A stretch of DNA of 64,000 nt from Kineococcus rhizosphaerae. Lineage in GTDB: Bacteria; Actinomycetota; Actinomycetes; Actinomycetales; Kineococcaceae. The translations under genes were made by a program, and so were the position numbers. Of the stretch, positions 1 through 64,000 are shown one piece after another; the first letter of the stretch is position 1, and the number at the start of each line of letters is the position of its first letter. The stretch is from contig NZ_PVZF01000008.1 in the NCBI RefSeq assembly GCF_003002055.1, positions 62,001-126,000 on the forward strand, read 5' to 3'. Below the pieces are notes generated by a model. It had not been told where the DNA came from, made no database searches, and saw only the letters and a list, made by a program, of their open reading frames with translations.

Positions 1-521
1 GCGACGTGTTCCGCGACGTGAACAACGGGGTCTACCGCGCCGGGTTCGCGGGGACGCAGGAGGCGTACCAGAAGGCGTTCGACCGGTTGTTCGGGCGGCT
101 GGACGCGCTGTCGGAGCGGCTGTCCACCCAGCGCTACCTCGTGGGGGACACCATCACCGAGGCCGACGTGCGGCTGTTCACGACGCTCGCGCGGTTCGAC
201 CCCGTCTACCACGGGCACTTCAAGTGCAACCGCCAGAAGCTGGCCGAGATGCCGATCCTGTCGGCCTACTTCCGCGACCTGTACCAGACCCCGGGGTTCG
301 GCGACACCATCGACGTCGAGCACATCAAGGCCCACTACTACGTCGTGCACCGCGACATCAACCCGACGGGCGTCGTCCCCGTCGGTCCGGACCTGTCCGG
401 CTGGCTCGAACCGCACGGTCGCGAGGAGCTCGGCGGCCGGCCCTTCGGCGACGGCACCCCGCCGCCCCCGCCGGTGCCCGCCGAACTCGTCCCGGCCGGT
501 CACGCCCCCGCGCGCGACTGA
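1..521 (+). CDS. Glutathionyl-hydroquinone reductase-like protein (GST/YqjG family), C-terminal part
   Basis: The gene is cut by the left window edge; the reading frame is already open at base 3, and only about 172 C-terminal residues of a family usually near 320-330 are present. The segment is the all-helical GST C-terminal domain: it begins with the FRDVNNGVYRAGFA stretch, continues with YLVGDTITEADVRLFTTLARFDPVY, and ends with a family-typical HYYVVHRDINPTGVVPVGP tail. Members reduce S-thiol-hydroquinone adducts in the cytoplasm; an actinobacterium would more likely supply mycothiol than glutathione (inference). The last about 30 residues are a proline-rich extension. The next gene converges from the other strand 15 bp away. 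Confidence 0.85.
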   Translation, partial: DVFRDVNNGVYRAGFAGTQEAYQKAFDRLFGRLDALSERLSTQRYLVGDTITEADVRLFTTLARFDPVYHGHFKCNRQKLAEMPILSAYFRDLYQTPGFGDTIDVEHIKAHYYVVHRDINPTGVVPVGPDLSGWLEPHGREELGGRPFGDGTPPPPPVPAELVPAGHAPARD

Positions 522-536
522 CCGGGACGAGACCCC

Positions 537-1493
537 TCAGAGCCCCAGGCGGTGCTTCGCGCACCAGCCGTTGAGCATGACGCTCGAGGCCGGGTTCGGG
601 GTCTGCTCGCTCTCGAACACCACCCAGCCGTCGTACCCGGCGCCGCGCGCGGCGTCCAGGACCGCGGGGGCGTCGACCAGTCCGTCGCGGGTGCCGACCT
701 CGAAGAACCACCGTTCGACCTCGCGGTCGCCGCCGGCGGTGAGGAAGGCGTGCTCGGCGTGCGGGCGCAGCCGTTCGCCGGCGGTGTCGACGTACCGGGT
801 GTCCTTCAGCTGCAGGTGGTCCAGCCGCGCCGCGTGCCGGTGGACGACCGCGACCGGGTCCAGCCCGGCCAGGGTGAGTTCGCCGGTGTCGACGGTCAGG
901 CCGACCACGGCCGGATCGGTCGCGGCCAGCAGCCGGTCCAGCACCTCGTCGTCGGCGGCGGCCGACAAGACGTCGGCGTGCAGGCTGACGCGGACCCCGT
1001 GCCCGGCGGTCATCGCGCCCAGCGCGTCGAAGCACTCCGCGGCGGTCGCGATCGCCGCGTCGTCCACGGCCCCGACTTGCCAGGCCGCGGGCAGGGCCCG
1101 CACCACCAGGCGCGACCCGCCGAGTTCGGCCAGGGCGGCGGCGAAGGGGCGGGCCCACTCCACGATCGCGGCGTGCTGGCCGCGCTCGAGCACCGAGCGG
1201 CCGTGCGAGAGTTCTTCGTCGACGGGTTCGCCCGGGTCCACGGCCCAACTGCTCACCGCGGTCAGGCCCACGTCGGTGAGGAGCTTGCCGAACGTGGCCA
1301 GGGAACCGTAGGTGGCCTCAATCGAGGAGGGCCGGCCCAGCGGGTCCCACCGCCCCGTGCCCCCGCGCAGCTCCACGCCGGTGAAACCGGCCGCGACGAC
1401 CGTCTTGAACGCGCGCAGGTGCGCGTCGGGCCGGCAGAAGTCGTCGAAGTTCGGCTTCCACTGGTTGAGCGCGTACGAACGGCGGATGCTCAC
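537..1493 (-). CDS. Sugar phosphate isomerase/epimerase-type TIM barrel (IolE-like), paralogue of the upstream gene
   Basis: About 318 residues forming an AP-endonuclease-2/xylose-isomerase-like TIM barrel. Likely metal and substrate positions are visible in SLHADVL, GLTVDTGELTLAG, DHLQLKDTRYVD and the C-terminal VFESEQ. The LKDxR plus later EVGTRDGLVD pattern resembles inosose dehydratase (IolE) relatives, which act on keto-cyclitols. The GTG start at 1493 forms a GTGA overlap with the stop of the upstream paralogue and has GGAAGGTGG just upstream, so translation is coupled. It is the last gene of the minus-strand arm of the glycoside island. An isomerase, epimerase or dehydratase acting on a 3-keto-sugar is an inference from context; the substrate cannot be read from sequence. 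Confidence 0.85.
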   Translation of the reverse strand: MSIRRSYALNQWKPNFDDFCRPDAHLRAFKTVVAAGFTGVELRGGTGRWDPLGRPSSIEATYGSLATFGKLLTDVGLTAVSSWAVDPGEPVDEELSHGRSVLERGQHAAIVEWARPFAAALAELGGSRLVVRALPAAWQVGAVDDAAIATAAECFDALGAMTAGHGVRVSLHADVLSAAADDEVLDRLLAATDPAVVGLTVDTGELTLAGLDPVAVVHRHAARLDHLQLKDTRYVDTAGERLRPHAEHAFLTAGGDREVERWFFEVGTRDGLVDAPAVLDAARGAGYDGWVVFESEQTPNPASSVMLNGWCAKHRLGL

Positions 1494-2425
1494 GACGCCA
1501 CCTTCCCCAGGACCTGCTTCGCGTACCACATGGACAGCGCGGTGCTCTCGGCGTAGTCGCCGCCGATGTTGGCCTTGTCGTGCTCGACGGTGACCCAGCC
1601 GTCGTAGCCGTGGGCGTCCATCGCCCGCACCAGGCGCTGGAAGTCGACCAGGCCGCCCTCGGTGCCCATCTCGTGGAACCAGCGGTCGGTCTGCGGCGCC
1701 ATGAGCTCGGCGTCGGGACGGTGCTGGTAGGCGCCCGTGGTGTCCTGCTCACGGGTGTCCTTGAAGTGGAACCCGCTCACCCGGTCGTGCAGCCTCTCGT
1801 ACAGCTCCACCGGGTCGACCCCGGCGATGCAGTGCTGCGCGGTGTCGCAGAAGAAGCTCACGTAGCGCGGGTCGGTCAGCTCGTAGAACCGCACGATGTC
1901 CTCGAACGTGCGGATCGCGCAGAAGAACTCGTGGTGCCCGGTGGTGCGGACGCCGAACTCGGTGAGGGACATCTCGCCGACCCGCGTCCAGCACTCCGCC
2001 GCCGCGGCGATCTTGTCGTCGGTGACCGGCGCGGTCGAGGTGTACAGGCTGGCCGGCATGACGATGAGGTTCTCGATCTGCAGGTCCGACCACATCCCGA
2101 GCATCCGGCGGGTGCTCTCGACGATCTCGTCGTGGGTGGCCCGCACGTGCGCGTCGGCGACTCGGGGGTCGTACATGATGCCCCGGAACAGGTTCACGAT
2201 CTTGGTGATGCCGTGGTCCTGGAGGTACTCCTGGTACTTCCCGATCGACCCGAACATCCCGCTCAGCCCGTAGACCTGGAAGTCGAACATGTCCAGGCCC
2301 TCGAAACCGACCGCCGCGATCTGCTTCACGAAGTCGTCCATCAGGCGGCGGTTGGCGTACTGCGTCTGCGGTCCGCGCGGGGTGTCCACGCGCCAGTGGT
2401 CCATGTAGGCCCAGCGGTAGGTCAC
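1490..2425 (-). CDS. Sugar phosphate isomerase/epimerase-type TIM barrel (IolE-like)
   Basis: About 311 residues of the same superfamily as the following gene. Recognisable strands include IENLIVMPAS, TGHHEFFCAI, SFFCDTAQHC, GFHFKDTREQD, EMGTEGGLVDF and TVEHDKANIGG; E, D, H and E at these strand ends are the usual divalent-metal ligands. It shares the FKDTR/GTxxGLVD signature with its neighbour, so the two are probably an old tandem duplication with divergent roles. The GTG start at 2425 overlaps the TGA of the GMC oxidoreductase gene as GTGA. Directly behind a sugar oxidase, a keto-sugar isomerase or dehydratase role is the simplest inference. Nothing in the sequence fixes the substrate. Confidence 0.87.
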   Translation of the reverse strand: MTYRWAYMDHWRVDTPRGPQTQYANRRLMDDFVKQIAAVGFEGLDMFDFQVYGLSGMFGSIGKYQEYLQDHGITKIVNLFRGIMYDPRVADAHVRATHDEIVESTRRMLGMWSDLQIENLIVMPASLYTSTAPVTDDKIAAAAECWTRVGEMSLTEFGVRTTGHHEFFCAIRTFEDIVRFYELTDPRYVSFFCDTAQHCIAGVDPVELYERLHDRVSGFHFKDTREQDTTGAYQHRPDAELMAPQTDRWFHEMGTEGGLVDFQRLVRAMDAHGYDGWVTVEHDKANIGGDYAESTALSMWYAKQVLGKVAS

Positions 2426-3984
2426 GAGCCGTCTCCTCCTTCGGTGCGGGTCGCGAGGTTCTTCGCGACGTGCCGGGCGCCGCCGACGGCGAGCGCCACG
2501 GTGGTCAGGGTGGGGTTGCAGGCGGTCTCGGTGGGGATGAGGCCGTTGCCGGCGACGAACAGGCCGGGGACGCCCCAGACCTCGCCGTTGACGTCGCACA
2601 CGCTGGTGCCGTCGTCGGTGCGGCCCATCCGGGTCGTGCCCTGGTAGTGCAGGGAACTGCCGGCGGGCAGTTCGATCGGGGCGTCGTCGATGGGGCGGCC
2701 CAAGGCCCGGGCCGCCGCCGCGATGGCCGTCTTCGCCGCGGCGAGCCGCTGCGCGTCGACGTCCGTCAGTTCGTAGTGCACACGCGGGGCGGGCATCCCG
2801 TAGTCGTCGGTCGCGGACTCGTCGAACTCGACGCGGTCCTGCGCGCGCACGTCCTTGGCGCAGAACCAGCCCAGGCCCACGTAGGCCCCGGGCCGGTCGG
2901 CGGGCAGGTCGGGCCGCGGCACGGGGGAGGCGTCCATCTGCATGACCTGCCCGTGGAAGGGGTGCCGGTCGTCGTCGAAGGGGACCCAGCTCACGCCGCT
3001 GCTGCCGTCGATCGCGGTGCCGGCGTGCTCGTCCACGGCGTCCCCGGCCAGGACCTCGTCGGGCAGCCGCACGGCCAGCAGGACCTGCGGCTGGTCGTTG
3101 AGGTACCGGCCCAGGGCCGGGGGCCGGACGCCGGAGGCGAACAGCAGTTGCGGGGTGCGCAGGGCGTCGGCGGCCACGACGACGACGCCGGCGGCGACCT
3201 CGGCGGTGCTGCCGTCGCGGCGGTCGCGCACGGCGATCCCGCGCACGGCGCCGTGCTCGTCGCGCAGCACCCGCTCCACCAGCGTCTCGGGGTGCAGCCC
3301 CACGCCGTGCTCCAGGACGTCGCCGAGGACGACGGAGGGGCCCGACCAGTGGGCCCGGGCCGCGCCGGTCCCGTCCACCTCCCGCCGCACGGCCAGGGGC
3401 ATGGGCTGGACGCGGCGGTCGGCCGGGCGGTCGGCGTCCAGCGCCGTCCCCAGCAGTTCGCGGACCTGCCCGGCCAGCGGGGCGCCGGCCAGGGCCCGCG
3501 CGTCCACGCCCAGGAGGCGTTCGGCCTCGTCCAGCAGCTCGTCGAGGTCCTCGACGAAGTCGATGCGCTCGGTGCCGCCGGGGCGCGGGCAGGCGCACGT
3601 CCAGTGCGCGCCCATGCCGCCGACGTTGCTCGACATCGCCCCCACGGGCAGCCCGGTGCCGCCGGCGGCGAAACCGTCGCCGAGCAGGAACGTGCCGGGC
3701 CGGCCGCGCCGGCCGTCGGCGCTGGCCGGCGGCTGGTCGCCGTCGGGGTCGGCGGCCGGGCCCTCCGAGGCGCGCTGGGCCCGGCGGCGGGCCTGCGGGT
3801 CGGCGATGTTCTTCACGTGGTCGCCGGCCGGGTCGGACAGGACGGGCCCGACCTCGAACACCGCCACACGCAGGTGCGGGGCGTTCTCGTGCAGGGTCCG
3901 GGCCCACGCCGCACCGGCCGGTCCGCTGCCGACGACGGCGACGTCCACCGCGTCGGGGTACCGGCTCTCCAGCCGTCCGGTCAC
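2422..3984 (-). CDS. GMC-family FAD-dependent sugar oxidoreductase (pyranose 2-oxidase / C-glycoside 3-oxidase CarA-like)
   Basis: About 520 residues. An N-terminal Rossmann motif GSGPAG lies at residues 19-24. A VGGMGAHWTC motif at about 121-129 matches the pyranose-oxidase loop, and H127 occupies the position of the flavin-linking histidine of fungal pyranose 2-oxidase. The C-terminal LHYQGTTRMG (H446) and CNPTLTT (N490) supply the catalytic His-Asn pair. Characterised actinobacterial relatives include CarA-type enzymes that oxidise the C3 hydroxyl of C-glycosides; the presence of CarB/CarC-like genes in the same island supports that reading. A plain pyranose oxidase or dehydrogenase remains possible. 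No signal peptide is seen, so it is cytoplasmic. The GTG start overlaps the GH3 stop (GTGA). Confidence 0.88.
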   Translation of the reverse strand: MTGRLESRYPDAVDVAVVGSGPAGAAWARTLHENAPHLRVAVFEVGPVLSDPAGDHVKNIADPQARRRAQRASEGPAADPDGDQPPASADGRRGRPGTFLLGDGFAAGGTGLPVGAMSSNVGGMGAHWTCACPRPGGTERIDFVEDLDELLDEAERLLGVDARALAGAPLAGQVRELLGTALDADRPADRRVQPMPLAVRREVDGTGAARAHWSGPSVVLGDVLEHGVGLHPETLVERVLRDEHGAVRGIAVRDRRDGSTAEVAAGVVVVAADALRTPQLLFASGVRPPALGRYLNDQPQVLLAVRLPDEVLAGDAVDEHAGTAIDGSSGVSWVPFDDDRHPFHGQVMQMDASPVPRPDLPADRPGAYVGLGWFCAKDVRAQDRVEFDESATDDYGMPAPRVHYELTDVDAQRLAAAKTAIAAAARALGRPIDDAPIELPAGSSLHYQGTTRMGRTDDGTSVCDVNGEVWGVPGLFVAGNGLIPTETACNPTLTTVALAVGGARHVAKNLATRTEGGDGS

Positions 3985-6377
3985 CGTTCGACCTCCCTCT
4001 CCACCGCGTTCGGGTCCGTCGCCGAGCGGGCGACGGTGAGCACGTGCGTCCCGGCCGGGACGGTCCAGGTCCCGGCGGCGGTGTCCCATCGACGGAACGC
4101 ACTGCGGGGCAGGCGGATCGTAGCCTCCACGGTCGATCCCGCCGGGGCCTGGACGCGGGCGAAACCCACCAGTCGCGTCCGGTCCTCGCCCGGGGCGCGG
4201 CCGTAGACCTGGACGACGTCGCTCCCGGGGCGCTCCCCGGTGTTCTCGACCTCGGCGTGCACCAGCACGTCGTCGCCGTCCACCGCGGTCCGGACGGCGC
4301 CGAGCCGCCACGTCGTGTACCCCAGGCCGTGCCCGAAGGGGTACGCCGGCACCGGCCCGCCGGCCTGGAAGTGCGCCGGGCCCGCGGGTTCGATCCGGCG
4401 GTAGTCGAGCACGAGGTCGTCGTCCAGACCCACCCCGTACCCGGGGTAGTCGGCGTCGGAACGGGCGAACGTCAGGGGCAGCCGCCCGCCGGGTTCGCGG
4501 TCGCCGTGCAGCACCTCGGCCAGCGCGGGCCCGAACTCCTCCCCGGCGTACCAGGGGACCAGGACGGCCCCGACGTCACCGGCCCACGACGTGTCGACCT
4601 GGTGCCCGGCGTCGAGGACCACGACGGTGCGCGGGTTGGCGGCCGCGACGGCGCGCAGCAGGGCGAGCTGACCCTCGGGCAGGTGGGTCGTGGTGCGGTC
4701 GGCGCTCTCGCGGGAGGCGTTGCGGTCGTCGCCCAGGACGAGGACCACGTCGTCGGCGCGGCGCGCGAGCTCGACCGCCTCGTCGAGCAGGTGCGGGGGC
4801 GCAGGGGGCCGGTGCCCGAGCGTGACGGACTGCACCCGGCCGGGGACGAGGTCGACGTCTGCGACGACGGTGATCGTCCGTCCCGCGACGAGGTCGACGT
4901 CCACGGCCACCGTGTCGGCGCGCGCGACGACGCCCATGACGTCCGCGGGGTCGGGTGCGGCCCAGGTCGCGACCGGTTCGCCGTCGACGGTGAGCACTGC
5001 GTTCCCCGTCCCGCCGACGAGCAGTTCGTGGCGCCCGTCCTGGGAGGCCGTGAACCGGGTGGTCAGCCGGACGCGACCGCCGACGGACGGGCCGCCGATG
5101 CCGGGGATCTCCCCGAACCACACGAAGGTCGAGGTGGGCCGGGTCTCGGTGGCGCCAGGGGTCTCGGCCCCGGGGGCGAAACCCTCCAGCACGACCTCGG
5201 CGAAGGGCTGCAACCCCGTCGGGGCGCTGCCCGGGGCCACGAGGACCTCGGCGCCGGGGAAGGCCGCGACGAGGGCCTGCGCCGGGGTGGTCGGCGGGGT
5301 GGCCGGGGTGACCTTGGCGAAGGTGCCGCCCTGCAGGCAGGGCACGACGGCGTTCGGGCCCAGGACGGCCAGCGTGCGGCCCGGCCCGGTGCGCAGCGGC
5401 AGCAGGCCGCCGTCGTCGTGCAGCAGGACGGTGCCCGCGGCGGCCGCGGCGCGCAGCAGTTCGACGCGCCCGGCCGCGCTCAGGGGAGCCGGGGCATGGG
5501 GAGCGGGGAACCCCGCGCGCCGGCCCACCCGTTCGGCGAGCCGCACGACCCGCTCGGCGGCGTCGGTGAGCCGGGCGTCGTCGACGTCACCGGCGCGCAC
5601 GGCCGCGGCCAGCGCGGGGCCGAAGAACCGCGGGCCGCCGGGCATCTCCAGGTCCAGCCCGGCGCGCGCGGAGGCGACGGTGTCGCGGGTGGCGAACCAG
5701 TCCGAGACGGTGACCCCGTCGAAACCCCACTCCTCCTTCAGGACGCGCAGCAGGGCGGAGTTCTCGCAGCAGTGCTCCCCGCGCACCCGGTTGTAGGCGG
5801 TGAGCACGCTCCACGCCCCGGCCCCGACGGCGGCCTCGAACGGCGCGAGGTAGACCTCGCGCAGCTCGGTCTCGTCGACGGCGACGTCCATGGCCTGCCG
5901 GCGCGTCTCGGTGTCGTTGGCGACGAGGTGCTTGGCGCACGCGCCGACCCCGTGCTCCTGCAGACCCCGGATCCACGCCGCCCCGAGGACGGACGTCAGG
6001 TGCGGGTCCTCGGAGAACATCTCGAAGCTGCGCCCCGAGAACGGGGTGCGCGGCAGGTTGAGGTTCGGGCCGAGGACGACGTCGACACCCTCGGCGCGGG
6101 CCTCGGCCCCGAGCAGCCCGCCCACGCGGTGCACGAGGTCGGGGTCCCAGCTGGCGGCCAGCGAGGTGCCCGAGGGCAGCAGGGTGGCGGTGTCGCGCTC
6201 GTCCATGGTGCGGCTGACGAGCCCGAGGGGGCCGTCGAGGAGGGTGAGTTCGCCGACGCCGGCCTCGGGCAGTCCGTGCGCGGTCCAGCCGTTGACCCCG
6301 GCGGTCGCCGCGGCGCGGGCTTCGACGGGCAGAGCGGCGACCGGCACGTCCGTCTCGCGCCCGAGGTCGACCGTCAC
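3981..6377 (-). CDS. Glycoside hydrolase family 3 beta-glucosidase with PA14 insert
   Basis: About 798 residues. The GH3 N-terminal barrel runs to about residue 300, with ACAKHLV (KH at 149-150) and GVTVSDWFA, where D226 is the expected nucleophile. The GH3 C-terminal alpha/beta sandwich follows, interrupted by a PA14-like beta domain around residues 400-540 (STFVWFGEIP ... ASQDGRHELLVGG), and a fibronectin-III-like domain closes the protein (VEVENTGERPGSDVVQVY). No signal peptide, so hydrolysis is intracellular after import. PA14 inserts in GH3 enzymes restrict the active site toward short or aryl glucosides. The GTG start at 6377 overlaps the stop of the LLM gene, tying O-deglycosylation to the same operon as the sugar oxidase. 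Confidence 0.93.
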   Translation of the reverse strand: MTVDLGRETDVPVAALPVEARAAATAGVNGWTAHGLPEAGVGELTLLDGPLGLVSRTMDERDTATLLPSGTSLAASWDPDLVHRVGGLLGAEARAEGVDVVLGPNLNLPRTPFSGRSFEMFSEDPHLTSVLGAAWIRGLQEHGVGACAKHLVANDTETRRQAMDVAVDETELREVYLAPFEAAVGAGAWSVLTAYNRVRGEHCCENSALLRVLKEEWGFDGVTVSDWFATRDTVASARAGLDLEMPGGPRFFGPALAAAVRAGDVDDARLTDAAERVVRLAERVGRRAGFPAPHAPAPLSAAGRVELLRAAAAAGTVLLHDDGGLLPLRTGPGRTLAVLGPNAVVPCLQGGTFAKVTPATPPTTPAQALVAAFPGAEVLVAPGSAPTGLQPFAEVVLEGFAPGAETPGATETRPTSTFVWFGEIPGIGGPSVGGRVRLTTRFTASQDGRHELLVGGTGNAVLTVDGEPVATWAAPDPADVMGVVARADTVAVDVDLVAGRTITVVADVDLVPGRVQSVTLGHRPPAPPHLLDEAVELARRADDVVLVLGDDRNASRESADRTTTHLPEGQLALLRAVAAANPRTVVVLDAGHQVDTSWAGDVGAVLVPWYAGEEFGPALAEVLHGDREPGGRLPLTFARSDADYPGYGVGLDDDLVLDYRRIEPAGPAHFQAGGPVPAYPFGHGLGYTTWRLGAVRTAVDGDDVLVHAEVENTGERPGSDVVQVYGRAPGEDRTRLVGFARVQAPAGSTVEATIRLPRSAFRRWDTAAGTWTVPAGTHVLTVARSATDPNAVEREVER

Positions 6378-7480
6378 TTGCTGGTCCGGAAGTTCGGCAT
6401 GACGCGCTCGGCGAACAGGCGCAGCGACTGGTCGGTGGCCCGGCGGCGCTCGGGGGTCAGTGGACCGCCCATGAAACCGCCCAGGAGGTTCCCCACGCCG
6501 AGGTCGGCGTACTCCTTGAGCTTGGCGGTGACCGTCTCGGGGGACCCGTGCAGGCACCAGACGCGCTTCCACTCCGGGGTCGTCCCGTCGGTGGGTTCCT
6601 TGAGGTCGACGCCGCTGATGGCCTCGGCCTTCTTGTTCGCGACGAACTCGCGCTCGACGGTGCGCTGGTACTGCCCGAGCAGCACGTCGAGCTCGGCCTC
6701 GGCCTGCTCGTCGGTCTCGGCGAGGTGGACGTACTGGTAGCTGTGGGTGGTCCAGTCCAGGGCGTGGTCGACGACGGCCTGCGGGTGGTCCTGCGCCTCC
6801 AGAGCGGTCCGGTAGCGCTGGTAGGACTCCGCGAACACCTCGAACGGGTTCTCCGGGGTCATCTGCTGCGGGGGCAGGAAGTTCAGGATGAACGCGGGCT
6901 GGCCGAGGCGCGCGGCGCGTTCGGTGCTGGAGGGGCGGGCCGCGACGGGCATCATCGTCGGCGTGCGGTTCCCGTACGGCGCCGGGCTGATGCGGCTGAC
7001 GACGGCGCCCGAGTAGTGCGAGGTGGAGAACTGGACGGGCTCGTCCTCGGGCTTCTTGGCGAGGAGCCGGCCGACGATCTCGAGGTTCTCCTGCGACAGC
7101 CGGGAGGTGTCCTGGAAGTTCACGCCGAACCCGATGGACTCCTCCGGGGTGGTGCCCGACCCCACGCCCACGAGGAGCTTGCCGTCGGTGAGCTGGTCGA
7201 GCAGGGCCAGGCGCTCGGCGAACCGCACCGGGTGGTGCAGCGGGACGGTCTGCACGGAGAACCCGTACCAGAGCTCGGGGTGCCGGGCCGCGAGGTAGGC
7301 CGCGAACACGAACGGGTCGCTGGCCTGGGGGGCGTACCCGGTGAAGTGGTGGTCAGGCTGGAACACCGCGTCGAACCCGAGGGAGGCCCCGACGTCGACG
7401 TGCTCGACGAGGGCGTCCATCACGGCGCGGTCCTCCGACGGGGCGGTGGAACGGGTCGTCAGGAACAGGGAGAAACGCAT
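6374..7480 (-). CDS. LLM-class flavin-dependent monooxygenase
   Basis: A 368-residue bacterial-luciferase-like TIM barrel starting at ATG 7480 (MRFSLFLTTRS). Family hallmarks are FDAVFQPDHHFTGY near residue 40, YGFSVQTVPLHHPVRFAERLALLDQLTDGKLLVGVGSG around 90-130, and a C-terminal SPETVTAKLKEYADLGVGNLLG. These enzymes use reduced FMN and O2 delivered by a separate reductase, and the gene directly upstream encodes one (27-bp gap). The pair therefore looks like a two-component oxygenase. Placed beside a sugar oxidase and C-deglycosidase genes, oxygenation of the released aglycone is a reasonable inference. It is a different subgroup from the sfnG product at 15818. Confidence 0.9.
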   Translation of the reverse strand: MRFSLFLTTRSTAPSEDRAVMDALVEHVDVGASLGFDAVFQPDHHFTGYAPQASDPFVFAAYLAARHPELWYGFSVQTVPLHHPVRFAERLALLDQLTDGKLLVGVGSGTTPEESIGFGVNFQDTSRLSQENLEIVGRLLAKKPEDEPVQFSTSHYSGAVVSRISPAPYGNRTPTMMPVAARPSSTERAARLGQPAFILNFLPPQQMTPENPFEVFAESYQRYRTALEAQDHPQAVVDHALDWTTHSYQYVHLAETDEQAEAELDVLLGQYQRTVEREFVANKKAEAISGVDLKEPTDGTTPEWKRVWCLHGSPETVTAKLKEYADLGVGNLLGGFMGGPLTPERRRATDQSLRLFAERVMPNFRTSK

Positions 7481-7507
7481 CGTGGCCTCCGGGGGTGGCG
7501 AGGGGGA

Positions 7508-8056
7508 TCAGAGCGGGGTGGGCGCGCCGTACGCGCCGCGGGAGAAGACGAGGGACTGCGCGACGTCGGGGTTCGCGCCCAGGGCCAGGACCCGGGCCAG
7601 GACGATGTCGTGGTCCCCTGCGGCGAGGACGTCGTGGATCTCGCAGTCCACCCAGGCGGCGGCGCCGGCGACGACGTGGCCCCCGGCACCGGTGCGGTGC
7701 CAGGCGAACCGTTCGAAGCGGTCCTCCTCCTTGCGGGCGAAGGCGCGGCAGACGTCGACCTGCCCGTGGCCCAGGACGCTGGCGGTGAAGCGGCCGTGAG
7801 CGCGCAGGAGGGGCCAGGTCGTGGAGGCGCGGTCGGGCATGAAGGCGACCAGGGGCGGGTCGAGGGAGACCGAGCCGAAGGTCCCCACCACCATGGCCGC
7901 CGTGGGGCGCGCGGCCGCCGCGTCCGCGGGGCCGGAGGTGACGAGCGTGACGCCCGTCGGCACGTGCCCGAGGACGGTGCGGTAGCTGCGGGGGTCGTGC
8001 GCGTCCTCCACCACCAGCGGGGCGGTCGGCGGGGGAGCGGTCGTGGGCTGGGGCAT
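7508..8056 (-). CDS. Flavin reductase-like (FMN-binding split-barrel) protein, monooxygenase partner
   Basis: About 182 residues of the flavin reductase/HpaC-type fold: LGHVPTGVTLVTS, the loop FGSVSLDPPLVAFMPDRAST, RFTASVLGHGQ and a C-terminal HDIVLARVLALG. It supplies reduced FMN to the LLM monooxygenase encoded next. ATG 8056 is chosen over upstream starts because GGAAGG sits 7 nt before it and because the upstream in-frame sequence runs through the operator and promoter. It is the first gene of the minus-strand arm, transcribed from the promoter at 8124-8152, immediately next to a divergent tetR gene. Confidence 0.9.
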   Translation of the reverse strand: MPQPTTAPPPTAPLVVEDAHDPRSYRTVLGHVPTGVTLVTSGPADAAAARPTAAMVVGTFGSVSLDPPLVAFMPDRASTTWPLLRAHGRFTASVLGHGQVDVCRAFARKEEDRFERFAWHRTGAGGHVVAGAAAWVDCEIHDVLAAGDHDIVLARVLALGANPDVAQSLVFSRGAYGAPTPL

Positions 8057-8105
8057 CACGGGGCCTTCCGGTGGGCGACGGTGCCAGGACCGAGCAGGAG
8101 TCGAA

Positions 8106-8123
8106 TCAGAATCCGCGTTCTGA
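8106..8123. promoter_or_regulatory. Candidate TetR operator overlapping the start of the minus-strand operon
   Basis: A perfect inverted repeat TCAGAA-N6-TTCTGA lies immediately downstream of the minus-strand -10 box and within the 170-bp gap shared with the divergent tetR gene. Its 18-bp size and position over the transcription start fit a TetR-family repressor site; assigning it to the adjacent regulator is an inference. Confidence 0.6.
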
Positions 8124-8152
8124 ACAGTAGGTCGGAGTTCGGCCCCGGTCAA
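8124..8152 (-). promoter_or_regulatory. Sigma70-type promoter of the flavin reductase-LLM-GH3-GMC operon
   Basis: On the minus strand TTGACC (8152-8147) is followed after exactly 17 nt by TACTGT (8129-8124). Transcription would start near 8117, inside the inverted repeat, giving a leader of about 60 nt to the ATG at 8056. Confidence 0.6.
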
Positions 8153-8212
8153 GCTCCGGGACCGGGTTCCGGCCGAACCCCCGTCCCGGGTTCCCCGGAC
8201 CCCGCGCTCGGC

Positions 8213-8218
8213 TAGGTT
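8213..8218 (+). promoter_or_regulatory. Leaderless -10 box of tetR
   Basis: TAGGTT ends 8 nt before the GTG start at 8227, the spacing expected when transcription begins at the start codon. No Shine-Dalgarno sequence is present. Confidence 0.5.
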
Positions 8219-8226
8219 CACTTCCC

Positions 8227-8913
8227 GTGCCGGAACCGAGAACCCCGCTGCCCGCCCCCGCCCGTGCGCAGGACGACCTCCCCGCGGTGCGAGAACCCCT
8301 GCAGGCCCGCAGCAAGGAATCGTTTGCGCGGGTCCAGGACGCGGCCCTGTCGCTGCTGCGCGAACGGGGCGACGACTCCTTCACCCTGGCCGAGGTCAGC
8401 GAACGCTCCGGGGTCTCCACGGGCAGCATCTACGGCCGGGTGCGCGGCAAGGACGCCCTGCTGCGCCTCGTCCACGAGCGCGAGCTGGAGCGGATCGACG
8501 CCGAGACCCTCACGGCCTTCGCGGCGGCCGCCACCGGGCAGGACACGCTCACGGGCAGCGTCCGCGCCCTCGTCACCGCCCTCGCCCGGATGCTGCAGGC
8601 CGAGGCCGGGGTCCTGCGCCCGTTCATGCTGCGCGCCGTCCACGACCCGGAGGTGGCCCGCCTGGGCCGGCACTACTCCGACCGGGAGATCGCGGTGTTC
8701 TGCGACGCGCTGCTGCGCCACCGCGCGCAGATCCGCCGTGCGGACCCCGAGACCGCGGTCGCGTGGTGCCACACCGTCGTCTACAGCGTCATCGCCCGCC
8801 GGCTCGGCCTGGGCAGCACCGCCGAGGGCGCCAGCGGTCCCGAGGTCGACGTCATGGTCGACCGGCTGTCCTCGATGGTGTCGTCCTACCTGCTCACCCC
8901 CGACGCGGACTGA
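8227..8913 (+). CDS. TetR/AcrR family transcriptional regulator of the glycoside island
   Basis: About 228 residues. An N-terminal TetR helix-turn-helix is visible at about 35-80 (VQDAALSLLRERGDDSFTLAEVSERSGVSTGSIYGRV), followed by an all-helical ligand domain that does not identify the effector. The GTG start at 8227 lies 8 nt after TAGGTT, so the mRNA is probably leaderless. It diverges from the flavin reductase operon, with the inverted repeat at 8106-8123 between them, and is followed by the transporter and C-deglycosidase genes on its own strand. The likely inducer is the glycoside, its aglycone or a keto-sugar intermediate (inference). Confidence 0.88.
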   Translation: MPEPRTPLPAPARAQDDLPAVREPLQARSKESFARVQDAALSLLRERGDDSFTLAEVSERSGVSTGSIYGRVRGKDALLRLVHERELERIDAETLTAFAAAATGQDTLTGSVRALVTALARMLQAEAGVLRPFMLRAVHDPEVARLGRHYSDREIAVFCDALLRHRAQIRRADPETAVAWCHTVVYSVIARRLGLGSTAEGASGPEVDVMVDRLSSMVSSYLLTPDAD

Positions 8914-8939
8914 CCGTCCCCGGGCTCGGCCGGAAGGGT

Positions 8940-8969
8940 GGCATCGACGACGTCGATGGTCGCGATGCC
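8940..8969. promoter_or_regulatory. Nested inverted repeats upstream of the sugar transporter gene
   Basis: CATCGAC-GAC-GTCGATG (8942-8958) is a 17-bp palindrome lying inside a wider repeat GGCATCG (8940-8946) / CGATGCC (8963-8969). It falls in the 129-bp gap between tetR and the transporter. It could be a second operator or an RNA hairpin attenuating readthrough; no clear -35/-10 pair was found nearby. Confidence 0.4.
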
Positions 8970-9042
8970 GGATGGCGATTTCCGTCCCGGCCCCCGCTTC
9001 CCCCACTCTGAGCGCAGCACCCTGCGCGAAGGAGCGGAGAGC

Positions 9043-10422
9043 ATGACCCACCTGTCGGTGCGGAGCGTCGAGGCCCCGCCCACCCCCCGTGAACGCCTGC
9101 GGCGCCGGGAGAAGCTCGCCTACGGCGCCGGTGACCTCGCCTCGAACCTCTCGTGGAACTTCGTCGGCTCGTTCCTGCTCTTCTACTACACCGACGTCGC
9201 CGGGGTCCCGATCGCCCTGCTGGGCACGCTGTTCCTCGTGGCCCGCCTGCTCGACGCCGTCGTCGACCCCTTCGTCGGCGTGCTCGTCGACCGGACCCGC
9301 ACGCGGTTCGGCCGGGCCCGGCCCTACCTGCTGTTCGCCGCCGTGCCCTTCGGGGTCCTGGGGGTGCTCACGTTCGCCGTCCCCGACGTCGGGGACACCG
9401 GCAAGCTCGTCTACGCCTTCGTCACGTACCTGACGCTGGGGATCCTCTTCTCGACGGTGAACGTCCCCTACAGCGCGCTGATGCCGATGATGACCCGCGA
9501 CCGCGAGGAGCGGATGCAGCTGGGTGCGCTGCGCAGCGTCGGCTCCTCCGTCGGCACGATCGTCGTCACCGCGGCCACCACCCCCCTCGTCGCGGCCCTC
9601 GGCGGCGGCCAGCACGGGTGGACGGTCGCCACCGTCCTCTACAGCGCCCTCAGCGTCGTCTTCTTCGCCCTCACCTTCGCCGGCTGCCGGGAACGGCACG
9701 CCGTCGTCGAGCCGGTCGTGGCGGACGTGCGGGCCGACCTGCGCGCGAGCCTGCGGGGCCTGCTGCGCAACCGTGCGTGGGTCGTCACGTCCGTCTACGG
9801 GGTGCTGAACTTCGTGCGTTTGGGGCTGGTCCTGGCCGTCACGGTCTACTACGCCCTCGTCGTGCTCCAGCGGCCGGCGGCCATCTCCGTCCTGCTCCCT
9901 CTGGTCTCCGGTGCGATGCTCGTCGGCGGCCTGCTCGCGCCGCGGTACTACCGCCGGTTCGGCATCCGCCGCGGGAACCTGCTCGCCCTCGCCGTCGGCG
10001 GCGCCGGGTGGGCGGCGCTGAGCCTGGTGGAGTACCGGTTCGGGCTGTTCGTCGCGGTGTACGCCGTGGCGACGCTGGCCATCGGGCTGTCCATGACCTC
10101 GATGTTCACGATGGTCGCCGAGGCCGTCGAGCACCAGGAGCAGGGCACGGGGCGCCGTGACGAGGGGCTGGTCTCGGCCAGCGTCAGCTTCGCCGTCAAG
10201 GTGGGTTCGGCGCTGGGTGCCGCCGCCGTCGCCTACGCCCTCGCCGGCGCCGGGTACGACCCCGCCGTCCACGGGTCGGCCGCCGGGACGATCGGCGCGC
10301 TCTACCTCCACGTCCCGCTCGTCCTCGTCGCCGCGCAGGCCGTCGTCGTGCTCCTGTGGTCCGACGCGCCGGCCGCCACCCACCCGTCCCGCCCCCACCA
10401 GTCCCCGGAGGACGCACGATGA
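9043..10422 (+). CDS. GPH-family (MFS superfamily) sugar:cation symporter
   Basis: About 459 residues with twelve hydrophobic segments. GPH hallmarks are YGAGDLASNLSWNFVGSFLL at the first helix, ARLLDAVVDPFVGVLVDRTRTRFGRARPYLL at the helix 2-3 loop and NVPYSALMPMMT near the fourth helix. Such proteins import sugars or glycosides with H+ or Na+. ATG 9043 is chosen because AAGGAG lies 8 nt upstream and the protein then begins just before the conserved GDL motif; an upstream ATG at 8938 would add an unlikely N-terminus through the inverted repeats. Its stop overlaps the carB-like start (ATGA), so uptake and C-deglycosylation are translationally coupled. Confidence 0.9.
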   Translation: MTHLSVRSVEAPPTPRERLRRREKLAYGAGDLASNLSWNFVGSFLLFYYTDVAGVPIALLGTLFLVARLLDAVVDPFVGVLVDRTRTRFGRARPYLLFAAVPFGVLGVLTFAVPDVGDTGKLVYAFVTYLTLGILFSTVNVPYSALMPMMTRDREERMQLGALRSVGSSVGTIVVTAATTPLVAALGGGQHGWTVATVLYSALSVVFFALTFAGCRERHAVVEPVVADVRADLRASLRGLLRNRAWVVTSVYGVLNFVRLGLVLAVTVYYALVVLQRPAAISVLLPLVSGAMLVGGLLAPRYYRRFGIRRGNLLALAVGGAGWAALSLVEYRFGLFVAVYAVATLAIGLSMTSMFTMVAEAVEHQEQGTGRRDEGLVSASVSFAVKVGSALGAAAVAYALAGAGYDPAVHGSAAGTIGALYLHVPLVLVAAQAVVVLLWSDAPAATHPSRPHQSPEDAR

Positions 10423-11408
10423 GCCACCGCATCACCCGCGGGGTGAGCCTGTACAGCTTCCAGGAGGAGTTCTTCCTGCGGACCATGACGGTGCGCGACG
10501 CCGTCGCGGTCGCCGCGAAGATCGGCGCCCTGGACATCGAGATCATCCCCGAGCAGTCGATCCCCGGCTTCCCGCGCGTCAGCGACGAGTGGGTCCGGGA
10601 CTGGCACGACACCATGGCCGAGTTCGGCACCCGGCCGCTGGCCTACGACTTCTTCCTCGACACCCTGCGCCACCCCGGCCGCCGGCTCACCCACGACGAG
10701 CAGGTCGCCTCGGTGCGCCGCGACGTCGACCTCGCCGTCCGCCTCGGCACGACGAAGCTGCGCGCGATCATCAGCACCCCGGCGGAGGTCCTGCGCGACG
10801 CGGCCCCGTACGCCGAGGAGGCCGGGGTCCAGCTGCTGCTGGAGGTGCACGCCCCCTTCCACTACGCCCACCCGTGGGTGCTGCGGCACCTGGAGGTCAT
10901 GGACGCCCTCGACAGCCCCGCGCTGGGGTTCATGCCCGACCTCGGGTGCTTCGTCGAGCGGTTCCCCCGCGTGGCCTCCGAACGCGCGCTGCGCGAGGGC
11001 GCCCGGCCCGAGGTCGTCGACCTGGTCGTGAAGACCTACGACGACCACGGCGACGTCCACGGCCTGATGGACACCGTGAACTACCTGGGGGGCGGGCCCG
11101 TCGAGATCGGCCTGGCCCGGCAGGCGACCCACTACACCTGGCGCGACCCGCGGATGCTGCTGGAGCAGATCCACCGTACCCACCACGTCCAGGCCAAGTT
11201 CTACGAGATGACCGACGAGGGGACGGAGTACTCCATCCCCTACGACCGCATCGTCGACGTCCTCGTCGAGGGCGGTTTCTCCGGGTGCCTGTCCAGCGAG
11301 TACGAGGGCAACCGGCACATCCAGGACGTCCACCCGGTCGACTCGGTGGACCAGGTCACCCGCCACCACGCCATGCTCGAGCGCCTCCTGGCCCGGCACG
11401 AGAACTGA
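10419..11408 (+). CDS. carB: C-glycoside deglycosidase alpha subunit-like TIM barrel (CarB/DgpB family)
   Basis: About 329 residues of the sugar phosphate isomerase/epimerase superfamily. It differs from the other barrels here by RGVSLYSFQEEFF at the N-terminus, LEVHAPFHYAHPW (E142, H144), GFMPDLGCFVERF (D174), HHVQAKFYEM (H255/H256) and LSSEYEGNRH (E294). E142, D174, a histidine and E294 suit a divalent metal site, and H144 the general base described for DgpB/CarB enzymes. In that family the alpha subunit joins a small beta protein to cleave the C-C bond of a 3-keto-C-glycoside by beta-elimination. The beta-type gene is next (9-bp gap), which strongly supports the call. ATG 10419 overlaps the transporter stop, with GGAGG 8 nt upstream. 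Confidence 0.85.
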   Translation: MSHRITRGVSLYSFQEEFFLRTMTVRDAVAVAAKIGALDIEIIPEQSIPGFPRVSDEWVRDWHDTMAEFGTRPLAYDFFLDTLRHPGRRLTHDEQVASVRRDVDLAVRLGTTKLRAIISTPAEVLRDAAPYAEEAGVQLLLEVHAPFHYAHPWVLRHLEVMDALDSPALGFMPDLGCFVERFPRVASERALREGARPEVVDLVVKTYDDHGDVHGLMDTVNYLGGGPVEIGLARQATHYTWRDPRMLLEQIHRTHHVQAKFYEMTDEGTEYSIPYDRIVDVLVEGGFSGCLSSEYEGNRHIQDVHPVDSVDQVTRHHAMLERLLARHEN

Positions 11409-11417
11409 GGAGACGAC

Positions 11418-11810
11418 GTGTTCGAGAAGTACGTCATCGTCCCCGGCACCCTGCGCAACGTCGTGGAGTCCGGGCGCACCACCGGGTTCGAGCTCGGGGT
11501 CCGGATGCCCTACTACCGCGGTCTGGGTCTGTCCATGGTCGAGGACGTGGCGCTCACCGTCGACGGTGTCCGCGCCGCCCCGGAGGGGACCACGTTCACG
11601 GTGCACGGCAACAGCTACCCGCTGACCGGCCTGGGCGAGGTCGTCGACGACCGCTGGGAACTGGGCGAGGTCGCGACCGTGCGCGTCGACCACCCCGGCG
11701 GCCTCGCCCCCGGCGTGCACGACGTCGAGGTCAGCCAGCGCCTGCGCATCTCGTACATGCCCGTCCCGGGCGGCGGCCGGGCCCGCGCCGCCGTGGAACT
11801 GTCCGCCTGA
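11418..11810 (+). CDS. carC: C-glycoside deglycosidase beta subunit (CarC/DgpC, DUF6379)
   Basis: A 130-residue all-beta protein beginning MFEKYVIVPGTLRNV. It contains GFELGVRMPYYRGLGLSMVEDVALTVDG and a late YMPVPGG, characteristic of the DUF6379/C-deglycosidase beta family. It has no catalytic function alone; in characterised CarBC or DgpBC complexes it packs against the TIM barrel and completes the active site. The GTG start has GAGGAG overlapping the carB-like stop, giving coupled, near-stoichiometric synthesis. Presence of this small dedicated partner separates a true C-deglycosidase system from a generic isomerase gene. Confidence 0.86.
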   Translation: MFEKYVIVPGTLRNVVESGRTTGFELGVRMPYYRGLGLSMVEDVALTVDGVRAAPEGTTFTVHGNSYPLTGLGEVVDDRWELGEVATVRVDHPGGLAPGVHDVEVSQRLRISYMPVPGGGRARAAVELSA

Positions 11811-11836
11811 ACCCCCACCCGTTGCAGGAGAACCCC

Positions 11837-12652
11837 GTGACCCACCGACTCGCACCGAACGTCGAACTGCTCTTCACCGAGCACGGCGACTACCCCGACC
11901 GGGTCCGCGCCGCCGCGGCGGCCGGTTTCACCTCCGTGGAGATGTGGGGCCCCACCGGCAAGGACGCCCCCGCCAAGCCCAAGGACCTGCCGGCCCTGAA
12001 GGCGGCCCTGCAGGAGACCGGCGTCCGGCTGGAGGCCCAGCTGGCCGAACCGCGGACCCAGTTCATGATCCCGCCGAAGGACCACGGCGACTTCTACCGG
12101 GGCATCGAGGAGGGCGCCCGCATCGCGGCCGACCTGGGCTGCCCCCGCATCGTGGTGCAGGGCGGCACCGGGTTCGGCGGCCGCAAGCGCCAGGACCAGC
12201 ACGACGAGCTCGCCGGGATCTACACCCGCGCCCTGGAACTGATCGAGGGTTCGGGGGTCGTCCTGGTCCTGGAGGCCGTGAACACCCGCGTCGACCACCC
12301 CGGCACCCTGCTGGACCGCACCACCGACGCCATCGACGTCGCCCGCACCGTCGGCTCCCCGCAGTTCGGGGTCCTGGTGGACGTCTACCACTCCCGCGTG
12401 ATGTCCGAGGACCTCGTCCAGGTCCTCGCCGAGGCCGGCCCGCTCGTGCGGTACGTGCAGGTCGCCGACGTCCCCGGCCGGGGGGAACCCGGCACGGGGA
12501 CGATCGACTGGCCGGGCGTCTTCCGGGCGCTGACCGCGGCCGGGTACGACGGCCCGGTCGGGCTGGAGTACGTCCCGACCGTGGACTCCGAGGAGTCCAC
12601 CCGCCACCTACGCTCGGTCCTGGAGGACCTGGGGGCCCTCGCCCGCGGCTGA
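11837..12652 (+). CDS. Hydroxypyruvate isomerase-like sugar isomerase (Hyi/OtnI family)
   Basis: About 271 residues with the Hyi signature order: EMWGPTGKD, RIVVQGGTG, LVLEAVNTRVDHPG (E in strand 5), VLVDVYHSRVM, VQVADVPGRGEPGTG and GLEYVPT (final metal Glu). Family members interconvert small 2-keto and aldehyde sugars such as hydroxypyruvate/tartronate semialdehyde or 2-oxo-tetronates. The GTG start at 11837 has CAGGAG 6 nt upstream. As the last gene of the plus-strand arm it probably handles a sugar-derived product of C-glycoside cleavage. It is the fourth sugar-isomerase barrel in the island and the one most clearly assignable to a named family. Confidence 0.86.
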   Translation: MTHRLAPNVELLFTEHGDYPDRVRAAAAAGFTSVEMWGPTGKDAPAKPKDLPALKAALQETGVRLEAQLAEPRTQFMIPPKDHGDFYRGIEEGARIAADLGCPRIVVQGGTGFGGRKRQDQHDELAGIYTRALELIEGSGVVLVLEAVNTRVDHPGTLLDRTTDAIDVARTVGSPQFGVLVDVYHSRVMSEDLVQVLAEAGPLVRYVQVADVPGRGEPGTGTIDWPGVFRALTAAGYDGPVGLEYVPTVDSEESTRHLRSVLEDLGALARG

Positions 12653-12656
12653 GGGG

Positions 12657-13565
12657 TCAGTGGGCGGACAGCGGCAGCAGGACGTCCTTCACGTCGGGGT
12701 TCGTCGCCAGGTACTCCTGCACCCTGGGGTCCTGGAAGGTCTCGACGAGCTTGACGACGTTCTCGCTGTCCTTCCACCGCGACCCGATGGTCAGCTGGCC
12801 GGCGAACTCGTCGGGCGCGGTCGGGGCGAAGATCTGCTGCTCGATCGGGATCTTCGCCGCGAGGTAGTACTCGGTGTACCCGACGGCCGCGTCCAGGTCG
12901 GGCAGGGCGCGGGACTGGGCGCCGAAGTCGAGCAGCGTGAACTTCAGGTCCTTCGGGTTCGTGGCGATGTCGTCCACCGTGGCGGAGCCGACGTCGGTAC
13001 CGGGCTTCAGCGTGATGAGCCCGGCCTTCTGCAGGACGAACAGGCCCTGCGACTCGTTGGCCGGGTCCGAGTAGAGCGAGACCGTCCCGCCGTCCGGGAT
13101 CTCCTGCGGCGTCTTCCACTTCGACGACCACAGACCGAAACCCCACCGGAACACCGGCGTCGCCGCCTCCTCGCGGAAGTCCGGGTTCGCCTGCAGCACC
13201 TGCCCCAGCCAGAGCTCGTGCTGGTAGATCGTGCCCGCGACCTCGCCGTCGCTGACGGCGCGGTTGATGGTGTTGGAGTCGGCCAGGGCCTTGAACGCGA
13301 CCGTGATGCCGTGCGCGGGAGCCACGTCCTTCGCGATGTACTCGATGAGCGCCTGCTCGCGGGCGTTCCCCTCGGCCGTGGCGACGTACAGCGTCGCCCC
13401 GGCCCGGGTGTTCGCGGTCTGCTCGCCACCGAGGCGGGGGACGACCAGGGCGGCGGCGACGCCGAGGACGACGACGGCACCGCCGGCGACGAACGGCCAG
13501 AGCCTGCGCCGGCGGACCTCGAACCCGTGGTCGTCGGTGGGGGTCGGGCGGGTTTCAGTGGACAA
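12657..13565 (-). CDS. metQ: MetQ/NlpA-family methionine-binding protein with membrane anchor
   Basis: About 302 residues. The ligand domain has the NlpA pattern: TLYVATAEGNAREQALIEYIAKDVAPAHGITVAFKAL, DGEVAGTIYQHELWL, IPDGGTVSLYSDPANESQGLFVLQKAGLI and VGYTEYYLAAKI. It captures methionine (possibly D-Met or derivatives) for the adjacent MetNI. Start TTG 13565 is chosen because AGGAG lies 7 nt upstream and it overlaps the permease end by 11 nt; longer starts would be translated through permease sequence. Unlike ordinary MetQ there is no lipobox cysteine: a cytoplasmic RRRR run is followed by one transmembrane helix at about residues 23-42, so it is tethered as a type-II membrane protein. Confidence 0.87.
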   Translation of the reverse strand: MSTETRPTPTDDHGFEVRRRRLWPFVAGGAVVVLGVAAALVVPRLGGEQTANTRAGATLYVATAEGNAREQALIEYIAKDVAPAHGITVAFKALADSNTINRAVSDGEVAGTIYQHELWLGQVLQANPDFREEAATPVFRWGFGLWSSKWKTPQEIPDGGTVSLYSDPANESQGLFVLQKAGLITLKPGTDVGSATVDDIATNPKDLKFTLLDFGAQSRALPDLDAAVGYTEYYLAAKIPIEQQIFAPTAPDEFAGQLTIGSRWKDSENVVKLVETFQDPRVQEYLATNPDVKDVLLPLSAH

Positions 13566-14331
13566 GGGTCTTCTCCTGGACGGTGTCGCGGGGGGCGGTG
13601 CGGGTGCGCGCCGGACGGCGGCGGGTGCGGGGGTCGGCGGCGCGGGCGACGGCGTCACCCACGAGCTGGACGGTCGCGACGAGCGCGACGAGGACGACGA
13701 TCGTGGCGAGCATGACGGCGTGGTCGAAGCGCTGGTACCCGTAGGTGACCGCGACGTACCCGATGCCGCCGGCGCCGATGGTCCCGGCGATGGCCGAGTA
13801 CTCGATCATCGCGATCGTGTTGATGGTCAGGCCGCCGATGATCGACGGCGCCGCCTCGGACAGCTGCACGGTCGTGATGACCTGCAGCGGGGAGGCGCCC
13901 GACGCCTGGGCGACCGCCACGAGGTTCGGCGGCACCGAGCGCAGCGAGTTCTCCACGATGCGGCTGAAGAACGCGGTCCCCGCCAGGACCATCGGCACGA
14001 CGGCGGCACGGATCCCGATGTTCGTCCCGGTGACGAAGCGGGTGAACGGCACGAGCGCGGCCATGAGGACGAGGAACGGCAGCGACCGGCCGGTGCTGAC
14101 GACCCAGCTGAGCACCGTGTGCGCGGCGCGGTTCTCCAGCAGTCCACCGGGGGCGAGGTTGTGCACGAGGACGCCGATCGGGACCCCGAGCAGCACGACG
14201 ACCGCCATGACGATCCCCACCATGAGCAGGGTGTCGACGAGCGCGGGGGCGATCAGCGCCGGGATCCGGTCCAGCGGGGTGTCGAGGCTCGAGGCGGCCG
14301 CGAACGTCGAGGGCAGGGCGAGGGGGATCAC
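13555..14331 (-). CDS. metI: Methionine ABC transporter permease
   Basis: About 258 residues with five predicted transmembrane segments and a BPD-transport loop (QASGASPLQVITTVQLSEAAPSIIGGLT) that contacts the ATPase. The MetI-type start DTLLMVGIVMAVVVLLGVPIGVLVHNL and the central STGRSLPFLVLMAAL are typical. GTG 14331 overlaps the metN stop as GTGA. It sits in a metN-metI-metQ operon whose leader carries a SAM-IV riboswitch, matching a methionine importer. Confidence 0.9.
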   Translation of the reverse strand: MIPLALPSTFAAASSLDTPLDRIPALIAPALVDTLLMVGIVMAVVVLLGVPIGVLVHNLAPGGLLENRAAHTVLSWVVSTGRSLPFLVLMAALVPFTRFVTGTNIGIRAAVVPMVLAGTAFFSRIVENSLRSVPPNLVAVAQASGASPLQVITTVQLSEAAPSIIGGLTINTIAMIEYSAIAGTIGAGGIGYVAVTYGYQRFDHAVMLATIVVLVALVATVQLVGDAVARAADPRTRRRPARTRTAPRDTVQEKTLVH

Positions 14332-15332
14332 ACGAGGTCCAGTTCCCGGGCGGTGGGCGCGACCTGCGCGTGCAGCCCGCGGCGGGTGAAGGCGGCCCGC
14401 AGGGCCGCGGCGTCGAGGGCCCGCGGCACGCCGAGGGTGGCGTGGCCGACGGTGCTCCCCGCGACGGTGCCGACCGACGCGCCCAGCAGGGCGAGGTCGT
14501 GGCCCAGTTCCCGGGACGCGCTCGTCAGCCAGTCGGCCGGCACGTCGTCGCCGCGGTAGTGGACCTCCCACACGACGAGGCCGGCGCTCGCGGCGACCGG
14601 CCGCCGGGGCAGCAGCGCCGCCCCCACGGGCGACCCCGGGTCGCGCAGGACGTCCAGCAGGGGGGCGTTCTCGACGATGCGGCCGTGGTCCAGACGTGCC
14701 ACGGTGTCGGCGACGTCGACGATGGTGTCCATCTCGTGGGTGATGAACAGGATGGCCAGGCCCAGGTCGTCGCGCAGGCCCCGCAGCAGGGCGGTGATGG
14801 ACGCGGTGGCCTGCGGGTCCAGGCCCGACGTGGCCTCGTCCGCGAGCAGGACGGTGGGCCGCAGCGCCAGGGCGCGGGCGATGCCGACGCGTTGGCGCTG
14901 CCCCCCGGACAGTTCGTGCGGGTAGCGGTCGGCGAACCCGGCCAGCCCGACGCGGTCGAGGAGTTCGGCGACCCGCCTCCTGCGGTCGCGGGGGACCACG
15001 CCGAGGTAGCGCAGCGGGAGTTCCACGTTCTGCGCGGCCGTGCGGCGGGTCTGCAGGCCGTCGGACTGGAAGATCGTCCCGATGCGGCGCCGGGCCTCGC
15101 GCAGCCTGCTCTCGCCGAGGCCGGTGAGGTCCTGACCGGCGACGACGACCGACCCGGAGGTGGGCCGCGTCAGCAGCGTCACGCACTGGGCGAGGGTGCT
15201 CTTGCCGGCGCCGCTGGGGCCGACGACGGCGGTGATGCTGCCGGCGGGGACGGTCAGGTCGAGCCGGTCGAGCACGGTGGTGACGTGCGGCGCGTCGCCG
15301 TACGTCTTGGTGAGGTGGCGCAGTTCGATCAC
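14328..15332 (-). CDS. metN: Methionine ABC transporter ATP-binding protein
   Basis: 334 residues. Walker A GPSGAGKST lies near residue 39-47, followed by the MetN-typical Q-loop FQSDGLQTRRTAAQNVELPL, signature LSGGQRQRVGIARAL, Walker B VLLADEATSGLDP and H-loop FITHEMD. The C-terminal 80 residues (GLVVWEVHYRGDDVPADWL onward) form the NIL domain, which binds methionine and gives trans-inhibition in characterised MetN. The GTG start has GGAGGAC upstream. The 254-nt leader starts with a SAM-IV aptamer, so the operon is expected to be off when SAM is abundant. Confidence 0.93.
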   Translation of the reverse strand: MIELRHLTKTYGDAPHVTTVLDRLDLTVPAGSITAVVGPSGAGKSTLAQCVTLLTRPTSGSVVVAGQDLTGLGESRLREARRRIGTIFQSDGLQTRRTAAQNVELPLRYLGVVPRDRRRRVAELLDRVGLAGFADRYPHELSGGQRQRVGIARALALRPTVLLADEATSGLDPQATASITALLRGLRDDLGLAILFITHEMDTIVDVADTVARLDHGRIVENAPLLDVLRDPGSPVGAALLPRRPVAASAGLVVWEVHYRGDDVPADWLTSASRELGHDLALLGASVGTVAGSTVGHATLGVPRALDAAALRAAFTRRGLHAQVAPTARELDLV

Positions 15333-15385
15333 GTCGTCCTCCGGGGCGGCGTCCGGGTGGTGGGGGCACGGGCGTGCGGCAGCGA

Positions 15386-15401
15386 CCGGGCGACGGCCCG
15401 G
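15386..15401 (-). other. GC hairpin between the SAM-IV aptamer and metN
   Basis: On the minus strand CCGGGC-CGTC-GCCCGG can form a tight six-pair stem about 55 nt before the metN start. There is no U-tract, but actinobacterial terminators often lack one; it may belong to the expression platform. Confidence 0.35.
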
Positions 15402-15483
15402 CTGCGGAGATTTCAGGGGAGGTTCAGGGAACGCTCAGCGCGAGCGTCGACAGGCCTTCGGCACACCGGTCTCCGGGTCTCGT

Positions 15484-15586
15484 CCTTGTCCGTGGCTCCC
15501 ACGGACCTGGTCCTCACCCGGAGCACCCCACGACGGATCAGGGTTGCCGGCCAGCGAGCCGGGGCTTGACGCTGGCGCTCATGACC
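15484..15586 (-). ncRNA. SAM-IV riboswitch upstream of metNIQ
   Basis: Read on the minus strand from 15586, the leader begins GGTCATGAGCGCCAGCG, continues with TCAAGCCCCGGC and CTGGCCGGCAACCC, then GTGGGGTGCTCCGGGTGA, and closes with GGACC, matching the SAM-IV consensus order nearly base for base. P1 is GGTC/GACC. A further hairpin GTCCGTG-GGAG-CCACGGAC (down to about 15485) corresponds to the extra SAM-IV stem. The predicted transcription start (about 15587) coincides with the aptamer's first base. SAM binding should repress metNIQ. Confidence 0.9.
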
Positions 15587-15593
15587 TGGGCTG

Positions 15594-15623
15594 ACCATGG
15601 CAGGTCCGCCCGAAGGACGTCAA
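15594..15623 (-). promoter_or_regulatory. Promoter of the metNIQ operon
   Basis: Minus-strand TTGACG (15623-15618), an 18-nt spacer and CATGGT (15599-15594) place transcription initiation at about 15587, exactly where the SAM-IV aptamer begins. Confidence 0.5.
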
Positions 15624-15639
15624 GCGGTTCGGGTGTTCG

Positions 15640-15664
15640 ACAACCGTTGTGCGGCAACATGTTG
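15640..15664. promoter_or_regulatory. Two short palindromes between the divergent riboswitches
   Basis: ACAAC-C-GTTGT (15640-15650) and CAACATGTTG (15655-15664) lie in the 139-bp spacer between the SAM-IV and SAM-I leaders and share the half-site CAAC/GTTG. They are candidate binding sites for a sulfur-status regulator. The rest of 15333-15817 holds only the two leaders and promoters; no gene is seen. Confidence 0.4.
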
Positions 15665-15726
15665 AGACTGAGTACCGAAAAGAGGGGCCGCGGTGGCCGT
15701 CCGGGACGGGGTACGCTGCGGCGATC

Positions 15727-15808
15727 CCATCCAGAGCGGCTGAGAGACCTGGCTCGACGACGCCGCAGCAACCCCACGGGGGTGCTACCGCCAGGACCGA
15801 TGGAGGAG
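15727..15808 (+). ncRNA. SAM-I-clan riboswitch (S-box or SAM-I/IV variant) upstream of sfnG
   Basis: The leader contains CCAGAG, GGCTGAGAGACCTGGC, GCAGCAACC and GGTGCTA in S-box order. P1 is CCATC (15727-15731)/GATGG (15799-15803); P3 is ACCCC/GGGGT (15771-15775/15779-15783). CCTGGC (15748-15753) can pair with GCCAGG (15790-15795) as the loop-2/J3-4 pseudoknot. No P4 arm is present between the pseudoknot and P1, so it may be a SAM-I/IV variant rather than a canonical S-box. The Shine-Dalgarno GGAGGAG (15802-15808) overlaps the 3' strand of P1, suggesting translational repression by SAM. Confidence 0.82.
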
Positions 15809-15817
15809 TGCCGCGTC

Positions 15818-16963
15818 ATGTCCCTGCACGAGCCGCTCAAGTTCGCCTACTGGGTCCCCAATGTCTCCGGCGGCCTCGTCGTCTCCACGATCGAGCAGCG
15901 CACCAGCCACGACCCCGCCTACAACGTCGAGGTGGCCCGCGCCGCCGAGCGCGTCGGTTTCGAGTACGCCCTGACGCAGGTGCGCTACCTCGCCTCCTAC
16001 GGCGCCGACGCCCAGCACGAGTCGACCTCGTTCTCCCTCGCGCTGCTGCTCGCGACCGAGCGGCTGAAGGTCATCGCGGCCGTCCACCCGTTCTTCTGGC
16101 ACCCCGGCGTGCTCGCGAAGTTCGCCGCCACCGCGCAGGAACTGACGAACGGCCGTCTTGCGCTGAACGTCGTCTCCGGCTGGTTCAAGGACGAGGCGAC
16201 GCAGCTCGGCGTCACCTGGCACGAGCACGACGACCGGTACCGGCAGTCCGAGGAGTTCATCGAGCTGCTGCGCGGGGTGTGGAGCCAGGACGGCTACAGC
16301 CAGTCCGGAGAGTTCTTCAGCGCCTCCGACATCACGTTCCGCCCGCAGCCGAAGGTCGCCCCGGAACTGTTCCAGGGCGGGAACTCCACCGCGGCGCAGG
16401 CCATGGCGGGGCGCGTGTCCGACTGGTACTTCATGAACGGCAAGTCCCTGGCCGGGGCCGCCGCCGGGGTGCGCGAGGTGTCGGCGCAGGCCGCGCTGAA
16501 CGGCCGCTCGATCCGGTTCGGCCTGAACGGTTTCGCACTCGTGCGCGAGACCCGCGCCGAGGCCGAGGCGGTCCTGGAGGAGATCATCGCCAAGGCCGAC
16601 CGCACCAAGGTCGAGGGGTTCGGGGCCGCCGTGCGCGAGGCGGGGAACTCCACGAAGGACGGCAGGGGCATGTGGGCCGACAGCGAGTTCCGCGACCTCG
16701 TGCAGTACAACGACGGTTTCCGCACCGGCCTGGTCGGCACCCCCGACGAGGTCGCCCGCCGGGTCCTGGCCTACCGCCTCGTCGGCGTGGACCTGCTGCT
16801 GCTGGCCTTCCTGCACGTCAAGGAGGAGGTCGAGGCGTTCGGCGAACTCGTCATCCCCCGCGTGCGCGAGCTCGAGGCGCGGCTGGCGGCGGGCGAGGAC
16901 CTGCAGCTGGGGGCCGAGCTCGACGAGGCCGTGCGCGCGGCCACCACGCCCGTGCCGGCCTGA
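15818..16963 (+). CDS. sfnG: Dimethylsulfone monooxygenase, FMNH2-dependent
   Basis: About 381 residues. The protein matches SfnG along its length: KFAYWVPNVSGGLVVSTIEQRT at the N-terminus, FEYALTQVRYLASYGADAQHES, LKVIAAVHPFFWHPGVLAKFAATAQELTNGRLALNVVSGWF, FQGGNSTAAQAMAGRVSDWYFMNG and LVQYNDGFRTGLVGTP. SfnG converts dimethylsulfone to methanesulfinate with reduced FMN, feeding organosulfur into sulfite. No dedicated reductase is adjacent. ATG 15818 lies 9 nt after GGAGGAG. The SAM-sensing leader links expression to methionine/SAM shortage, and it diverges from the methionine importer. Confidence 0.9.
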   Translation: MSLHEPLKFAYWVPNVSGGLVVSTIEQRTSHDPAYNVEVARAAERVGFEYALTQVRYLASYGADAQHESTSFSLALLLATERLKVIAAVHPFFWHPGVLAKFAATAQELTNGRLALNVVSGWFKDEATQLGVTWHEHDDRYRQSEEFIELLRGVWSQDGYSQSGEFFSASDITFRPQPKVAPELFQGGNSTAAQAMAGRVSDWYFMNGKSLAGAAAGVREVSAQAALNGRSIRFGLNGFALVRETRAEAEAVLEEIIAKADRTKVEGFGAAVREAGNSTKDGRGMWADSEFRDLVQYNDGFRTGLVGTPDEVARRVLAYRLVGVDLLLLAFLHVKEEVEAFGELVIPRVRELEARLAAGEDLQLGAELDEAVRAATTPVPA

Positions 16964-17018
16964 GCCCGCGGCGGGCGCGGTCGTGCAGACCGTCGCCCGC
17001 CCGTGGTTGGCTGAGGGC

Positions 17019-17813
17019 GTGCGGTGCGTCCCGGTCCTCGTCCTCCTCGCGGGTCTGCTCACCGCGTGCTCGGCCCCCGCTCCCGCGCAATCCCCGCCGT
17101 CCTCCGACCCGGCCCCCGTCGCGGCCACCCCGGCCCCGCCCGCCCCGGTCGTCGTCCTCGACCCCGGGCACAACGGCGGCAACGCGACGCACCCGGAGCA
17201 GATCGGCGCGCTCGTGCCCGCCGGGGGGTTCGAGAAGCCCTGCAACACCACGGGGACGTCCACGGACGACGGCTACCCCGAGCACGCCTACGCCTTCGAC
17301 GTCGCCGTCCGCGTCGCCGACCTGCTGCGGGCGCGGGGGACCACGGTCGTCATGACGCGGACCGACGACACCGGGGTCGGTCCGTGCGTCGACGCCCGGG
17401 CGGCGCTGGCCGACGACGCGGGCGCCGCGCTGGCCGTCTCGATCCACGCCGACGGCGCCGCCGCGGCCGCCACCGGGTACCACGTGATCGAACCCGGACT
17501 CGCGCCCGACGGGCGGAACGCGGCGGTCCTGGACGCCTCCGACGTCGCCGCCCGCGACCTGCTGGCCGCGTTCGGGGCCGCGACCGGCCTGCCGCGGGCG
17601 ACCTACCTCGGTGACCTCGTCGAACCGGGTCTGACCCGGCGCTCGGACCTGGCCGGCCTGAACCTGGCGCGGACGCCGTCGGTGCTGCTGGAGTCGGGGA
17701 ACATGCGCAACGCCGGCGAGGCGGCGCTGCTCACCGACCCCGCGTGGCGCCAGCGCGCCGCGCAGGGGATCGCCGACGGGATCTCGGCGTTCCTCGTGCG
17801 CGATCACCCCTGA
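17019..17813 (+). CDS. N-acetylmuramoyl-L-alanine amidase lipoprotein (amidase_3)
   Basis: About 264 residues. The N-terminus RCVPVLVLLAGLLTACSA is a lipoprotein signal with lipobox LTAC, followed by an Ala/Pro-rich linker. The zinc amidase_3 domain has VVLDPGHNGG (first His), PEHAYAFDVAVRVADLL (Glu ligand), AVSIHADG (second His) and VLLESGNMRN (catalytic Glu). It cleaves the muramic acid-L-alanine bond in peptidoglycan on the outside of the membrane, like Rv3717-type enzymes. GTG 17019 is preferred over GTG 16983 because it puts the signal peptide at the terminus and follows TTGGCT by 6 nt, a leaderless arrangement. Confidence 0.85.
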   Translation: MRCVPVLVLLAGLLTACSAPAPAQSPPSSDPAPVAATPAPPAPVVVLDPGHNGGNATHPEQIGALVPAGGFEKPCNTTGTSTDDGYPEHAYAFDVAVRVADLLRARGTTVVMTRTDDTGVGPCVDARAALADDAGAALAVSIHADGAAAAATGYHVIEPGLAPDGRNAAVLDASDVAARDLLAAFGAATGLPRATYLGDLVEPGLTRRSDLAGLNLARTPSVLLESGNMRNAGEAALLTDPAWRQRAAQGIADGISAFLVRDHP

Positions 17814-17832
17814 GACCGCTTACGGTGCGGGG

Positions 17833-18375
17833 GTGACCCTCGCCCCCGCTGATCCGACCGCGCAGACCGGCGTCGAGCTGGTCGTGCTCCTGACCGACGA
17901 CGGCACCCCGTGCGGGACCGCGCCCAAGGCCGACGTCCACCACACGAGCACGCCCCTGCACCTGGCGTTCTCGTGCTGGATCTTCGACGCCGAGGGGCGC
18001 ACGCTGCTCACCCGCCGCGCGGCCGTCAAGCGCACGTGGCCCGGGGCCTGGACGAACTCGTTCTGCGGCCACCCCGGGCCCGGTGAGGAACCGGCCGACG
18101 CCGTGACCCGCCGCGCCGTCCAGGAGCTCGGCGCCCCCGTCGCGGGCGTCGAGCCGCTCCTGCCGAGCTTCCGCTACCGGGCCGTCATGGACGACGGGAT
18201 CGTGGAGAACGAGATCTGCCCGGTGTTCTCCGCGCGCCTGGACGGTGACCTCGTCCCCGACCCCGACGAGGTGGACGCGGTCCGCTGGGTCGGGCTCGAC
18301 GAGCTGCGCGCCGAGGTCGCCGCCGACCCGAGCCCCTTCAGCCCGTGGATGCTGCTGCAGCTGCGCGGGTTCTGA
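17833..18375 (+). CDS. idi: Isopentenyl-diphosphate delta-isomerase, type I
   Basis: 180 residues of Nudix fold. The active-site regions are TPLHLAFSCWIFDAEGRTLLTRRA, WPGAWTNSFCGHPGPGE (catalytic Cys in NSFCGHP) and RRAVQELGAP, with a C-terminal YRAVMDDGIVENEICPVF (acid/base Glu) and VDAVRWV. It interconverts IPP and DMAPP using Mg2+ for isoprenoid synthesis. TACGGT ends 6 nt before the GTG start, so the mRNA is probably leaderless. It converges with the SbcC-like gene 28 bp downstream. Confidence 0.95.
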   Translation: MTLAPADPTAQTGVELVVLLTDDGTPCGTAPKADVHHTSTPLHLAFSCWIFDAEGRTLLTRRAAVKRTWPGAWTNSFCGHPGPGEEPADAVTRRAVQELGAPVAGVEPLLPSFRYRAVMDDGIVENEICPVFSARLDGDLVPDPDEVDAVRWVGLDELRAEVAADPSPFSPWMLLQLRGF

Positions 18376-18403
18376 ACCCGCCCGACCGGAGCACGCGGCG
18401 GCG

Positions 18404-21400
18404 TCAGCCCGGTTCGTCCAGGCCGTGGGCGGCCCGGTAGTCCCGCACCAGCTGCTCGCTCACGCGCCCCCGGTCGGCGACGGCCAGCCCCTGCTCCCGT
18501 GCCCAGGCCCGCACCAGCTGCGGGTCGACCCCGGAGGGCCCGCGCCGGGCCGCACCGGCCGTGGACGGGACGGTCCCGGGGACCGGCGCCTGCGGGACGG
18601 GCAGGCGCGTCACCGTCACGGGTTCCCCGGCCGCCCCCAGGTCCTCGGCCTGCTCGGCCACGTCGGCGTGGTGGGTCAGCAGCACCACCTGCACGTCGCG
18701 GGCCAGGTCGGCCAGCGCCCCGAGCGCCGCCCGCGTGCGGCGCTCGTCGAACGTCATCAGCACGTCGTCCAGCACCACCGGCAGCGCACCCCGCCCGGCC
18801 GCGACGAGCTCGCGGTGCTGGGCGGCCACCGCCGCCAGCCGCAGCGCCAGGAAGACCTGGTCGGCGGTGCCCTCGCTGAGGGCGTCGGCCCCCTCCAGCA
18901 GCTCCCCGTCGGAGCGGCGCACCGCCAGCCGCCGGTCCCCGCCGTCGTCGAGGGCCACCAGAGCGGTCCACCGGCCCTCGGTCAGCCGCGTCAGCACGTG
19001 ACCGGCCTCGGTCAGCAGCGGGTTGGCGCGCGCGGCCGAGAACTCCTCCAGCTGCCGGCGCAGCACCCTGCGCTGCAGGTCGACCACCACGTAGCGCTCG
19101 GTGTCGGCCTGCAACCCGGCCAGCGCCTCGGCGCGCCGGGCGGCCAGCACGTTGGCGTCCGCGCCGCTCGTCAGCCGTTCCAGCTCCACCTCGGCCCGGG
19201 CGACGTCCTGGCGGGTCCGGCCCCACACCTCCTGGGCCTCCTCCACCGCGAGCGCCGCCTCCTCGTCGTCGGTGCTCAGGTCCACGTCCGAGCGCGCCCG
19301 GACCTCCTCCACCAGCCGCGACGCGTCCGCGGCCGAGGCCGCCTCCTGCTCCAGGGCGGCGGTCAGGGCCCGTTCGGCGTCCTGCAGGGTGAGCAGGTCA
19401 CGGCTGTCGCGCGCCCGCGCGGCGAGCCGGGCGAGGTCCTCGCTGCCGGGCCGGTCGTCGGGCCGGTCGTCGGGCCGGTCGTCGGTCCGGTCGTCGCTCA
19501 GCAGGGCGCTCAGCCGGGCCAGCGCCTGCCGGCGCCGGGCGCGGGCGGCCGCGGTGTCCGCCGCCGCCTGCTCGATCCGCTGCTCCAGGTCCGCCGCGGT
19601 GCGCTCGTCCGCCCGGCTGCGGCGCAACCGGTCCGCCACCGCGGTCAGCGCGGCCTCGACCTGCTCGGGACGCCCCGCCGCGCACGGGGTCCCCAGGTCC
19701 GTGGCGAGCGCCGCCACCTCGGCGGCGAAGGCGGCCACCCGGTCCTGGCGGACCCGCGCCCGGTCCTGCTCGCGCCGCGCGGTGGCGGCGGCCTCGGCCG
19801 CGGTCTCCAGGACCCGGGCGCGCGCGGTCCAGCCCGCCGGCCCGAGGTCGGCCGGCAACCCCGCGGCCCCCGCCGCGGCGCGGAAGGCGCGCTCGGCGTC
19901 CTCGACCTCCCGGCGGTGCCGGTCGTGCCGCTGGGCGACGGCCTGCGCGGTGCGGTCGCGGTCGGCGTCGAGCGCGCGCTGCACCGCGGCGTCGTCGGCG
20001 GCCGCGACGAGCGTGCGGGCCCGTTCCAGGGCCACGTCCAGGTCGGCCCCCTGGTCGGCCCCCTGGTCGGCCCCGTGGTCGGTGGGGGTGTGGTCGGCGG
20101 CCGCGCCGCACCGGGCCAGCACCGCGGCCAGGGCGTCGAGGTGGGCTCGCACCTCGGCGCCGAGCTCGTCCGCCCGCCGGTCCCAGGCGTCGGCCGCGGC
20201 GCGTTCGGCCCCCAGCCGCTCCAGCGCGCCCAGCACCTCCGCGGGGACGCCGTCGGGCACCCGCAGACCGGCGACGGTGAACAGGGCCGCGTGCTCCGCG
20301 CGGGCCCGGGCGGCGACGGCGACGGCGGCCGCCGCCTCGTCCCCGGCCGCCGCTGCCCGCGCCGCGGACCGGTCGGCGGCGCGGCGCAGCTCCCGCAGCC
20401 GGGCGGTGGCCTCGGCGTGGTCCAGCAGGGCGTCGGCGGCCTCGTCGGCCCGGGCCACCGCGTCCAGCAGCGCGGACCCGTCGACCGGGCCGCCGTCGCG
20501 CAGGGGGGCCAGCAGCGCGTCGCGGGCCGCCCGGGTGGCGCGCAGGGCCTCCTCGTCGCTGCCGCCGACGCCGCGCTCGGCGTCGGCCAGCTCGTCGGCG
20601 GCCGTGCCCGCGGCCGCGGCGCAGCGGTCGTGCTCGGCCTCGGCGCGCGCCCGTTCCTCCGCGGCCGCCGCGAGGGCCGCGTGGGCGGCACGGACGGCGT
20701 CGGGGTCCAGCGCGGGCCGGGCGTCCACCGCGGCGTCGGGGTCCACGGCCCCCGCCGCGACGGCCGCGGCGCGGGCGGCGGCCCGGTGCTCGTCACGCGC
20801 GGCCAGCGCCGCCCGCCGCTGCCGGGCCGCCGACCCGTCCCGGTCCGCGGCGGCCACCAGGGCGCGCAGCGTCTCGACGTCGTCCTCGGCGACGTCCGGC
20901 AGCGGAGCGCGCCCGACGGCGGCCGCCTCCCGGGCCCGCTGCAGCTCCTCGGCCGACCGGGTCGCGTCGGCCACCGCCGCGGTGTGGGCCGCGGCGAGCT
21001 GCGACAGGTCGGCGGCCCTGTCGGCGGGGACCCGCGAGCGGGCGACGAGCTCGGGTACGACGTCGGCGACCGGTCCGTCCGGCACCGGTCCGAGGGTCTC
21101 CAGCGCCTGCCGGGCCGCGTGCAGCGCCTCCTCGGCGCTCGCGCGGGCCCGCACCGCGTCGGCGTCGTCCTCGGCGCGGGCCTGGCGCGCTTCGAGCAGG
21201 GCGTCGATCTGCGGGCCGGCGGCCAGGACGTCGTCCTCGACGGTGCAGCGGGCGCGCTCGTCGCGCAGCGCGGCGCTGCGGGCGGCCAGGTCGGCCAGGT
21301 CGGCCTCGGCCCGGGCCAGGTCGGCGGCGGCCTCGTCGTGGGCGTCCACCCGGGCCGCGGACAGCGCCCCGCCGGCGGCGCGCAGCTGCGCGGTGGCGGC

Positions 21401-22144
21401 CGCGACCTGCTCGCGGGTGCGCAGCAGCTCCCGGACGCGGGGGGCCAGCCGCAGCCGCAGCGCCGCCTCCTCCCGCCCGGTCCGCACGAGCCGCAGCTGC
21501 GCCTGGGCGCGGTCGGCGTCAGCCCGCGCGGCCTCGGCCGCGGCGCGGGCCGCCTCGACGTGCCCGGCGCGGGTGGCGGTGCGCGCCAGCTCCTCGTCCA
21601 GCTCTCGGACCTGCCTCGCGCCGTCCTTGACCGCCGACCCGCCCCGCGGGCGCCACAACCGCTCGGCCTCGGCCTCCAGGGCGGCCAGCAGTTCCTGCGC
21701 GCCGCTGCCGTGGTGGGCGCTGAAGACCAGCCCGGCCAGGTCACCGCCGCCGCGCAGCACTGCGCGCCCGCCGTGGCGCAACCGCTCGTGGTCCAGCCCC
21801 AGCCGGTTCGTCCACGCCCCGCGGTCCCAGCCGTCCTGGGGCCAGGGCGCCTCGACCGGTTCCTCGTCCTCCAGCAGGCCGCGCGAGGACCGCACCAGGT
21901 CCCGCGCCCCGCCGTCGTCACCGCCGCCGGTCTCCCAGCGGGCGCCCACCCGCAGCCGGGCCCGGGCGTGGACGAAGGCGTAGCGGGGGCTCTTCTCGAA
22001 CCCCCACAGCAGGTCGCCGACGGCGGCCAGCAGGGTCGACTTGCCCGACTCGTTGGGCCCCAGGACGACCGTCAGGCCCGTGCCGAGGTCGACCGCGGCG
22101 GACTCGAAGGCGCCGTAGGGCGCCAGGGTCACCCTGCGCAGCAT
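18404..22144 (-). CDS. SbcC/Rad50-like SMC ATPase with C-terminal Lsr2-like DNA-binding domain
   Basis: 1246 residues. Walker A GPNESGKST is at 29-37. A very long Ala/Arg/Glu-rich coiled coil fills the middle, and the C-terminal ATPase lobe has LSEGTADQVFLALRLA (signature) and LPVVLDDVLMTFDE (Walker B). After a short linker the last 44 residues (about 1203-1246) carry VRAWAREQGLAVADRGRV and a YRAAHG end, closely matching the Lsr2 C-terminal domain (WAR-x-x-G, RGR, Y-x-AA). The ATG overlaps the nuclease gene stop by one base (TGATG), so the two form a YhaN/YhaO- or SbcCD-type complex acting on DNA ends. Two in-frame 12-bp repeats lie in the coil. Confidence 0.85.
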   Translation of the reverse strand: MLRRVTLAPYGAFESAAVDLGTGLTVVLGPNESGKSTLLAAVGDLLWGFEKSPRYAFVHARARLRVGARWETGGGDDGGARDLVRSSRGLLEDEEPVEAPWPQDGWDRGAWTNRLGLDHERLRHGGRAVLRGGGDLAGLVFSAHHGSGAQELLAALEAEAERLWRPRGGSAVKDGARQVRELDEELARTATRAGHVEAARAAAEAARADADRAQAQLRLVRTGREEAALRLRLAPRVRELLRTREQVAAATAQLRAAGGALSAARVDAHDEAAADLARAEADLADLAARSAALRDERARCTVEDDVLAAGPQIDALLEARQARAEDDADAVRARASAEEALHAARQALETLGPVPDGPVADVVPELVARSRVPADRAADLSQLAAAHTAAVADATRSAEELQRAREAAAVGRAPLPDVAEDDVETLRALVAAADRDGSAARQRRAALAARDEHRAAARAAAVAAGAVDPDAAVDARPALDPDAVRAAHAALAAAAEERARAEAEHDRCAAAAGTAADELADAERGVGGSDEEALRATRAARDALLAPLRDGGPVDGSALLDAVARADEAADALLDHAEATARLRELRRAADRSAARAAAAGDEAAAAVAVAARARAEHAALFTVAGLRVPDGVPAEVLGALERLGAERAAADAWDRRADELGAEVRAHLDALAAVLARCGAAADHTPTDHGADQGADQGADLDVALERARTLVAAADDAAVQRALDADRDRTAQAVAQRHDRHRREVEDAERAFRAAAGAAGLPADLGPAGWTARARVLETAAEAAATARREQDRARVRQDRVAAFAAEVAALATDLGTPCAAGRPEQVEAALTAVADRLRRSRADERTAADLEQRIEQAAADTAAARARRRQALARLSALLSDDRTDDRPDDRPDDRPGSEDLARLAARARDSRDLLTLQDAERALTAALEQEAASAADASRLVEEVRARSDVDLSTDDEEAALAVEEAQEVWGRTRQDVARAEVELERLTSGADANVLAARRAEALAGLQADTERYVVVDLQRRVLRRQLEEFSAARANPLLTEAGHVLTRLTEGRWTALVALDDGGDRRLAVRRSDGELLEGADALSEGTADQVFLALRLAAVAAQHRELVAAGRGALPVVLDDVLMTFDERRTRAALGALADLARDVQVVLLTHHADVAEQAEDLGAAGEPVTVTRLPVPQAPVPGTVPSTAGAARRGPSGVDPQLVRAWAREQGLAVADRGRVSEQLVRDYRAAHGLDEPG
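19451..19498 (-). repeat. 12-bp tandem repeat, four copies, inside the SbcC-like gene
   Basis: Four copies of CCGGTCGTCGGG (last two with end changes) encode a DDRP-type repeat in the coiled coil. Being multiples of 3 they stay in frame; copy number may vary between strains. Confidence 0.85.
20041..20076 (-). repeat. 12-bp tandem repeat, three copies, inside the SbcC-like gene
   Basis: Three copies of GGTCGGCCCCCT (third one base different) encode an in-frame GADQ-type repeat, a second expansion in the same coiled-coil region. Confidence 0.85.
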
Positions 22145-23412
22145 CAGCGCCCCTCCAGGCGGGTCGAGAGGTCCTGCGCGGCCTGCCGGGCGAGCTCGGC
22201 CAGCGCGCGGGGGTCGGCGAGGTCGAGCAGGCCGGCGTCGGACAGCAACCGCCCCGTCTCGGCCCGCACCCCCCGCACCAGCTGGGTCAGCGCCGGGTCC
22301 TGCGCGAGGGCGTCGGCCGCCGCCCGGACCGCCGCGACCAGCTCGGGGTCGTCCGCACCGCCCGCGCGCGGGGGCCGGGCGCGCGAGCCCACCTTCTCCA
22401 GGACGACCCCGGCCGCCTCGGCGACCTGCTCGGCCTCGTGGCGCAGGCGTTCGGCGTCGGCCAGGTCGGCCGCCGCGGCCGTCGGGCCCTCCAGCGCCAC
22501 CCGGACCACCAGGGGCCGGTCCCCGGCGTCGCGGCGCGCGTCGAGCAACCGCCCGCGCAGCAGCCCCATCGCGTCGGCGACGTCGGAGGCGTCGGTGACG
22601 TCGACTTCCAGCGACTCCCAGCGGGCCACGTCCAGGGGGTGGAAGGTCAGCTGCGCCGGCTCACCGGGCGCCAGGTCCACGACGTAGGCGCCCTTGGCCC
22701 CGGTCTCGCGGGGGTGCCGGCCCTGCAGGTTGCCGGAGTAGGCGACCGTGGTGCGCCCGGTCGCCAGGACCTCCCGGGCGTGGACGTGCCCCAGGGCGAC
22801 GTACTCGTAGCCCAGGGCGGTCAGGTCGTCGACCGAGCAGGGTGCGTACCGCTCGTGCTCGCCGCCGCTGCGGCTGCCGTCGACGGTGGCGTGCAGCAGG
22901 CCGACGTTGACGACGCCGGGCACCTCGCGGGGGTACCCGGCGGCGAGGTTGGACGACACCGCCCGGGTGCGGTAGCCCTGCCCGTGCACGGCCAGCCCCA
23001 GGTGCTCCTCCACGACGGTGCCGGGGGAGTCGACCCCGAACCGGTGCACGTTGGGCGGCAGGGTGAGGGAGTGGGTGATCTGGCTCTCCGCGTCGTGGTT
23101 GCCCGACACGACGAAGACCTTGATCCCGGAGTCGGCCAGCCGCTGCACCTGCCGGGTGAAGAACCGGCCGGTGGCGTAGTCGTGCCACGTCCCGTCGTAG
23201 AGGTCGCCGGCCAGCAGCAGCGCGTCGGCGCGCTGGTCCTCGCACAACGCGACGAGGGCCTCCAGCGCGCCCCGGGTGGCCGCGCGCAGGGTGTCGGCGA
23301 CGGCGTCGTCGCCCAGGCGCCGCAACCCCCGCAGCGGGGAGTCCAGGTGCACGTCGGCGGCGTGGACGACCCGCACCACGCCGGCTGCCTGTTCCGTCAC
23401 CCGTTCTGTCAC
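22144..23412 (-). CDS. SbcD/YhaO-like DNA repair metallophosphoesterase
   Basis: 422 residues. The calcineurin-like phosphoesterase motifs are in order: VVHAADVHLDSPL (D-x-H), LLLAGDLYDG, VVSGNHD, LLHATVDG and VALGHVHARE, giving a two-metal nuclease site in the first about 240 residues. A C-terminal region of about 170 residues is a capping or ATPase-contact domain. It is the nuclease partner of the SMC-like ATPase encoded next. GTG 23412 is used; a second in-frame GTG lies four codons on. A nine-codon leaderless reading frame ends in overlap with this start. Confidence 0.88.
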   Translation of the reverse strand: MTERVTEQAAGVVRVVHAADVHLDSPLRGLRRLGDDAVADTLRAATRGALEALVALCEDQRADALLLAGDLYDGTWHDYATGRFFTRQVQRLADSGIKVFVVSGNHDAESQITHSLTLPPNVHRFGVDSPGTVVEEHLGLAVHGQGYRTRAVSSNLAAGYPREVPGVVNVGLLHATVDGSRSGGEHERYAPCSVDDLTALGYEYVALGHVHAREVLATGRTTVAYSGNLQGRHPRETGAKGAYVVDLAPGEPAQLTFHPLDVARWESLEVDVTDASDVADAMGLLRGRLLDARRDAGDRPLVVRVALEGPTAAAADLADAERLRHEAEQVAEAAGVVLEKVGSRARPPRAGGADDPELVAAVRAAADALAQDPALTQLVRGVRAETGRLLSDAGLLDLADPRALAELARQAAQDLSTRLEGR

Positions 23413-23438
23413 CAGGCGTCACCCGCACCGAACGTCAC
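23409..23438 (-). CDS. Possible leaderless 9-codon leader peptide coupled to the SbcD-like gene
   Basis: On the minus strand TAGGAT (23450-23445) is followed after 6 nt by GTG 23438, opening nine codons (VTFGAGDAW) that stop at 23411-23409. That TGA overlaps the GTG of the SbcD-like gene as GTGA. The promoter spacing is the same as at other leaderless genes here, so ribosomes may load on this mini-ORF and reinitiate. No conservation evidence is available. Confidence 0.35.
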   Translation of the reverse strand: MTFGAGDAW

Positions 23439-23499
23439 GTGGCGATCCTAGGCTGCCGGTCCGGGCGGTGGACCCGGACCCGCAGGGCGCGCGCGGAGG

Positions 23500-23739
23500 T
23501 CAGCGGGGCAGCCCGCTGGCGCGCCAGGAGCCCTGGCCGGGCAGCGGCGGCAGTCCCAGCACGTGCCGCCGGTCGGCCCAGCGCGAGCGCGGCGCCGGCA
23601 CCTCCTGCACCACCGGGGCCCGCCGCAACGTCGACGTGAGGACGACGGTCAGCGCCGCCAGTTCCTCCGGTTCGGGGTTCCCGCGCTCGATGCGCAGGGA
23701 ACCCAGGAGCTCGGTGACGTCCAACGGTTCCTCGCTCAT
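23500..23739 (-). CDS. accE: Acyl-CoA carboxylase epsilon subunit
   Basis: 79 residues. The core GNPEPEELAALTVVL is the hallmark of actinobacterial acyl-CoA carboxylase epsilon subunits, which join the carboxyltransferase beta subunit to the biotinylated alpha subunit. The C-terminal half is basic and Trp/Arg-rich. It lies 13 bp after the beta-subunit gene with CGGAGG 5 nt before ATG 23739. No alpha (biotin carboxylase) gene is in the window. Confidence 0.85.
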   Translation of the reverse strand: MSEEPLDVTELLGSLRIERGNPEPEELAALTVVLTSTLRRAPVVQEVPAPRSRWADRRHVLGLPPLPGQGSWRASGLPR

Positions 23740-23752
23740 CCGGTCCTCCGGG

Positions 23753-25375
23753 TCACAGGGGGATGTTCCCGTGCTTCTTGGCCGGCAGCGTCGCGCGCTT
23801 GGTGGCCAGCGCCCGCAACGCCCGGACGACCTGCACGCGCGTCTCGCTGGGCGCCACGACCGCGTCGACGAACCCGCGCTCGGCCGCGACGTAGGGGTTG
23901 GCCAGCTGCAGCTCGTAGTCGTCGACGAGTTCGCGCCGTTTCGCGTCGACGTCCCCACCCGCCTCGGCGGTGGCCTTCAAGGCGTTGCGCTGCAGGATGT
24001 TCACCGCGCCCTGCGCGCCCATGACGGCGATCTGCGCGCTCGGCCACGCCAGGCACACGTCGGCGCCCATCTCCTTGGACCCCATGACGATGTACGCGCC
24101 GCCGTAGGCCTTGCGGGTGATGACCGTGACGAGCGGGACGGTCGCCTCGGCGTAGGCGTAGAGCAGCTTCGCCCCGCGGCGGATGATGCCGTTCCACTCC
24201 TGGTCGGTGCCCGGCAGGAACCCCGGGACGTCGACGAACGTCAGCACCGGCACGTTGAACGCGTCGCACAACCGCACGAACCGCGCGGCCTTCTCCGAGG
24301 CGTCGATGTCCAGGGTCCCGGCCAGCTGCTGCGGCTGGTTGGCGACGATCCCGACGGGCCTGCCCTCGACGCGGGCGAAACCGGTCAGGACGTTCGGGGC
24401 GAACAGTTCGTGGACCTGCAGGAACTCCTCGTCGTCGACGACCGCGCCGATGACGGCGGTCATGTCGTACGGCTGGTTCGGGGAGTCCGGGACGATGGTG
24501 TCCAGCTCGAGGTCGTGCTCGTCCACGGCGAGGTCGCGCACGTGCGCCGGCGGCAGCAGCGGGGTCTCGGACAGGTTGTTCGAGGGCAGGTACGACAGCA
24601 GCTCGCGGACGTAGGCGATGGCGTCGTCCTCGGTGTCGGCCAGGTGGTGGGCGACGCCCGAGCGGGTCGCGTGGGTGCGCCCGCCGCCGAGCTCCTCGAA
24701 CCCGACGTCCTCGCCCGTGACGGTCCGGATCACGTCCGGGCCGGTCACGAACATGTGCGACGTCTCGTCGACCATCACCGTGATGTCGGTCAGGGCGGGG
24801 GAGTACACCGCACCGCCCGCGCTCGGCCCCAGGATGAGCGAGACCTGCGGGACGACGCCCGAGGCGTGCACGTTGCGGCGGAAGATCCGCGCGTACTGCA
24901 CGAGGGAGGCCACCCCCTCCTGGATGCGGGCCCCGCCGCCGTCGTTGATGCCGACGACCGGGCAGCCCGTCGTCGCGGCGAAGTCCTGCAGCTCGGCGAT
25001 CTTGGCGCCGTGCTCCTCGCCGAGGGAGCCGCCGAAGGCCGTGAAGTCCTGCGCGTACACGCACACCGGCCGCCCGTCCACCGTGCCGTAGCCCGTCACG
25101 ACCCCGTCGCCGTCGACGTGCTTGGAGGCCATCCCGAAGGCCGTCGCGCGGCTGCGCACCAGGCCGCCGCGCTCGACGAAGGAGTCCTCGTCCAGCAGGG
25201 CCGCGATGCGCTCGCGGGCGGTCTTCTTGCCGCGCGGGTGCTGCTTGGCGGCGGCCCGCTCGTCGGCGGCGCGCACGGCCGCGTCGGTGCGCGCGTGCAG
25301 TCCCGCGAGCTGGCCGGCCGTGGTCCGCGGGTCGAGCCGGTCGTCGATCGGCTGCGGGGTCTCGAGACTGCTCAC
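23753..25375 (-). CDS. Acyl-CoA carboxylase beta subunit (carboxyltransferase; propionyl/acetyl-CoA type)
   Basis: 540 residues of AccD/PccB type. N-terminal [15 protein letters not shown], the oxyanion region [15 protein letters not shown] and [19 protein letters not shown] form the first crotonase domain; [34 protein letters not shown] and [20 protein letters not shown] form the second. It transfers CO2 from carboxybiotin to acyl-CoA, for fatty or mycolic-type lipids or propionate use. GTG 25375 is chosen because TACGCT ends 8 nt upstream (leaderless) and the protein then starts like its homologues. The epsilon subunit follows; icd diverges. Confidence 0.93.
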
Positions 25376-25484
25376 GGAGCCGCAGCGTACGTGACAACGG
25401 GCACCCCGCGGTGAAGGCTGTACCCGACGGGAGCGGTAGCTTGACGTCGAGAGACATGCCCAGTGAGTCGGAGGAGACAGCACA

Positions 25485-26699
25485 GTGGCCAAGATCAAGG
25501 TTCAGGGTCCGGTCGTCGAGCTCGACGGCGACGAGATGACCCGGATCATCTGGCAGTTCATCAAGGACCGCCTGATCCACCCCTACCTCGACGTGGACCT
25601 CGAGTACTACGACCTCGGTGTCGAGCACCGCGACGCCACCGACGACCAGGTGACCATCGACGCGGCGCACGCCATCCAGAAGGCCGGCGTCGGCGTCAAG
25701 TGCGCCACCATCACGCCCGACGAGGCGCGGGTGGAGGAGTTCGGCCTCAAGAAGATGTGGCGCTCCCCGAACGGGACGATCCGCAACATCCTCGGCGGCG
25801 TGATCTTCCGCGAGCCGATCATCATCAGCAACATCCCGCGCCTGGTGCCGGGCTGGACCAAGCCGATCATCGTCGGCCGCCACGCCTACGGCGACCAGTA
25901 CCGCGCCACGGACTTCAAGTTCCCCGGCGAGGGCACCCTGACCGTGACCTTCACCCCCAAGGACGGGGGTGAGCCCATCGAGCACGAGGTCTTCCAGGCC
26001 CCCGGTGCCGGGGTGTCGCTGTCCATGTACAACCTCGACAGCTCCATCGTCGACTTCGCCCGCGCGTCGCTGAACTACGGCCTGGCGCGCAACTACCCGG
26101 TGTACCTGTCCACGAAGAACACGATCCTGAAGGCCTACGACGGCCGCTTCAAGGACATCTTCGAGGAGGTCTTCCAGAACGAGTTCAAGGACAAGTTCGC
26201 GGAAGCGGGCATCACCTACGAGCACCGCCTCATCGACGACATGGTCGCCGCGTCCCTGAAGTGGGAGGGCGGCTACGTCTGGGCCTGCAAGAACTACGAC
26301 GGCGACGTGCAGTCCGACACCGTCGCGCAGGGCTTCGGCTCCCTCGGCCTGATGACCTCGGTGCTGTCCACCCCGGACGGCTCGGTCGTCGAGGCGGAGG
26401 CCGCGCACGGCACCGTGACCCGCCACTACCGCCAGCACCAGCAGGGCAAGCCGACGTCGACGAACCCGATCGCGTCGATCTACGCCTGGACCCGGGGCCT
26501 GGCGCACCGCGGCAAGCTGGACTCCACCCCCGAGCTCATCGGCTTCTCCGAGACGCTCGAGGACGTCGTCATCAAGACCGTCGAGAGCGGCAAGATGACC
26601 AAGGACCTCGCGCTGCTCGTCGGGCCGGACCAGGCCTGGCAGACCACCGAGGAGTTCCTCGGCTCGCTCGACGAGAACCTCGCAGCCCGTCTGGCCTGA
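25485..26699 (+). CDS. icd: NADP-dependent isocitrate dehydrogenase (dimeric, eukaryote-like type)
   Basis: 404 residues, the size of the homodimeric NADP enzyme rather than the monomeric 80-kDa form found in many actinobacteria. Visible are [33 protein letters not shown] (substrate Ser/Arg loop), the [16 protein letters not shown] segment, [29 protein letters not shown] (metal Asp) and [12 protein letters not shown] (NADP loop). It oxidises isocitrate to 2-oxoglutarate in the TCA cycle. The GTG start has GGAGGAG 9 nt upstream. A strong hairpin 24 bp after the stop terminates it. Confidence 0.96.
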
Positions 26700-26723
26700 T
26701 CCCCGGACTCACTGCGGCGCACC

Positions 26724-26755
26724 GGCCCCGCGGTCCTGCACCGGACCACGGGGCC
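26724..26755 (+). terminator. Intrinsic terminator of icd
   Basis: A 13-bp stem with one mismatch (26724-26736 pairs with 26743-26755, GGCCCCG.../...CGGGGCC) and a 6-nt loop lies 24 bp after the icd stop; no U-tract follows. Confidence 0.75.
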
Positions 26756-26787
26756 GTCGTGCGTCCCGGACCAGCCGCGTCCGGAGT

Positions 26788-26838
26788 GGACCGTTGACGC
26801 ATCGGTACGATCCTTCGGCACCATCGCGTCAACGGTCC
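26788..26838. repeat. Perfect 13-bp inverted repeat with 25-bp spacer between convergent genes
   Basis: GGACCGTTGACGC (26788-26800) is repeated inverted as GCGTCAACGGTCC (26826-26838). It lies between the icd terminator and the end of the metallopeptidase gene, so it could terminate transcription from the right or bind protein. The stretch 26700-26873 holds nothing else recognisable. Confidence 0.6.
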
Positions 26839-26873
26839 GCACGGGGCAGCCGCCAGACCTGGGTCCCGCCGGC

Positions 26874-27794
26874 TCAGAGGCTCTGCGCGGCGAACGTGTC
26901 GCACTGACGGGGGTCACCCGTCCGCAGGCCCGTCGTGAACCAGCGCTGACGCTGCTCCGACGTGCCGTGCGTGTAGCTGCCGGGGTCGGCGCGCCCGCCG
27001 CCGAGGTTGGTCTGGATGTAGTCGTCGCCGATGCGCGCCGCGGCGTCGAGGGCGCGGGTCACGTCGTCGTCGGTGAGCTCGGCGATGAGCGGCGCCCCGG
27101 AGTCGTCGGGGACGGTCGTGGCGTGCTGGGCCCAGGTCCCCGCGTAGCAGTCGGCCTGCAGCTCCAGCCGGACGCTGCCGCTGTCGGGGCCGGAGACGCC
27201 CGCCTGCACCTGCTCGTTCGTGCCGAGCAGGTCCTGGACGTGGTGGCCGTACTCGTGGGCCAGGACGTAGGCGTCGACGAACGCGCCGCCCTGCGCGCCG
27301 AACGTCGAGGTCAGCTCGTCGAAGAAGGACAGGTCCAGGTAGACGAGCCGGTCGGCCGGGCAGTAGAACGGCCCCGTCCCCGACGAGGCCGCCCCGCACC
27401 CGGTCTGCGTCGAGCCGGAGAAGTAGACGGTGTCGGTCGGGACGTAGCGCGAGCCCAGCACCCCGCCCCAGTAGTCCTGGATGGACTCGATGTCGGCGAC
27501 GACGGCGCACTCGCGACGCGCGTTCGCGTCGGCCCCGGTGCGGCACGAGGCGGCGAGCTGGGCGCCGTCGGCGCTCTGCACCTGCCCGGAGCCCATCTGG
27601 TCGAAGACGGAGGCGTTCTGCCCGCTCGGGCCGTCCGACTGGCCGCCGAGCACCTGGAAGAGGATCAGCACCAGGACCCCGACGATCCCGAGACCGCCCC
27701 CGCCGAGCGCGATGGTCCGGCCGCCCCCGCCCCCGCCGCCGCGGCGGTCCTGGACCTCACCGGGGTCCAAGCTCGCGTCGTCCCGGTACCTCAT
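26874..27794 (-). CDS. YpfJ-type neutral zinc metallopeptidase
   Basis: 306 residues. A Gly-rich cytoplasmic start and one transmembrane helix (about 30-48, ALGGGGLGIVGVLVLILFQV) are followed by an extracytoplasmic peptidase domain. It has YWGGVLGSRYVP, YCPADRLVYLDLSFF, the HEYGHH zinc motif (VLAHEYGHHVQDLLG) and LELQADCYAGTWAQH with the third ligand. This is the predicted metalloprotease family KPN_02809/YpfJ; the substrate is unknown. The ATG is at 27794. It converges on icd. Confidence 0.9.
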   Translation of the reverse strand: MRYRDDASLDPGEVQDRRGGGGGGGRTIALGGGGLGIVGVLVLILFQVLGGQSDGPSGQNASVFDQMGSGQVQSADGAQLAASCRTGADANARRECAVVADIESIQDYWGGVLGSRYVPTDTVYFSGSTQTGCGAASSGTGPFYCPADRLVYLDLSFFDELTSTFGAQGGAFVDAYVLAHEYGHHVQDLLGTNEQVQAGVSGPDSGSVRLELQADCYAGTWAQHATTVPDDSGAPLIAELTDDDVTRALDAAARIGDDYIQTNLGGGRADPGSYTHGTSEQRQRWFTTGLRTGDPRQCDTFAAQSL

Positions 27795-27860
27795 GGCCGA
27801 TCCCTCCGTCGTGCAGCCCGTCGGAGCGATCCTGCCCGAGGTACCGGGGGTCGGCAGCCC

Positions 27861-28370
27861 CTAGAGGACGGAGGAGTAGAGGGTGTGGCGGTACTGCCGC
27901 TGGTTCACCTGCGTCGTGGCGTCCAGGCCGGAGTCGAGGATCTGGCCGCGGAACCAGTACGGGCCGGCGGCTGCGCGGCCCACCCCCACGTCGCAGCGCG
28001 GGAAGGCGCCCTCGAGGGTGATGACGCCGCGGCGCTGCTGGACGCGCACCGGGCCGTCGCACTGGACGTCGCTCACGTAGGTCTTGCCGCCCGTGGCGGC
28101 GTCGTACTGCTCGGTCGTCATCTCGACGAAGGCCCACGTCCTGCCGTCCTTCGGCGCGGTGGTCCACGAGACCACCCGGCACGTCGGGTGCGCGGCGTCG
28201 ACCTCGCCCGGGCACGTGCTGGCGCGGACGAAGGGCGTCACCTCGAGCTGGGCGGCCTGCGGGCTGCGGTGCTGCGGTGCGGCCAGGGCCGGCGCGGCCG
28301 TCGCGACGAGGACGGGCCCGGCCACGAGGGCGGCGGCGGCGCGGGCGAGGTTCTTGGACTGACGGTTCAC
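27861..28370 (-). CDS. Secreted protein of unknown function
   Basis: 169 residues starting at GTG 28370, where NRQSKNLARAAAALVAGPVLVATAAPALAAP forms a Sec signal peptide with likely cleavage after ALA at about residue 30. The mature part of about 138 residues has four cysteines (STCPGEVDAAHPTCRVVSW, VQCDG, PRCDVG), suiting two extracytoplasmic disulfides, and looks all-beta. I do not recognise a family. Longer upstream starts are rejected because they would put the signal peptide internally. It ends 66 bp before the metallopeptidase gene and diverges from corA across 194 bp with no clear structure. Confidence 0.7.
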   Translation of the reverse strand: MNRQSKNLARAAAALVAGPVLVATAAPALAAPQHRSPQAAQLEVTPFVRASTCPGEVDAAHPTCRVVSWTTAPKDGRTWAFVEMTTEQYDAATGGKTYVSDVQCDGPVRVQQRRGVITLEGAFPRCDVGVGRAAAGPYWFRGQILDSGLDATTQVNQRQYRHTLYSSVL

Positions 28371-28564
28371 GGTGATCCCCCCGGATCGATCGGCCGCACC
28401 CCCCCGGGTAGCGGTCCGTTGCAGAGCGTATCCACACAGCGAGCGCGGTGGAGGCGATTCGGCCGAACGGGCAGGCGCCCGGCGCGTCGCGTCACGCTCC
28501 GGAGGCGGCACACTGGCCCGGGCGCGCGGTGACGCGCGCCGTCCGAGAACCCGAGGAGGTCACC

Positions 28565-29692
28565 GTGCCCCGACGCCGTCTGCCGTTGCCGTCGATGGGA
28601 CGACGGGGCATGGTCCCCTCACGCAACCTGGCCCTCGACGGCGCGATCCCGTCCGGGCCCATGGCCCGCGGCAGCAGCCTCATCGACAGCGGCGTGTACC
28701 GCGACGGGCACCGCGTCGAGTCCCCGACCGACCTCGTCGGCACCGTGCGGTCGTTGCGCGCCGAGGACGGGCGCATCGCGTGGATGGGGTTGTACCGGCC
28801 GGCCGAGGAGGAGCTGAACTCCCTCGCGGCCGAGTTCGACCTGCACGAACTGGCCGTCGAGGACGCCGTCCTGGCCCACCAGCGGCCCAAGCTGGAGCGC
28901 TACGGGTCGACGCTGTTCGTCGTGCTGCGCGCCGCCCGGTACGACGACGAGTCCGAGAAGGTCGAGTTCGGCGAACTCCACCTGTTCATCGGGCACGACT
29001 TCCTGCTGACGGTCCGGCACGCCGAGTCCCCGAGCCTGGCCCAGGTGCGCAAGCGCATGGAGGGCGACCCCGACCTGCTGCGCCGGGGCACCGAGGCGAT
29101 CCTCTACGCGATCCTCGACGCCGTCGTCGACGGGTACGGGCCGGTCCTGACCGGCCTGGAGAACGACATCGACGAGATCGAGACGCAGGTGTTCACGGGC
29201 GACCCCACGGTGTCGCGGCGCATCTACGAGCTCTCCCAGGAGGTCGTCGACTTCCAGCGGGCGGTGACCCCCCTGACGGCGATCCTGTCCGGCCTCACCG
29301 CGGGTTTCCAGAAGTACCGCGTCGACGAGGAGCTGCAGCGCTACCTGCGCGACGTCGCCGACCACGTCACCGTCGCGATCGAGCGCATCGAGAACTACCG
29401 CAGCCAGTTGCGCGACATCCTCACCGTCAACGCCACGCTCGTCGGGCAGCGGCAGAACGAGGAGATGCGCTCGCTGACCGAGGCGAGCTTCGCCCAGAGC
29501 GAGGAGGTCAAGAAGATCTCCTCGTGGGCGGCGATCCTGTTCGCCCCCAGCCTGGTCGGCGGCATCTACGGCATGAACTTCCAGAACATGCCGGAACTGT
29601 CGTGGCACTACGGCTACCCGCTGGCGCTGCTGCTGATGCTCGCGCTGAGCGTGACGCTGTTCGTCATCTTCAAGCGGCGCGGGTGGCTGTAG
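28565..29692 (+). CDS. corA: CorA-family magnesium/cobalt transporter
   Basis: 375 residues. A cytoplasmic alpha/beta N-domain (IAWMGLYRPAEEELNSLAAEF, FGELHLFIGHDFLLTVRH) leads to a long helix and two C-terminal transmembrane segments. The selectivity motif YGMNF (GGIYGMNFQNMPE) sits at the end of the first, and the C-terminus KRRGWL is typical. It forms a pentameric Mg2+/Co2+ channel. GTG 28565 is chosen for the perfect GAGGAGG upstream. The protein has an N-terminal extension of about 35 basic/Pro-rich residues compared with minimal CorA. Confidence 0.93.
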   Translation: MPRRRLPLPSMGRRGMVPSRNLALDGAIPSGPMARGSSLIDSGVYRDGHRVESPTDLVGTVRSLRAEDGRIAWMGLYRPAEEELNSLAAEFDLHELAVEDAVLAHQRPKLERYGSTLFVVLRAARYDDESEKVEFGELHLFIGHDFLLTVRHAESPSLAQVRKRMEGDPDLLRRGTEAILYAILDAVVDGYGPVLTGLENDIDEIETQVFTGDPTVSRRIYELSQEVVDFQRAVTPLTAILSGLTAGFQKYRVDEELQRYLRDVADHVTVAIERIENYRSQLRDILTVNATLVGQRQNEEMRSLTEASFAQSEEVKKISSWAAILFAPSLVGGIYGMNFQNMPELSWHYGYPLALLLMLALSVTLFVIFKRRGWL

Positions 29693-29728
29693 CGCGCGGG
29701 CCGCGGGGTCCGCGCCTAGCGTGAGGCG

Positions 29729-30025
29729 ATGGAGAGCCTGCCCGCCCGTCTGGCCGACCGCGCCATCGCCGCCTACCAACGCCGGTGGTCGCCGCGCAAG
29801 GGCTGGTCCTGCGCCCACCGCGTCGCCCACGGCGGGCCGTCGTGCTCGGCGGCGGTCCGGGCACAGGTGCGCCGGCGGGGCCTGCTGGGGGCCGCCGTGC
29901 CCACGGCGCTGCGCTTCGCCGCCTGCTACCGGGCGGCGGCGCTGCTGACTCCGATGGAGGTGCAGGGGGTGTGCTGCCTGGGCGGCATCCCCGTCCCGTT
30001 CCGCTTCGGGGGCCGCCGCCGCTGA
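29729..30025 (+). CDS. YidD-like membrane protein insertion efficiency factor (divergent)
   Basis: 98 residues. AIAAYQRRWSPRKGWSCAHR and GGPSCSAAVRAQVRRRGLL follow the YidD pattern (I-x-x-YQ-x-x-x-SP ... C ... CS-x-x-x), with an amphipathic N-terminal helix. YidD assists YidC-dependent membrane insertion. Here it is away from rnpA-yidC and carries a C-terminal extension with CC, so it is probably a paralogue. TAGCGT ends 6 nt before ATG 29729, a leaderless arrangement. It converges with purU 15 bp away. Confidence 0.7.
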   Translation: MESLPARLADRAIAAYQRRWSPRKGWSCAHRVAHGGPSCSAAVRAQVRRRGLLGAAVPTALRFAACYRAAALLTPMEVQGVCCLGGIPVPFRFGGRRR

Positions 30026-30040
30026 GCCGCCCCCGCCGCG

Positions 30041-30898
30041 TCAGCGGAAGACGACCGTCCGGTTCCCGTCCAGCAGCACCCGCTGCTCGGCGTGCCAGCG
30101 CACCGCGCGCGCCAGCGTGCGCGCCTCCACGTCCTGCCCCAGCCGCACGAGCTCGGACGCGGTCGCCCGGTGGTCGACGCGCTCGATCTCCTGCTCGATG
30201 ATCGGGCCCTCGTCCAGGTCGGCCGTGACGTAGTGCGCCGTCGCCCCGATGATCTTCACCCCGCGGGCGTGGGCCTGGTGGTACGGCCTGGCGCCCTTGA
30301 AGCTCGGCAGGAACGAGTGGTGGATGTTGATCGCGCGACCGGACAGGCTGCGGCACAGGTCGTCGGACAGGACCTGCATGTAGCGGGCCAGGACCACCAG
30401 CTCGGCGCCGTGCTCGGCGACCAGCTCCAGCAGCCGCGCCTCGCCGGCCGCCTTCGAGGCCGCGTCCCCCGTCACCACGGGCACGTGCACGAACGGGATC
30501 CCGTAGAACTGCGCCAGCGGCTGCAGGTCGGTGTGGTTGGACACGACCGCCCGGATGTCCACCGGCAGGTGGCCCGACCGGTGCCGGAAGAGCAGGTCGT
30601 TGAGGCAGTGCCCCTGCTTGGAGCACATCACCAGCGTGGGCACCGGCTCGTCGGCGGCCGACAGCTTCCAGTCCAGGTCGAACCGGTGCGCCACGACCTC
30701 CAGGTTGGCCCGCAGCGCCTCCTCGCTCGCCGTGGCGTCGAACGCCACCCGCATGCAGAACAGACCCGTGTCCGGGTCCCCGTACTGCTGGCTCTCGGTG
30801 ATGTTGGCGTCGAGGGCCACGAGGGCCCCCGTCACCGCGTGGACGATGCCGGGACGGTCGGGGCAGGACAGGGTCAGGACCCTCGGGCGCGTGCTCAC
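30041..30898 (-). CDS. purU: Formyltetrahydrofolate deformylase
   Basis: 285 residues. An N-terminal ACT domain (LTLSCPDRPGIVHAVTGAL) precedes the formyltransferase-like catalytic domain, with SNHTDLQPLAQFYGIPF, VVLARYMQVLS, the NIHHSFLPSFKGARPYHQAHARGVKIIGATAHYVT active region (His and Asp positions) and DEGPIIEQ. It hydrolyses 10-formyl-THF to formate and THF, balancing one-carbon pools together with nearby glyA and folD. The GTG start is 7 nt from TAGGCT, half of a palindromic -10 shared with divergent menF. Confidence 0.95.
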   Translation of the reverse strand: MSTRPRVLTLSCPDRPGIVHAVTGALVALDANITESQQYGDPDTGLFCMRVAFDATASEEALRANLEVVAHRFDLDWKLSAADEPVPTLVMCSKQGHCLNDLLFRHRSGHLPVDIRAVVSNHTDLQPLAQFYGIPFVHVPVVTGDAASKAAGEARLLELVAEHGAELVVLARYMQVLSDDLCRSLSGRAINIHHSFLPSFKGARPYHQAHARGVKIIGATAHYVTADLDEGPIIEQEIERVDHRATASELVRLGQDVEARTLARAVRWHAEQRVLLDGNRTVVFR

Positions 30899-30905
30899 GC
30901 GTTCA

Positions 30906-30915
30906 AGCCTAGGCT
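30906..30915. promoter_or_regulatory. Palindromic bidirectional -10 box shared by purU and menF
   Basis: AGCCTAGGCT is a perfect 10-bp palindrome that reads TAGGCT on both strands. purU (minus) starts 7 nt away and menF (plus) 6 nt away, both GTG and both without Shine-Dalgarno, so one box can drive two leaderless transcripts. Confidence 0.65.
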
Positions 30916-30921
30916 GGCGGG

Positions 30922-32052
30922 GTGTCTGATCCAGAAGCGGTGGCGCGCGCCGTGCGTGGCGGGGCCACCGTCTTCTCCGGGGAGAAGTCCACCCTCGTCC
31001 AGACCGGGCCCCGGCCGCTGGTGCCCGGCGGTTCGGGCGCCGAGCAGCTGCGCCGCGCGACCGCGGCCCTCGACGGCGCCGAACGGGGCGTCATCGTCGC
31101 CGGCGCGGTCCCGTTCGACCTGTCCCGGCCCGGCGCGCTGCGCCTCGGGCCGGCCGACATGACCCCCGGTCCGCTGGCCGTGCCGCTGGGGTCGCGCGCC
31201 CAGGTCACCGTCGCCCGCAGCCGCCCGGTGCCCTCACCGGCCGGCTACGCCGACGCCGTGCGCGCCGGGCTCGACCGCATCCGCGCGGGGCGCGTCGACA
31301 AGGTCGTCCTGGCCCGCACGCTGGAGCTGGAGGCGCTCGACGACTGGTCCGTCCCCCAGCTGCTGTCCGAGCTGGTGGCCCGCAACCCGAGCGCCACGGC
31401 GCTGGCCGTGCCGCTCGACGACCCGGCCGACCCGGGCGCGCGCTGGCTCGTGGGCGCCACCCCCGAGCTGCTGCTGCGCCGGCGGGGCCCGAGCGTGCTG
31501 CTGCGGCCCCTGGCCGGTTCCATCCCCCGCTCGCCCGAACCGGACGAGGACATCCGCCGCTCGGACGCGCTGATGAACTCCGACAAGGACCGCCGCGAGC
31601 ACCAGTTCGTCGTCGACGCCGTGGTCGAGGCCCTGTCCCCGTTCTGCCGCACCGTGAACGCCCCCGAGCCCGAGCTCGTCGCCACCCCCGCCGTCTGGCA
31701 CCTCGCCACCCGCGTCACGGCGCTGCTCAACGACACGGACACGACGTCGGTGGACCTCGTCGCGGCCCTGCACCCGACCCCGGCCGTGGGCGGCTCGCCC
31801 CGCAAGGAGGCCCTGAAGGTCATCGACGAGGTCGAGGGCCTGGACCGCGGCTGCTACGCCGGGGCCGTGGGCTGGCAGGACGTCCACGGCGACGGGGAGT
31901 GGGTCGTCGCCGTCCGCTGCGCCGAGGTCCGGGGCCGGTCCCTGCGGATCTTCGCCGGCGCCGGGATCGTCGAGGGCTCCGACCCCGACGCCGAGGTCGC
32001 CGAGACCGCCGCCAAGATGCGCACCGTCCTGGACGCGGCCACCGCGCGGTAG
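30922..32052 (+). CDS. menF: Isochorismate synthase
   Basis: 376 residues of the chorismate-utilising fold. Seen are KVVLARTLELEA, WLVGATPELLLRR, the conserved LRPLAGSIPRS, SDKDRREHQFVVDAV (metal Glu), HLATRVTALL, LHPTPAVGGSPRKEA and RGCYAGAVGWQDVHGDGEWVVAVR. It converts chorismate to isochorismate for menaquinone (or a siderophore, as EntC/DhbC would); no neighbouring men or siderophore genes decide between them, so the symbol is the commoner assignment. Leaderless GTG start from the shared palindrome. The glyA leader follows. Confidence 0.88.
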   Translation: MSDPEAVARAVRGGATVFSGEKSTLVQTGPRPLVPGGSGAEQLRRATAALDGAERGVIVAGAVPFDLSRPGALRLGPADMTPGPLAVPLGSRAQVTVARSRPVPSPAGYADAVRAGLDRIRAGRVDKVVLARTLELEALDDWSVPQLLSELVARNPSATALAVPLDDPADPGARWLVGATPELLLRRRGPSVLLRPLAGSIPRSPEPDEDIRRSDALMNSDKDRREHQFVVDAVVEALSPFCRTVNAPEPELVATPAVWHLATRVTALLNDTDTTSVDLVAALHPTPAVGGSPRKEALKVIDEVEGLDRGCYAGAVGWQDVHGDGEWVVAVRCAEVRGRSLRIFAGAGIVEGSDPDAEVAETAAKMRTVLDAATAR

Positions 32053-32080
32053 CCCGTGGCCCGGGCCCGGTCGGCTGGGC

Positions 32081-32086
32081 TAACCT
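32081..32086 (+). promoter_or_regulatory. -10 box of glyA
   Basis: TAACCT lies just upstream of the ZTP aptamer and would start transcription near 32093. Confidence 0.4.
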
Positions 32087-32089
32087 GGC

Positions 32090-32190
32090 CGGGCCGCGAC
32101 TGGCGTCGAGGTGGGTCACCACCGGGGAGCGGCACCAGGACCCCCGCCTGCGGGGGACCTGCCGTTCACGGGGTCGTCCGCCTGGGCTCC
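32090..32190 (+). ncRNA. ZTP (pfl) riboswitch upstream of glyA
   Basis: The leader reads GGGCCGCGACTGGCG, then the hairpin GGTGGGTCACCACC with GGGGAGCGG, a variable linker hairpin (CCCCCGC/GCGGGGG), and finally the signature CCGCCTGGGC at 32178-32187, which forms the pseudoknot. This is the pfl/ZTP consensus order. It senses ZTP/ZMP, which accumulates when 10-formyl-THF is short, and should induce glyA. The location before glyA is common in actinobacteria. Confidence 0.87.
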
Positions 32191-32226
32191 GCGTCGCCAC
32201 CACCGCCCGCCGCACGAGGAGCGAAC

Positions 32227-33525
32227 GTGACCGACGTCCAGCCCACCACCGCCTCCGGCGTGACCGACCTCCCCCTGAGCGAGGTCGACCCCGAGATCGC
32301 CGCCGTGCTCGACGCCGAACTCGGCCGTCAGCGCGACACCCTCGAGATGATCGCGAGCGAGAACTTTGCGCCGCGCGCCGTCCTCGAGGCGCAGGGGTCC
32401 GTCCTGACCAACAAGTACGCCGAGGGCTACCCCGGCAAGCGCTACTACGGCGGCTGCGAGCACGTCGACGTGGCCGAGGAGCTGGCCCGCACCCGCGTCA
32501 AGGAGCTGTTCGGCGCCGAGCACGCCAACGTCCAGCCCCACTCGGGCGCCACCGCCAACGCGGCGGCCATGCACGCCCTCATCCGCGGCGGCGACGGCAT
32601 CCTCGGCCTGGAGCTGGCCCACGGCGGCCACCTCACGCACGGCATGAAGATCAACTTCTCGGGCCGCATGTACGACGTGTCGGCCTACGGCGTGGACCCG
32701 CAGACGTTCCGGGTCGACATGGACGTCGTGCGTGCCACGGCCCTGCAGGCGCGCCCGAAGCTGATCATCGCGGGCTGGTCGGCCTACCCGCGCCACCTCG
32801 ACTTCGAGGCGTTCCGCTCCATCGCCGACGAGGTCGGTGCCTACCTCATGGTCGACATGGCCCACTTCGCGGGCCTGGTCGCCGCCGGGCTGCACCCCAG
32901 CCCCGTCCCGCACGCCGACGTCGTCACCTCCACCGTTCACAAGACGCTGGCCGGCCCCCGCTCGGGCGTCATCCTCAGCAAGGCCGAGCACGCCAAGAAG
33001 ATCGACTCCGCCGTGTTCCCGGGCCAGCAGGGCGGCCCGCTCATGCACGTCATCGCGGGCAAGGCCGTCGCCTTCAAGGTCGCCGGGTCGCCGGAGTTCG
33101 CCGAGCGCCAGCAGCGCACCCTGGAGGGCGCCAAGATCGTCGCCGAGCGCCTCACCGCCTCCGACGCGGCCGAGGCCGGGATCTCGGTCCTCACCGGCGG
33201 CACCGACGTGCACCTGGTCCTGGTGGACCTGCGGAACTCGCAGTTGAACGGCCAGGAGGCCGAGGACCGCCTCCACGAGGTCGGCATCACCGTCAACCGC
33301 AACGCCGTCCCGTTCGACCCGCGCCCGCCGGTCGTCACCTCCGGCCTGCGCATCGGCACCCCGGCCCTGGCCACCCGCGGTTTCGGGGCGGCCGAGTTCA
33401 CCGAGGTCGCCGACGTCATCGCGCTGGCCCTCAAGCCGGAGTTCGACGCCGACGCCCTGCGCGCCCGCGTCGCCAAGCTCACGGCCGAGTTCCCGCTGTA
33501 CCCGTCCGCGAAGAGCTTCGCGTGA
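32227..33525 (+). CDS. glyA: Serine hydroxymethyltransferase
   Basis: 432 residues. Motifs: [71 protein letters not shown] and [14 protein letters not shown], where K of VHKTLAGPR binds pyridoxal phosphate, plus [17 protein letters not shown]. It makes glycine and 5,10-methylene-THF. The GTG start has GAGGAG 7 nt upstream. Regulated by the ZTP riboswitch; folD follows 115 bp later, giving a one-carbon unit with purU. Confidence 0.97.
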
Positions 33526-33640
33526 GCGACGAGCGGCGCGACGGCGCCTGGACCGAGGGAACGCGCCGACGGAGTCGTTGCGCGGTCCTGAGGGAAGGCG
33601 GCGTCACCGGCGCCGCGACGGAGCGAACGGATCAGACGCT

Positions 33641-34528
33641 GTGAGCGCGGTCGTCCTCGACGGCAAGGCCGCCGCGGCGGCCGTCAAGGCGGACCTCGCC
33701 GAGCGCGTGGCCACGCTGCGCGAGCACGGCGTCGTCCCGGGTCTGGGCACGGTCCTGGTCGGCGACGACCCGGGCTCGGCCAGCTACGTGCGCGGCAAGC
33801 ACCGCGACTGCGCCGAGGTGGGGATCGCCTCCATCCAGGTCGAGCTGCCCGCGAACGCGACGCAGGGCGAGATCGAGTCGCAGATCGCGCAGCTGAACGC
33901 GAACCCCGACTGCACGGGGTTCATCGTCCAGCTGCCGCTGCCGAGGGGGATCGACGCCAACGCCGTCCTGGAGATGGTGGACCCGGCCAAGGACGCCGAC
34001 GGCCTGCACCCGACGAACCTGGGCCGGCTGGTGCTGCGGGTCAAGGAGGAGATCACCTCCCCGCTGCCGTGCACCCCGCGCGGGGTCATCGACCTGCTGC
34101 TGCGTCACGACGTCCCGCTCGACGGGGCCGAGGTCGTCGTCCTGGGCCGCGGGGTCACGGTCGGGCGGCCCATCGGCCTGCTGCTGACCCGTCGGCACCC
34201 GAACGCGACGGTCACGTTGTGCCACACCGGGACGCGGAACCTCGACGAGCACCTGCGCCGCGCCGACGTGATCGTCGCCGCGGCGGGGGTGCCCGGTCTG
34301 GTCACGAAGGAGAACGTCAAGCCGGGCGCCGCGGTGCTCGACGTGGGCGTCTCCCGCGTGTTCGACGAGGCGACCGGCAAGAACAGGCTGACCGGTGACG
34401 TCGCGCTCGACGTCGCCGAGGTCGCCGGGTTCATGGCGCCCAACCCCGGCGGGGTCGGGCCCATGACGCGCGCGCTGCTGCTGACCAACGTGGTCGAGTC
34501 GGCCGAACGGGCCGCCGGCCTGCGCTGA
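33641..34528 (+). CDS. folD: Bifunctional methylene-THF dehydrogenase/methenyl-THF cyclohydrolase
   Basis: 295 residues. Seen are [31 protein letters not shown] (catalytic Tyr/Lys region: YVRGK), [53 protein letters not shown] (NADP Rossmann) and [10 protein letters not shown]. It interconverts methylene-, methenyl- and formyl-THF. GTG 33641 is the start giving a standard N-terminus, but there is no good Shine-Dalgarno close by. It is probably co-transcribed with glyA. Confidence 0.95.
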
Positions 34529-34534
34529 GCACGG

Positions 34535-34568
34535 GTGCCCGGCCCCTCCCGTCGGAGGGGTCGGGTAC
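34535..34568 (+). terminator. folD terminator overlapping the exonuclease III promoter
   Basis: CCCCTCC (34543-34549) pairs with GGAGGGG (34554-34560) around a 4-nt loop, and flanking bases extend the stem to 34535/34568 with two mismatches. The -10 box TACCGT (34566-34571) of the next gene begins in the 3' arm. Confidence 0.65.
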
Positions 34569-34577
34569 CGTCCGCGG

Positions 34578-35402
34578 GTGCCTGCGAAGAAGAAGCTGCT
34601 GACCGTCGCGACGGTGAACGTCAACGGCGTCCGCGCCGCCGTGCGCCGGGGGATGCACTCCTGGCTGGAGGCCCGGGACCCCGACGTGCTGCTGCTGCAG
34701 GAGGTCCGCGCCCCGGACGCCGAACTGCGCAAGGCCCTGCCGGGGTACGCGCACGTCGCGCACACCGAGGCCGCCGCCAAGGGCCGCGCCGGGGTCGCGG
34801 TCGCCGCCCGCGCGGAGTTCTCCGCCGTCCGCATCGGGTTCGCCCACGACCCGCACTTCGAGACCTCGGGCCGCTGGGTCGAGGTCGACGTCGAGACCGC
34901 CGTCGGCCCGATGACGTTCGTCAGCGCCTACGTCCACTCCGGGGAGGTCGGCACCCCCCAGCAGGACGACAAGCAACGCTTCCTCGACGCGATGGACGTG
35001 CGGCTGGCCGAACTCGGCGAGGTCGCGCGGGACACGGGCCGGGAGGCCCTCGTCGCGGGCGACCTGAACGTCGGGCACACCGAGCGCGACATCAAGAACT
35101 GGAAGGGCAACCGCGGCAAGGCCGGGTTCCTCGAGGGCGAGCGGGCCCACTTCGACCACTGGTTCGACACCCTCGGCTGGGTCGACACCCAGCGCCGGGT
35201 CGCCGGGGACGTCGACGGTCCCTACGCGTGGTGGAGCTGGCGCGGGCAGGCCTTCGACAACGACACCGGCTGGCGCATCGACTACCAGCTCGTCACCCCC
35301 GGCCTGGGCGCGCGGCTGAAGACGGTGCAGACCGACCGCGCCGCCAGCTACGCCGAGCGGTTCTCCGACCACGCCCCCGTCGTCGCGACCTACGGCCCCT
35401 GA
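34578..35402 (+). CDS. Exodeoxyribonuclease III (AP endonuclease)
   Basis: 274 residues of the Xth/ExoA type. Motifs: VATVNVNGVRAA, DVLLLQEVRAPD (metal Glu), GRWVEVDV, FVSAYVHSGE (catalytic Tyr), LVAGDLNVGHTERDIKNWKGN (Asp/Asn), WWSWRGQAFDNDTGWRIDYQLV and FSDHAPVVATY (catalytic Asp-His). It incises abasic sites and trims 3' ends in base-excision repair. TACCGT ends 6 nt before GTG 34578, so it is leaderless and separately transcribed from folD. Confidence 0.94.
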   Translation: MPAKKKLLTVATVNVNGVRAAVRRGMHSWLEARDPDVLLLQEVRAPDAELRKALPGYAHVAHTEAAAKGRAGVAVAARAEFSAVRIGFAHDPHFETSGRWVEVDVETAVGPMTFVSAYVHSGEVGTPQQDDKQRFLDAMDVRLAELGEVARDTGREALVAGDLNVGHTERDIKNWKGNRGKAGFLEGERAHFDHWFDTLGWVDTQRRVAGDVDGPYAWWSWRGQAFDNDTGWRIDYQLVTPGLGARLKTVQTDRAASYAERFSDHAPVVATYGP

Positions 35403-35508
35403 CGAACGCCGGGTGCCGCCGTTCGGGTGAGGGACGTTGTTCCGGCACCCCGACACGGCCGATGGAGGGGAGACCGCCCCGCTCCACCCCCCACCCCGGA
35501 GGTTCCCC

Positions 35509-36588
35509 GTGTCCCGCGCCCTGTCCTGCACCGTGTCCGGGGCCGTCGGCTGCCTCGCCGTCGCGGGCACCGGTCTGCTCGACCTGCCGGGCCTGGTGAC
35601 CGCCGGCGTGGCGGTCGTCGCGGCCGCCGCGACGGGTGTCCTGGGCGCGCGTGCCGTGCGGGCCGAGCAGGAGCTCGCCGCCGAACTGGACGCCGGAGCC
35701 TCCGGCCTGGCCCGCGGCGACCTGTCCGCCGCCGCCGGTCCGGTGCTCGGCGCGGCCGTCGCGTCCCTGGGCGAGCGGCTGCGGCCGCTGACCGGCTCCG
35801 TCGACCTGCTCGGCGCCGCCGGCCAGGAGATGAGCGCCGCCGGCCGCACCATCTCCGACGGGGCCCGGGACACCTCCGCCTCCGCCGAGCGCATCGCCGC
35901 CGCCAGCGACGAGGTCTCCGCGAAGGTCTCCGCCATGGCCGCCGCCGGTGAGGAGATGCAGGCCGCGATCGCCGAGATCTCCCGCAGCGCCGACCAGGCC
36001 GTCGACACCGCGAACCAGGGGGTGGCGGCGGTGGAGTCGGCCGAGACGACGATGACGGCGCTGGAGGAGTCCAGCGCCCGCGTCGGCAACATCGTCAAGG
36101 CCATCACCGCCATCGCCGAGCAGACCAACCTGCTGGCCCTGAACGCCACCATCGAGGCCGCCCGCGCGGGTGAGGCCGGGAAGGGTTTCGCGGTCGTCGC
36201 CAGCGAGGTCAAGGAACTGGCCCAGGAGACCGCCCGCGCGACCGACGAGATCGGGTCCACCGTCTCGCGCATCCAGGGCGACACCGCCTCGGCCATCGAG
36301 GCCATCCGCACGGTGCGCTCGCTCATCGACGCCATCAGCGAGTTCCAGCACTCCATCGCCTCCGCCGTCGAGGAGCAGACGGTCACGACCCAGGAGCTGA
36401 CGTCCAGCACGGGGGAGGTCGCCCGCCAGGCCGAGGAGATCGCCGGTTCCGTGGGGGTCGTCGCCGAACGCGCCGCCGCCACCTCCACGGCCGCCTCCCG
36501 CAGCCACACCGCGGTCGCCGAACTCACCCGCCTCGTCGCGGACCTGCAGCGCACGACCTCCCAGCTGCGCCTGCCCGCAGCGGGGTAG
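35509..36588 (+). CDS. Methyl-accepting chemotaxis protein lacking a sensor domain
   Basis: 359 residues. Two short transmembrane helices (about 6-24 and 27-46) form a tight hairpin with no periplasmic domain between them. A cytoplasmic coiled coil follows, with the conserved receptor tip [48 protein letters not shown] at about 200-245. GTG 35509 follows CGGAGG at 6 nt. It should couple to CheA/CheW and implies a motile organism; the signal is probably intracellular or membrane-borne (inference). No che or fla genes are nearby, and it converges on a flavoprotein gene 21 bp downstream. Confidence 0.9.
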
Positions 36589-36609
36589 GGCGCGAGGACC
36601 TGCGCCCCG

Positions 36610-37896
36610 TCAGCCGCGCAGCTCCTCCAGCGCGGGGAAGATCGCCTCCGACCACGTCGGGAACGCCCGCACGTGGTGCCACAGCAGGTCCACGTCGAGC
36701 CGGGCCCGCACCGCCAGTGCGAGTTCGGCGCCCCAGGAGTCGGCGTCGGGGCCCACGCAGGCCGCCCCCACGAGGACCCCGGCGTCGTCGACGAACAGTT
36801 CCACCGCCCCCGTGACCTCCCTGCGCCGGGACAGCTCCACGAGCGCGGCCCGCTCCACCCCGCCCACCTCGAAGCGCGCCGAGCGGGCCCCCGACGTCGC
36901 GCCCACGCAGAACACCGTGGGGTCGGTGTAGACGGCGCGGGGGATCGCGGAGTAGTCGGCGTCCCGGCCGCGGCCGAGCAGTTCGCCGACGACCGTGCGG
37001 GCCTGGTGGTTCGCCGTGTGGGTGTACGGCGAGATCCCCGTGACGTCGCCGACCGCGTACAGGCCCTCGGTCACCCGGCAGCGCGCGTCCGTGCGCAGGG
37101 CCCCCGAGTCCGTGAGCCACGCCGCGTCGAAGCCGAAGCCGTCGGTGACCGGCGCGCGGCCCGTGGCGACCAGCAGCCGGTCGAAGGCCAGCGCGGCCCC
37201 GGACTCCAGCCGCAGCTCGCCGGGCGCCACCCCGGCCGCCGGGTCCCCGGTCCGCACGTCCACCCCGTCGGCCGCCAGGGCACCGGCGACGACGTCGCCC
37301 ACCCAGGCGGGTTCCTTCGACAGCAGGTGCGCCCCGCGCTGCACGAGCGCCACCTCGCTGCCGAGCCCGCGGTAGGCCTGGGCGAGCTCGACCGCGACGG
37401 CCCCGCCGCCGAGCACCACGAGCCGGGCCGGCAGGTCGGGGGAGGCCAGGGCCTCCTCCGAGGTCCACGTGGCCGCCGCGACGTCGGCGTCGTCCAGGCC
37501 GGGCAGCGGCGGCCGCACCGGGGAGCTGCCCGTGCCGACCACGACCGCGTCGGCCTCCACCACCCGGTCGTCGAGCTCCACGCGTCCCGGGCCGATCCGG
37601 CGCGCCGCGGCGCGCACCACCTCCACGCCGTCCCCGGCGAGCTCCGCGGCGGCCGCGGAGTCGTCGCGGTGCGCGGACGCCTCGTCCCGCACGGCCCGCG
37701 CCGCGACCCACGACAGCTGCGAGCGGGCCGACAGCAGCAGCGACTTCGCCGGGACGCAGGCCAGGTAGGGGCAGTAGCCGCCGACGAGCCCGCGCTCGAC
37801 CAGGACCACCCGGCGTCCGGCCTGCGCGAGCTGCTGGGCGACCATCTTGCCGCCGGAGCCCGACCCCACCACGGCGACGTCAGCACGAGTGATCAC
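36610..37896 (-). CDS. Pyridine nucleotide-disulfide oxidoreductase-family flavoprotein
   Basis: 428 residues. FAD motif VAVVGSGSGGKMVAQQLAQAG is at about 7-27; the redox disulfide GGYCPYLACVPAKS is at about 40-53 (C-x4-C); the NAD(P) Rossmann LVVLGGGAVAVELAQAY and GLYAVGDVTG follow. The dimerisation domain ends HVRAFPTWSEAIFP, where lipoamide or mercuric reductases have HPT: the catalytic histidine position is Phe. It is thus related to dihydrolipoamide dehydrogenase/MerA but chemically altered; a NAD(P)H:quinone or other reductase role is possible. GTG 37896 overlaps no gene; an ABC operon diverges 82 bp away. Confidence 0.85.
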   Translation of the reverse strand: MITRADVAVVGSGSGGKMVAQQLAQAGRRVVLVERGLVGGYCPYLACVPAKSLLLSARSQLSWVAARAVRDEASAHRDDSAAAAELAGDGVEVVRAAARRIGPGRVELDDRVVEADAVVVGTGSSPVRPPLPGLDDADVAAATWTSEEALASPDLPARLVVLGGGAVAVELAQAYRGLGSEVALVQRGAHLLSKEPAWVGDVVAGALAADGVDVRTGDPAAGVAPGELRLESGAALAFDRLLVATGRAPVTDGFGFDAAWLTDSGALRTDARCRVTEGLYAVGDVTGISPYTHTANHQARTVVGELLGRGRDADYSAIPRAVYTDPTVFCVGATSGARSARFEVGGVERAALVELSRRREVTGAVELFVDDAGVLVGAACVGPDADSWGAELALAVRARLDVDLLWHHVRAFPTWSEAIFPALEELRG

Positions 37897-37978
37897 CTCG
37901 TGATGGTTCCCGAAGGATTGACGCGCCGCGCGTCGAAGGGGGGACGCACGGGCACCCTGTGAGTGCTCTGATGGTCGC

Positions 37979-38917
37979 GTGGACGAACCAGCCGGGTTGG
38001 AGTGTGTCGACGTCGCCAAGCGCTTCGGCACCGTGCAGGCCCTCGACGGCCTGACGATGACGCTCGACGCGCCCGCGACGGGGTTGCTCGGGGCGAACGG
38101 GGCGGGCAAGTCGACGCTCCTGCGCACCGCGCTGGGGCTGACCCGGCCGGACTCCGGGACGGTGCGGATCCTCGGCCTGGACACCGTCCGGGAGCGGGCC
38201 GAGGTGCGCCGGCGGGTGGGTTTCATGCCCGAGCACCCGTGCCTGCCGAACGACATGTCCGCCCAGGACGTGTGCGTCGCGCTGGCCCGGATGCGGGGCC
38301 TGGGCCGGCGCGACGCCGTCCGCCGCACCAGCGAGGTCCTGTTCGCCGTGGGCCTGGAGGAGGAACGGCGCCGGCCCGTGGGTTCCTACTCCCTCGGCAT
38401 GCAGCAGCGCACGAAACTCGCCCAGGCCCTCGTCCACGGACCCGACCTGGTGCTGCTGGACGAACCCACCTCCGGCCTGGACCCCGCGGGCCGCGAGGAG
38501 ATGCTGGCCATCGTGCGGCGTCTGTCCACCGAACTGGGCATCCGCGTCGTCGCCAGTTCCCACGTCCTGGACGACATCGAGCGCACGTGCGACGAGGTCG
38601 TCGTCCTGCGGTCGGGAACGCTCGCGGCGCAACGCCCCGTCGCCGTCGGCCGGGACGCGTCCGGACCGGCCGAACTGCGCGTCACCGGGGACGTCGGCGC
38701 GTTCGCCGTGGCGCTGGAACCCCGCGTCGCCCCGTACGGCGTGACGCTCGCCCCCACCCGCAGCGGCGACATCGGCCTCAGTGCCAGCCCCGACGCCGCC
38801 CTGGACGCCGTGCAGGACCTGGCCGCCGAACTCGGCGTCGGGATCGAGCGGCTCGTCCCCGCCGCCCGCGGCCTCGAGGACGTCGTGGTCGACGCGATGG
38901 CGGGAGGCACCCGGTGA
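37979..38917 (+). CDS. ABC transporter ATP-binding protein (ABC-2 type), module 1
   Basis: 312 residues. Walker A GANGAGKST, Q-loop GFMPEHPCLP, signature YSLGMQQRTKLAQALVH, Walker B LVLLDEPTSGLDP and H-loop VVASSHVLDD are intact; a C-terminal ACT-like regulatory extension of about 90 residues follows. Exporters of this class handle drugs, peptides or lipids; the substrate cannot be read. Its stop overlaps the permease start (GTGA). It is the first of two ATPase-permease pairs in one four-gene operon. Confidence 0.9.
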   Translation: MDEPAGLECVDVAKRFGTVQALDGLTMTLDAPATGLLGANGAGKSTLLRTALGLTRPDSGTVRILGLDTVRERAEVRRRVGFMPEHPCLPNDMSAQDVCVALARMRGLGRRDAVRRTSEVLFAVGLEEERRRPVGSYSLGMQQRTKLAQALVHGPDLVLLDEPTSGLDPAGREEMLAIVRRLSTELGIRVVASSHVLDDIERTCDEVVVLRSGTLAAQRPVAVGRDASGPAELRVTGDVGAFAVALEPRVAPYGVTLAPTRSGDIGLSASPDAALDAVQDLAAELGVGIERLVPAARGLEDVVVDAMAGGTR

Positions 38918-39777
38918 ACGAGACGCCCCGCGCGGTCCTGCACGACATCCGCTACTCCCGGTTCACCGGGGCCCTGCGGCCCCGGCGCTCGGCCGTGGGC
39001 AGTTTCGTCGCCAGCGGCATCCGCCGGCCGCTGGGGTTGCGGCGCAGCGCCGGTGCGAAGGTCTGGCCGTTCCTGCTGCTGGCCGTCGCCTACCTGCCGG
39101 CGCTCGCGGTGGTCGCCGTGCCGCTGCTCGTGCCGGCCGTGACGGTCCAGCCGACGGACCTCATCAGCTACGCGCAGCTGCTGGGCACGAACTCGGTGGT
39201 CCTGCTGGCGTTCGTCGCCACGTCGGTCCCCTCGATGCTCACGCGCGACCGCCGGGACCGCGTCCTGTCGTTGTACTTCGCGACGGCGCTGTCGTGGTTC
39301 GAGTACGTCGCGGGGGTTTTCCTGGCGGCCGTGTCGCTGCTGGCGATCATCGTCCTGGGCCCGCTGCTGGTCCTGTTCGTGGGGTCCATCGCCACGGCCG
39401 ACGCGCCCGCGACGTGGTTCGGCGACCACCTGGGTGACCTGCCGAAGATCCTGGGCGGGGCCGCGATCGTCGTGCTGTTCCACACCAGCCTGGGCCTGGC
39501 GATCGGGTCGCTGACGGCCAAGCGCGTGTTCGCCGTCGGCGGCTACCTCGCCGTCGTCCTCGTCGGTCCCGCGCTGACCGGGGCGATCGCCCTGGTCACG
39601 GGCGCGGACTGGCCGCTGTCGCTGGACCCGGCCAGCGGGCCGGTCCGGCTGGCCGCGTACGTCGCGGGGGAGAACCTCGCGAACCCCGGGAACCTCGCGT
39701 GGGTCGTGTGGACGATCGTCGTCGTCGGCGGCCTCGCGGTCCTGGCCGGCCGGTACCGGAAGGGGAACGACGCATGA
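38914..39777 (+). CDS. ABC-2 type transporter permease, module 1
   Basis: 287 residues with six predicted transmembrane segments (WPFLLLAVAYLPALAVVAVPLL, VVLLAFVATSVPSML, FLAAVSLLAIIVLGPLLVLFV and others) and a basic cytoplasmic N-terminus of about 45 residues. The GTG start forms GTGA with the upstream ATPase stop. It would pair with that ATPase; no family-specific substrate motif is seen. Confidence 0.85.
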   Translation: MNETPRAVLHDIRYSRFTGALRPRRSAVGSFVASGIRRPLGLRRSAGAKVWPFLLLAVAYLPALAVVAVPLLVPAVTVQPTDLISYAQLLGTNSVVLLAFVATSVPSMLTRDRRDRVLSLYFATALSWFEYVAGVFLAAVSLLAIIVLGPLLVLFVGSIATADAPATWFGDHLGDLPKILGGAAIVVLFHTSLGLAIGSLTAKRVFAVGGYLAVVLVGPALTGAIALVTGADWPLSLDPASGPVRLAAYVAGENLANPGNLAWVVWTIVVVGGLAVLAGRYRKGNDA

Positions 39778-39793
39778 CCCGGAGGGAGTCGGC

Positions 39794-40732
39794 ATGAGCA
39801 CCATCGAGTTCGAGAACGTCAGCAAGTGGTTCGCCGACACCGTCGCCCTGTCCGACGTCACCGTCCACATCGACGCCGGGGTGACCGGTCTGCTGGGGCA
39901 CAACGGCGCGGGCAAGTCGACGGCGCTGCAGCTGCTCGCCGGCGCCACCCGGCCCAGCCAGGGCACCGTGCGCGTCCTGGGCCGGGACCCGCACGCCGAC
40001 CCGGCCGTCAACTCCGGCCTCGGGGTCGTCGCCGACGGCGAGGCCACCTGGGCGCACGCGTCGGCGCGCACGCAGGTCGAGTTCCTGGCCCGCCAGCGGG
40101 GGGTGCGCAACCACCGCGCGGCGACCGCGGACGTCCTGCAGCGGGTCGGCCTCACCGACGCCGCCGACCGCCGCGTCGGGGGTTTCTCCAAGGGCATGCG
40201 CCAGCGCGTGAAGCTGGCCCAGGCCCTCGTCCACGACCCGCAGGTCCTGCTGCTCGACGAACCCCTCAACGGACTGGACCCGGCCCAGCGCCGGGCCGAC
40301 GTGGACCTGCTCGCGGCCCTGGGCGCCGAGGGCCGGACGGTGCTGGTGAGTTCGCACGTGCTGTCCGAGGTGGAGCGGATGGCCGCGCGGGTCCTGGTCG
40401 TCGTCAACGGCCGCCTCGTCGCCGAGGGGGAGCCGGCGGGCATCCGCGAACTGCTCGTGGACCGGCCGCGGACGGTGCGGCTGGAGGGTGACCGCGTCCT
40501 GGAACTGGCCGGGGCGCTGCTGTCGGAGGGACTGGTGGAATCGGTGCGTCGCGAGGGTGCGGGCCGGCCGGGGGTCCTCGTGGAGGCCCCGCGGGCCGTC
40601 GCGCTGGCCGAGGCCGTGCCCCGGCTGGCCCGGGTCAGCGGAGCCAGGCTGCGGCGGGTCGAGGGTGTCGGGGAGGACCTGGAGAGCGTGTTCGCCCACC
40701 TGGTGCGCGCGGCGAGGGGAGCGGGCCGATGA
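39794..40732 (+). CDS. ABC transporter ATP-binding protein (ABC-2 type), module 2
   Basis: 312 residues, the same length as the module 1 ATPase. Walker A GHNGAGKST, signature FSKGMRQRVKLAQALVH, Walker B VLLLDEPLNGLDP and H-loop VLVSSHVLSEVE are intact. ATG 39794 has GGAGGGAG upstream, 17 bp after the module 1 permease. Similarity to the first ATPase suggests a duplicated ATPase-permease unit forming either two exporters or one heteromeric one. Confidence 0.9.
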   Translation: MSTIEFENVSKWFADTVALSDVTVHIDAGVTGLLGHNGAGKSTALQLLAGATRPSQGTVRVLGRDPHADPAVNSGLGVVADGEATWAHASARTQVEFLARQRGVRNHRAATADVLQRVGLTDAADRRVGGFSKGMRQRVKLAQALVHDPQVLLLDEPLNGLDPAQRRADVDLLAALGAEGRTVLVSSHVLSEVERMAARVLVVVNGRLVAEGEPAGIRELLVDRPRTVRLEGDRVLELAGALLSEGLVESVRREGAGRPGVLVEAPRAVALAEAVPRLARVSGARLRRVEGVGEDLESVFAHLVRAARGAGR

Positions 40733-41457
40733 GCACCACGCTCTACGGGTTCTCGCTGCGGGGCATCCTGTTCCGCGGCCGCACGGCGGGGTTCGCGGTG
40801 CTGCCGCTCGTCGTGGCGGTCGTCGTGTTCGTCGTCATCGCCATCACGAGCGTGCAGAACCGCTACGGCGTGCAGAACACCTTCACCGGCAACCTGCTGA
40901 CCGGTCTCGTCGTGCCCATCGTGGCGCTCGTGCTGGCCATCGGGGCCTTCGGCGACGAGCGCGACGCGCGGACGCTGCCGCTGCTGCGCGCGATCGCCCG
41001 GCCCCGCTGGCACACCGTCGTCGCCCGGTTCGCGGCGGCGTGGACGGCCACGGTCGTCGTGTCGGCGCCGGCGGTCATCGCGTGCGCGGTGCTGGGGATC
41101 TCGGTGAACCAGCCCGCGGGCCGGGTCGTCGGCGGCGTCCTGCTCGCCACGGTCCTGACGTCGGGCGCGTACTGCGCGTTCTTCCTGCTGCTGTCGCTGC
41201 TGACCCGCCGCGGGCTGCTGGCCGGGCTGGCGTACCTCGTGCTGTGGGAGACGTTCCTGGCCGGGCTGGCGCCCGCGCTGCGGGGGTTGTCGATCGGGTC
41301 CTACGGGCGCCGGGTCGCCGCGCTCGCGATCCCCGGCGACGTCCCGCTGGGGACCGTGTCGTCGCTGGGGGCCACGGGGGCGTCGCTGGTGCTGGCCGGG
41401 ATCACCGTGGTCGCCGTCGTGCTGTCGGCCGTGCGGCTGCAGCGCATGGACGTGTAG
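40729..41457 (+). CDS. ABC-2 type transporter permease, module 2
   Basis: 242 residues with six hydrophobic segments (AGFAVLPLVVAVVVFVVIAI, LVVPIVALVLAIGAF, ATVVVSAPAVIACAVLGI and others) and the FGDERDARTLPLL loop after the second helix typical of ABC-2 permeases. ATG overlaps the ATPase stop (ATGA). Last gene of the four-gene exporter operon; converges with a small membrane protein gene. Confidence 0.87.
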   Translation: MSTTLYGFSLRGILFRGRTAGFAVLPLVVAVVVFVVIAITSVQNRYGVQNTFTGNLLTGLVVPIVALVLAIGAFGDERDARTLPLLRAIARPRWHTVVARFAAAWTATVVVSAPAVIACAVLGISVNQPAGRVVGGVLLATVLTSGAYCAFFLLLSLLTRRGLLAGLAYLVLWETFLAGLAPALRGLSIGSYGRRVAALAIPGDVPLGTVSSLGATGASLVLAGITVVAVVLSAVRLQRMDV

Positions 41458-41469
41458 TCCGGCGGACGC

Positions 41470-41928
41470 TCAACGGACGGCCAGCGGGCGCTGGGTGCGG
41501 GTCGCCACGACGGCCGACTCGGCGAGCAGGCTCAGGCCGAGGGCGAACAGGACCGACTGCCCCACGGTGGCCGAGGCGACGCCGAGCGGGACCGCCCCGG
41601 CGTCCAGACCCAGGCGCACGACGACCAGCAGCCCGAACAGCCCGAAGCACGCCGGGCCCCAGCTGGTCAGCAGCTGCGACCCCTGCCGGTGGACGCGGAC
41701 GAGGGAACCGCGCGCCGCGCCGAGGCCGAGGGCGAGCGCCCCGGTCAGGACGAGGAACGCGACGTCGGGGGCGGCGAGGACGACGTCGCGCAGCAGGAAC
41801 AGCCCCACGAGCGTCAGGACCAGGGGTTTGCGGAACGACTCCTCGGCGACGGGCCTGGGCCTGGCCCGGCGGACCACCAGGAGCGCGACGACGGCGAGGG
41901 CGACGAGGACGGAGAGGATCGTGTTCAC
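41470..41928 (-). CDS. Small multi-pass membrane protein (DUF1453-like)
   Basis: 152 residues with about five hydrophobic helices. It begins VNTILSVLVALAVVALLVVRRARPRP, followed by LVLTLVGLFLLRDVVL and a Gly/Ala/Leu-rich middle, the pattern of CcdC/DUF1453-type membrane proteins; the match is weak. GTG 41928 is 7 nt after CAGGGT, a near-leaderless arrangement. It diverges from the sensor kinase gene 120 bp away. Function unknown. Confidence 0.65.
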   Translation of the reverse strand: MNTILSVLVALAVVALLVVRRARPRPVAEESFRKPLVLTLVGLFLLRDVVLAAPDVAFLVLTGALALGLGAARGSLVRVHRQGSQLLTSWGPACFGLFGLLVVVRLGLDAGAVPLGVASATVGQSVLFALGLSLLAESAVVATRTQRPLAVR

Positions 41929-42048
41929 GCCGTCGACCCTGGCCGGGACCGCTCCGTCGCGGATCGGCCCGGGAGTGGAACCCGGGTGGAGAGCGGGTGG
42001 AGGCGCGGGTCGACGACGACGCGGGGCGCGCTGGCTAGGGTTCTGGTC

Positions 42049-43206
42049 GTGCTGAACCGCCTGCGCGCCGAGTGGAAGCGGTCGACGGTCCTGTTGCGGG
42101 CCGTCGAACTGCTGGTGGCGGTCGTCCTGTTCGCCGTCGTCCGTCCGCCCCTGTCGGGAGCCTCGACGAGCTTCGCGGTGTCGTTCACGGTCGCGGCGCT
42201 GGCGTGGATCGGCTGGACGGTCGCCGACCCCCTGTCGCTGCGGCGTCCGCAGGCCCTGACCGGCCGCCGGGCGGTCGTCGTGTCGGTCCTGCTGTGCGTC
42301 GTCGCCGGGTCCGCGAGCTTCGCCGCCGGCCGCACCGAGGTGGGGTGGGTGTTCGCGATGGCGATCGTCGCGGCCCTCGCGGCCGGGCGGGACGTCGGCG
42401 TCACCAGCGCCTTGGCGCTCCTCGTGGTCGGGACGGCCGGGGTCGAGCTGGGGTTGCTGGCCGCGGGGTCCTTCCCGCTGTCCGCCGTCCTGGGCTACCC
42501 GGCCGGGCTGCTGTCGGCCGTGCTCGGCGGCGTCCTGCGCGCCGGGCGCCGCGACCGGGAGGAGCAGGCCCGGCGGCTGCTGACCGAGCAGGCCCGGGGC
42601 GCGGCGCTGGCCGAACGCGCCCGCATCGCCCGCGAGGTCCACGACGTCCTCGCGCACTCCCTGGGCGGGCTCGCGATCCAGCTCGAGGTGGCCGACGCGC
42701 TGCTGTCGGGGGACCTGACCGCGACGGCCCGCGAGGCTGCGCTGCAGCGGGTCCGGACGGCGCACGACCTCGCCACCTCGGGGCTGGAGGAGACCCGGCG
42801 GGCCGTCCACGCCCTGCGGGTCGACGCCCCGCCGCTGCCGGACTCCCTCGCGTCGCTGGCGGCCGGGGCCCGTGAGAACGGCACCGAGGTCCGGCTCGAC
42901 GTGCGGGGTCGTCCCCGTCCGCTGGGGGCGGGGGAGGTGGCGCTGCTGCGGACGGCGCAGGAGGCGCTCGTCAACGCGGCCAAGCACGCCGCCGGGTCTC
43001 CCGTGGCGGTGGAGCTGGAGTACGGCGAGGCCGACACGACGCTCGTCGTCACCGACTCCGGGTCGCAGCGGACCGCGACGCTGCGGACCGTCGACGGGGG
43101 TTTCGGGCTGGCGGGGTTGCGGGAGCGGCTGGAGCTGGCGGGCGGCTCGCTGGCGGCCGGGCCGCACGGTGGCGGGTGGCGGGTCACGGCCCGCGTCCCG
43201 CTGTGA
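42049..43206 (+). CDS. NarL-family sensor histidine kinase
   Basis: 385 residues. Four or more transmembrane helices fill the first about 170 residues without an extracellular domain. The HisKA_3 dimerisation helix RARIAREVHDVLAHSLGGLAIQLE carries the phospho-His, and the HATPase domain has ALLRTAQEALVNAAKHA and GFGLAGLRERLELAGGSL. Signal probably sensed in the membrane, as in LiaS/DesK-like kinases. TAGGGT ends 7 nt before GTG 42049 (leaderless). It precedes its response regulator and may control the exporter operon just upstream (inference). Confidence 0.92.
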   Translation: MLNRLRAEWKRSTVLLRAVELLVAVVLFAVVRPPLSGASTSFAVSFTVAALAWIGWTVADPLSLRRPQALTGRRAVVVSVLLCVVAGSASFAAGRTEVGWVFAMAIVAALAAGRDVGVTSALALLVVGTAGVELGLLAAGSFPLSAVLGYPAGLLSAVLGGVLRAGRRDREEQARRLLTEQARGAALAERARIAREVHDVLAHSLGGLAIQLEVADALLSGDLTATAREAALQRVRTAHDLATSGLEETRRAVHALRVDAPPLPDSLASLAAGARENGTEVRLDVRGRPRPLGAGEVALLRTAQEALVNAAKHAAGSPVAVELEYGEADTTLVVTDSGSQRTATLRTVDGGFGLAGLRERLELAGGSLAAGPHGGGWRVTARVPL

Positions 43207-43220
43207 GGCAGGATCGGACC

Positions 43221-43865
43221 GTGCCCGCCCTGCGCGTCGTCGTCGCCGACGACCAGACCATCGTCCGCGACGGGCTCGTGGCCCTGCTGGACCTGCTGCC
43301 CGACGTCGAGGTCGTCGCCACGGCCGCGGACGGCGCGCAGGCCGTCGCCCGGGTCGCCGAGCACGCTCCCGACGTGGTGCTCATGGACCTCGGGATGCCG
43401 AGCGTCGACGGCGTCGAGGCGACCCGGCGGATCACCGCGCAGCACCCGGACACCGCCGTGGTCGTGCTCACGACGTACGCCGACGACGCGTCCATCCTCG
43501 GTGCGCTGCAGGCGGGCGCGCGCGGGTACCTGACCAAGAGCGCGGGCCGCGCCGACATCGCCCGGGCCCTGCAGGCCGCGGCCGCGCGCCAGGTCCTGCT
43601 CGACGCCGACGTGCAGGCCCGGCTCCTGAGCGCCGCGGCCAACCCCGCCCCGCCCGCCCCGGTGGAACTGCCCGACGGCCTCACCGAGCGCGAGGCCGAC
43701 GTGCTGCGGCTCATCGCCCGCGGCCGGTCGAACTCCGAGATCGCCCGCGAGCTCGTGGTGTCGGTGGCGACCGTCAAGACGCACGTGAACCACCTGTTCG
43801 CCAAGACGGCGTCCCGCGACCGCGCCCAGGCCGTCGCCTACGCGCACGCCCACGGCCTCGTCTGA
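43221..43865 (+). CDS. NarL/FixJ-family response regulator
   Basis: 214 residues. The receiver domain has VVVADDQTIVRDG, phospho-acceptor Asp in VVLMDLGMPS, VVVLTTYADD and ARGYLTKSA. The LuxR-type helix-turn-helix is LTEREADVLRLIARGRSNSEIARELVVSVATVKTHVNHLFAK. GTG 43221 is chosen because it starts just before the receiver strand, 14 bp after the kinase gene; an upstream in-frame start would overlap the kinase. It is the partner of the preceding kinase. Confidence 0.93.
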   Translation: MPALRVVVADDQTIVRDGLVALLDLLPDVEVVATAADGAQAVARVAEHAPDVVLMDLGMPSVDGVEATRRITAQHPDTAVVVLTTYADDASILGALQAGARGYLTKSAGRADIARALQAAAARQVLLDADVQARLLSAAANPAPPAPVELPDGLTEREADVLRLIARGRSNSEIARELVVSVATVKTHVNHLFAKTASRDRAQAVAYAHAHGLV

Positions 43866-43872
43866 CGCCCTT

Positions 43873-43980
43873 CCCGCGCATCGCACACTCTCGACCTTCC
43901 TCCGGCGTTCGGAGGGGTCGAAAGTGTGCGTTGCGCGGTCCCCGGGCCTCGTGGAGGGTCGAGAGTGTGCGATGCGCGGG
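43873..43980. repeat. 108-bp palindromic intergenic element, copy 1 (convergent junction)
   Basis: A 24-bp unit at 43873-43896 (CCCGCGCATCGCACAC...) recurs exactly inverted at 43957-43980 and inverted with two changes at 43916-43938. The three copies allow alternative stems. It fills the gap between the convergent response-regulator and galK genes and probably ends transcription both ways. A homologous element of the same length lies at 59807-59914. Confidence 0.75.
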
Positions 43981-43994
43981 GAGGCGGGGGTGGG

Positions 43995-45209
43995 TCAGAG
44001 GTCCCGGTCGGCCCCGGCGGACGGCAGCGCGGACAGGAACCGCGGGGCGGTCAGGCCCTGCTCGGCGAACGCGGCCGCGACGGCGTCGGCGACCGCCGCC
44101 ACGTCCTGCGACCGGACGAGGGCGATGGCCGACCCGCCGAACCCCCCACCCGTCATGCGGGCCCCGAGGGCGCCGTGGGCGCGGGCGACGTCGACGGTCA
44201 GGTCCAGCTCGCGGCAGGACACCTCGTAGTCGTCGCGCAGCGAGTCGTGGGAGGCGTTCAGCAGGTCGCCGATCTCCGCGGGACGCCCGGCCCGCAGCAG
44301 TTCCGCGGTGCGCCGGACGCGCTCGATCTCGGTGACGGCGTGCTTCACCCGGCGGCGCAGCACGTCCCCGTCGAGCCGGTCCAGCGCGGCGTCGAGGTCG
44401 GCGAACGGCACGGCGCGCAGGTTCGGCACCCCCAGCACGTCGGCGGCGTGCTCGACATCCGCGCGCCGCGCGCCGTACTCCCCGCCGGCGTGCGAGTGCT
44501 CGGCGCGGGTGTCGACGACGAGCAGCGCCAGCCCGGCCCCGGCGAGGTCGAGGGGGACCTGCGCGACGGAGTCGTCGTCGGTGTCGAGCAGGATCGCCCC
44601 GCCCTCGTGGCAGCGCAGGGACGCGGCCTGGTCCATGCCCCCGGTGTTCGCGCCCGCCACGACGTTCTCGGCGAGCTGGCAGGCGCCGGCCAGCCCGGCG
44701 CGCCCGGTGTCGTCCAGCGGTGCCTCCACCAGTTCCCCGAGCGCGACCGCGACGGCGCACTCCAGGGCCGCCGACGACGACAGGCCCGAGCCGTACGGGA
44801 CGTGGCCGTCGACGAGGGCGTCGAAACCACCGGTCAGCGCGAGACCCTCGAAACCCTTGCGCAGCAGCGCCCACGGGACACCCGCGACGTAGGCGGCCCA
44901 GCCCTCGGGGGAGCCCTCGCCGACCTCGTCGAGGGGCACGGCGACCTCGTCGGGTTCCTGCACCGAGCGCACCCGGACGACGCCGTCGGTGCGCGGGCGC
45001 AGCGCGACGAACGTGCGGTGCGGCAGCGCCAGCGGCAGGCACAACCCGCCGGTGTAGTCGACGTGCTCACCGATGAGGTTCACCCGGCCCGGCGCCGACC
45101 AGACACCCTCGGGGTCGGTGCCGTAGGCGGCGCGGAACGCCTCGGCGAGCGCCTGCGCGGTGGCGGTGCGGTCGGGGGAGTCGAAGAACTCGGTCGTGGG
45201 AGTGCTCAC
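43995..45209 (-). CDS. galK: Galactokinase
   Basis: 404 residues of the GHMP kinase family. Signature SAPGRVNLIGEHVDYTGGLCLPLAL binds galactose; VPYGSGLSSSAALECAVAVAL is the phosphate loop; MDQAASL carries the catalytic Asp; RMTGGGFGGSAIALV is the C-terminal GHMP motif. It phosphorylates galactose at C1. The GTG start overlaps the galT stop (GTGA). Last gene of a deoR-galT-galK operon; no galE is in the window. Confidence 0.96.
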   Translation of the reverse strand: MSTPTTEFFDSPDRTATAQALAEAFRAAYGTDPEGVWSAPGRVNLIGEHVDYTGGLCLPLALPHRTFVALRPRTDGVVRVRSVQEPDEVAVPLDEVGEGSPEGWAAYVAGVPWALLRKGFEGLALTGGFDALVDGHVPYGSGLSSSAALECAVAVALGELVEAPLDDTGRAGLAGACQLAENVVAGANTGGMDQAASLRCHEGGAILLDTDDDSVAQVPLDLAGAGLALLVVDTRAEHSHAGGEYGARRADVEHAADVLGVPNLRAVPFADLDAALDRLDGDVLRRRVKHAVTEIERVRRTAELLRAGRPAEIGDLLNASHDSLRDDYEVSCRELDLTVDVARAHGALGARMTGGGFGGSAIALVRSQDVAAVADAVAAAFAEQGLTAPRFLSALPSAGADRDL

Positions 45210-46335
45210 TGGGAAACCTCGCGGAGTCGGGCCGCCACCTTCTCGGGCGTCGTGTCGTTGATCCAGGCCGCCATGGCCGATTCGGACCCGGCGAGGAACT
45301 TCACCTTGCCGGGGCCGCGCTGCACGCTGAACACCTGCAGGTGCAGGCGGAACTCATCGCGCCCCTCGTGGGCGGGGGCCTGGAACCAGCCCGCGATGTA
45401 CGGCATGGGGTGGTCGTCGGGGTAGTACCGGTCGAGGCGGCCCAGCAGGTCGAGGTAGGCGCCGACGAGGTCGGTGCGCTCGGCGTCGGTGAGGGCCGCC
45501 AGGTCCGGGACGTCGCGGTGCGGGGCCAGGTGGACCTCCACGGGCCAGCGCGCGGCGGCGGGCACGTAGGCGGTGAAGTGCTCGGTGGAGAGGACGACGC
45601 GGTGCCCGGCGCGGCGTTCGGCGTCGAGGACGTCGCGGAACAGGTTGCGGCCCGTGGCCTCGCGGTGCTCGCGGGCGCGGCGCAGCATGGCGGTCGTCTT
45701 CGGCGTGACGTAGGGGTAGCCGTAGATCTGCCCATGCGGGTGGGGCAGGGTGACGCCGATCTCCGCGCCGCGGTTCTCGAACACGAACACCTGCTCGACG
45801 CCCTCGGTCGCGTTGAGCGCCTCGGTGCGGTCGATCCACGCCTCCAGCACGGTCCGGGCGCGGTGCGGGGGCAGCGTCGCGAACGAGCCGTGGGTGTCGG
45901 AGGTGAAGCAGACGACCTCGCAGCGCCCGGCGGCCGGGCGGGTGGGCCACAGGTCCTCGCCGTCGAGGAACCCGGCCTCGCCCCCGATGCGGTTCGAGAA
46001 CGACGGGAACCGGTTCTCGAAGGCGACGACGTCGTAGCTGGAGTCGGCGATCTCGGTGGGGAACCCGCCGGGGACGGTGGGGGCCAGCGGGTCCTGGTCC
46101 GGCGGCGGCATGAGGGTGCGGTCGTTGCGGTGCGAGGCCATGGCGATCCAGTCGCCCGTCAGGGGGTCGAACCGCACCTGCGACCCGCCGCGCAGGGTCT
46201 CGTCGGCCGGGGCCAGCGGCCGGTGGTCGACGGCGTCGCGGACGCGCTCGCCGGACAACCAGGGTTCGGTGTCGTCGAAGTACAGCAGTTCCCGCCCGTC
46301 GGCCATGGGGACCGACGTCTTGCGGAACGGGTGGC

Positions 46336-46339
<4 letters not shown>
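45206..46339 (-). CDS. galT: Galactose-1-phosphate uridylyltransferase
   Basis: 377 residues of the HIT superfamily. VRFDPLTGDWIAMASHRNDRTLMPP, FENRFPSF, the active-site EIGVTLPHPHGQIYGYPYV (nucleophilic His in HPHGQ) and the C-terminal FRLHLQVFSVQR are characteristic. It exchanges UMP between UDP-glucose and galactose-1-phosphate in the Leloir pathway. ATG 46339 overlaps the regulator stop by 4 bp. Both gal genes follow their likely repressor directly. Confidence 0.96.
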
Positions 46340-48783
<2,444 letters not shown>

Positions 48784-48786
48784 GGG

Positions 48787-49869
48787 GTGTGGCCCGACGT
48801 GAGCGGCGCGGTCGACCAGGCGAAGAGCGCGGTCAGCACCGTGCAGCGGACGTTCCCGGCCCGGGTCTACAAGCGGTACGGGGACGCGCGCGGCAACGTG
48901 CTCGCCGGCGGCATCGCGTACTTCGCCTTCTTCTCCGTCTTCCCGGCGCTGGCCCTGGCCCTGACCGTCATCGGGCTGGTGATGAACGGGGTGCCCGAGT
49001 TCCGGGACTTCATCACCTCCAACCTCGTCAGCGGGCTCAACAGCTACCTGCCGGGCCTGATCCACGAGGGGTCCTCGAAGGCCGTCGAGGCGGCGGGCGA
49101 CCAGCCCAAGGGCCTCTACATCGACGACTACCTCTCCGGCGGCGCCCTGACCTGGGGCCTGGTCATCTCCGCGGTGACGTTCGTGTTCACGGGCCTGGGC
49201 TGGATCGACGGCATGCGCCAGGGCGTCCGCGCGATCTACGGCGAGGACACCGGCGGCGGCAACTTCCTCGTCGTCAAGCTGCGCGACCTCGGCGGCATGG
49301 TGATCATCGGCTCCGGCGTCCTGCTCTCGGTCGTCTCGGTGCTCGCCACCAACGGCGCGGGCGGCGCGCTGCTGGACCTGCTCGGCTTCGAGCCGTCCAC
49401 GTGGTCGCGCTGGCTGCTGGCGGTCCTGGGCTTCGTCGTGGCCCTGGCCATCGACACCCTGACGTTCCTGGCCGTCTTCCGCTTCCTGCCCGGGGCCGAC
49501 CTGCCGGTCCGCGACCTGCTGCAGGGCGCGGTCGTCGGGGGCGTCGGCATCGGGCTGCTCAAGCAGTTCGGCACGGCCATCGCCGGGCGCAGCGCCTCGG
49601 GCAACGCCTTCCTCGGCGCGGCGGCGACGTTCGTCGTCCTCCTGGTCCTCATGCAGCTCATCGCCCGGCTGGTGCTGCTCGCCGCGGCGTGGGCCGCGAC
49701 CCGCGCCGAGGACTCCGGCTCGCTCGCCCCCGACCTCATGGCGGCGGCGCGGCTGCTGCCCCCGCTGGGGCCGGAGGAACCCGCCGACCACAAGGGTCGC
49801 GTGCCGTTCGTCTCGGGGCTCGTCCTCGGGGTCGTGGGAGCGCTGGCGCTGCGGCGGGGGCGGCGCTGA
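48787..49869 (+). CDS. YihY/BrkB-family inner membrane protein
   Basis: 360 residues (or 356 from GTG 48799, which is equally possible). Six transmembrane helices include the family motif NVLAGGIAYFAFFSVFPALALALTVIG near residue 37 and LLLAVLGFVVALAIDTLTFLAVFRFLPG-type segments in the middle. YihY proteins were once thought to be RNase BN; transport or envelope roles are proposed but unproven. Only 3 bp separate it from the preceding gene, so coupling is likely. Confidence 0.9.
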   Translation: MWPDVSGAVDQAKSAVSTVQRTFPARVYKRYGDARGNVLAGGIAYFAFFSVFPALALALTVIGLVMNGVPEFRDFITSNLVSGLNSYLPGLIHEGSSKAVEAAGDQPKGLYIDDYLSGGALTWGLVISAVTFVFTGLGWIDGMRQGVRAIYGEDTGGGNFLVVKLRDLGGMVIIGSGVLLSVVSVLATNGAGGALLDLLGFEPSTWSRWLLAVLGFVVALAIDTLTFLAVFRFLPGADLPVRDLLQGAVVGGVGIGLLKQFGTAIAGRSASGNAFLGAAATFVVLLVLMQLIARLVLLAAAWAATRAEDSGSLAPDLMAAARLLPPLGPEEPADHKGRVPFVSGLVLGVVGALALRRGRR

Positions 49870-49910
49870 CCGCGCGCGGCGGTACCCCGGCGGGCTGAGA
49901 GACTGGACGG

Positions 49911-50159
49911 GTGCGCCTGTCCAAGCCCGTGAGCTGGTTCCTCGTCCTGTTCGGCGTGTGGAGCTGGTTCATCTGGCCGAACTTCCTGCGCAACATCTGG
50001 AACGACCCGCGCTCCTTCGACCACGGCGCCCAGCCGTTCTTCCTCGTCCACCTCGTGCTGGTGGTCGTGAGCCTGGTGCTGGGGACGGCCATCGCCGTCA
50101 TCGGCGTCCGCGGGCTGCGCGGTCTGCGAGGATCGGCGCGCCGCCCCGGCGGCGACTGA
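49911..50159 (+). CDS. SCO4848-family small membrane protein
   Basis: 82 residues. RLSKPVSWFLVLFGVWSWFIWPNFLRNIWNDPRSF and a second helix FLVHLVLVVVSLVLGTAIAVIGVRGLRG match the conserved two-helix actinobacterial family named after Streptomyces SCO4848. Function unknown. It follows yihY by 41 bp, the conserved neighbourhood known for this family. Confidence 0.85.
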   Translation: MRLSKPVSWFLVLFGVWSWFIWPNFLRNIWNDPRSFDHGAQPFFLVHLVLVVVSLVLGTAIAVIGVRGLRGLRGSARRPGGD

Positions 50160-50195
50160 CACCGCCCGACCAGCCAGCGACCAGCGGGAGACACC

Positions 50196-51212
50196 GTGCC
50201 GAGCCCGAGCGCGCCGACCCTGAGCTCCGTCGCCGAGCGGGCGGGGGTGTCGCGGGCCACGGCCGGACGGGTGCTCGCCGGGTACGGCAGGGTCAGCGAC
50301 GCGGCGCGCGACGCAGTCCTGCGGGCCGCCTCGGAACTGGCCTACGTCCCCAACCAGGCGGCCCGCTCGCTGGTGACCCGGCGTGCCGGGTCGGTGGCCC
50401 TGGTCGTCGTCGAGCCCGTCGAGCGGTTCTTCGCCGACTCCTACTTCCCGCTGGTCCTCAGCGGGGCCCAGTCCCAGCTCGCCGAGCGGGAGGTCCAGCT
50501 CGTCCTGGTCGTCCTGTCGACCGAGCGCGAGCGCGAGCGGTTCGAGCGCTACGCCCGCGGCGGGCACGTCGACGGGGCGATCATGGTCTCGGTGCACGGG
50601 CCGGACCCGCTGCCGCAGCACCTGCGCGACGCGGGCATCCCCGTGGTGCTGTCCGGGCGCCCCTACGACGAGGCCAGCACGGTGCCGTTCGTCTCGGCCG
50701 ACAACGTCGGCGGGGCCCGGACCGCGACCCGCCACCTGCTGGAGCGCGGCTGCCGGCGGGTGGTGACGGTCGCCGGGCCGATGGACATGCGGGTGGGGCA
50801 GGAGCGCCTGGACGGTTTCCGCGCCGAGCTGCGGGGCCAGCGCCGCCGGTACGGCGCGGGGCTGGCCGAGGTGGGCGACTTCACGGTGGACGGTGGGAGG
50901 GCCGCGACGCTGACCCTGCTGGAGCGCTGGCCCGACCTGGACGGGGTCTTCGCGGCGAACGACCTCATGGCCGCGGGGGCCCTGCAGGCGCTGTCGGCGG
51001 CCGGCCGATCCGTGCCGGGGCAGGTCCGCGTGGTGGGTTTCGACGACGCCCCGCTGGCGGCGGCCGCGACCCCGCCCCTGACGACGGTGCGCCAGCCGGT
51101 GGTCGCCATGGGGCGCGAGCTGGCGCGCATGGTGCTCGCCCTGGTCGACGGGGCCGCGCAGGTCGAGGACGTCGTCGTCCCGACGGAACTCGTCGAACGA
51201 GCCACCTCCTGA
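50196..51212 (+). CDS. LacI-family repressor of the beta-glucoside operon (CebR-like)
   Basis: 338 residues. LacI helix-turn-helix and hinge are at about 8-58 (TLSSVAERAGVSRATAGRVLAGYGRVSDAAR ... YVPNQAARSLVTRR), followed by a periplasmic-binding-protein-like effector domain ending VVGFDDAPLAAAATPPLTTVRQPV. GTG 50196 follows CGGGAG. The two TGAGAGCGCTCTCA operators downstream are of the type bound by CebR-like repressors, which release DNA on binding cellobiose. It sits directly upstream of the transporter it probably controls. Confidence 0.9.
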   Translation: MPSPSAPTLSSVAERAGVSRATAGRVLAGYGRVSDAARDAVLRAASELAYVPNQAARSLVTRRAGSVALVVVEPVERFFADSYFPLVLSGAQSQLAEREVQLVLVVLSTERERERFERYARGGHVDGAIMVSVHGPDPLPQHLRDAGIPVVLSGRPYDEASTVPFVSADNVGGARTATRHLLERGCRRVVTVAGPMDMRVGQERLDGFRAELRGQRRRYGAGLAEVGDFTVDGGRAATLTLLERWPDLDGVFAANDLMAAGALQALSAAGRSVPGQVRVVGFDDAPLAAAATPPLTTVRQPVVAMGRELARMVLALVDGAAQVEDVVVPTELVERATS

Positions 51213-51216
51213 GGCG

Positions 51217-51246
51217 TTGACACGGGTACGCGCCCAGGTCCACTCT
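51217..51246 (+). promoter_or_regulatory. Promoter of the sugar ABC transporter operon
   Basis: TTGACA (51217-51222), an 18-nt spacer and CACTCT (51241-51246) place the start near 51253, just before the first LacI operator. Confidence 0.5.
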
Positions 51247-51258
51247 GTGAACACCCCT

Positions 51259-51272
51259 TGAGAGCGCTCTCA
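51259..51272. promoter_or_regulatory. LacI/CebR-type operator 1
   Basis: Perfect 14-bp palindrome TGAGAGCGCTCTCA with the central CG-flanking GAGCGCTC core typical of LacI-family sites. Confidence 0.85.
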
Positions 51273-51290
51273 CGATCTGCACCCTGGTGA

Positions 51291-51304
51291 TGAGAGCGCT
51301 CTCA
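51291..51304. promoter_or_regulatory. LacI/CebR-type operator 2
   Basis: Identical palindrome to operator 1; centres are 32 bp apart, three helical turns, so two dimers would bind the same face. Confidence 0.85.
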
Positions 51305-51359
51305 CGGACCCCCGATCATCGACGATCCGCCGCCCGGCGGGGCCCGAGGAGTTCCAGCC

Positions 51360-52712
51360 ATGCCCATCGAACGGACCACTGAACGGACCGCTGAACGGAC
51401 CACCGCACGCACCAGGCGCAGCAAGGCCCTCGCTGCCGCCGCGACCACCCTCGTCGGCGCGCTGCTCATCACCTCCTGCAGCACCGCCTCCTCCGGCGCG
51501 AACGGCGCCAGCGCCTCCGACGGCAAGACCCACCTGACGGTGAGCCTGTTCGGGACCTTCGGGTACGAGGAGGCCGGTCTGTTCGACGAGTACCAGAAGC
51601 AGAACCCCGACGTCACCATCCAGTACGAGTCCACGCAGGGGGAGAGCACCTACTGGCCGGCGCTGCAGACGAAGCTCGCCTCCGGCAACGGCGCGGCCGA
51701 CGTCCAGGGCATCGAGGTCGGCCGCATCGCCGACGTCGTGGCCAACCAGGGCGACGAGTGGACCGACCTGAAGGGCACCGCCGCGGGGGAGCAGGTCGCG
51801 AACTACCCGACGTGGAAGTCCGCCGCCGCCACCACCGAGGACGGCAAGGTCCTGGCCGTCGGCACCGACATCGGCCCCATGGCGCTGTGCTACCGCAGCG
51901 ACCTGCTCGGACAGGCCGGGTTGCCCACGGACCCCGCGCAGTTGGCCGCGAAGATGGGCAGCTGGGACGACTACCTCGCCCTCGGCCGGGAGTTCAAGGG
52001 CAAGGCCGCCGCCGGGACCGCGTGGACCGACTCCGCGGGCGGCCTCTACAACGCGATCATCTCCACGCAGGAGGAGATCTACTACGACGCCTCGGGCAAG
52101 CTCGTGTGGAACAGCAACCCGGCGGTGAAGAAGGCGTTCGACACCTCGGCGACCGCGGCGACGGAAGGCCTCACGGCCAAGCTGGACCAGTTCAACGACC
52201 CGGCCTGGGACAAGGGTTTCGGCGGTGGTGCGTTCGCCACCATCGCCTGCCCCTCCTGGATGGTCGGCTACATCAAGGGCAAGGCCGGTGACGCCGGTTC
52301 GGGCAAGTGGAACATCACCTCGCTGCCCGGCGGGGCCGGTGGGAACTGGGGTGGTTCCTACCTGGGGATCCCCAAGTCCAGCAAGAACACCGAGGCGGCC
52401 GCCAAGCTCGTGAAGTGGCTCACCGACCCCGAGCAGCAGGCCAAGGTGTTCGAGGTCGGCGGGAACTTCCCGTCGAACACGAAGGCGTTCGACCTCGTGT
52501 CCGGCGCCACCGACGAGTACTTCCAGGGCGCCCCGATCGGCAAGATCTTCTCCGACGCCGCGCAGTCGGCCCCCACGCAGGTCCTGGGTCCGAAGGACGC
52601 CGTCGTGAAGACCTCGCTGGTGCAGTCCCTGCTGTCGGTCGAGACCAACGGCGTCTCGCCGGCCGACGCCTGGCAGGCCGCGTCGAAGGACCTCGCCAAC
52701 CAGATCGGCTGA
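51360..52712 (+). CDS. Sugar ABC transporter substrate-binding lipoprotein (CebE-like)
   Basis: 450 residues, family-1 extracellular solute-binding protein. A basic N-terminus with three ERT-x repeats leads to a lipoprotein signal ALAAAATTLVGALLITSCST. The mature protein has LTVSLFGTFGYEEAGLFDEYQKQNP, DVQGIEVGRIADVV, FATIACPSWMVGYIKG, KWNITSLPGG and WGGSYLGIPKSSKN, as in oligosaccharide binders. ATG 51360 follows GAGGAG. With the two permeases and GH1 enzyme it forms a cebEFG-bglC-like cellobiose/beta-glucoside system; no ATPase gene is present, so a shared MsiK-type ATPase is expected. Confidence 0.92.
   Translation: MPIERTTERTAERTTARTRRSKALAAAATTLVGALLITSCSTASSGANGASASDGKTHLTVSLFGTFGYEEAGLFDEYQKQNPDVTIQYESTQGESTYWPALQTKLASGNGAADVQGIEVGRIADVVANQGDEWTDLKGTAAGEQVANYPTWKSAAATTEDGKVLAVGTDIGPMALCYRSDLLGQAGLPTDPAQLAAKMGSWDDYLALGREFKGKAAAGTAWTDSAGGLYNAIISTQEEIYYDASGKLVWNSNPAVKKAFDTSATAATEGLTAKLDQFNDPAWDKGFGGGAFATIACPSWMVGYIKGKAGDAGSGKWNITSLPGGAGGNWGGSYLGIPKSSKNTEAAAKLVKWLTDPEQQAKVFEVGGNFPSNTKAFDLVSGATDEYFQGAPIGKIFSDAAQSAPTQVLGPKDAVVKTSLVQSLLSVETNGVSPADAWQAASKDLANQIG
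51369..51404 (+). repeat. 12-bp tandem repeat at the start of the binding-protein gene
   Basis: Three copies of GAACGGACC plus three variable bases encode ERT-x repeats in the n-region of the signal peptide, unusually extending it. Confidence 0.85.
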
Positions 52713-52719
52713 CGCCGTC

Positions 52720-52750
52720 CCGGGACGGTCGCCGCGCGCGGCCGTCCCGG
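52720..52750 (+). other. Stem-loop between binding protein and first permease genes
   Basis: CCGGGACGG (52720-52728) pairs with CCGTCCCGG (52742-52750) around a 13-nt loop. Such structures after binding-protein genes commonly protect the upstream mRNA and reduce readthrough. Confidence 0.6.
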
Positions 52751-52790
52751 CCCGGTCACCGAACTCCACCGATCTCGCGAGGAGACCTGC

Positions 52791-53768
52791 GTGAGCACAC
52801 CGAGCACGACCGCGCCCCCGGCTCCCGCCGGTCCCCGCGCGACCCCCGCGCCGCACCTGAGCCTGCGGTCGCGGCTGTTCCGCCTCGAGGGCGTCAGCGC
52901 TCCCTACGCCTACGTGGCCCCGTTCTTCCTGCTGTTCCTCGCCTTCGGGCTCTTCCCGCTCGTCTACACGATGTGGATCAGCTTCCACCGCTACGAGCTG
53001 GGGTCGCAGCCGGAGTGGACGGGGCTGGACAACTACACCTGGCTGTTCTCCAACCCGAAGTTCTACAACGCGCTGCTGAAGACCATCACCATCGGCGTCC
53101 TGTCCACCGTCCCGCAGCTGCTGCTGGCCATCGGGCTGGCCCACCTGCTGAACTACCGGATGCGTGCCCGCAACCTGTTCCGCGTCTCGATGATCATGCC
53201 GTACGCCACCTCCGTGGCCGCGTCCACCCTCGTGTTCGCGCAGATCTTCGGCCGCGACGGCGGGCTGGCGAACTGGCTGCTGTCCCTCGTCGGGCTCGGC
53301 GGGCTGGACTGGCGCAACGGCGACCTGAGCGCGCAGATCGCCATCGCCGTGATCGTCACCTGGCGCTGGACGGGGTACAACGCCCTCATCTACCTGGCCG
53401 GGATGCAGTCCATCTCCGCCGACCTGTACGAGGCGGCGGCCCTGGACGGGGCGAACCGCTGGCAGCAGTTCCTGCACGTCACCCTGCCGGGACTGCGCCC
53501 CACCATCCTGTTCACGGTCGTGGTCTCGACGATCGGGGCGACGCAGCTGTTCGGTGAACCGCTGCTGTTCGGCGGGGTCAACGGGGGAGCGCTGAACCAG
53601 TACCAGACGCTCGGGTTGTTCATGTACCAGCAGGGCTGGGTGTTCGGTTCCCTGGGCCGGGCCGCCACCGTCGCCTGGGTGACGTTCCTGCTCATCGTCG
53701 TCCTCGTCCTGGTCAACACCGGCCTGGCCCGCTGGCGCGACCGCGACACCGAAGGAGCCCGCCGATGA
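52791..53768 (+). CDS. Sugar ABC transporter permease (CebF-like)
   Basis: 325 residues with six transmembrane helices and the MalF-type EAA loop AGMQSISADLYEAAALDGANRWQQFLHVTLPGL. APYAYVAPFFLLFLAFGLFPLVYTMWISF is the first helix. The GTG start has GAGGAG 7 nt upstream. It overlaps the second permease gene (ATGA) and partners with the CebE-like binding protein. Confidence 0.93.
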   Translation: MSTPSTTAPPAPAGPRATPAPHLSLRSRLFRLEGVSAPYAYVAPFFLLFLAFGLFPLVYTMWISFHRYELGSQPEWTGLDNYTWLFSNPKFYNALLKTITIGVLSTVPQLLLAIGLAHLLNYRMRARNLFRVSMIMPYATSVAASTLVFAQIFGRDGGLANWLLSLVGLGGLDWRNGDLSAQIAIAVIVTWRWTGYNALIYLAGMQSISADLYEAAALDGANRWQQFLHVTLPGLRPTILFTVVVSTIGATQLFGEPLLFGGVNGGALNQYQTLGLFMYQQGWVFGSLGRAATVAWVTFLLIVVLVLVNTGLARWRDRDTEGARR

Positions 53769-54658
53769 GCGCCACCTCCGTCCGCGAGGCCGCCTTGGCC
53801 GCGCCGCCTCCCCCCGGGGGGCGCCGCCGCCGCTACCGCGCCCCCGACGCCGCGGGCCCGGCGACGTACGTGCTGCTCGCCGTCACGGCCGTCCTGTTCG
53901 TCGTGCCCTTCTACTACATGATCGTGGCCGCCAGCCGGCCCATGGCGGAGATGAACACCTCGCCGCCGCCGTTCCTGCCCGGGCCGTACCTGTGGCAGAA
54001 CATCACGACCGCCCTGAACCAGCAGGCCATCGGGCTGTCCATCGTGAACTCCCTCGTCGTCTCGGGGATCACCACGGCGGGGACCCTGCTGTTCTGCACT
54101 CTCGCCGGTTTTGCGTTCGCCAAGCTGCGGTTCCGCGGCAAGAAGGCGCTGTTCGCCATCACCATCGGGACCCTGATGATCCCGCCGTCCCTGGGCGTCG
54201 TGCCGCTGTACAAGCTGATGTCGGACTGGCACCTGGCGGGCCGGCTGGAGTCGGTGATCCTACCGTCCCTGGTCAGCGCGTTCGGGGTGTTCTTCATGCG
54301 GCAGTACCTCGTCCAGACGCTGCCCGACGAACTCCTGGAGGCCGCCAAGGTCGACGGGGCGTCCTCGACGCGCACCGTCGTCAGCATCGTGCTGCCCATC
54401 GCCCGCCCGGGCATGGCGGTCCTGGGGATGCTGACCTTCATGACGAGCTGGAACGACTTCTTCTGGCCCGTCATCACCCTGAACTCCACGACCCCGACGG
54501 TCCAGGTGGCGCTGAACAACCTGGGCAGCGGCTACGTCCCGGACACCTCGATCATCATGGCCGGCACCCTCGTCGGCACCCTGCCCGTCATCGTCGTGTT
54601 CCTGCTGCTGGGCCGGCAGATCGTCGGCGGCATCATCGCCGGCGCCGTCAAGGGCTGA
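53765..54658 (+). CDS. Sugar ABC transporter permease (CebG-like)
   Basis: 297 residues with six transmembrane helices and the MalG-type EAA loop [52 protein letters not shown] and the terminal [20 protein letters not shown] are characteristic of CebG/LacG relatives. ATG 53765 overlaps the CebF-like stop. Followed 25 bp later by the GH1 glucosidase in the same operon. Confidence 0.93.
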
Positions 54659-54683
54659 GCGCCCCCCTTCCCGAGAGGACCCC

Positions 54684-56174
54684 GTGACCACCACCGAAGA
54701 GAACCCCGCCGTCGAGACCCCCGGCGAGACCGCCGAGGGCGCCGGGGCGCGCCGCTTCCCGCCCGGTTTCGTCTGGGGGACCGCCACCGCCGCCTACCAG
54801 GTCGAGGGGGCGGTGGCCGAGGACGGCCGCACCCCCTCGATCTGGGACACCTACAGCCACACCCCCGGCCGCGTCGCGGGCGGGGACACCGGCGACGTCG
54901 CCGACGACCACTACCACCGGTTCCGCGAGGACATCGCCCTCATGCAGCGGCTGGGGCTGACCTCCTACCGGTTCTCCGTCGCCTGGCCGCGCATCACCCC
55001 GCAGGTGGGCGCGGACGCGCTCGGCCCCGTCAACGAGGCGGGCCTGGCGTTCTACTCCACGCTGGTCGACGAACTGCTGGCCGCCGGGATCGAACCCGCG
55101 GTCACGCTCTACCACTGGGACCTGCCGCAGGCCCTGGAGGACGCGGGGGGCTGGACGTCGCGCCGCACCGCCGAGCGGTTCGCCGAGTACGCCGGGGTCG
55201 TCGCCGGCGCCTTGGGGGACCGCGTGCGGACGTTCATCACGCTCAACGAGCCGTGGTGCTCGGCCTACCTGGGCTACGCCTCCGGCGTGCACGCCCCCGG
55301 GCGCACCGAACCGGCCGCTGCGCTCGCCGCGGTGCACCACCTCAACCTGGCCCACGGGCTGGGAGCGGCGGCGGTCCGCCGGGCGGCACCGGGCGCGCGG
55401 GTGGCCCTGACCCTGAACCTGGCGTGGGTGCGCACCGAGGGGGCGCGCAAGAGCGACGCCGACGCGGTGCGCCGCGTCGACGGGTTGCAGAACCGGGTGT
55501 TCCTCGACCCGGTCCTGCGGGGCAGCTACCCGGCCGACGTGCTGGCCGACACCGCGGCCGTCACCGACTGGTCCTTCGTGCGCGAAGGCGACCTGGCCCT
55601 GATCCACCAGCCGCTGGACGTGCTGGGCGTGAACTACTACAGCCCGACCGTCGTGCGCGCCTGGGACGGCACGTCCCCGCGCGCCGAGGCCGACGGGCAC
55701 GGGAACAGCGCGCACAGCCCCTGGGTGGCGTGCGCGGACGTCGAGTTCCCCGAACTGCCCGGCGACAAGACGGCGATGGGCTGGAGCGTCGACCCGCGCG
55801 GCATGACCGAACTGCTGCTGCGCCTGCACCGCGAGCACCCCGGCCTGGAACTGCTCGTCACCGAGAACGGGGCGGCCTACGACGACGTCGTCGTCGCCGG
55901 CCCAGTCACCGGGCAGGTCCACGACGTCGAGCGCACCCGCTACCTGCGCGACCACCTCGCGGCCGTGCTCGACGCCGTGGAGGCCGGGGCCCCCGTGACC
56001 GGCTACTACCTGTGGTCCTTCCTGGACAACTTCGAGTGGGGGTACGGGTTCTCCAAGCGGTTCGGCATCGTCCACGTCGACTACGCGACCCAGGAGCGCA
56101 CCCTGAAGGACAGCGCCCTGTGGTACGCCTCGGTCGTGGGCGCGAACGCGGTGCCGACGGCGCTCAGAGGCTGA
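54684..56174 (+). CDS. Glycoside hydrolase family 1 beta-glucosidase
   Basis: 496 residues. [29 protein letters not shown] opens the barrel; [13 protein letters not shown] carries the acid/base Glu and [11 protein letters not shown] the nucleophile Glu; [27 protein letters not shown] ends the fold. It hydrolyses cellobiose or other beta-glucosides in the cytoplasm after import by the upstream transporter. The GTG start has GAGAGG 6 nt upstream. The last residues overlap the convergent MBL gene by 11 bp. Confidence 0.96.
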
Positions 56175-56787
56175 CGGTGGAGCCGACCGGGACGATCTCC
56201 AGCGGCGTCCCGGTCAGCTGCCCGGTGAACTGCGACGTGCTGCCCCGGCCGGTCTCGGAGAGCATGAGGTCGTGGACGGCGATGGCCCGCTGCGGCTTCA
56301 CGGCGCGCACGAAGTCGACGCCCTCGCCGAGCTTGGCCCACGGCCCGCTCGTGGGCACCAGCAGCGTCCGCACCTCGACGCCGGGGACCTCGTAGGAGTC
56401 GCCCGGGTGGTACACGTCGCCGTCGACGAGGAACGCGACGTTCTGCATCGGCGGCAGGTCGGCGTGGATGACGGCGTGCTGCCCGCCGAAGACCGAGACC
56501 GCGAAACCGGCCGCGTCGAAGCTGTCGCCGGCGCCGACCGTGCGGACCTGCGGCACCGCGTCGGTGACGCTGGCCGGGCCGAAGACGGGCAGGTCGGGGC
56601 GCCGGCCCAGTTCGGCGCGCAGGGCGTCGACGTCGACGTGGTCGGGGTGGTCGTGCGTGAACAGCACCGCGTCGGCCGCGGCGAGCAGCTCGGGGGTGTT
56701 CGGCGTGTAGGCACCCGGGTCGATGAGCAGCGACGCGCCGTCCTTGGTCAGGACGACCGTGGCGTGGGTGTGCTTGGTGAGCTCCAT
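56164..56787 (-). CDS. UlaG-like MBL-fold metal-dependent hydrolase
   Basis: 207 residues from ATG 56787. The metallo-beta-lactamase metal motif is [15 protein letters not shown] (H-x-H-x-DH); further ligands are in [10 protein letters not shown] and AVHDLM, and [11 protein letters not shown] opens the fold. It belongs to the beta-lactamase-superfamily group with UlaG-type lactonases; the substrate is unknown. TACGGT ends 6 nt before the ATG, a leaderless arrangement. It diverges from the marR gene with inverted repeats between, so is probably MarR-regulated. Confidence 0.85.
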
Positions 56788-56798
56788 GCCGGAACCGT

Positions 56799-56827
56799 AC
56801 AGTCGGAACTGTTCAGCTTCCACTGAA
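56799..56827. promoter_or_regulatory. MarR operator candidates between divergent MBL and marR genes
   Basis: ACAGT-CGGA-ACTGT (56799-56812) and TTCAG-N6-CTGAA (56812-56827) abut. They lie between the two leaderless -10 boxes TACGGT (minus, 56799-56794) and TAGGGT (plus, 56832-56837), where a MarR dimer would block both. Confidence 0.55.
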
Positions 56828-56843
56828 GGACTAGGGTGCCGGG

Positions 56844-57344
56844 ATGAGCACCGAGGACCTGGCCCACGACCTGCGTCTCGTCGTCGGGGCGCTCAGCCGC
56901 TCGGTCAACGCGCAGAACACCCTGTCGCCCATCCGCTCCGTCGTCCTCGGGACCCTGGCCCGCGAGGGCGCCATGACCAGCTCGGACCTCGCCGCCCGCC
57001 GCCGCGTGCGCCCCCAGACGATGGCCGTCACCGTCAAGGAACTCCTCGGCCTGGGCTACCTCACCACCCGCGCCCACCCCGTCGACGGCCGCAAGGTCCT
57101 GCTCGACCTCAGCCCCGCGGGGCGGGAGGCGATCGCGGCCGACCGCGCCGGACGCGTCGGGCGCCTCGCCGACGGCCTGCGCGCTCACGTCGGCGCGGGC
57201 GACCTCGCCGTGCTCACCGACGCCGTCCACGTCCTCGCCGCCCTCGCCGAGCGACTCGGCGGCCCCCTCGACGAACCCCTCGCCACCGTCCGGCCCACGC
57301 CGTGGGACGCGCCGGGGGACGGCTCGGCGGCCCGGGACGACTGA
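56844..57344 (+). CDS. MarR-family transcriptional regulator
   Basis: 166 residues. The winged helix is at about 25-95: TLSPIRSVVLGTLAREGAMTSSDLAARRRVRPQTMAVTVKELLGLGYLTTRAHPVDGRKVLLDLSPAGREAI with the DGR wing. N- and C-terminal helices dimerise. TAGGGT ends 6 nt before ATG 56844. It probably controls itself and the divergent MBL gene, and possibly fdhA 90 bp downstream. Inducer unknown. Confidence 0.9.
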   Translation: MSTEDLAHDLRLVVGALSRSVNAQNTLSPIRSVVLGTLAREGAMTSSDLAARRRVRPQTMAVTVKELLGLGYLTTRAHPVDGRKVLLDLSPAGREAIAADRAGRVGRLADGLRAHVGAGDLAVLTDAVHVLAALAERLGGPLDEPLATVRPTPWDAPGDGSAARDD

Positions 57345-57391
57345 TCCCGCCCTTGCGTGCCGGACCCGGGCAGGGTTGGCTGAGCCCCAGT

Positions 57392-57413
57392 GCACCGACG
57401 CCGGTGTCGGTGC
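57392..57413 (+). other. Hairpin in the fdhA leader
   Basis: GCACCGAC (57392-57399) pairs with GTCGGTGC (57406-57413) around a 6-nt loop, 20 nt before the fdhA start and directly before its GAGAGGGG Shine-Dalgarno. Confidence 0.5.
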
Positions 57414-57433
57414 CCGTGAGAGGGGTTACCGCC

Positions 57434-58696
57434 ATGTCGACCACCACCTCGTCCGACCTCAGCGGCAGCAGCAGCACGCCCAGCGGGAACCGCGCCGTCG
57501 CCTACCTCGGGCCCGGCCGGGTCGAGGTCCAGACCATCGACTACCCGACCTTCGAGCTCAAGGACGGCCCGGGCGTGAACCCGGCCAACGTCGGCCGCAA
57601 GGTCGACCACGGCGTCATCCTCAAGCTCGTCGCGACGAACATCTGCGGTTCGGACCAGCACATGGTCCGCGGCCGGACGACCGCCCCGCCGAACCTCGTC
57701 CTCGGCCACGAGATCACCGGTGAGATCGTCGAGGTCGGCCGCGACGTGGAATTCCTGAAGGTCGGCGACCTCGTCTCCGTGCCGTTCAACATCGCCTGCG
57801 GCCGGTGCCGCAACTGCAAGGAACGCAAGACGGGCATCTGCGAGAACGTGAACCCCGACCGTCCGGGATCGGCGTACGGGTACGTCGACATGGGCGGCTG
57901 GGTCGGCGGGCAGGCCGAGTACGTGCTGGTGCCCTACGCGGACTTCAACTGCCTGCGGTTCGCCGACAAGGACCAGGCGATGGAGAAGATCCTCGACCTG
58001 ACGATGCTCTCGGACATCTTCCCGACGGGTTTCCACGGCGCGGTCACCGCCGGCGTCGGCGTGGGGTCGACGGTGTACGTGGCCGGGGCCGGGCCGGTGG
58101 GTCTGGCCGCAGCCGTGGGCGCGCAACTGCTCGGTGCCGCCGTCGTCATCGTCGGCGACCTCAACGCCGAGCGCCTCGAGCGCGCGCGCAGCTTCGGCTG
58201 CGAGACCGTCGACGTCTCCAAGGGCGACCCGAAGGACCAGATCGAGCAGATCCTCGGGGTCCCCGAGGTCGACTCCGGGATCGACGCCGTCGGTTTCGAG
58301 GCCCGCGGCCACGGGGCGGGGTCGGCGACGGAGGCCCCCGCGACGGTGCTCAACTCGCTCATGGGCATCACCAAGGCCGGCGGGGCGCTGGGCATCCCCG
58401 GGCTCTACGTGACCGGCGACCCCGGCGGGGTCGACGAGGCGGCCAAGCGCGGGTCGCTGTCGCTGGACCTGGGGACCGGGTGGGCCAAGTCGCTGTCCTT
58501 CACCACCGGTCAGTGCCCGGTCATGAAGTACCACCGGCAGCTCATGATGGCGATCCTGCACGACAAGGTGCAGATCGCGAAGGCCGTCGGGGCGACGCCG
58601 ATCTCGCTGGACGAGGCCCCCGCCGCGTACGCCGAGTTCGACGCCGGGGCGCCCAAGAAGTTCGTCATCGACCCGCACGGGATGATCAAGCGCTGA
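57434..58696 (+). CDS. fdhA: Glutathione-independent formaldehyde dehydrogenase
   Basis: 420 residues, zinc medium-chain dehydrogenase. NICGSDQHMVRGRTTAPPNLVLGHEITGEI has the catalytic Zn ligands; CGRCRNCKERKTGIC binds the structural zinc; VYVAGAGPVGLAAAVGAQLLGAA is the NAD fold. The long NVNPDRPGSAYGYVDMGGWVGGQ insert and VGFEARGHG are diagnostic of the FdhA dismutase-type enzymes, which retain NAD and need no glutathione or mycothiol. ATG 57434 follows GAGAGGGG. It detoxifies formaldehyde and perhaps other aldehydes. Confidence 0.93.
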   Translation: MSTTTSSDLSGSSSTPSGNRAVAYLGPGRVEVQTIDYPTFELKDGPGVNPANVGRKVDHGVILKLVATNICGSDQHMVRGRTTAPPNLVLGHEITGEIVEVGRDVEFLKVGDLVSVPFNIACGRCRNCKERKTGICENVNPDRPGSAYGYVDMGGWVGGQAEYVLVPYADFNCLRFADKDQAMEKILDLTMLSDIFPTGFHGAVTAGVGVGSTVYVAGAGPVGLAAAVGAQLLGAAVVIVGDLNAERLERARSFGCETVDVSKGDPKDQIEQILGVPEVDSGIDAVGFEARGHGAGSATEAPATVLNSLMGITKAGGALGIPGLYVTGDPGGVDEAAKRGSLSLDLGTGWAKSLSFTTGQCPVMKYHRQLMMAILHDKVQIAKAVGATPISLDEAPAAYAEFDAGAPKKFVIDPHGMIKR

Positions 58697-58699
58697 CAA

Positions 58700-58732
58700 T
58701 CTGCCCAGAGCCCGAAGGGTGAGCTGGGCAGA
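58700..58732 (+). terminator. fdhA terminator
   Basis: TCTGCCCAG (58700-58708) pairs with CTGGGCAGA (58724-58732), starting 4 bp after the fdhA stop; inner CCC/GGG can add pairs. Confidence 0.65.
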
Positions 58733-58735
58733 CTG

Positions 58736-58792
58736 CCCATCGTCGACGCGCTACGGTGTGACCCTTGCACGTTGGTGTGCGTCGACGATGGG
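58736..58792. promoter_or_regulatory. 14-bp inverted repeat flanking the promoter of the dioxygenase gene
   Basis: CCCATCGTCGACGC (58736-58749) is perfectly repeated inverted at 58779-58792. The 29-bp spacer holds TACGGT (58752-58757), and the right arm overlaps the Shine-Dalgarno GGGAG (58790-58794). It could be a large operator, or in readthrough RNA a hairpin hiding the ribosome site. Confidence 0.6.
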
Positions 58793-58800
58793 AGCTGCTC

Positions 58801-59796
58801 GTGTCCTCGGTGTTCCTCGACTCCTCGGCCGTGGTGCCGACCGTCCGTGAACTGGCGACGGAGGAGCGTTCCGCGCTCGCCGCGCTGGGCTCACGGGTGA
58901 GCGCCGACCCCGTGACCGACCCCGAGGCCTTCGGCCGCCAGGCCCGGCTCCTGGCCCGCGAGCTGCCGCAGGGCCTGGCCGAGACCCTGTGGGCCTTCGA
59001 GGAACGCGGCTCCGACTCCGGCGTCCTCGTCCTGCGCGGTCTCGACGTCGGCGACCTGCCCCCGACGCCGCCGGACAACACCGGCGGCGTCGGCGGGCGC
59101 ACCCTGCTCGCCCGGCAGCAGGCCGTCGTCAGCCACGCCCTCGGGCACATGGTCGGCTACGCCGCCGAGGGCCACGGGCACCTGCTGCAGGACATGGTCC
59201 CCAACGCCAAGCTCGCCGCGACCCAGCAGTCGCAGGGCTCGCGCGTCGAGCTGGAGGCCCACACCGAGCAGTGCTTCTCCGCGCTGCGCCCCGACTACGT
59301 CGTCCTCGGCTGCCTGCGCGGCGACGCCGACGCCGCCACCTACGCCTTCCGCGCCCTCGACCTGCTCGGGCACGTCGACCCGACCGAGGTCATGGAGCTG
59401 TTCCGGCCGCTGTGGACGACCCTCGTCGACGAGTCGTTCGCCGACTTCCTCGACACCCGCGAGGTGCGCGGCCCGTTCTCGATCCTGTCCGGCGAGATCG
59501 ACGACCCGACGATGCTCATCGACCAGGACCTCATGCACGGCATCACCAAGCGCGCCCAGGCGCTGCTGGAGCGGGTGCTGGAGATCTACGTCGCCCACCG
59601 GCACGCCGTCGTCCTGCAGCCCGGCGACGTGCTGCTGCTGGACAACCTGCGCGCCATGCACGGACGGTCCCCGTTCACCCCGCGCTTCGACGGCACTGAC
59701 CGGTTCATCTCCCGCGGTTTCGTCGTGCGCGACCTGCGCCGTTCCCGCTTCGCCCGCCCCGGCGGCGGCCGCGTCGTGCAGGCCAGCTTCTCCTGA
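58801..59796 (+). CDS. Fe(II)/2-oxoglutarate dioxygenase of the clavaminate synthase/AsnO group
   Basis: About 331 residues. The facial triad reads H154-x-E156 (ELEAHTEQCF) and H287 (NLRAMHGRSPF), with R301/R305 (GTDRFISR) for 2-oxoglutarate. The H-x-E rather than H-x-D and the LRPDYVVLGCLRGD and ILSGEIDDP elements are typical of AsnO, VioC and related free-amino-acid beta-hydroxylases. Substrate, probably an L-amino acid, cannot be told from sequence. No peptide-synthetase genes are adjacent. GTG 58801 is chosen because GGGAG lies 6 nt upstream; an earlier ATG at 58765 lies inside the inverted repeat. Confidence 0.87.
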   Translation: MSSVFLDSSAVVPTVRELATEERSALAALGSRVSADPVTDPEAFGRQARLLARELPQGLAETLWAFEERGSDSGVLVLRGLDVGDLPPTPPDNTGGVGGRTLLARQQAVVSHALGHMVGYAAEGHGHLLQDMVPNAKLAATQQSQGSRVELEAHTEQCFSALRPDYVVLGCLRGDADAATYAFRALDLLGHVDPTEVMELFRPLWTTLVDESFADFLDTREVRGPFSILSGEIDDPTMLIDQDLMHGITKRAQALLERVLEIYVAHRHAVVLQPGDVLLLDNLRAMHGRSPFTPRFDGTDRFISRGFVVRDLRRSRFARPGGGRVVQASFS

Positions 59797-59806
59797 CGCC
59801 CGCCTC

Positions 59807-59914
59807 CCCGCGCAGCGCACACGAAGGACCCCGGAACAGCGCCTCCCGGGGTCCTTCGTGTGCTTCGGGCCCTCGTGCGCGACCCGCGGGGGTCGAACGT
59901 GGGCGTCGCGCGGG
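59807..59914. repeat. 108-bp palindromic intergenic element, copy 2 (convergent junction)
   Basis: Its ends match copy 1 at 43873-43980: the first 24 bp (CCCGCGCAGCGCACAC...) and last 24 bp (GGTCGAACGTGGGCG...) are each 19/24 identical to those of copy 1. Inside, an 18-bp perfect stem (59817-59834 with 59846-59863, 11-nt loop) makes a strong bidirectional terminator between the dioxygenase and ubiB-like genes. Confidence 0.75.
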
Positions 59915-59929
59915 ACGGCGGGGGAGGGG

Positions 59930-61585
59930 TCAGCGGCGGCGTCGGTGCCCGCGGGCGGTCCAGCCCAGGTAGCCGGTGAGCGCCGCCAGGGCCGCCCCAC
60001 CCACCGCGACGACCTTCGTCTCGTGCGGCTTCAGCCGCTCGGGGTCGGTCGAGCCGAGGGTGGCCAGGGCCCCGATCCCCGCCGAGACGACCAGGCCGAC
60101 GACGAGGCGGTTGCCGATCCGCTCCAGCCGCGCCACGACCGGGTCCAGCTCGTCGGTCCGCAACGAGACGGAGATCCCGTCGCGGTCCAGGACGTCGAGG
60201 AGCCGGCCGAGCTGACCGGGCAGCTCGACGCCGAGCTGGGCGACGTCGACCCCCGCCTGCCGCACGCGCTTGGCCAGCACGACCGGGTCGAAGTGCCGCC
60301 TGACCAGGCGCCGCGCGTACGGGCCGAGGATGCGCCCGAGCTGGAAGTCCGGGTCCAGGCTCGCCCCGAGCCCCTCGGTCATGACGATCATCTTGACGAC
60401 GAGGGCCAGGTTGCGCGGCAGCGCCAGGCGGTGCCGGCGCAGGATCTCCAGCACGTCCCGGACGATGTCGCCGACCTTGATGCGCCCCAGGGGCAGGCCC
60501 TCGTACGTCTGCAGCAGGTGCGCGCAGTCGGTCGTCAGGCGCACCCGGTCGACGCGGTGCTCGGTGACGCCGATGGTCGCGAACGCCGCCGCGATGCGGG
60601 CGGGGTCGCGGCGGTCGAAGGCCGCCAGCAGCATCGCCAGGTGCTCGCGGGACCGTTCGTCGACCTCCCCGACCATCCCGTAGTCGAGCAGCCCGATGCG
60701 TCCCGACGGCTCGATGAGGAAGTTCCCCGGGTGCGGGTCGGCGTGGAAGAACCCGTGCTCGAAGACCATGTCCGCCAGCAGCCGCGTCGCGCGCGCGGCC
60801 AGGGCCGAGCGGTCGATCCCGTGCTCGGCGAGCCCGGCCTCGTCGCTGATCTTGACGCCGTGCAGGCGTTCCAGCGTGATGACGCGCGACGTCGTCGTCT
60901 CCCAGTAGACCCGGGGCACGCGGATGTCGGGGTCGCCGTCGAAGTTGCGCGCGAAGCGCTCGGCGTTGTGCCCCTCGGACAGGTAGTCCAGCTCGGCCCG
61001 CAGGGTGTCGGCGAAGTCCGTGGCCAGACCGACGACGTCGTAGTCGGCCGCCACCGACCAGCGGCGCGAGGCCTGGACGGCGAGGGTCCGCAGGATCTCC
61101 AGGTCGCCCTCCACCTCCTCGACGACCCCGGGGCGGCGGACCTTGACGACGACCTGCGTGCCGTCCTCGCGCACCGCGGTGTGGGCCTGCCCGATCGAGG
61201 CGCTGGCCAGGGGCTCGCGGCTGAAGTGGACGAACAGCTCCTCCGGGTCCGCGCCCAGCTCCTCCTCGACGGCGCTGCGGACGACTTCCCACGGCACGGG
61301 GCTCGCGCTGTCCTGGAGCTTCTCCAGCTCGCGCTGGAAGGCGGGGGACAGCAGGTCGGGACGGGTGGAGAGGATCTGCCCGATCTTGACGGCCGTCGGG
61401 CCGAGCTCCTCCATGACGAGCCGGACGTGCTCGGCGCGGGTGTGCCGTTCCCGTTCGCGGGGACGACCGAACAGGTCCCAGTCGGTGCGGACCCACCGCT
61501 CGAGCCCGAGGGCGTCGATGAAGTACCCCAGACCGTGCCGGGACAGGATCCGGCTGATCTGCAGGTAGCGGTCCTGGTGGCGCAT
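59930..61585 (-). CDS. ABC1/UbiB-family atypical kinase
   Basis: 551 residues. KxGQ motif in AVKIGQILSTRPDLLSP, Ala-rich loop EPLASASIGQAHTAV, VVVKVRRPGV (Lys), ELDYLSEGHNAERF, the HADPHPGNFLI catalytic loop and LLDYGMVGEV (DFG-like) define the UbiB/ADCK fold; two C-terminal transmembrane helices (about 490-540) anchor it. UbiB proteins support quinone biosynthesis; in a menaquinone-using actinobacterium the exact role is unclear. GGGGAG lies 5 nt before ATG 61585. The methyltransferase gene ends 30 bp upstream. Confidence 0.93.
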   Translation of the reverse strand: MRHQDRYLQISRILSRHGLGYFIDALGLERWVRTDWDLFGRPRERERHTRAEHVRLVMEELGPTAVKIGQILSTRPDLLSPAFQRELEKLQDSASPVPWEVVRSAVEEELGADPEELFVHFSREPLASASIGQAHTAVREDGTQVVVKVRRPGVVEEVEGDLEILRTLAVQASRRWSVAADYDVVGLATDFADTLRAELDYLSEGHNAERFARNFDGDPDIRVPRVYWETTTSRVITLERLHGVKISDEAGLAEHGIDRSALAARATRLLADMVFEHGFFHADPHPGNFLIEPSGRIGLLDYGMVGEVDERSREHLAMLLAAFDRRDPARIAAAFATIGVTEHRVDRVRLTTDCAHLLQTYEGLPLGRIKVGDIVRDVLEILRRHRLALPRNLALVVKMIVMTEGLGASLDPDFQLGRILGPYARRLVRRHFDPVVLAKRVRQAGVDVAQLGVELPGQLGRLLDVLDRDGISVSLRTDELDPVVARLERIGNRLVVGLVVSAGIGALATLGSTDPERLKPHETKVVAVGGAALAALTGYLGWTARGHRRRR

Positions 61586-61615
61586 GCGACTCCCCGAGGT
61601 GGCCCTGCCCGCACT

Positions 61616-62224
61616 CTACGCAGCGGCGCGCAGCCGGTGGATCGTCACCTCGGAGGGGCCGGTGTGCGCGAGGCGGTCCACCGACCAGTCCGCGCGGGCC
61701 CGCGCGACGAACTCGTCCGCGGCCGGCCGGCCCGGGTCGGCGACCCAGACCTGCCCGCCCGGCGCGACGAGCGCGGGCAGCGCCGCCAGCACCGTGTCGA
61801 CCTGCCGCCGTTCGTAGAGCACGTCGGCGGCCACCACGAGGTCGAAGGGCGGCCGCAGCGGCGCCGGATCGGTCGTCCAGTCCCAGGGCAGGGCGGTGAG
61901 CGCGACCGCGTTGCGGGCGGCGTTGCGGGTCAGCAGGTCGATCGCGGTCGGGGTCCAGTCGGTCGCGGTGACGGCGTGACCGGCCCGCGCCGCCCGGATG
62001 GACGGCACGCCCAGCCCGCACCCGAACTCCAGCAGCCGGGCCGGCGCGGCGCCGGCCACCGCGTCGGCCAGGGCCAGCGCGCTAGGCCACAGCTCGGCCC
62101 AGTAGGGCGCGAACCGCTCGTCGGCGTACGCCTCCTCGGTGAACAGTTCCTCCAGGTCGCCCGGGAGCAGCAGGTCCAGGTGCGCACCGGCCACGAGCAA
62201 CGAACGTTCGACGAGCTCCGGCAC
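61616..62224 (-). CDS. Class I SAM-dependent methyltransferase (predicted nicotinamide N-methylase/METTL-like)
   Basis: 202 residues. PYWAELWPSALALADAV precedes the SAM-binding loop LLEFGCGLGVPSIRAARAG and acidic ATDWTP; DLVVAADVLYERRQVD is motif IV. The PYWAELWPSA element is typical of the COG3897/METTL21-type protein methyltransferases. Target unknown. TAAGCT ends 6 nt before GTG 62224, so it is leaderless, and the 65-nt palindrome lies just upstream. It is probably co-transcribed with the ubiB-like gene. Confidence 0.85.
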   Translation of the reverse strand: MPELVERSLLVAGAHLDLLLPGDLEELFTEEAYADERFAPYWAELWPSALALADAVAGAAPARLLEFGCGLGVPSIRAARAGHAVTATDWTPTAIDLLTRNAARNAVALTALPWDWTTDPAPLRPPFDLVVAADVLYERRQVDTVLAALPALVAPGGQVWVADPGRPAADEFVARARADWSVDRLAHTGPSEVTIHRLRAAA

Positions 62225-62243
62225 GCGGGGAGCTTACGGCTGA

Positions 62244-62308
62244 CGGAATCGGCATGTTGACTCCCCGGTCCCGTTCAACGGGACCGGGGAGTCAACGTGC
62301 CGATTCCG
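62244..62308. repeat. 65-nt near-perfect palindrome
   Basis: Bases 62244-62275 pair with 62277-62308 around a single central base: 31 Watson-Crick pairs and one G-T (62255/62297). It lies between the sdhB terminator and the promoter of the methyltransferase gene, both on the minus strand. The remaining bases of 62225-62375 hold the -10 box and the sdhB terminator. Confidence 0.9.
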
Positions 62309-62331
62309 CACGAGCCCACCCGCAACGGCGA

Positions 62332-62362
62332 AGGGCCCGCCCGGACGATCCGGACGGGCCCT
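62332..62362 (-). terminator. Intrinsic terminator of the sdh operon
   Basis: AGGGCCCG-C-CCGGA (62332-62345) pairs with TCCGG-A-CGGGCCCT (62349-62362), 13 of 14 pairs and a 3-nt loop, 13 bp after the sdhB stop. Confidence 0.75.
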
Positions 62363-62375
62363 CGTGCGCTGGGAC

Positions 62376-63215
62376 TCAGAGCTTGCGGGAGATCAGCGCC
62401 TGCTTGACCTCGGCGATGGCCTTCGTCACCTGGATCCCGCGCGGGCAGGCCTCCGAGCAGTTGAAGGTCGTGCGGCAGCGCCACACCCCTTCCTTGTCGT
62501 TGAGGATCTCCAGGCGCAGGTCCGACCCCTGGTCGCGGGTGTCGAAGATGAACCGGTGCGCGTTGACGATCGCGGCCGGCCCGAAGTACTGGCCGTCGTT
62601 CCAGAACACCGGGCAGCTCGACGTGCACGCGGCGCACAGGATGCACTTGGTGGTGTCGTCGAAGCGTTCACGGTCGGCCTGGGACTGGATGCGCTCGCGC
62701 GTCGGCTCGGCGCCCTTGGTGATGAGGAACGGCATGACCTCGCGGTAGGCCGCGAAGAACGGCTCCATGTCGACGATCAGGTCCTTCTCGATCGGCAGGC
62801 CCTTGATGGGCTCGACGACGATGGGCTTCTTGATGTCGAGGTCCTTCAGGAGCGTCTTGCAGGCCAGCCGGTTGCGGCCGTTGATGCGCATGGCGTCCGA
62901 ACCGCACACGCCGTGCGCGCAGGACCGGCGGAACGTGAGGGTCCCGTCCTGCTCCCACTTCACCTTGTGCAGGGCGTCGAGCACGCGGTCGGTGCCGTGC
63001 ATCGTCAGCTGGTAGTCCTCCCAGTGCGGCTCGGAGTCCTTCTCCGGGTCGTACCGGCGCAGCTTCAGCGTGATCGTGAACGAGGGGACCTCACCGGCGC
63101 CGCCCTGACCCTCGACGGGGCCCTTGCGGCCGGGGAGGCCGCTGGCGGTCTCGGCGGACTTGGCCGAGGCCGCCTCGCCGTTCGTCTCGCGGGGGCTCGT
63201 CTCGAACGTCGACAT
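62376..63215 (-). CDS. sdhB: Succinate dehydrogenase iron-sulfur subunit
   Basis: 279 residues. The 2Fe-2S cluster ligands are in SCAHGVCGSDAM plus RLACKT; the 4Fe-4S motif CILCAACTSSCP and CRTTFNCSEACPRGI (3Fe-4S/4Fe-4S) follow. It relays electrons from SdhA flavin to quinone. The N-terminus carries about 40 low-complexity Ser/Ala/Gly residues before the ferredoxin fold begins at FTITLKLRRYDPE, longer than usual. ATG 63215 overlaps the sdhA stop by one base (TGATG). Confidence 0.97.
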   Translation of the reverse strand: MSTFETSPRETNGEAASAKSAETASGLPGRKGPVEGQGGAGEVPSFTITLKLRRYDPEKDSEPHWEDYQLTMHGTDRVLDALHKVKWEQDGTLTFRRSCAHGVCGSDAMRINGRNRLACKTLLKDLDIKKPIVVEPIKGLPIEKDLIVDMEPFFAAYREVMPFLITKGAEPTRERIQSQADRERFDDTTKCILCAACTSSCPVFWNDGQYFGPAAIVNAHRFIFDTRDQGSDLRLEILNDKEGVWRCRTTFNCSEACPRGIQVTKAIAEVKQALISRKL

Positions 63216-64000
63216 CAGTACTTGCGCTCCATCGGCTGGTAGCGGGTCTGGACGACGGGCTTGAAGTCCAGGCGCGTCGAGTAGGACCCGTCGGCGGCGT
63301 ACTCGCGGTAGACCATGGTGTGCCGCATGTAGTTCACGTCGTCGCGGTTGGGGTAGTCCTCGCGGAAGTGCCCGCCGCGGGACTCCTTGCGCTCCAGCGC
63401 CCCCAGGCACATGGCCTCGGCGAGGTCGAGCAGGAACCCGAGCTCGAGGCCCTCGAGCAGGTCGAGGTTGAACCGCTTGCCCTTGTCCTGGACCGAGGCG
63501 CGCGCGTAGCGCTCCTTCAGGCGGTCGATGTCGGTCAGGGCCTGCTTGAGCGTCGCCTCGGTGCGGAAGACCTGGGCGTTGGCGTCCATGGTCTCCTGCA
63601 GCTCGCGGCGGATGTCGGAGATGCGCTCGCCCTGCGGGCGGTCGCGCAGCTCGGCCATCCAGTTGATCACCGGCAGCTCCGACCCTTCGGGGACGGCGAT
63701 CCACTCGGCCTTCGTGGCGTACTCCGCGGCGGCGATGCCGGCGCGGCGGCCGAAGACGTTGATGTCGAGCAGGGAGTTCGTGCCCAGGCGGTTGGACCCG
63801 TGCACGGAGACGCAGGCGACCTCGCCGGCCGCGTACAGGCCCGGCACGACGCGCGTGTTGTCCTGCAGCACCTCGGCGTCGATGTTGGTCGGCACCCCGC
63901 CCATGGCGTAGTGGGCCGTCGGGTACACCGGGACGGGCTCGGTGTACGGCTCGACGCCCAGGTAGGTGCGGGCGAACTCGGTGATGTCCGGGAGCTTGGC
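63215..64000 (-). CDS. sdhA: Succinate dehydrogenase flavoprotein subunit, C-terminal part
   Basis: The last 261 residues; the frame is open to the window edge, so the start lies beyond it. YPTAHYAMGGVPTN is the substrate-domain loop; VPGLYAAGEVACVSVHGSNRLGTNSLLD is the second FAD-binding stretch; ESRGGHFREDYPNRDD carries a substrate Arg. The C-terminal helical domain ends VQTRYQPMERKY. It oxidises succinate to fumarate in complex II together with SdhB. Confidence 0.97.
   Translation of the reverse strand, partial: AKLPDITEFARTYLGVEPYTEPVPVYPTAHYAMGGVPTNIDAEVLQDNTRVVPGLYAAGEVACVSVHGSNRLGTNSLLDINVFGRRAGIAAAEYATKAEWIAVPEGSELPVINWMAELRDRPQGERISDIRRELQETMDANAQVFRTEATLKQALTDIDRLKERYARASVQDKGKRFNLDLLEGLELGFLLDLAEAMCLGALERKESRGGHFREDYPNRDDVNYMRHTMVYREYAADGSYSTRLDFKPVVQTRYQPMERKY

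What the first reader, a model, noticed from the sequence alone, without database searches (positions are those of the whole stretch)
537..12652. A bidirectional C-glycoside catabolic island with its own two-component flavin monooxygenase
In one 12-kb block lie a CarA/pyranose-oxidase-like enzyme, a CarB-like and CarC-like (DUF6379) pair, three further sugar-isomerase barrels, a GH3 glucosidase, a GPH symporter, an LLM monooxygenase with its flavin reductase, and a TetR regulator. Known C-glycoside pathways oxidise C3 of the sugar and then cleave the C-C bond with a two-subunit enzyme; both steps are represented here. Adding an oxygenase pair suggests that aglycone breakdown or ring oxygenation is built in, which I do not know from described car/dgp clusters. 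The order of steps is inferred.
Basis: partly seen in the sequence, partly recalled or inferred. Interest (0 to 1): 0.85.

Follow-up and report, generated by a model that had tools for sequence, protein, structure and literature searches.

The report
Plant C-glycoside breakdown regulon with monooxygenase
A bacterium carries a gene set that should split sugars off carbon-linked aromatic plant glycosides, and it and relatives in several genera have wired an oxygen-inserting enzyme pair into the same switch-controlled set, probably to attack the aromatic part as well.

Summary
In detail: 537-12652 carries two divergent arms with all the genes named. The GMC oxidase and the CarB/CarC-like pair match solved C-glycoside oxidases and deglycosidases strongly. 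The open question was whether the LLM monooxygenase and flavin reductase belong. They do: LLM orthologues occur in 12 of 23 selected CarB genomes, each time on CarB's contig; in the window's family LLM and CGDB mark the same 3 of 12 genomes; in an Amycolatopsis set all 6 LLM genomes are among the 7 of 19 with CGDB. GH3 follows LLM in 17 of 17 clusters. A palindrome between the arms (8106-8123) recurs upstream of cluster genes in 15 of 17 LLM clusters, so the arms appear to share a regulon. The LLM's substrate is inferred: most likely the aromatic aglycone. Against full aglycone degradation here, the two dioxygenase orthologues tested were not found in this genome. One CGD metal ligand (His) is Gln throughout this clade. 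New variant of a known kind.

The parts
537..1493 (-). IolE-like TIM barrel 1 (sugar isomerase/dehydratase fold), probably acts on the released keto-sugar
   Evidence: Pfam AP_endonuc_2; myo_inos_iolE below its cut-off; PDB 3cny
1490..2425 (-). IolE-like TIM barrel 2; up to 81% identical in Streptomyces RB17
   Evidence: (protein 10, longer frame); conservation
2422..3984 (-). CarA/G3Ox-like GMC oxidase
   Evidence: Pfam GMC_oxred_N and _C; 7qf8 573 bits, 7dve 549 bits; motifs ASPVP, SLHYQG, TACNPT
3981..6377 (-). GH3 beta-glucosidase-like enzyme
   Evidence: best NCBIfam BetGlucosiCelf0468, 540 bits, below its cut-off of 1300
6374..7480 (-). Luciferase-like (LLM) monooxygenase
   Evidence: Pfam Bac_luciferase 2.4e-44; PDB 8cbb, 1brl_A, 7bip
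7508..8059 (-). Flavin reductase of the HsaB/FerA type
   Evidence: Pfam Flavin_Reduct 3.3e-36; best NCBIfam HsaB 135 bits, below its cut-off of 230
8106..8123 (.). Palindrome TCAGAA-N6-TTCTGA, putative operator between the arms
   Evidence: only site with up to one mismatch in the window, chance mean 0.03; recurs upstream of cluster genes in other genera
8227..8913 (+). TetR-family regulator, candidate to bind the palindrome
   Evidence: Pfam TetR_N
9043..10422 (+). GPH-type sugar symporter
   Evidence: Pfam MFS_2 1.3e-80
10419..11408 (+). CarB-like alpha subunit of a C-glycoside deglycosidase, Gln258 variant
11418..11810 (+). CarC-like beta subunit (Pfam CGDB, formerly DUF6379)
   Evidence: PF19906 8.1e-39
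11837..12652 (+). Hydroxypyruvate-isomerase-like TIM barrel
   Evidence: Pfam AP_endonuc_2; OH-pyruv-isom 164 bits, below its cut-off; PDB 3ngf

Best explanation
This is a regulon for using aromatic C-glucosides. Inferred order: the GPH symporter imports the glycoside; GH3 removes any extra O-linked sugar; the CarA-like GMC oxidase oxidises C3 of the C-linked glucose; the CarBC-like pair cleaves the sugar-aglycone C-C bond by metal-assisted elimination; the three barrels turn the released 2-hydroxy-3-keto-glycal into a usable sugar. The flavin reductase feeds reduced FMN to the LLM monooxygenase, which oxygenates the aromatic aglycone (epoxidation, hydroxylation or Baeyer-Villiger insertion beside a ring carbonyl). 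A palindrome at 8106-8123, probably bound by the TetR protein, controls both arms. Shown by computation: gene identities, co-inheritance, and the recurring palindrome. Inferred: substrate, order of steps, LLM reaction, and which regulator binds.
For: Core enzymes. Presence: LLM in 12 of 23 selected CarB genomes, 12 of 12 on CarB's contig at 2.3-33.5 kb; 3 of 12 family genomes have LLM, the same 3 have CGDB; 6 of 19 Amycolatopsis-set genomes have LLM, all among the 7 with CGDB. Position: GH3 follows LLM in 17 of 17 clusters; FRed in the fetched stretch in 15 of 17. Palindrome: 31 sites with up to two mismatches in 488 kb, 24 of them within 300 bp upstream of a cluster-gene homologue, 15 of 17 clusters; 16 LLM-less CarB loci have 2 sites, neither so placed. 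Aromatic substrate: RslO1 among nearest solved LLMs; a 43% relative lies among polyketide tailoring genes; in A. acidicola FRed-LLM-GH3 shares a strand with GMC, CarC, CarB and two ring-cleavage dioxygenases.
Against: No activity is shown. Gln replaces a metal-binding His in the CarB-like subunit. The extradiol and intradiol orthologues of A. acidicola were not found in the window's genome or its two LLM-bearing congeners; the intradiol is also missing in G200 and G212. At least 11 CarB genomes lack the LLM, so it is not needed for deglycosylation. FRed is next to LLM (within 100 bp) in 4 of 17 clusters only and was not found in the two Streptomyces stretches. G210 and G218 lack a palindrome upstream of a cluster gene. 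The constant GH3 neighbour may point to an O-glucoside instead.
Confidence: 0.6

Rival explanations
1. The LLM, reductase and GH3 form a side branch for O-glucosides: GH3 frees an aromatic or aliphatic aglycone and the LLM oxidises it, independent of C-glycoside cleavage but induced by the same plant material.
For: GH3 follows LLM in 17 of 17 clusters, and FRed-LLM-GH3 stands apart from CarB in several genomes, 9-34 kb away.
Against: LLM was not found in CGDB-less genomes of the two sets where both were searched (9 of 9 and 12 of 12 without), and the palindrome is shared with CarB and the barrels.
Confidence: 0.15
2. The cluster mainly serves O-glycosides: the GMC oxidises them at C3 and the CarBC-like Gln-type enzyme acts as an O-glycoside eliminase.
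For: Related oxidases also act on O-glycosides such as phlorizin (PMC11673046 passages; PMC12724307 discussion); Gln replaces a metal ligand; GH3 is present.
Against: The best matches by far of both subunits are C-glycoside deglycosidases; catalytic His and Glu and four of five metal ligands are kept.
Confidence: 0.12
3. The LLM pair is protective: it inactivates a toxic or redox-active aglycone rather than feeding a degradation route.
For: The ring-cleavage dioxygenases tested were not found in the window's genome; sister clusters contain MFS transporters with TRI12 efflux-type Pfam matches (L107, L108, L109).
Against: In A. acidicola the pair lies beside ring-cleavage enzymes on one strand.
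Confidence: 0.08

Closest known systems
CarA/CarBC of Microbacterium (carminate) and PurA/PurBC of Paenarthrobacter No. 37 (puerarin)
   Same: GMC-type C3 oxidase plus two-subunit C-C cleaving enzyme, soil actinobacteria (PMC8563793 passages; PMC12724307 abstract, passages, discussion)
   Different: No LLM or flavin reductase is mentioned in the passages read; the term searches found 'monooxygenase' 0 times in both texts. Here His269 of the alpha subunit is Gln. Supplementary gene maps could not be read.
PsG3Ox cluster of Pseudarthrobacter siccitolerans
   Same: closest solved oxidase; oxidase gene beside two alpha and two beta CGD genes (PMC10646112 passages)
   Different: one alpha/beta pair here, plus LLM, FRed, GH3, GPH and TetR
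8qvc/8qvd/8umc deglycosidase (Deinococcus aerius by recall)
   Same: best solved match of both subunits
   Different: has His where the window protein has Gln258 (alignment)
RslO1/RslO2 of rishirilide biosynthesis
   Same: luciferase-like FMN monooxygenase with separate flavin reductase; 7BIP is among the nearest solved LLMs (PMC8093152 passages)
   Different: biosynthetic, proposed epoxidase; only about 60-67 bits, not an orthologue
Luciferase-like type II Baeyer-Villiger candidate of Sphingobium sp. AntQ-1
   Same: an LLM proposed to open the central ring of anthraquinone in catabolism (PMC9836352 passages)
   Different: no C-glycoside genes described in those passages; sequences not compared here

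Membership tests
C-glycoside 3-oxidase (CarA/G3Ox) | GMC domains and closest match to solved G3Ox/CarA rather than fungal pyranose oxidase | tested here: met
   573 and 549 bits against 95 for the best fungal chain (enzyme names for 7qf8 and 7dve recalled)
C-glycoside 3-oxidase (CarA/G3Ox) | substrate loop ASPVP and catalytic His/Asn (H440, N484 of PsG3Ox) | tested here: met
   alignment, motifs, residue roles from PMC10646112 passages
C-glycoside 3-oxidase (CarA/G3Ox) | oxidises C3 of a C-glycoside | not testable with these tools
   needs an assay
C-glycoside deglycosidase (CGD) | alpha (TIM barrel) and beta (CGDB) subunits, both matching solved CGDs, side by side | tested here: met
C-glycoside deglycosidase (CGD) | catalytic His149 and Glu307 (AgCGD2 numbers) | tested here: met
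   His144 and Glu296 of the window protein
C-glycoside deglycosidase (CGD) | five metal ligands Glu147, Asp179, His269, Lys271, Glu305 | tested here: not met
   four of five kept; His269 is Gln258 here and in 40 of 144 distinct rows, 32 of 32 at 60% identity or more. I therefore claim that it works like a CGD and call it a Gln-type CGD homologue; activity is open.
Two-component LLM monooxygenase | Bac_luciferase domain with a separate flavin reductase | tested here: met
   pairing of the two proteins in vitro not tested
Two-component LLM monooxygenase | luciferase-type His44 (role recalled) | tested here: met
   His44 and His45 invariant in the 5 rows aligned
Type II Baeyer-Villiger monooxygenase | inserts oxygen beside a ketone | not testable with these tools
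   diketocamphane monooxygenase 4uwm is only a weak match, 23-35 bits

The most novel reading that the evidence does not exclude
C-glycoside regulons of this actinobacterial group contain a dedicated two-component luciferase-class monooxygenase that opens or activates the aromatic carbonyl ring system of the aglycone, possibly while the sugar is still attached, so that sugar removal and ring attack form one co-regulated pathway under a single palindromic operator.
Probability: 0.35. Interest if true: 0.8.

Novelty: new variant of a known kind. Interest (0 to 1): 0.6.

Why it matters
What happens to aryl C-glycosides in soil after deglycosylation is little known: PMC8563793 calls for work on the other enzymes of the cluster (passage), and PMC12724307 follows puerarin as far as daidzein. 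A conserved LLM with reductase under a shared palindrome gives a concrete candidate for the next step, a predicted operator to test, and a Gln-type active site to compare with the His-type enzymes.

Tried and rejected
Rejected as part of the set: the second LLM at 15374-16963 is SfnG (586 bits, above its cut-off of 383) near NlpA and ABC genes. Rejected as a specific marker: the extradiol dioxygenase of A. acidicola. At E<=1e-30 it matches 25 of 35 genomes searched, 25 of the 29 outside the window's genus and 0 of 6 inside; most matches lie on other contigs or far from CarB. Not used: the AlphaFold2 model of the LLM, mean pLDDT 65. Led nowhere: the shallow inverted-repeat scan missed the palindrome, which I saw in the alignment.

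Literature: 'DUF6379' is in 0 papers. The listings showed no title or abstract start that joins an LLM or flavin reductase with C-glycoside clusters; the C-glycoside oxidase papers have 'flavin reductase' 0 times. The term 'monooxygenase' is found 0 times in PMC8563793, PMC10807413, PMC10646112, PMC12724307, PMC11673046 and PMC10628242, and once, about lytic polysaccharide enzymes, in PMC9659204. The library lacks most subscription papers; supplements and figures were out of reach.

Limits: the 23 genomes were picked from 80 loci. Left out were L029, L030, L032-L034 and all other phyla, plus some further actinobacterial loci; those loci showed no LLM orthologue, but their genomes were not searched. 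In some searches only 4-6 candidates per genome were scored. Fisher values ignore kinship. The palindrome was first seen in the three congeneric spacers, so those three sites are not independent; the other 28 of 31 were found afterwards. Of the 16 control loci, 11 come from genomes without LLM, and 5 (L029, L030, L032-L034) lack it only within the locus. The genus name Kineococcus is my guess from GC, genome size and kinship; no call names it. The names of organisms behind L loci are record titles.

Full report
What is there. The block 537-12652 holds eleven genes in two divergent arms. The minus arm runs FRed, LLM, GH3, GMC, TIM2, TIM1, with four-base overlaps from LLM on. The plus arm runs TetR, GPH, CarB-like, CarC-like, TIM3. 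The same order stands in two congeners, G078 and G162.

Core enzymes. The GMC protein matches the solved bacterial glycoside oxidases 7qf8 and 7dve (PsG3Ox and MtCarA by recall) with 573 and 549 bits, against 95 bits for the best fungal pyranose oxidase. It keeps the ASPVP loop and the His and Asn motifs. Both CarB-like and CarC-like proteins match the subunits of solved C-glycoside deglycosidases. Of seven mechanistic residues named in PMC8563793 (passages), six are kept; metal ligand His269 is Gln258. Gln is found in 40 of 144 distinct rows and in 32 of 32 rows at least 60% identical to the window protein, so it marks a group and is not a damaged copy. Alanine at this site strongly lowers activity in the studied enzymes; what Gln does is not known. 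TIM1 and TIM2 are IolE-like and TIM3 is hydroxypyruvate-isomerase-like. A role on the eliminated 2-hydroxy-3-keto-glycal is inferred, by analogy with the hydratase proposed in PMC10628242 (passages).

Is the LLM pair part of it? Presence: of 23 selected CarB genomes, 12 have an LLM orthologue at E<=1e-30, one each, 60-66% identical, and 12 of 12 lie on the CarB contig, 2.3 to 33.5 kb away. In the window's family, 3 of 12 genomes have LLM and the same 3 have CGDB. In the Amycolatopsis set, 6 of 19 have LLM and 7 of 19 have CGDB; the 6 are among the 7, and two of them (G615, G618) were met through LLM first and then proved to have CGDB 14.2 and 11.5 kb away with CarB beside it. One-sided Fisher values are 0.0045 and 0.00026, kinship ignored. 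In a phylum sample of 396 only the own genome matches at E<=1e-60, and in 295 Streptomyces one orthologue plus one 43% relative; few candidates per genome were scored there.

Position. GH3 follows LLM on the same strand in 17 of 17 clusters. FRed is in the fetched stretch in 14 of 17 and in Klenkia's next stretch; it is within 100 bp of LLM in 4 of 17, within 2 kb in 4 more and 5-10 kb off in 6. It was not found in the two Streptomyces stretches. The LLM module stands beside CarB clusters of different lay-outs: the window type, the Amycolatopsis/Streptomyces type, an Arthrobacter type whose relatives L029, L030 and L032-L034 show no LLM in the locus, and A. acidicola, whose closest CarB is 47% identical. 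Trees of LLM and CarB agree on the window's congeners, five Amycolatopsis, the two Streptomyces, and Klenkia with its Geodermatophilaceae neighbour, some at modest support; they disagree on A. acidicola, Saccharopolyspora and Thermocatellispora.

Shared palindrome. The spacer between the arms carries TCAGAATCCGCGTTCTGA at 8106-8123, the only site with up to one mismatch in the window (chance mean 0.03). In 488 kb from the 17 LLM clusters there are 7 perfect, 11 one-mismatch and 13 two-mismatch sites; two-base-block shuffles expect about 0.1 with up to one mismatch. Twenty-four of the 31 lie within 300 bp upstream of a homologue of a cluster gene. Fifteen of 17 clusters have at least one such site; G210 and G218 have none. 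In G214 and G618 both LLM and CarB have one; in G212 both FRed and TIM2; in G213 and G615 both LLM and TIM2. Sixteen CarB loci without LLM hold 2 sites with up to two mismatches, neither upstream of a cluster gene. The two arms thus appear to be one regulon in these genomes. That TetR binds the site is inference; no TetR homologue was seen in the G213 stretch.

What does the LLM do? The nearest solved chains are luciferase-alpha types and RslO1. RslO1 with RslO2 is proposed to epoxidise a tricyclic polyketide (PMC8093152 passages). The 43% relative in Streptomyces G634 lies among a SARP-type regulator, FAD_binding_3 oxygenases and a polyketide cyclase. In Sphingobium AntQ-1 an LLM is proposed as a type II Baeyer-Villiger enzyme on anthraquinone (PMC9836352 passages). 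In A. acidicola one strand carries GMC, CarC, CarB (32% identical), a CocE-type hydrolase, an FrsA-like hydrolase, an extradiol and an intradiol dioxygenase, an Fe-alcohol dehydrogenase, FRed, LLM, GH3 and TetR. The same genome has a second, unrelated LLM and a flavin reductase beside another GMC-CarC-CarB set. Together these favour an aromatic substrate, most simply the aglycone. Against: the window's genome and its two LLM-bearing congeners show no extradiol (E<=1e-30) or intradiol (E<=1e-15) orthologue, the intradiol is also missing in G200 and G212, and the constant GH3 neighbour leaves an O-glucoside role open.

Known or new? CarABC and PurABC systems are known (PMC8563793, PMC10646112 passages; PMC12724307 abstract, passages and discussion). 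No LLM or flavin reductase partner was found in the passages and listings named under Tried and rejected. I file it as a new variant of a known kind: the deglycosylation core is familiar, the co-inherited, apparently co-regulated LLM module is the addition.

Noticed in passing
window 10419-11408, residue 258: Metal-ligand His of known C-glycoside deglycosidases is Gln in this actinobacterial group (40 of 144 distinct rows).
   Followed up: partly
L112 5668-19901 with L115 13-1569 (Amycolatopsis acidicola): One-strand run of GMC, CarC, CarB, two hydrolases, extradiol and intradiol dioxygenases, Fe-ADH, FRed, LLM, GH3, TetR: looks like a joined sugar and ring degradation operon.
   Followed up: partly
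L114 6877-12940 (Amycolatopsis acidicola): A second, unrelated LLM and a flavin reductase fused to a GntR-type domain lie beside another GMC-CarC-CarB set.
   Followed up: partly
L048, L049, L065, L066, L071, L075, L092, L112: A VOC-fold extradiol-like protein and an FrsA-like hydrolase occur together in 8 CarB loci, some outside Actinomycetota; several matches are weak, 38-42 bits for the extradiol.
   Followed up: no
L117 7177-7194, L118 1147-1164, L119 16717-16734: A second perfect palindrome, with differing spacers, lies near sugar ABC transporter and LysR-type genes outside the cluster in all three LLM-bearing congeners; L119 is the window's own contig, about 3.3 kb before the window. Gene types read from sequence, not by a family search.
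   Followed up: partly
window 12657-16963: NlpA lipoprotein, ABC ATPase and a dimethylsulfone monooxygenase SfnG-like gene: probably a separate sulfur locus.
   Followed up: no
L128 9492-10661 (Streptomyces G634): The 43% relative of the LLM sits among polyketide tailoring genes.
   Followed up: partly
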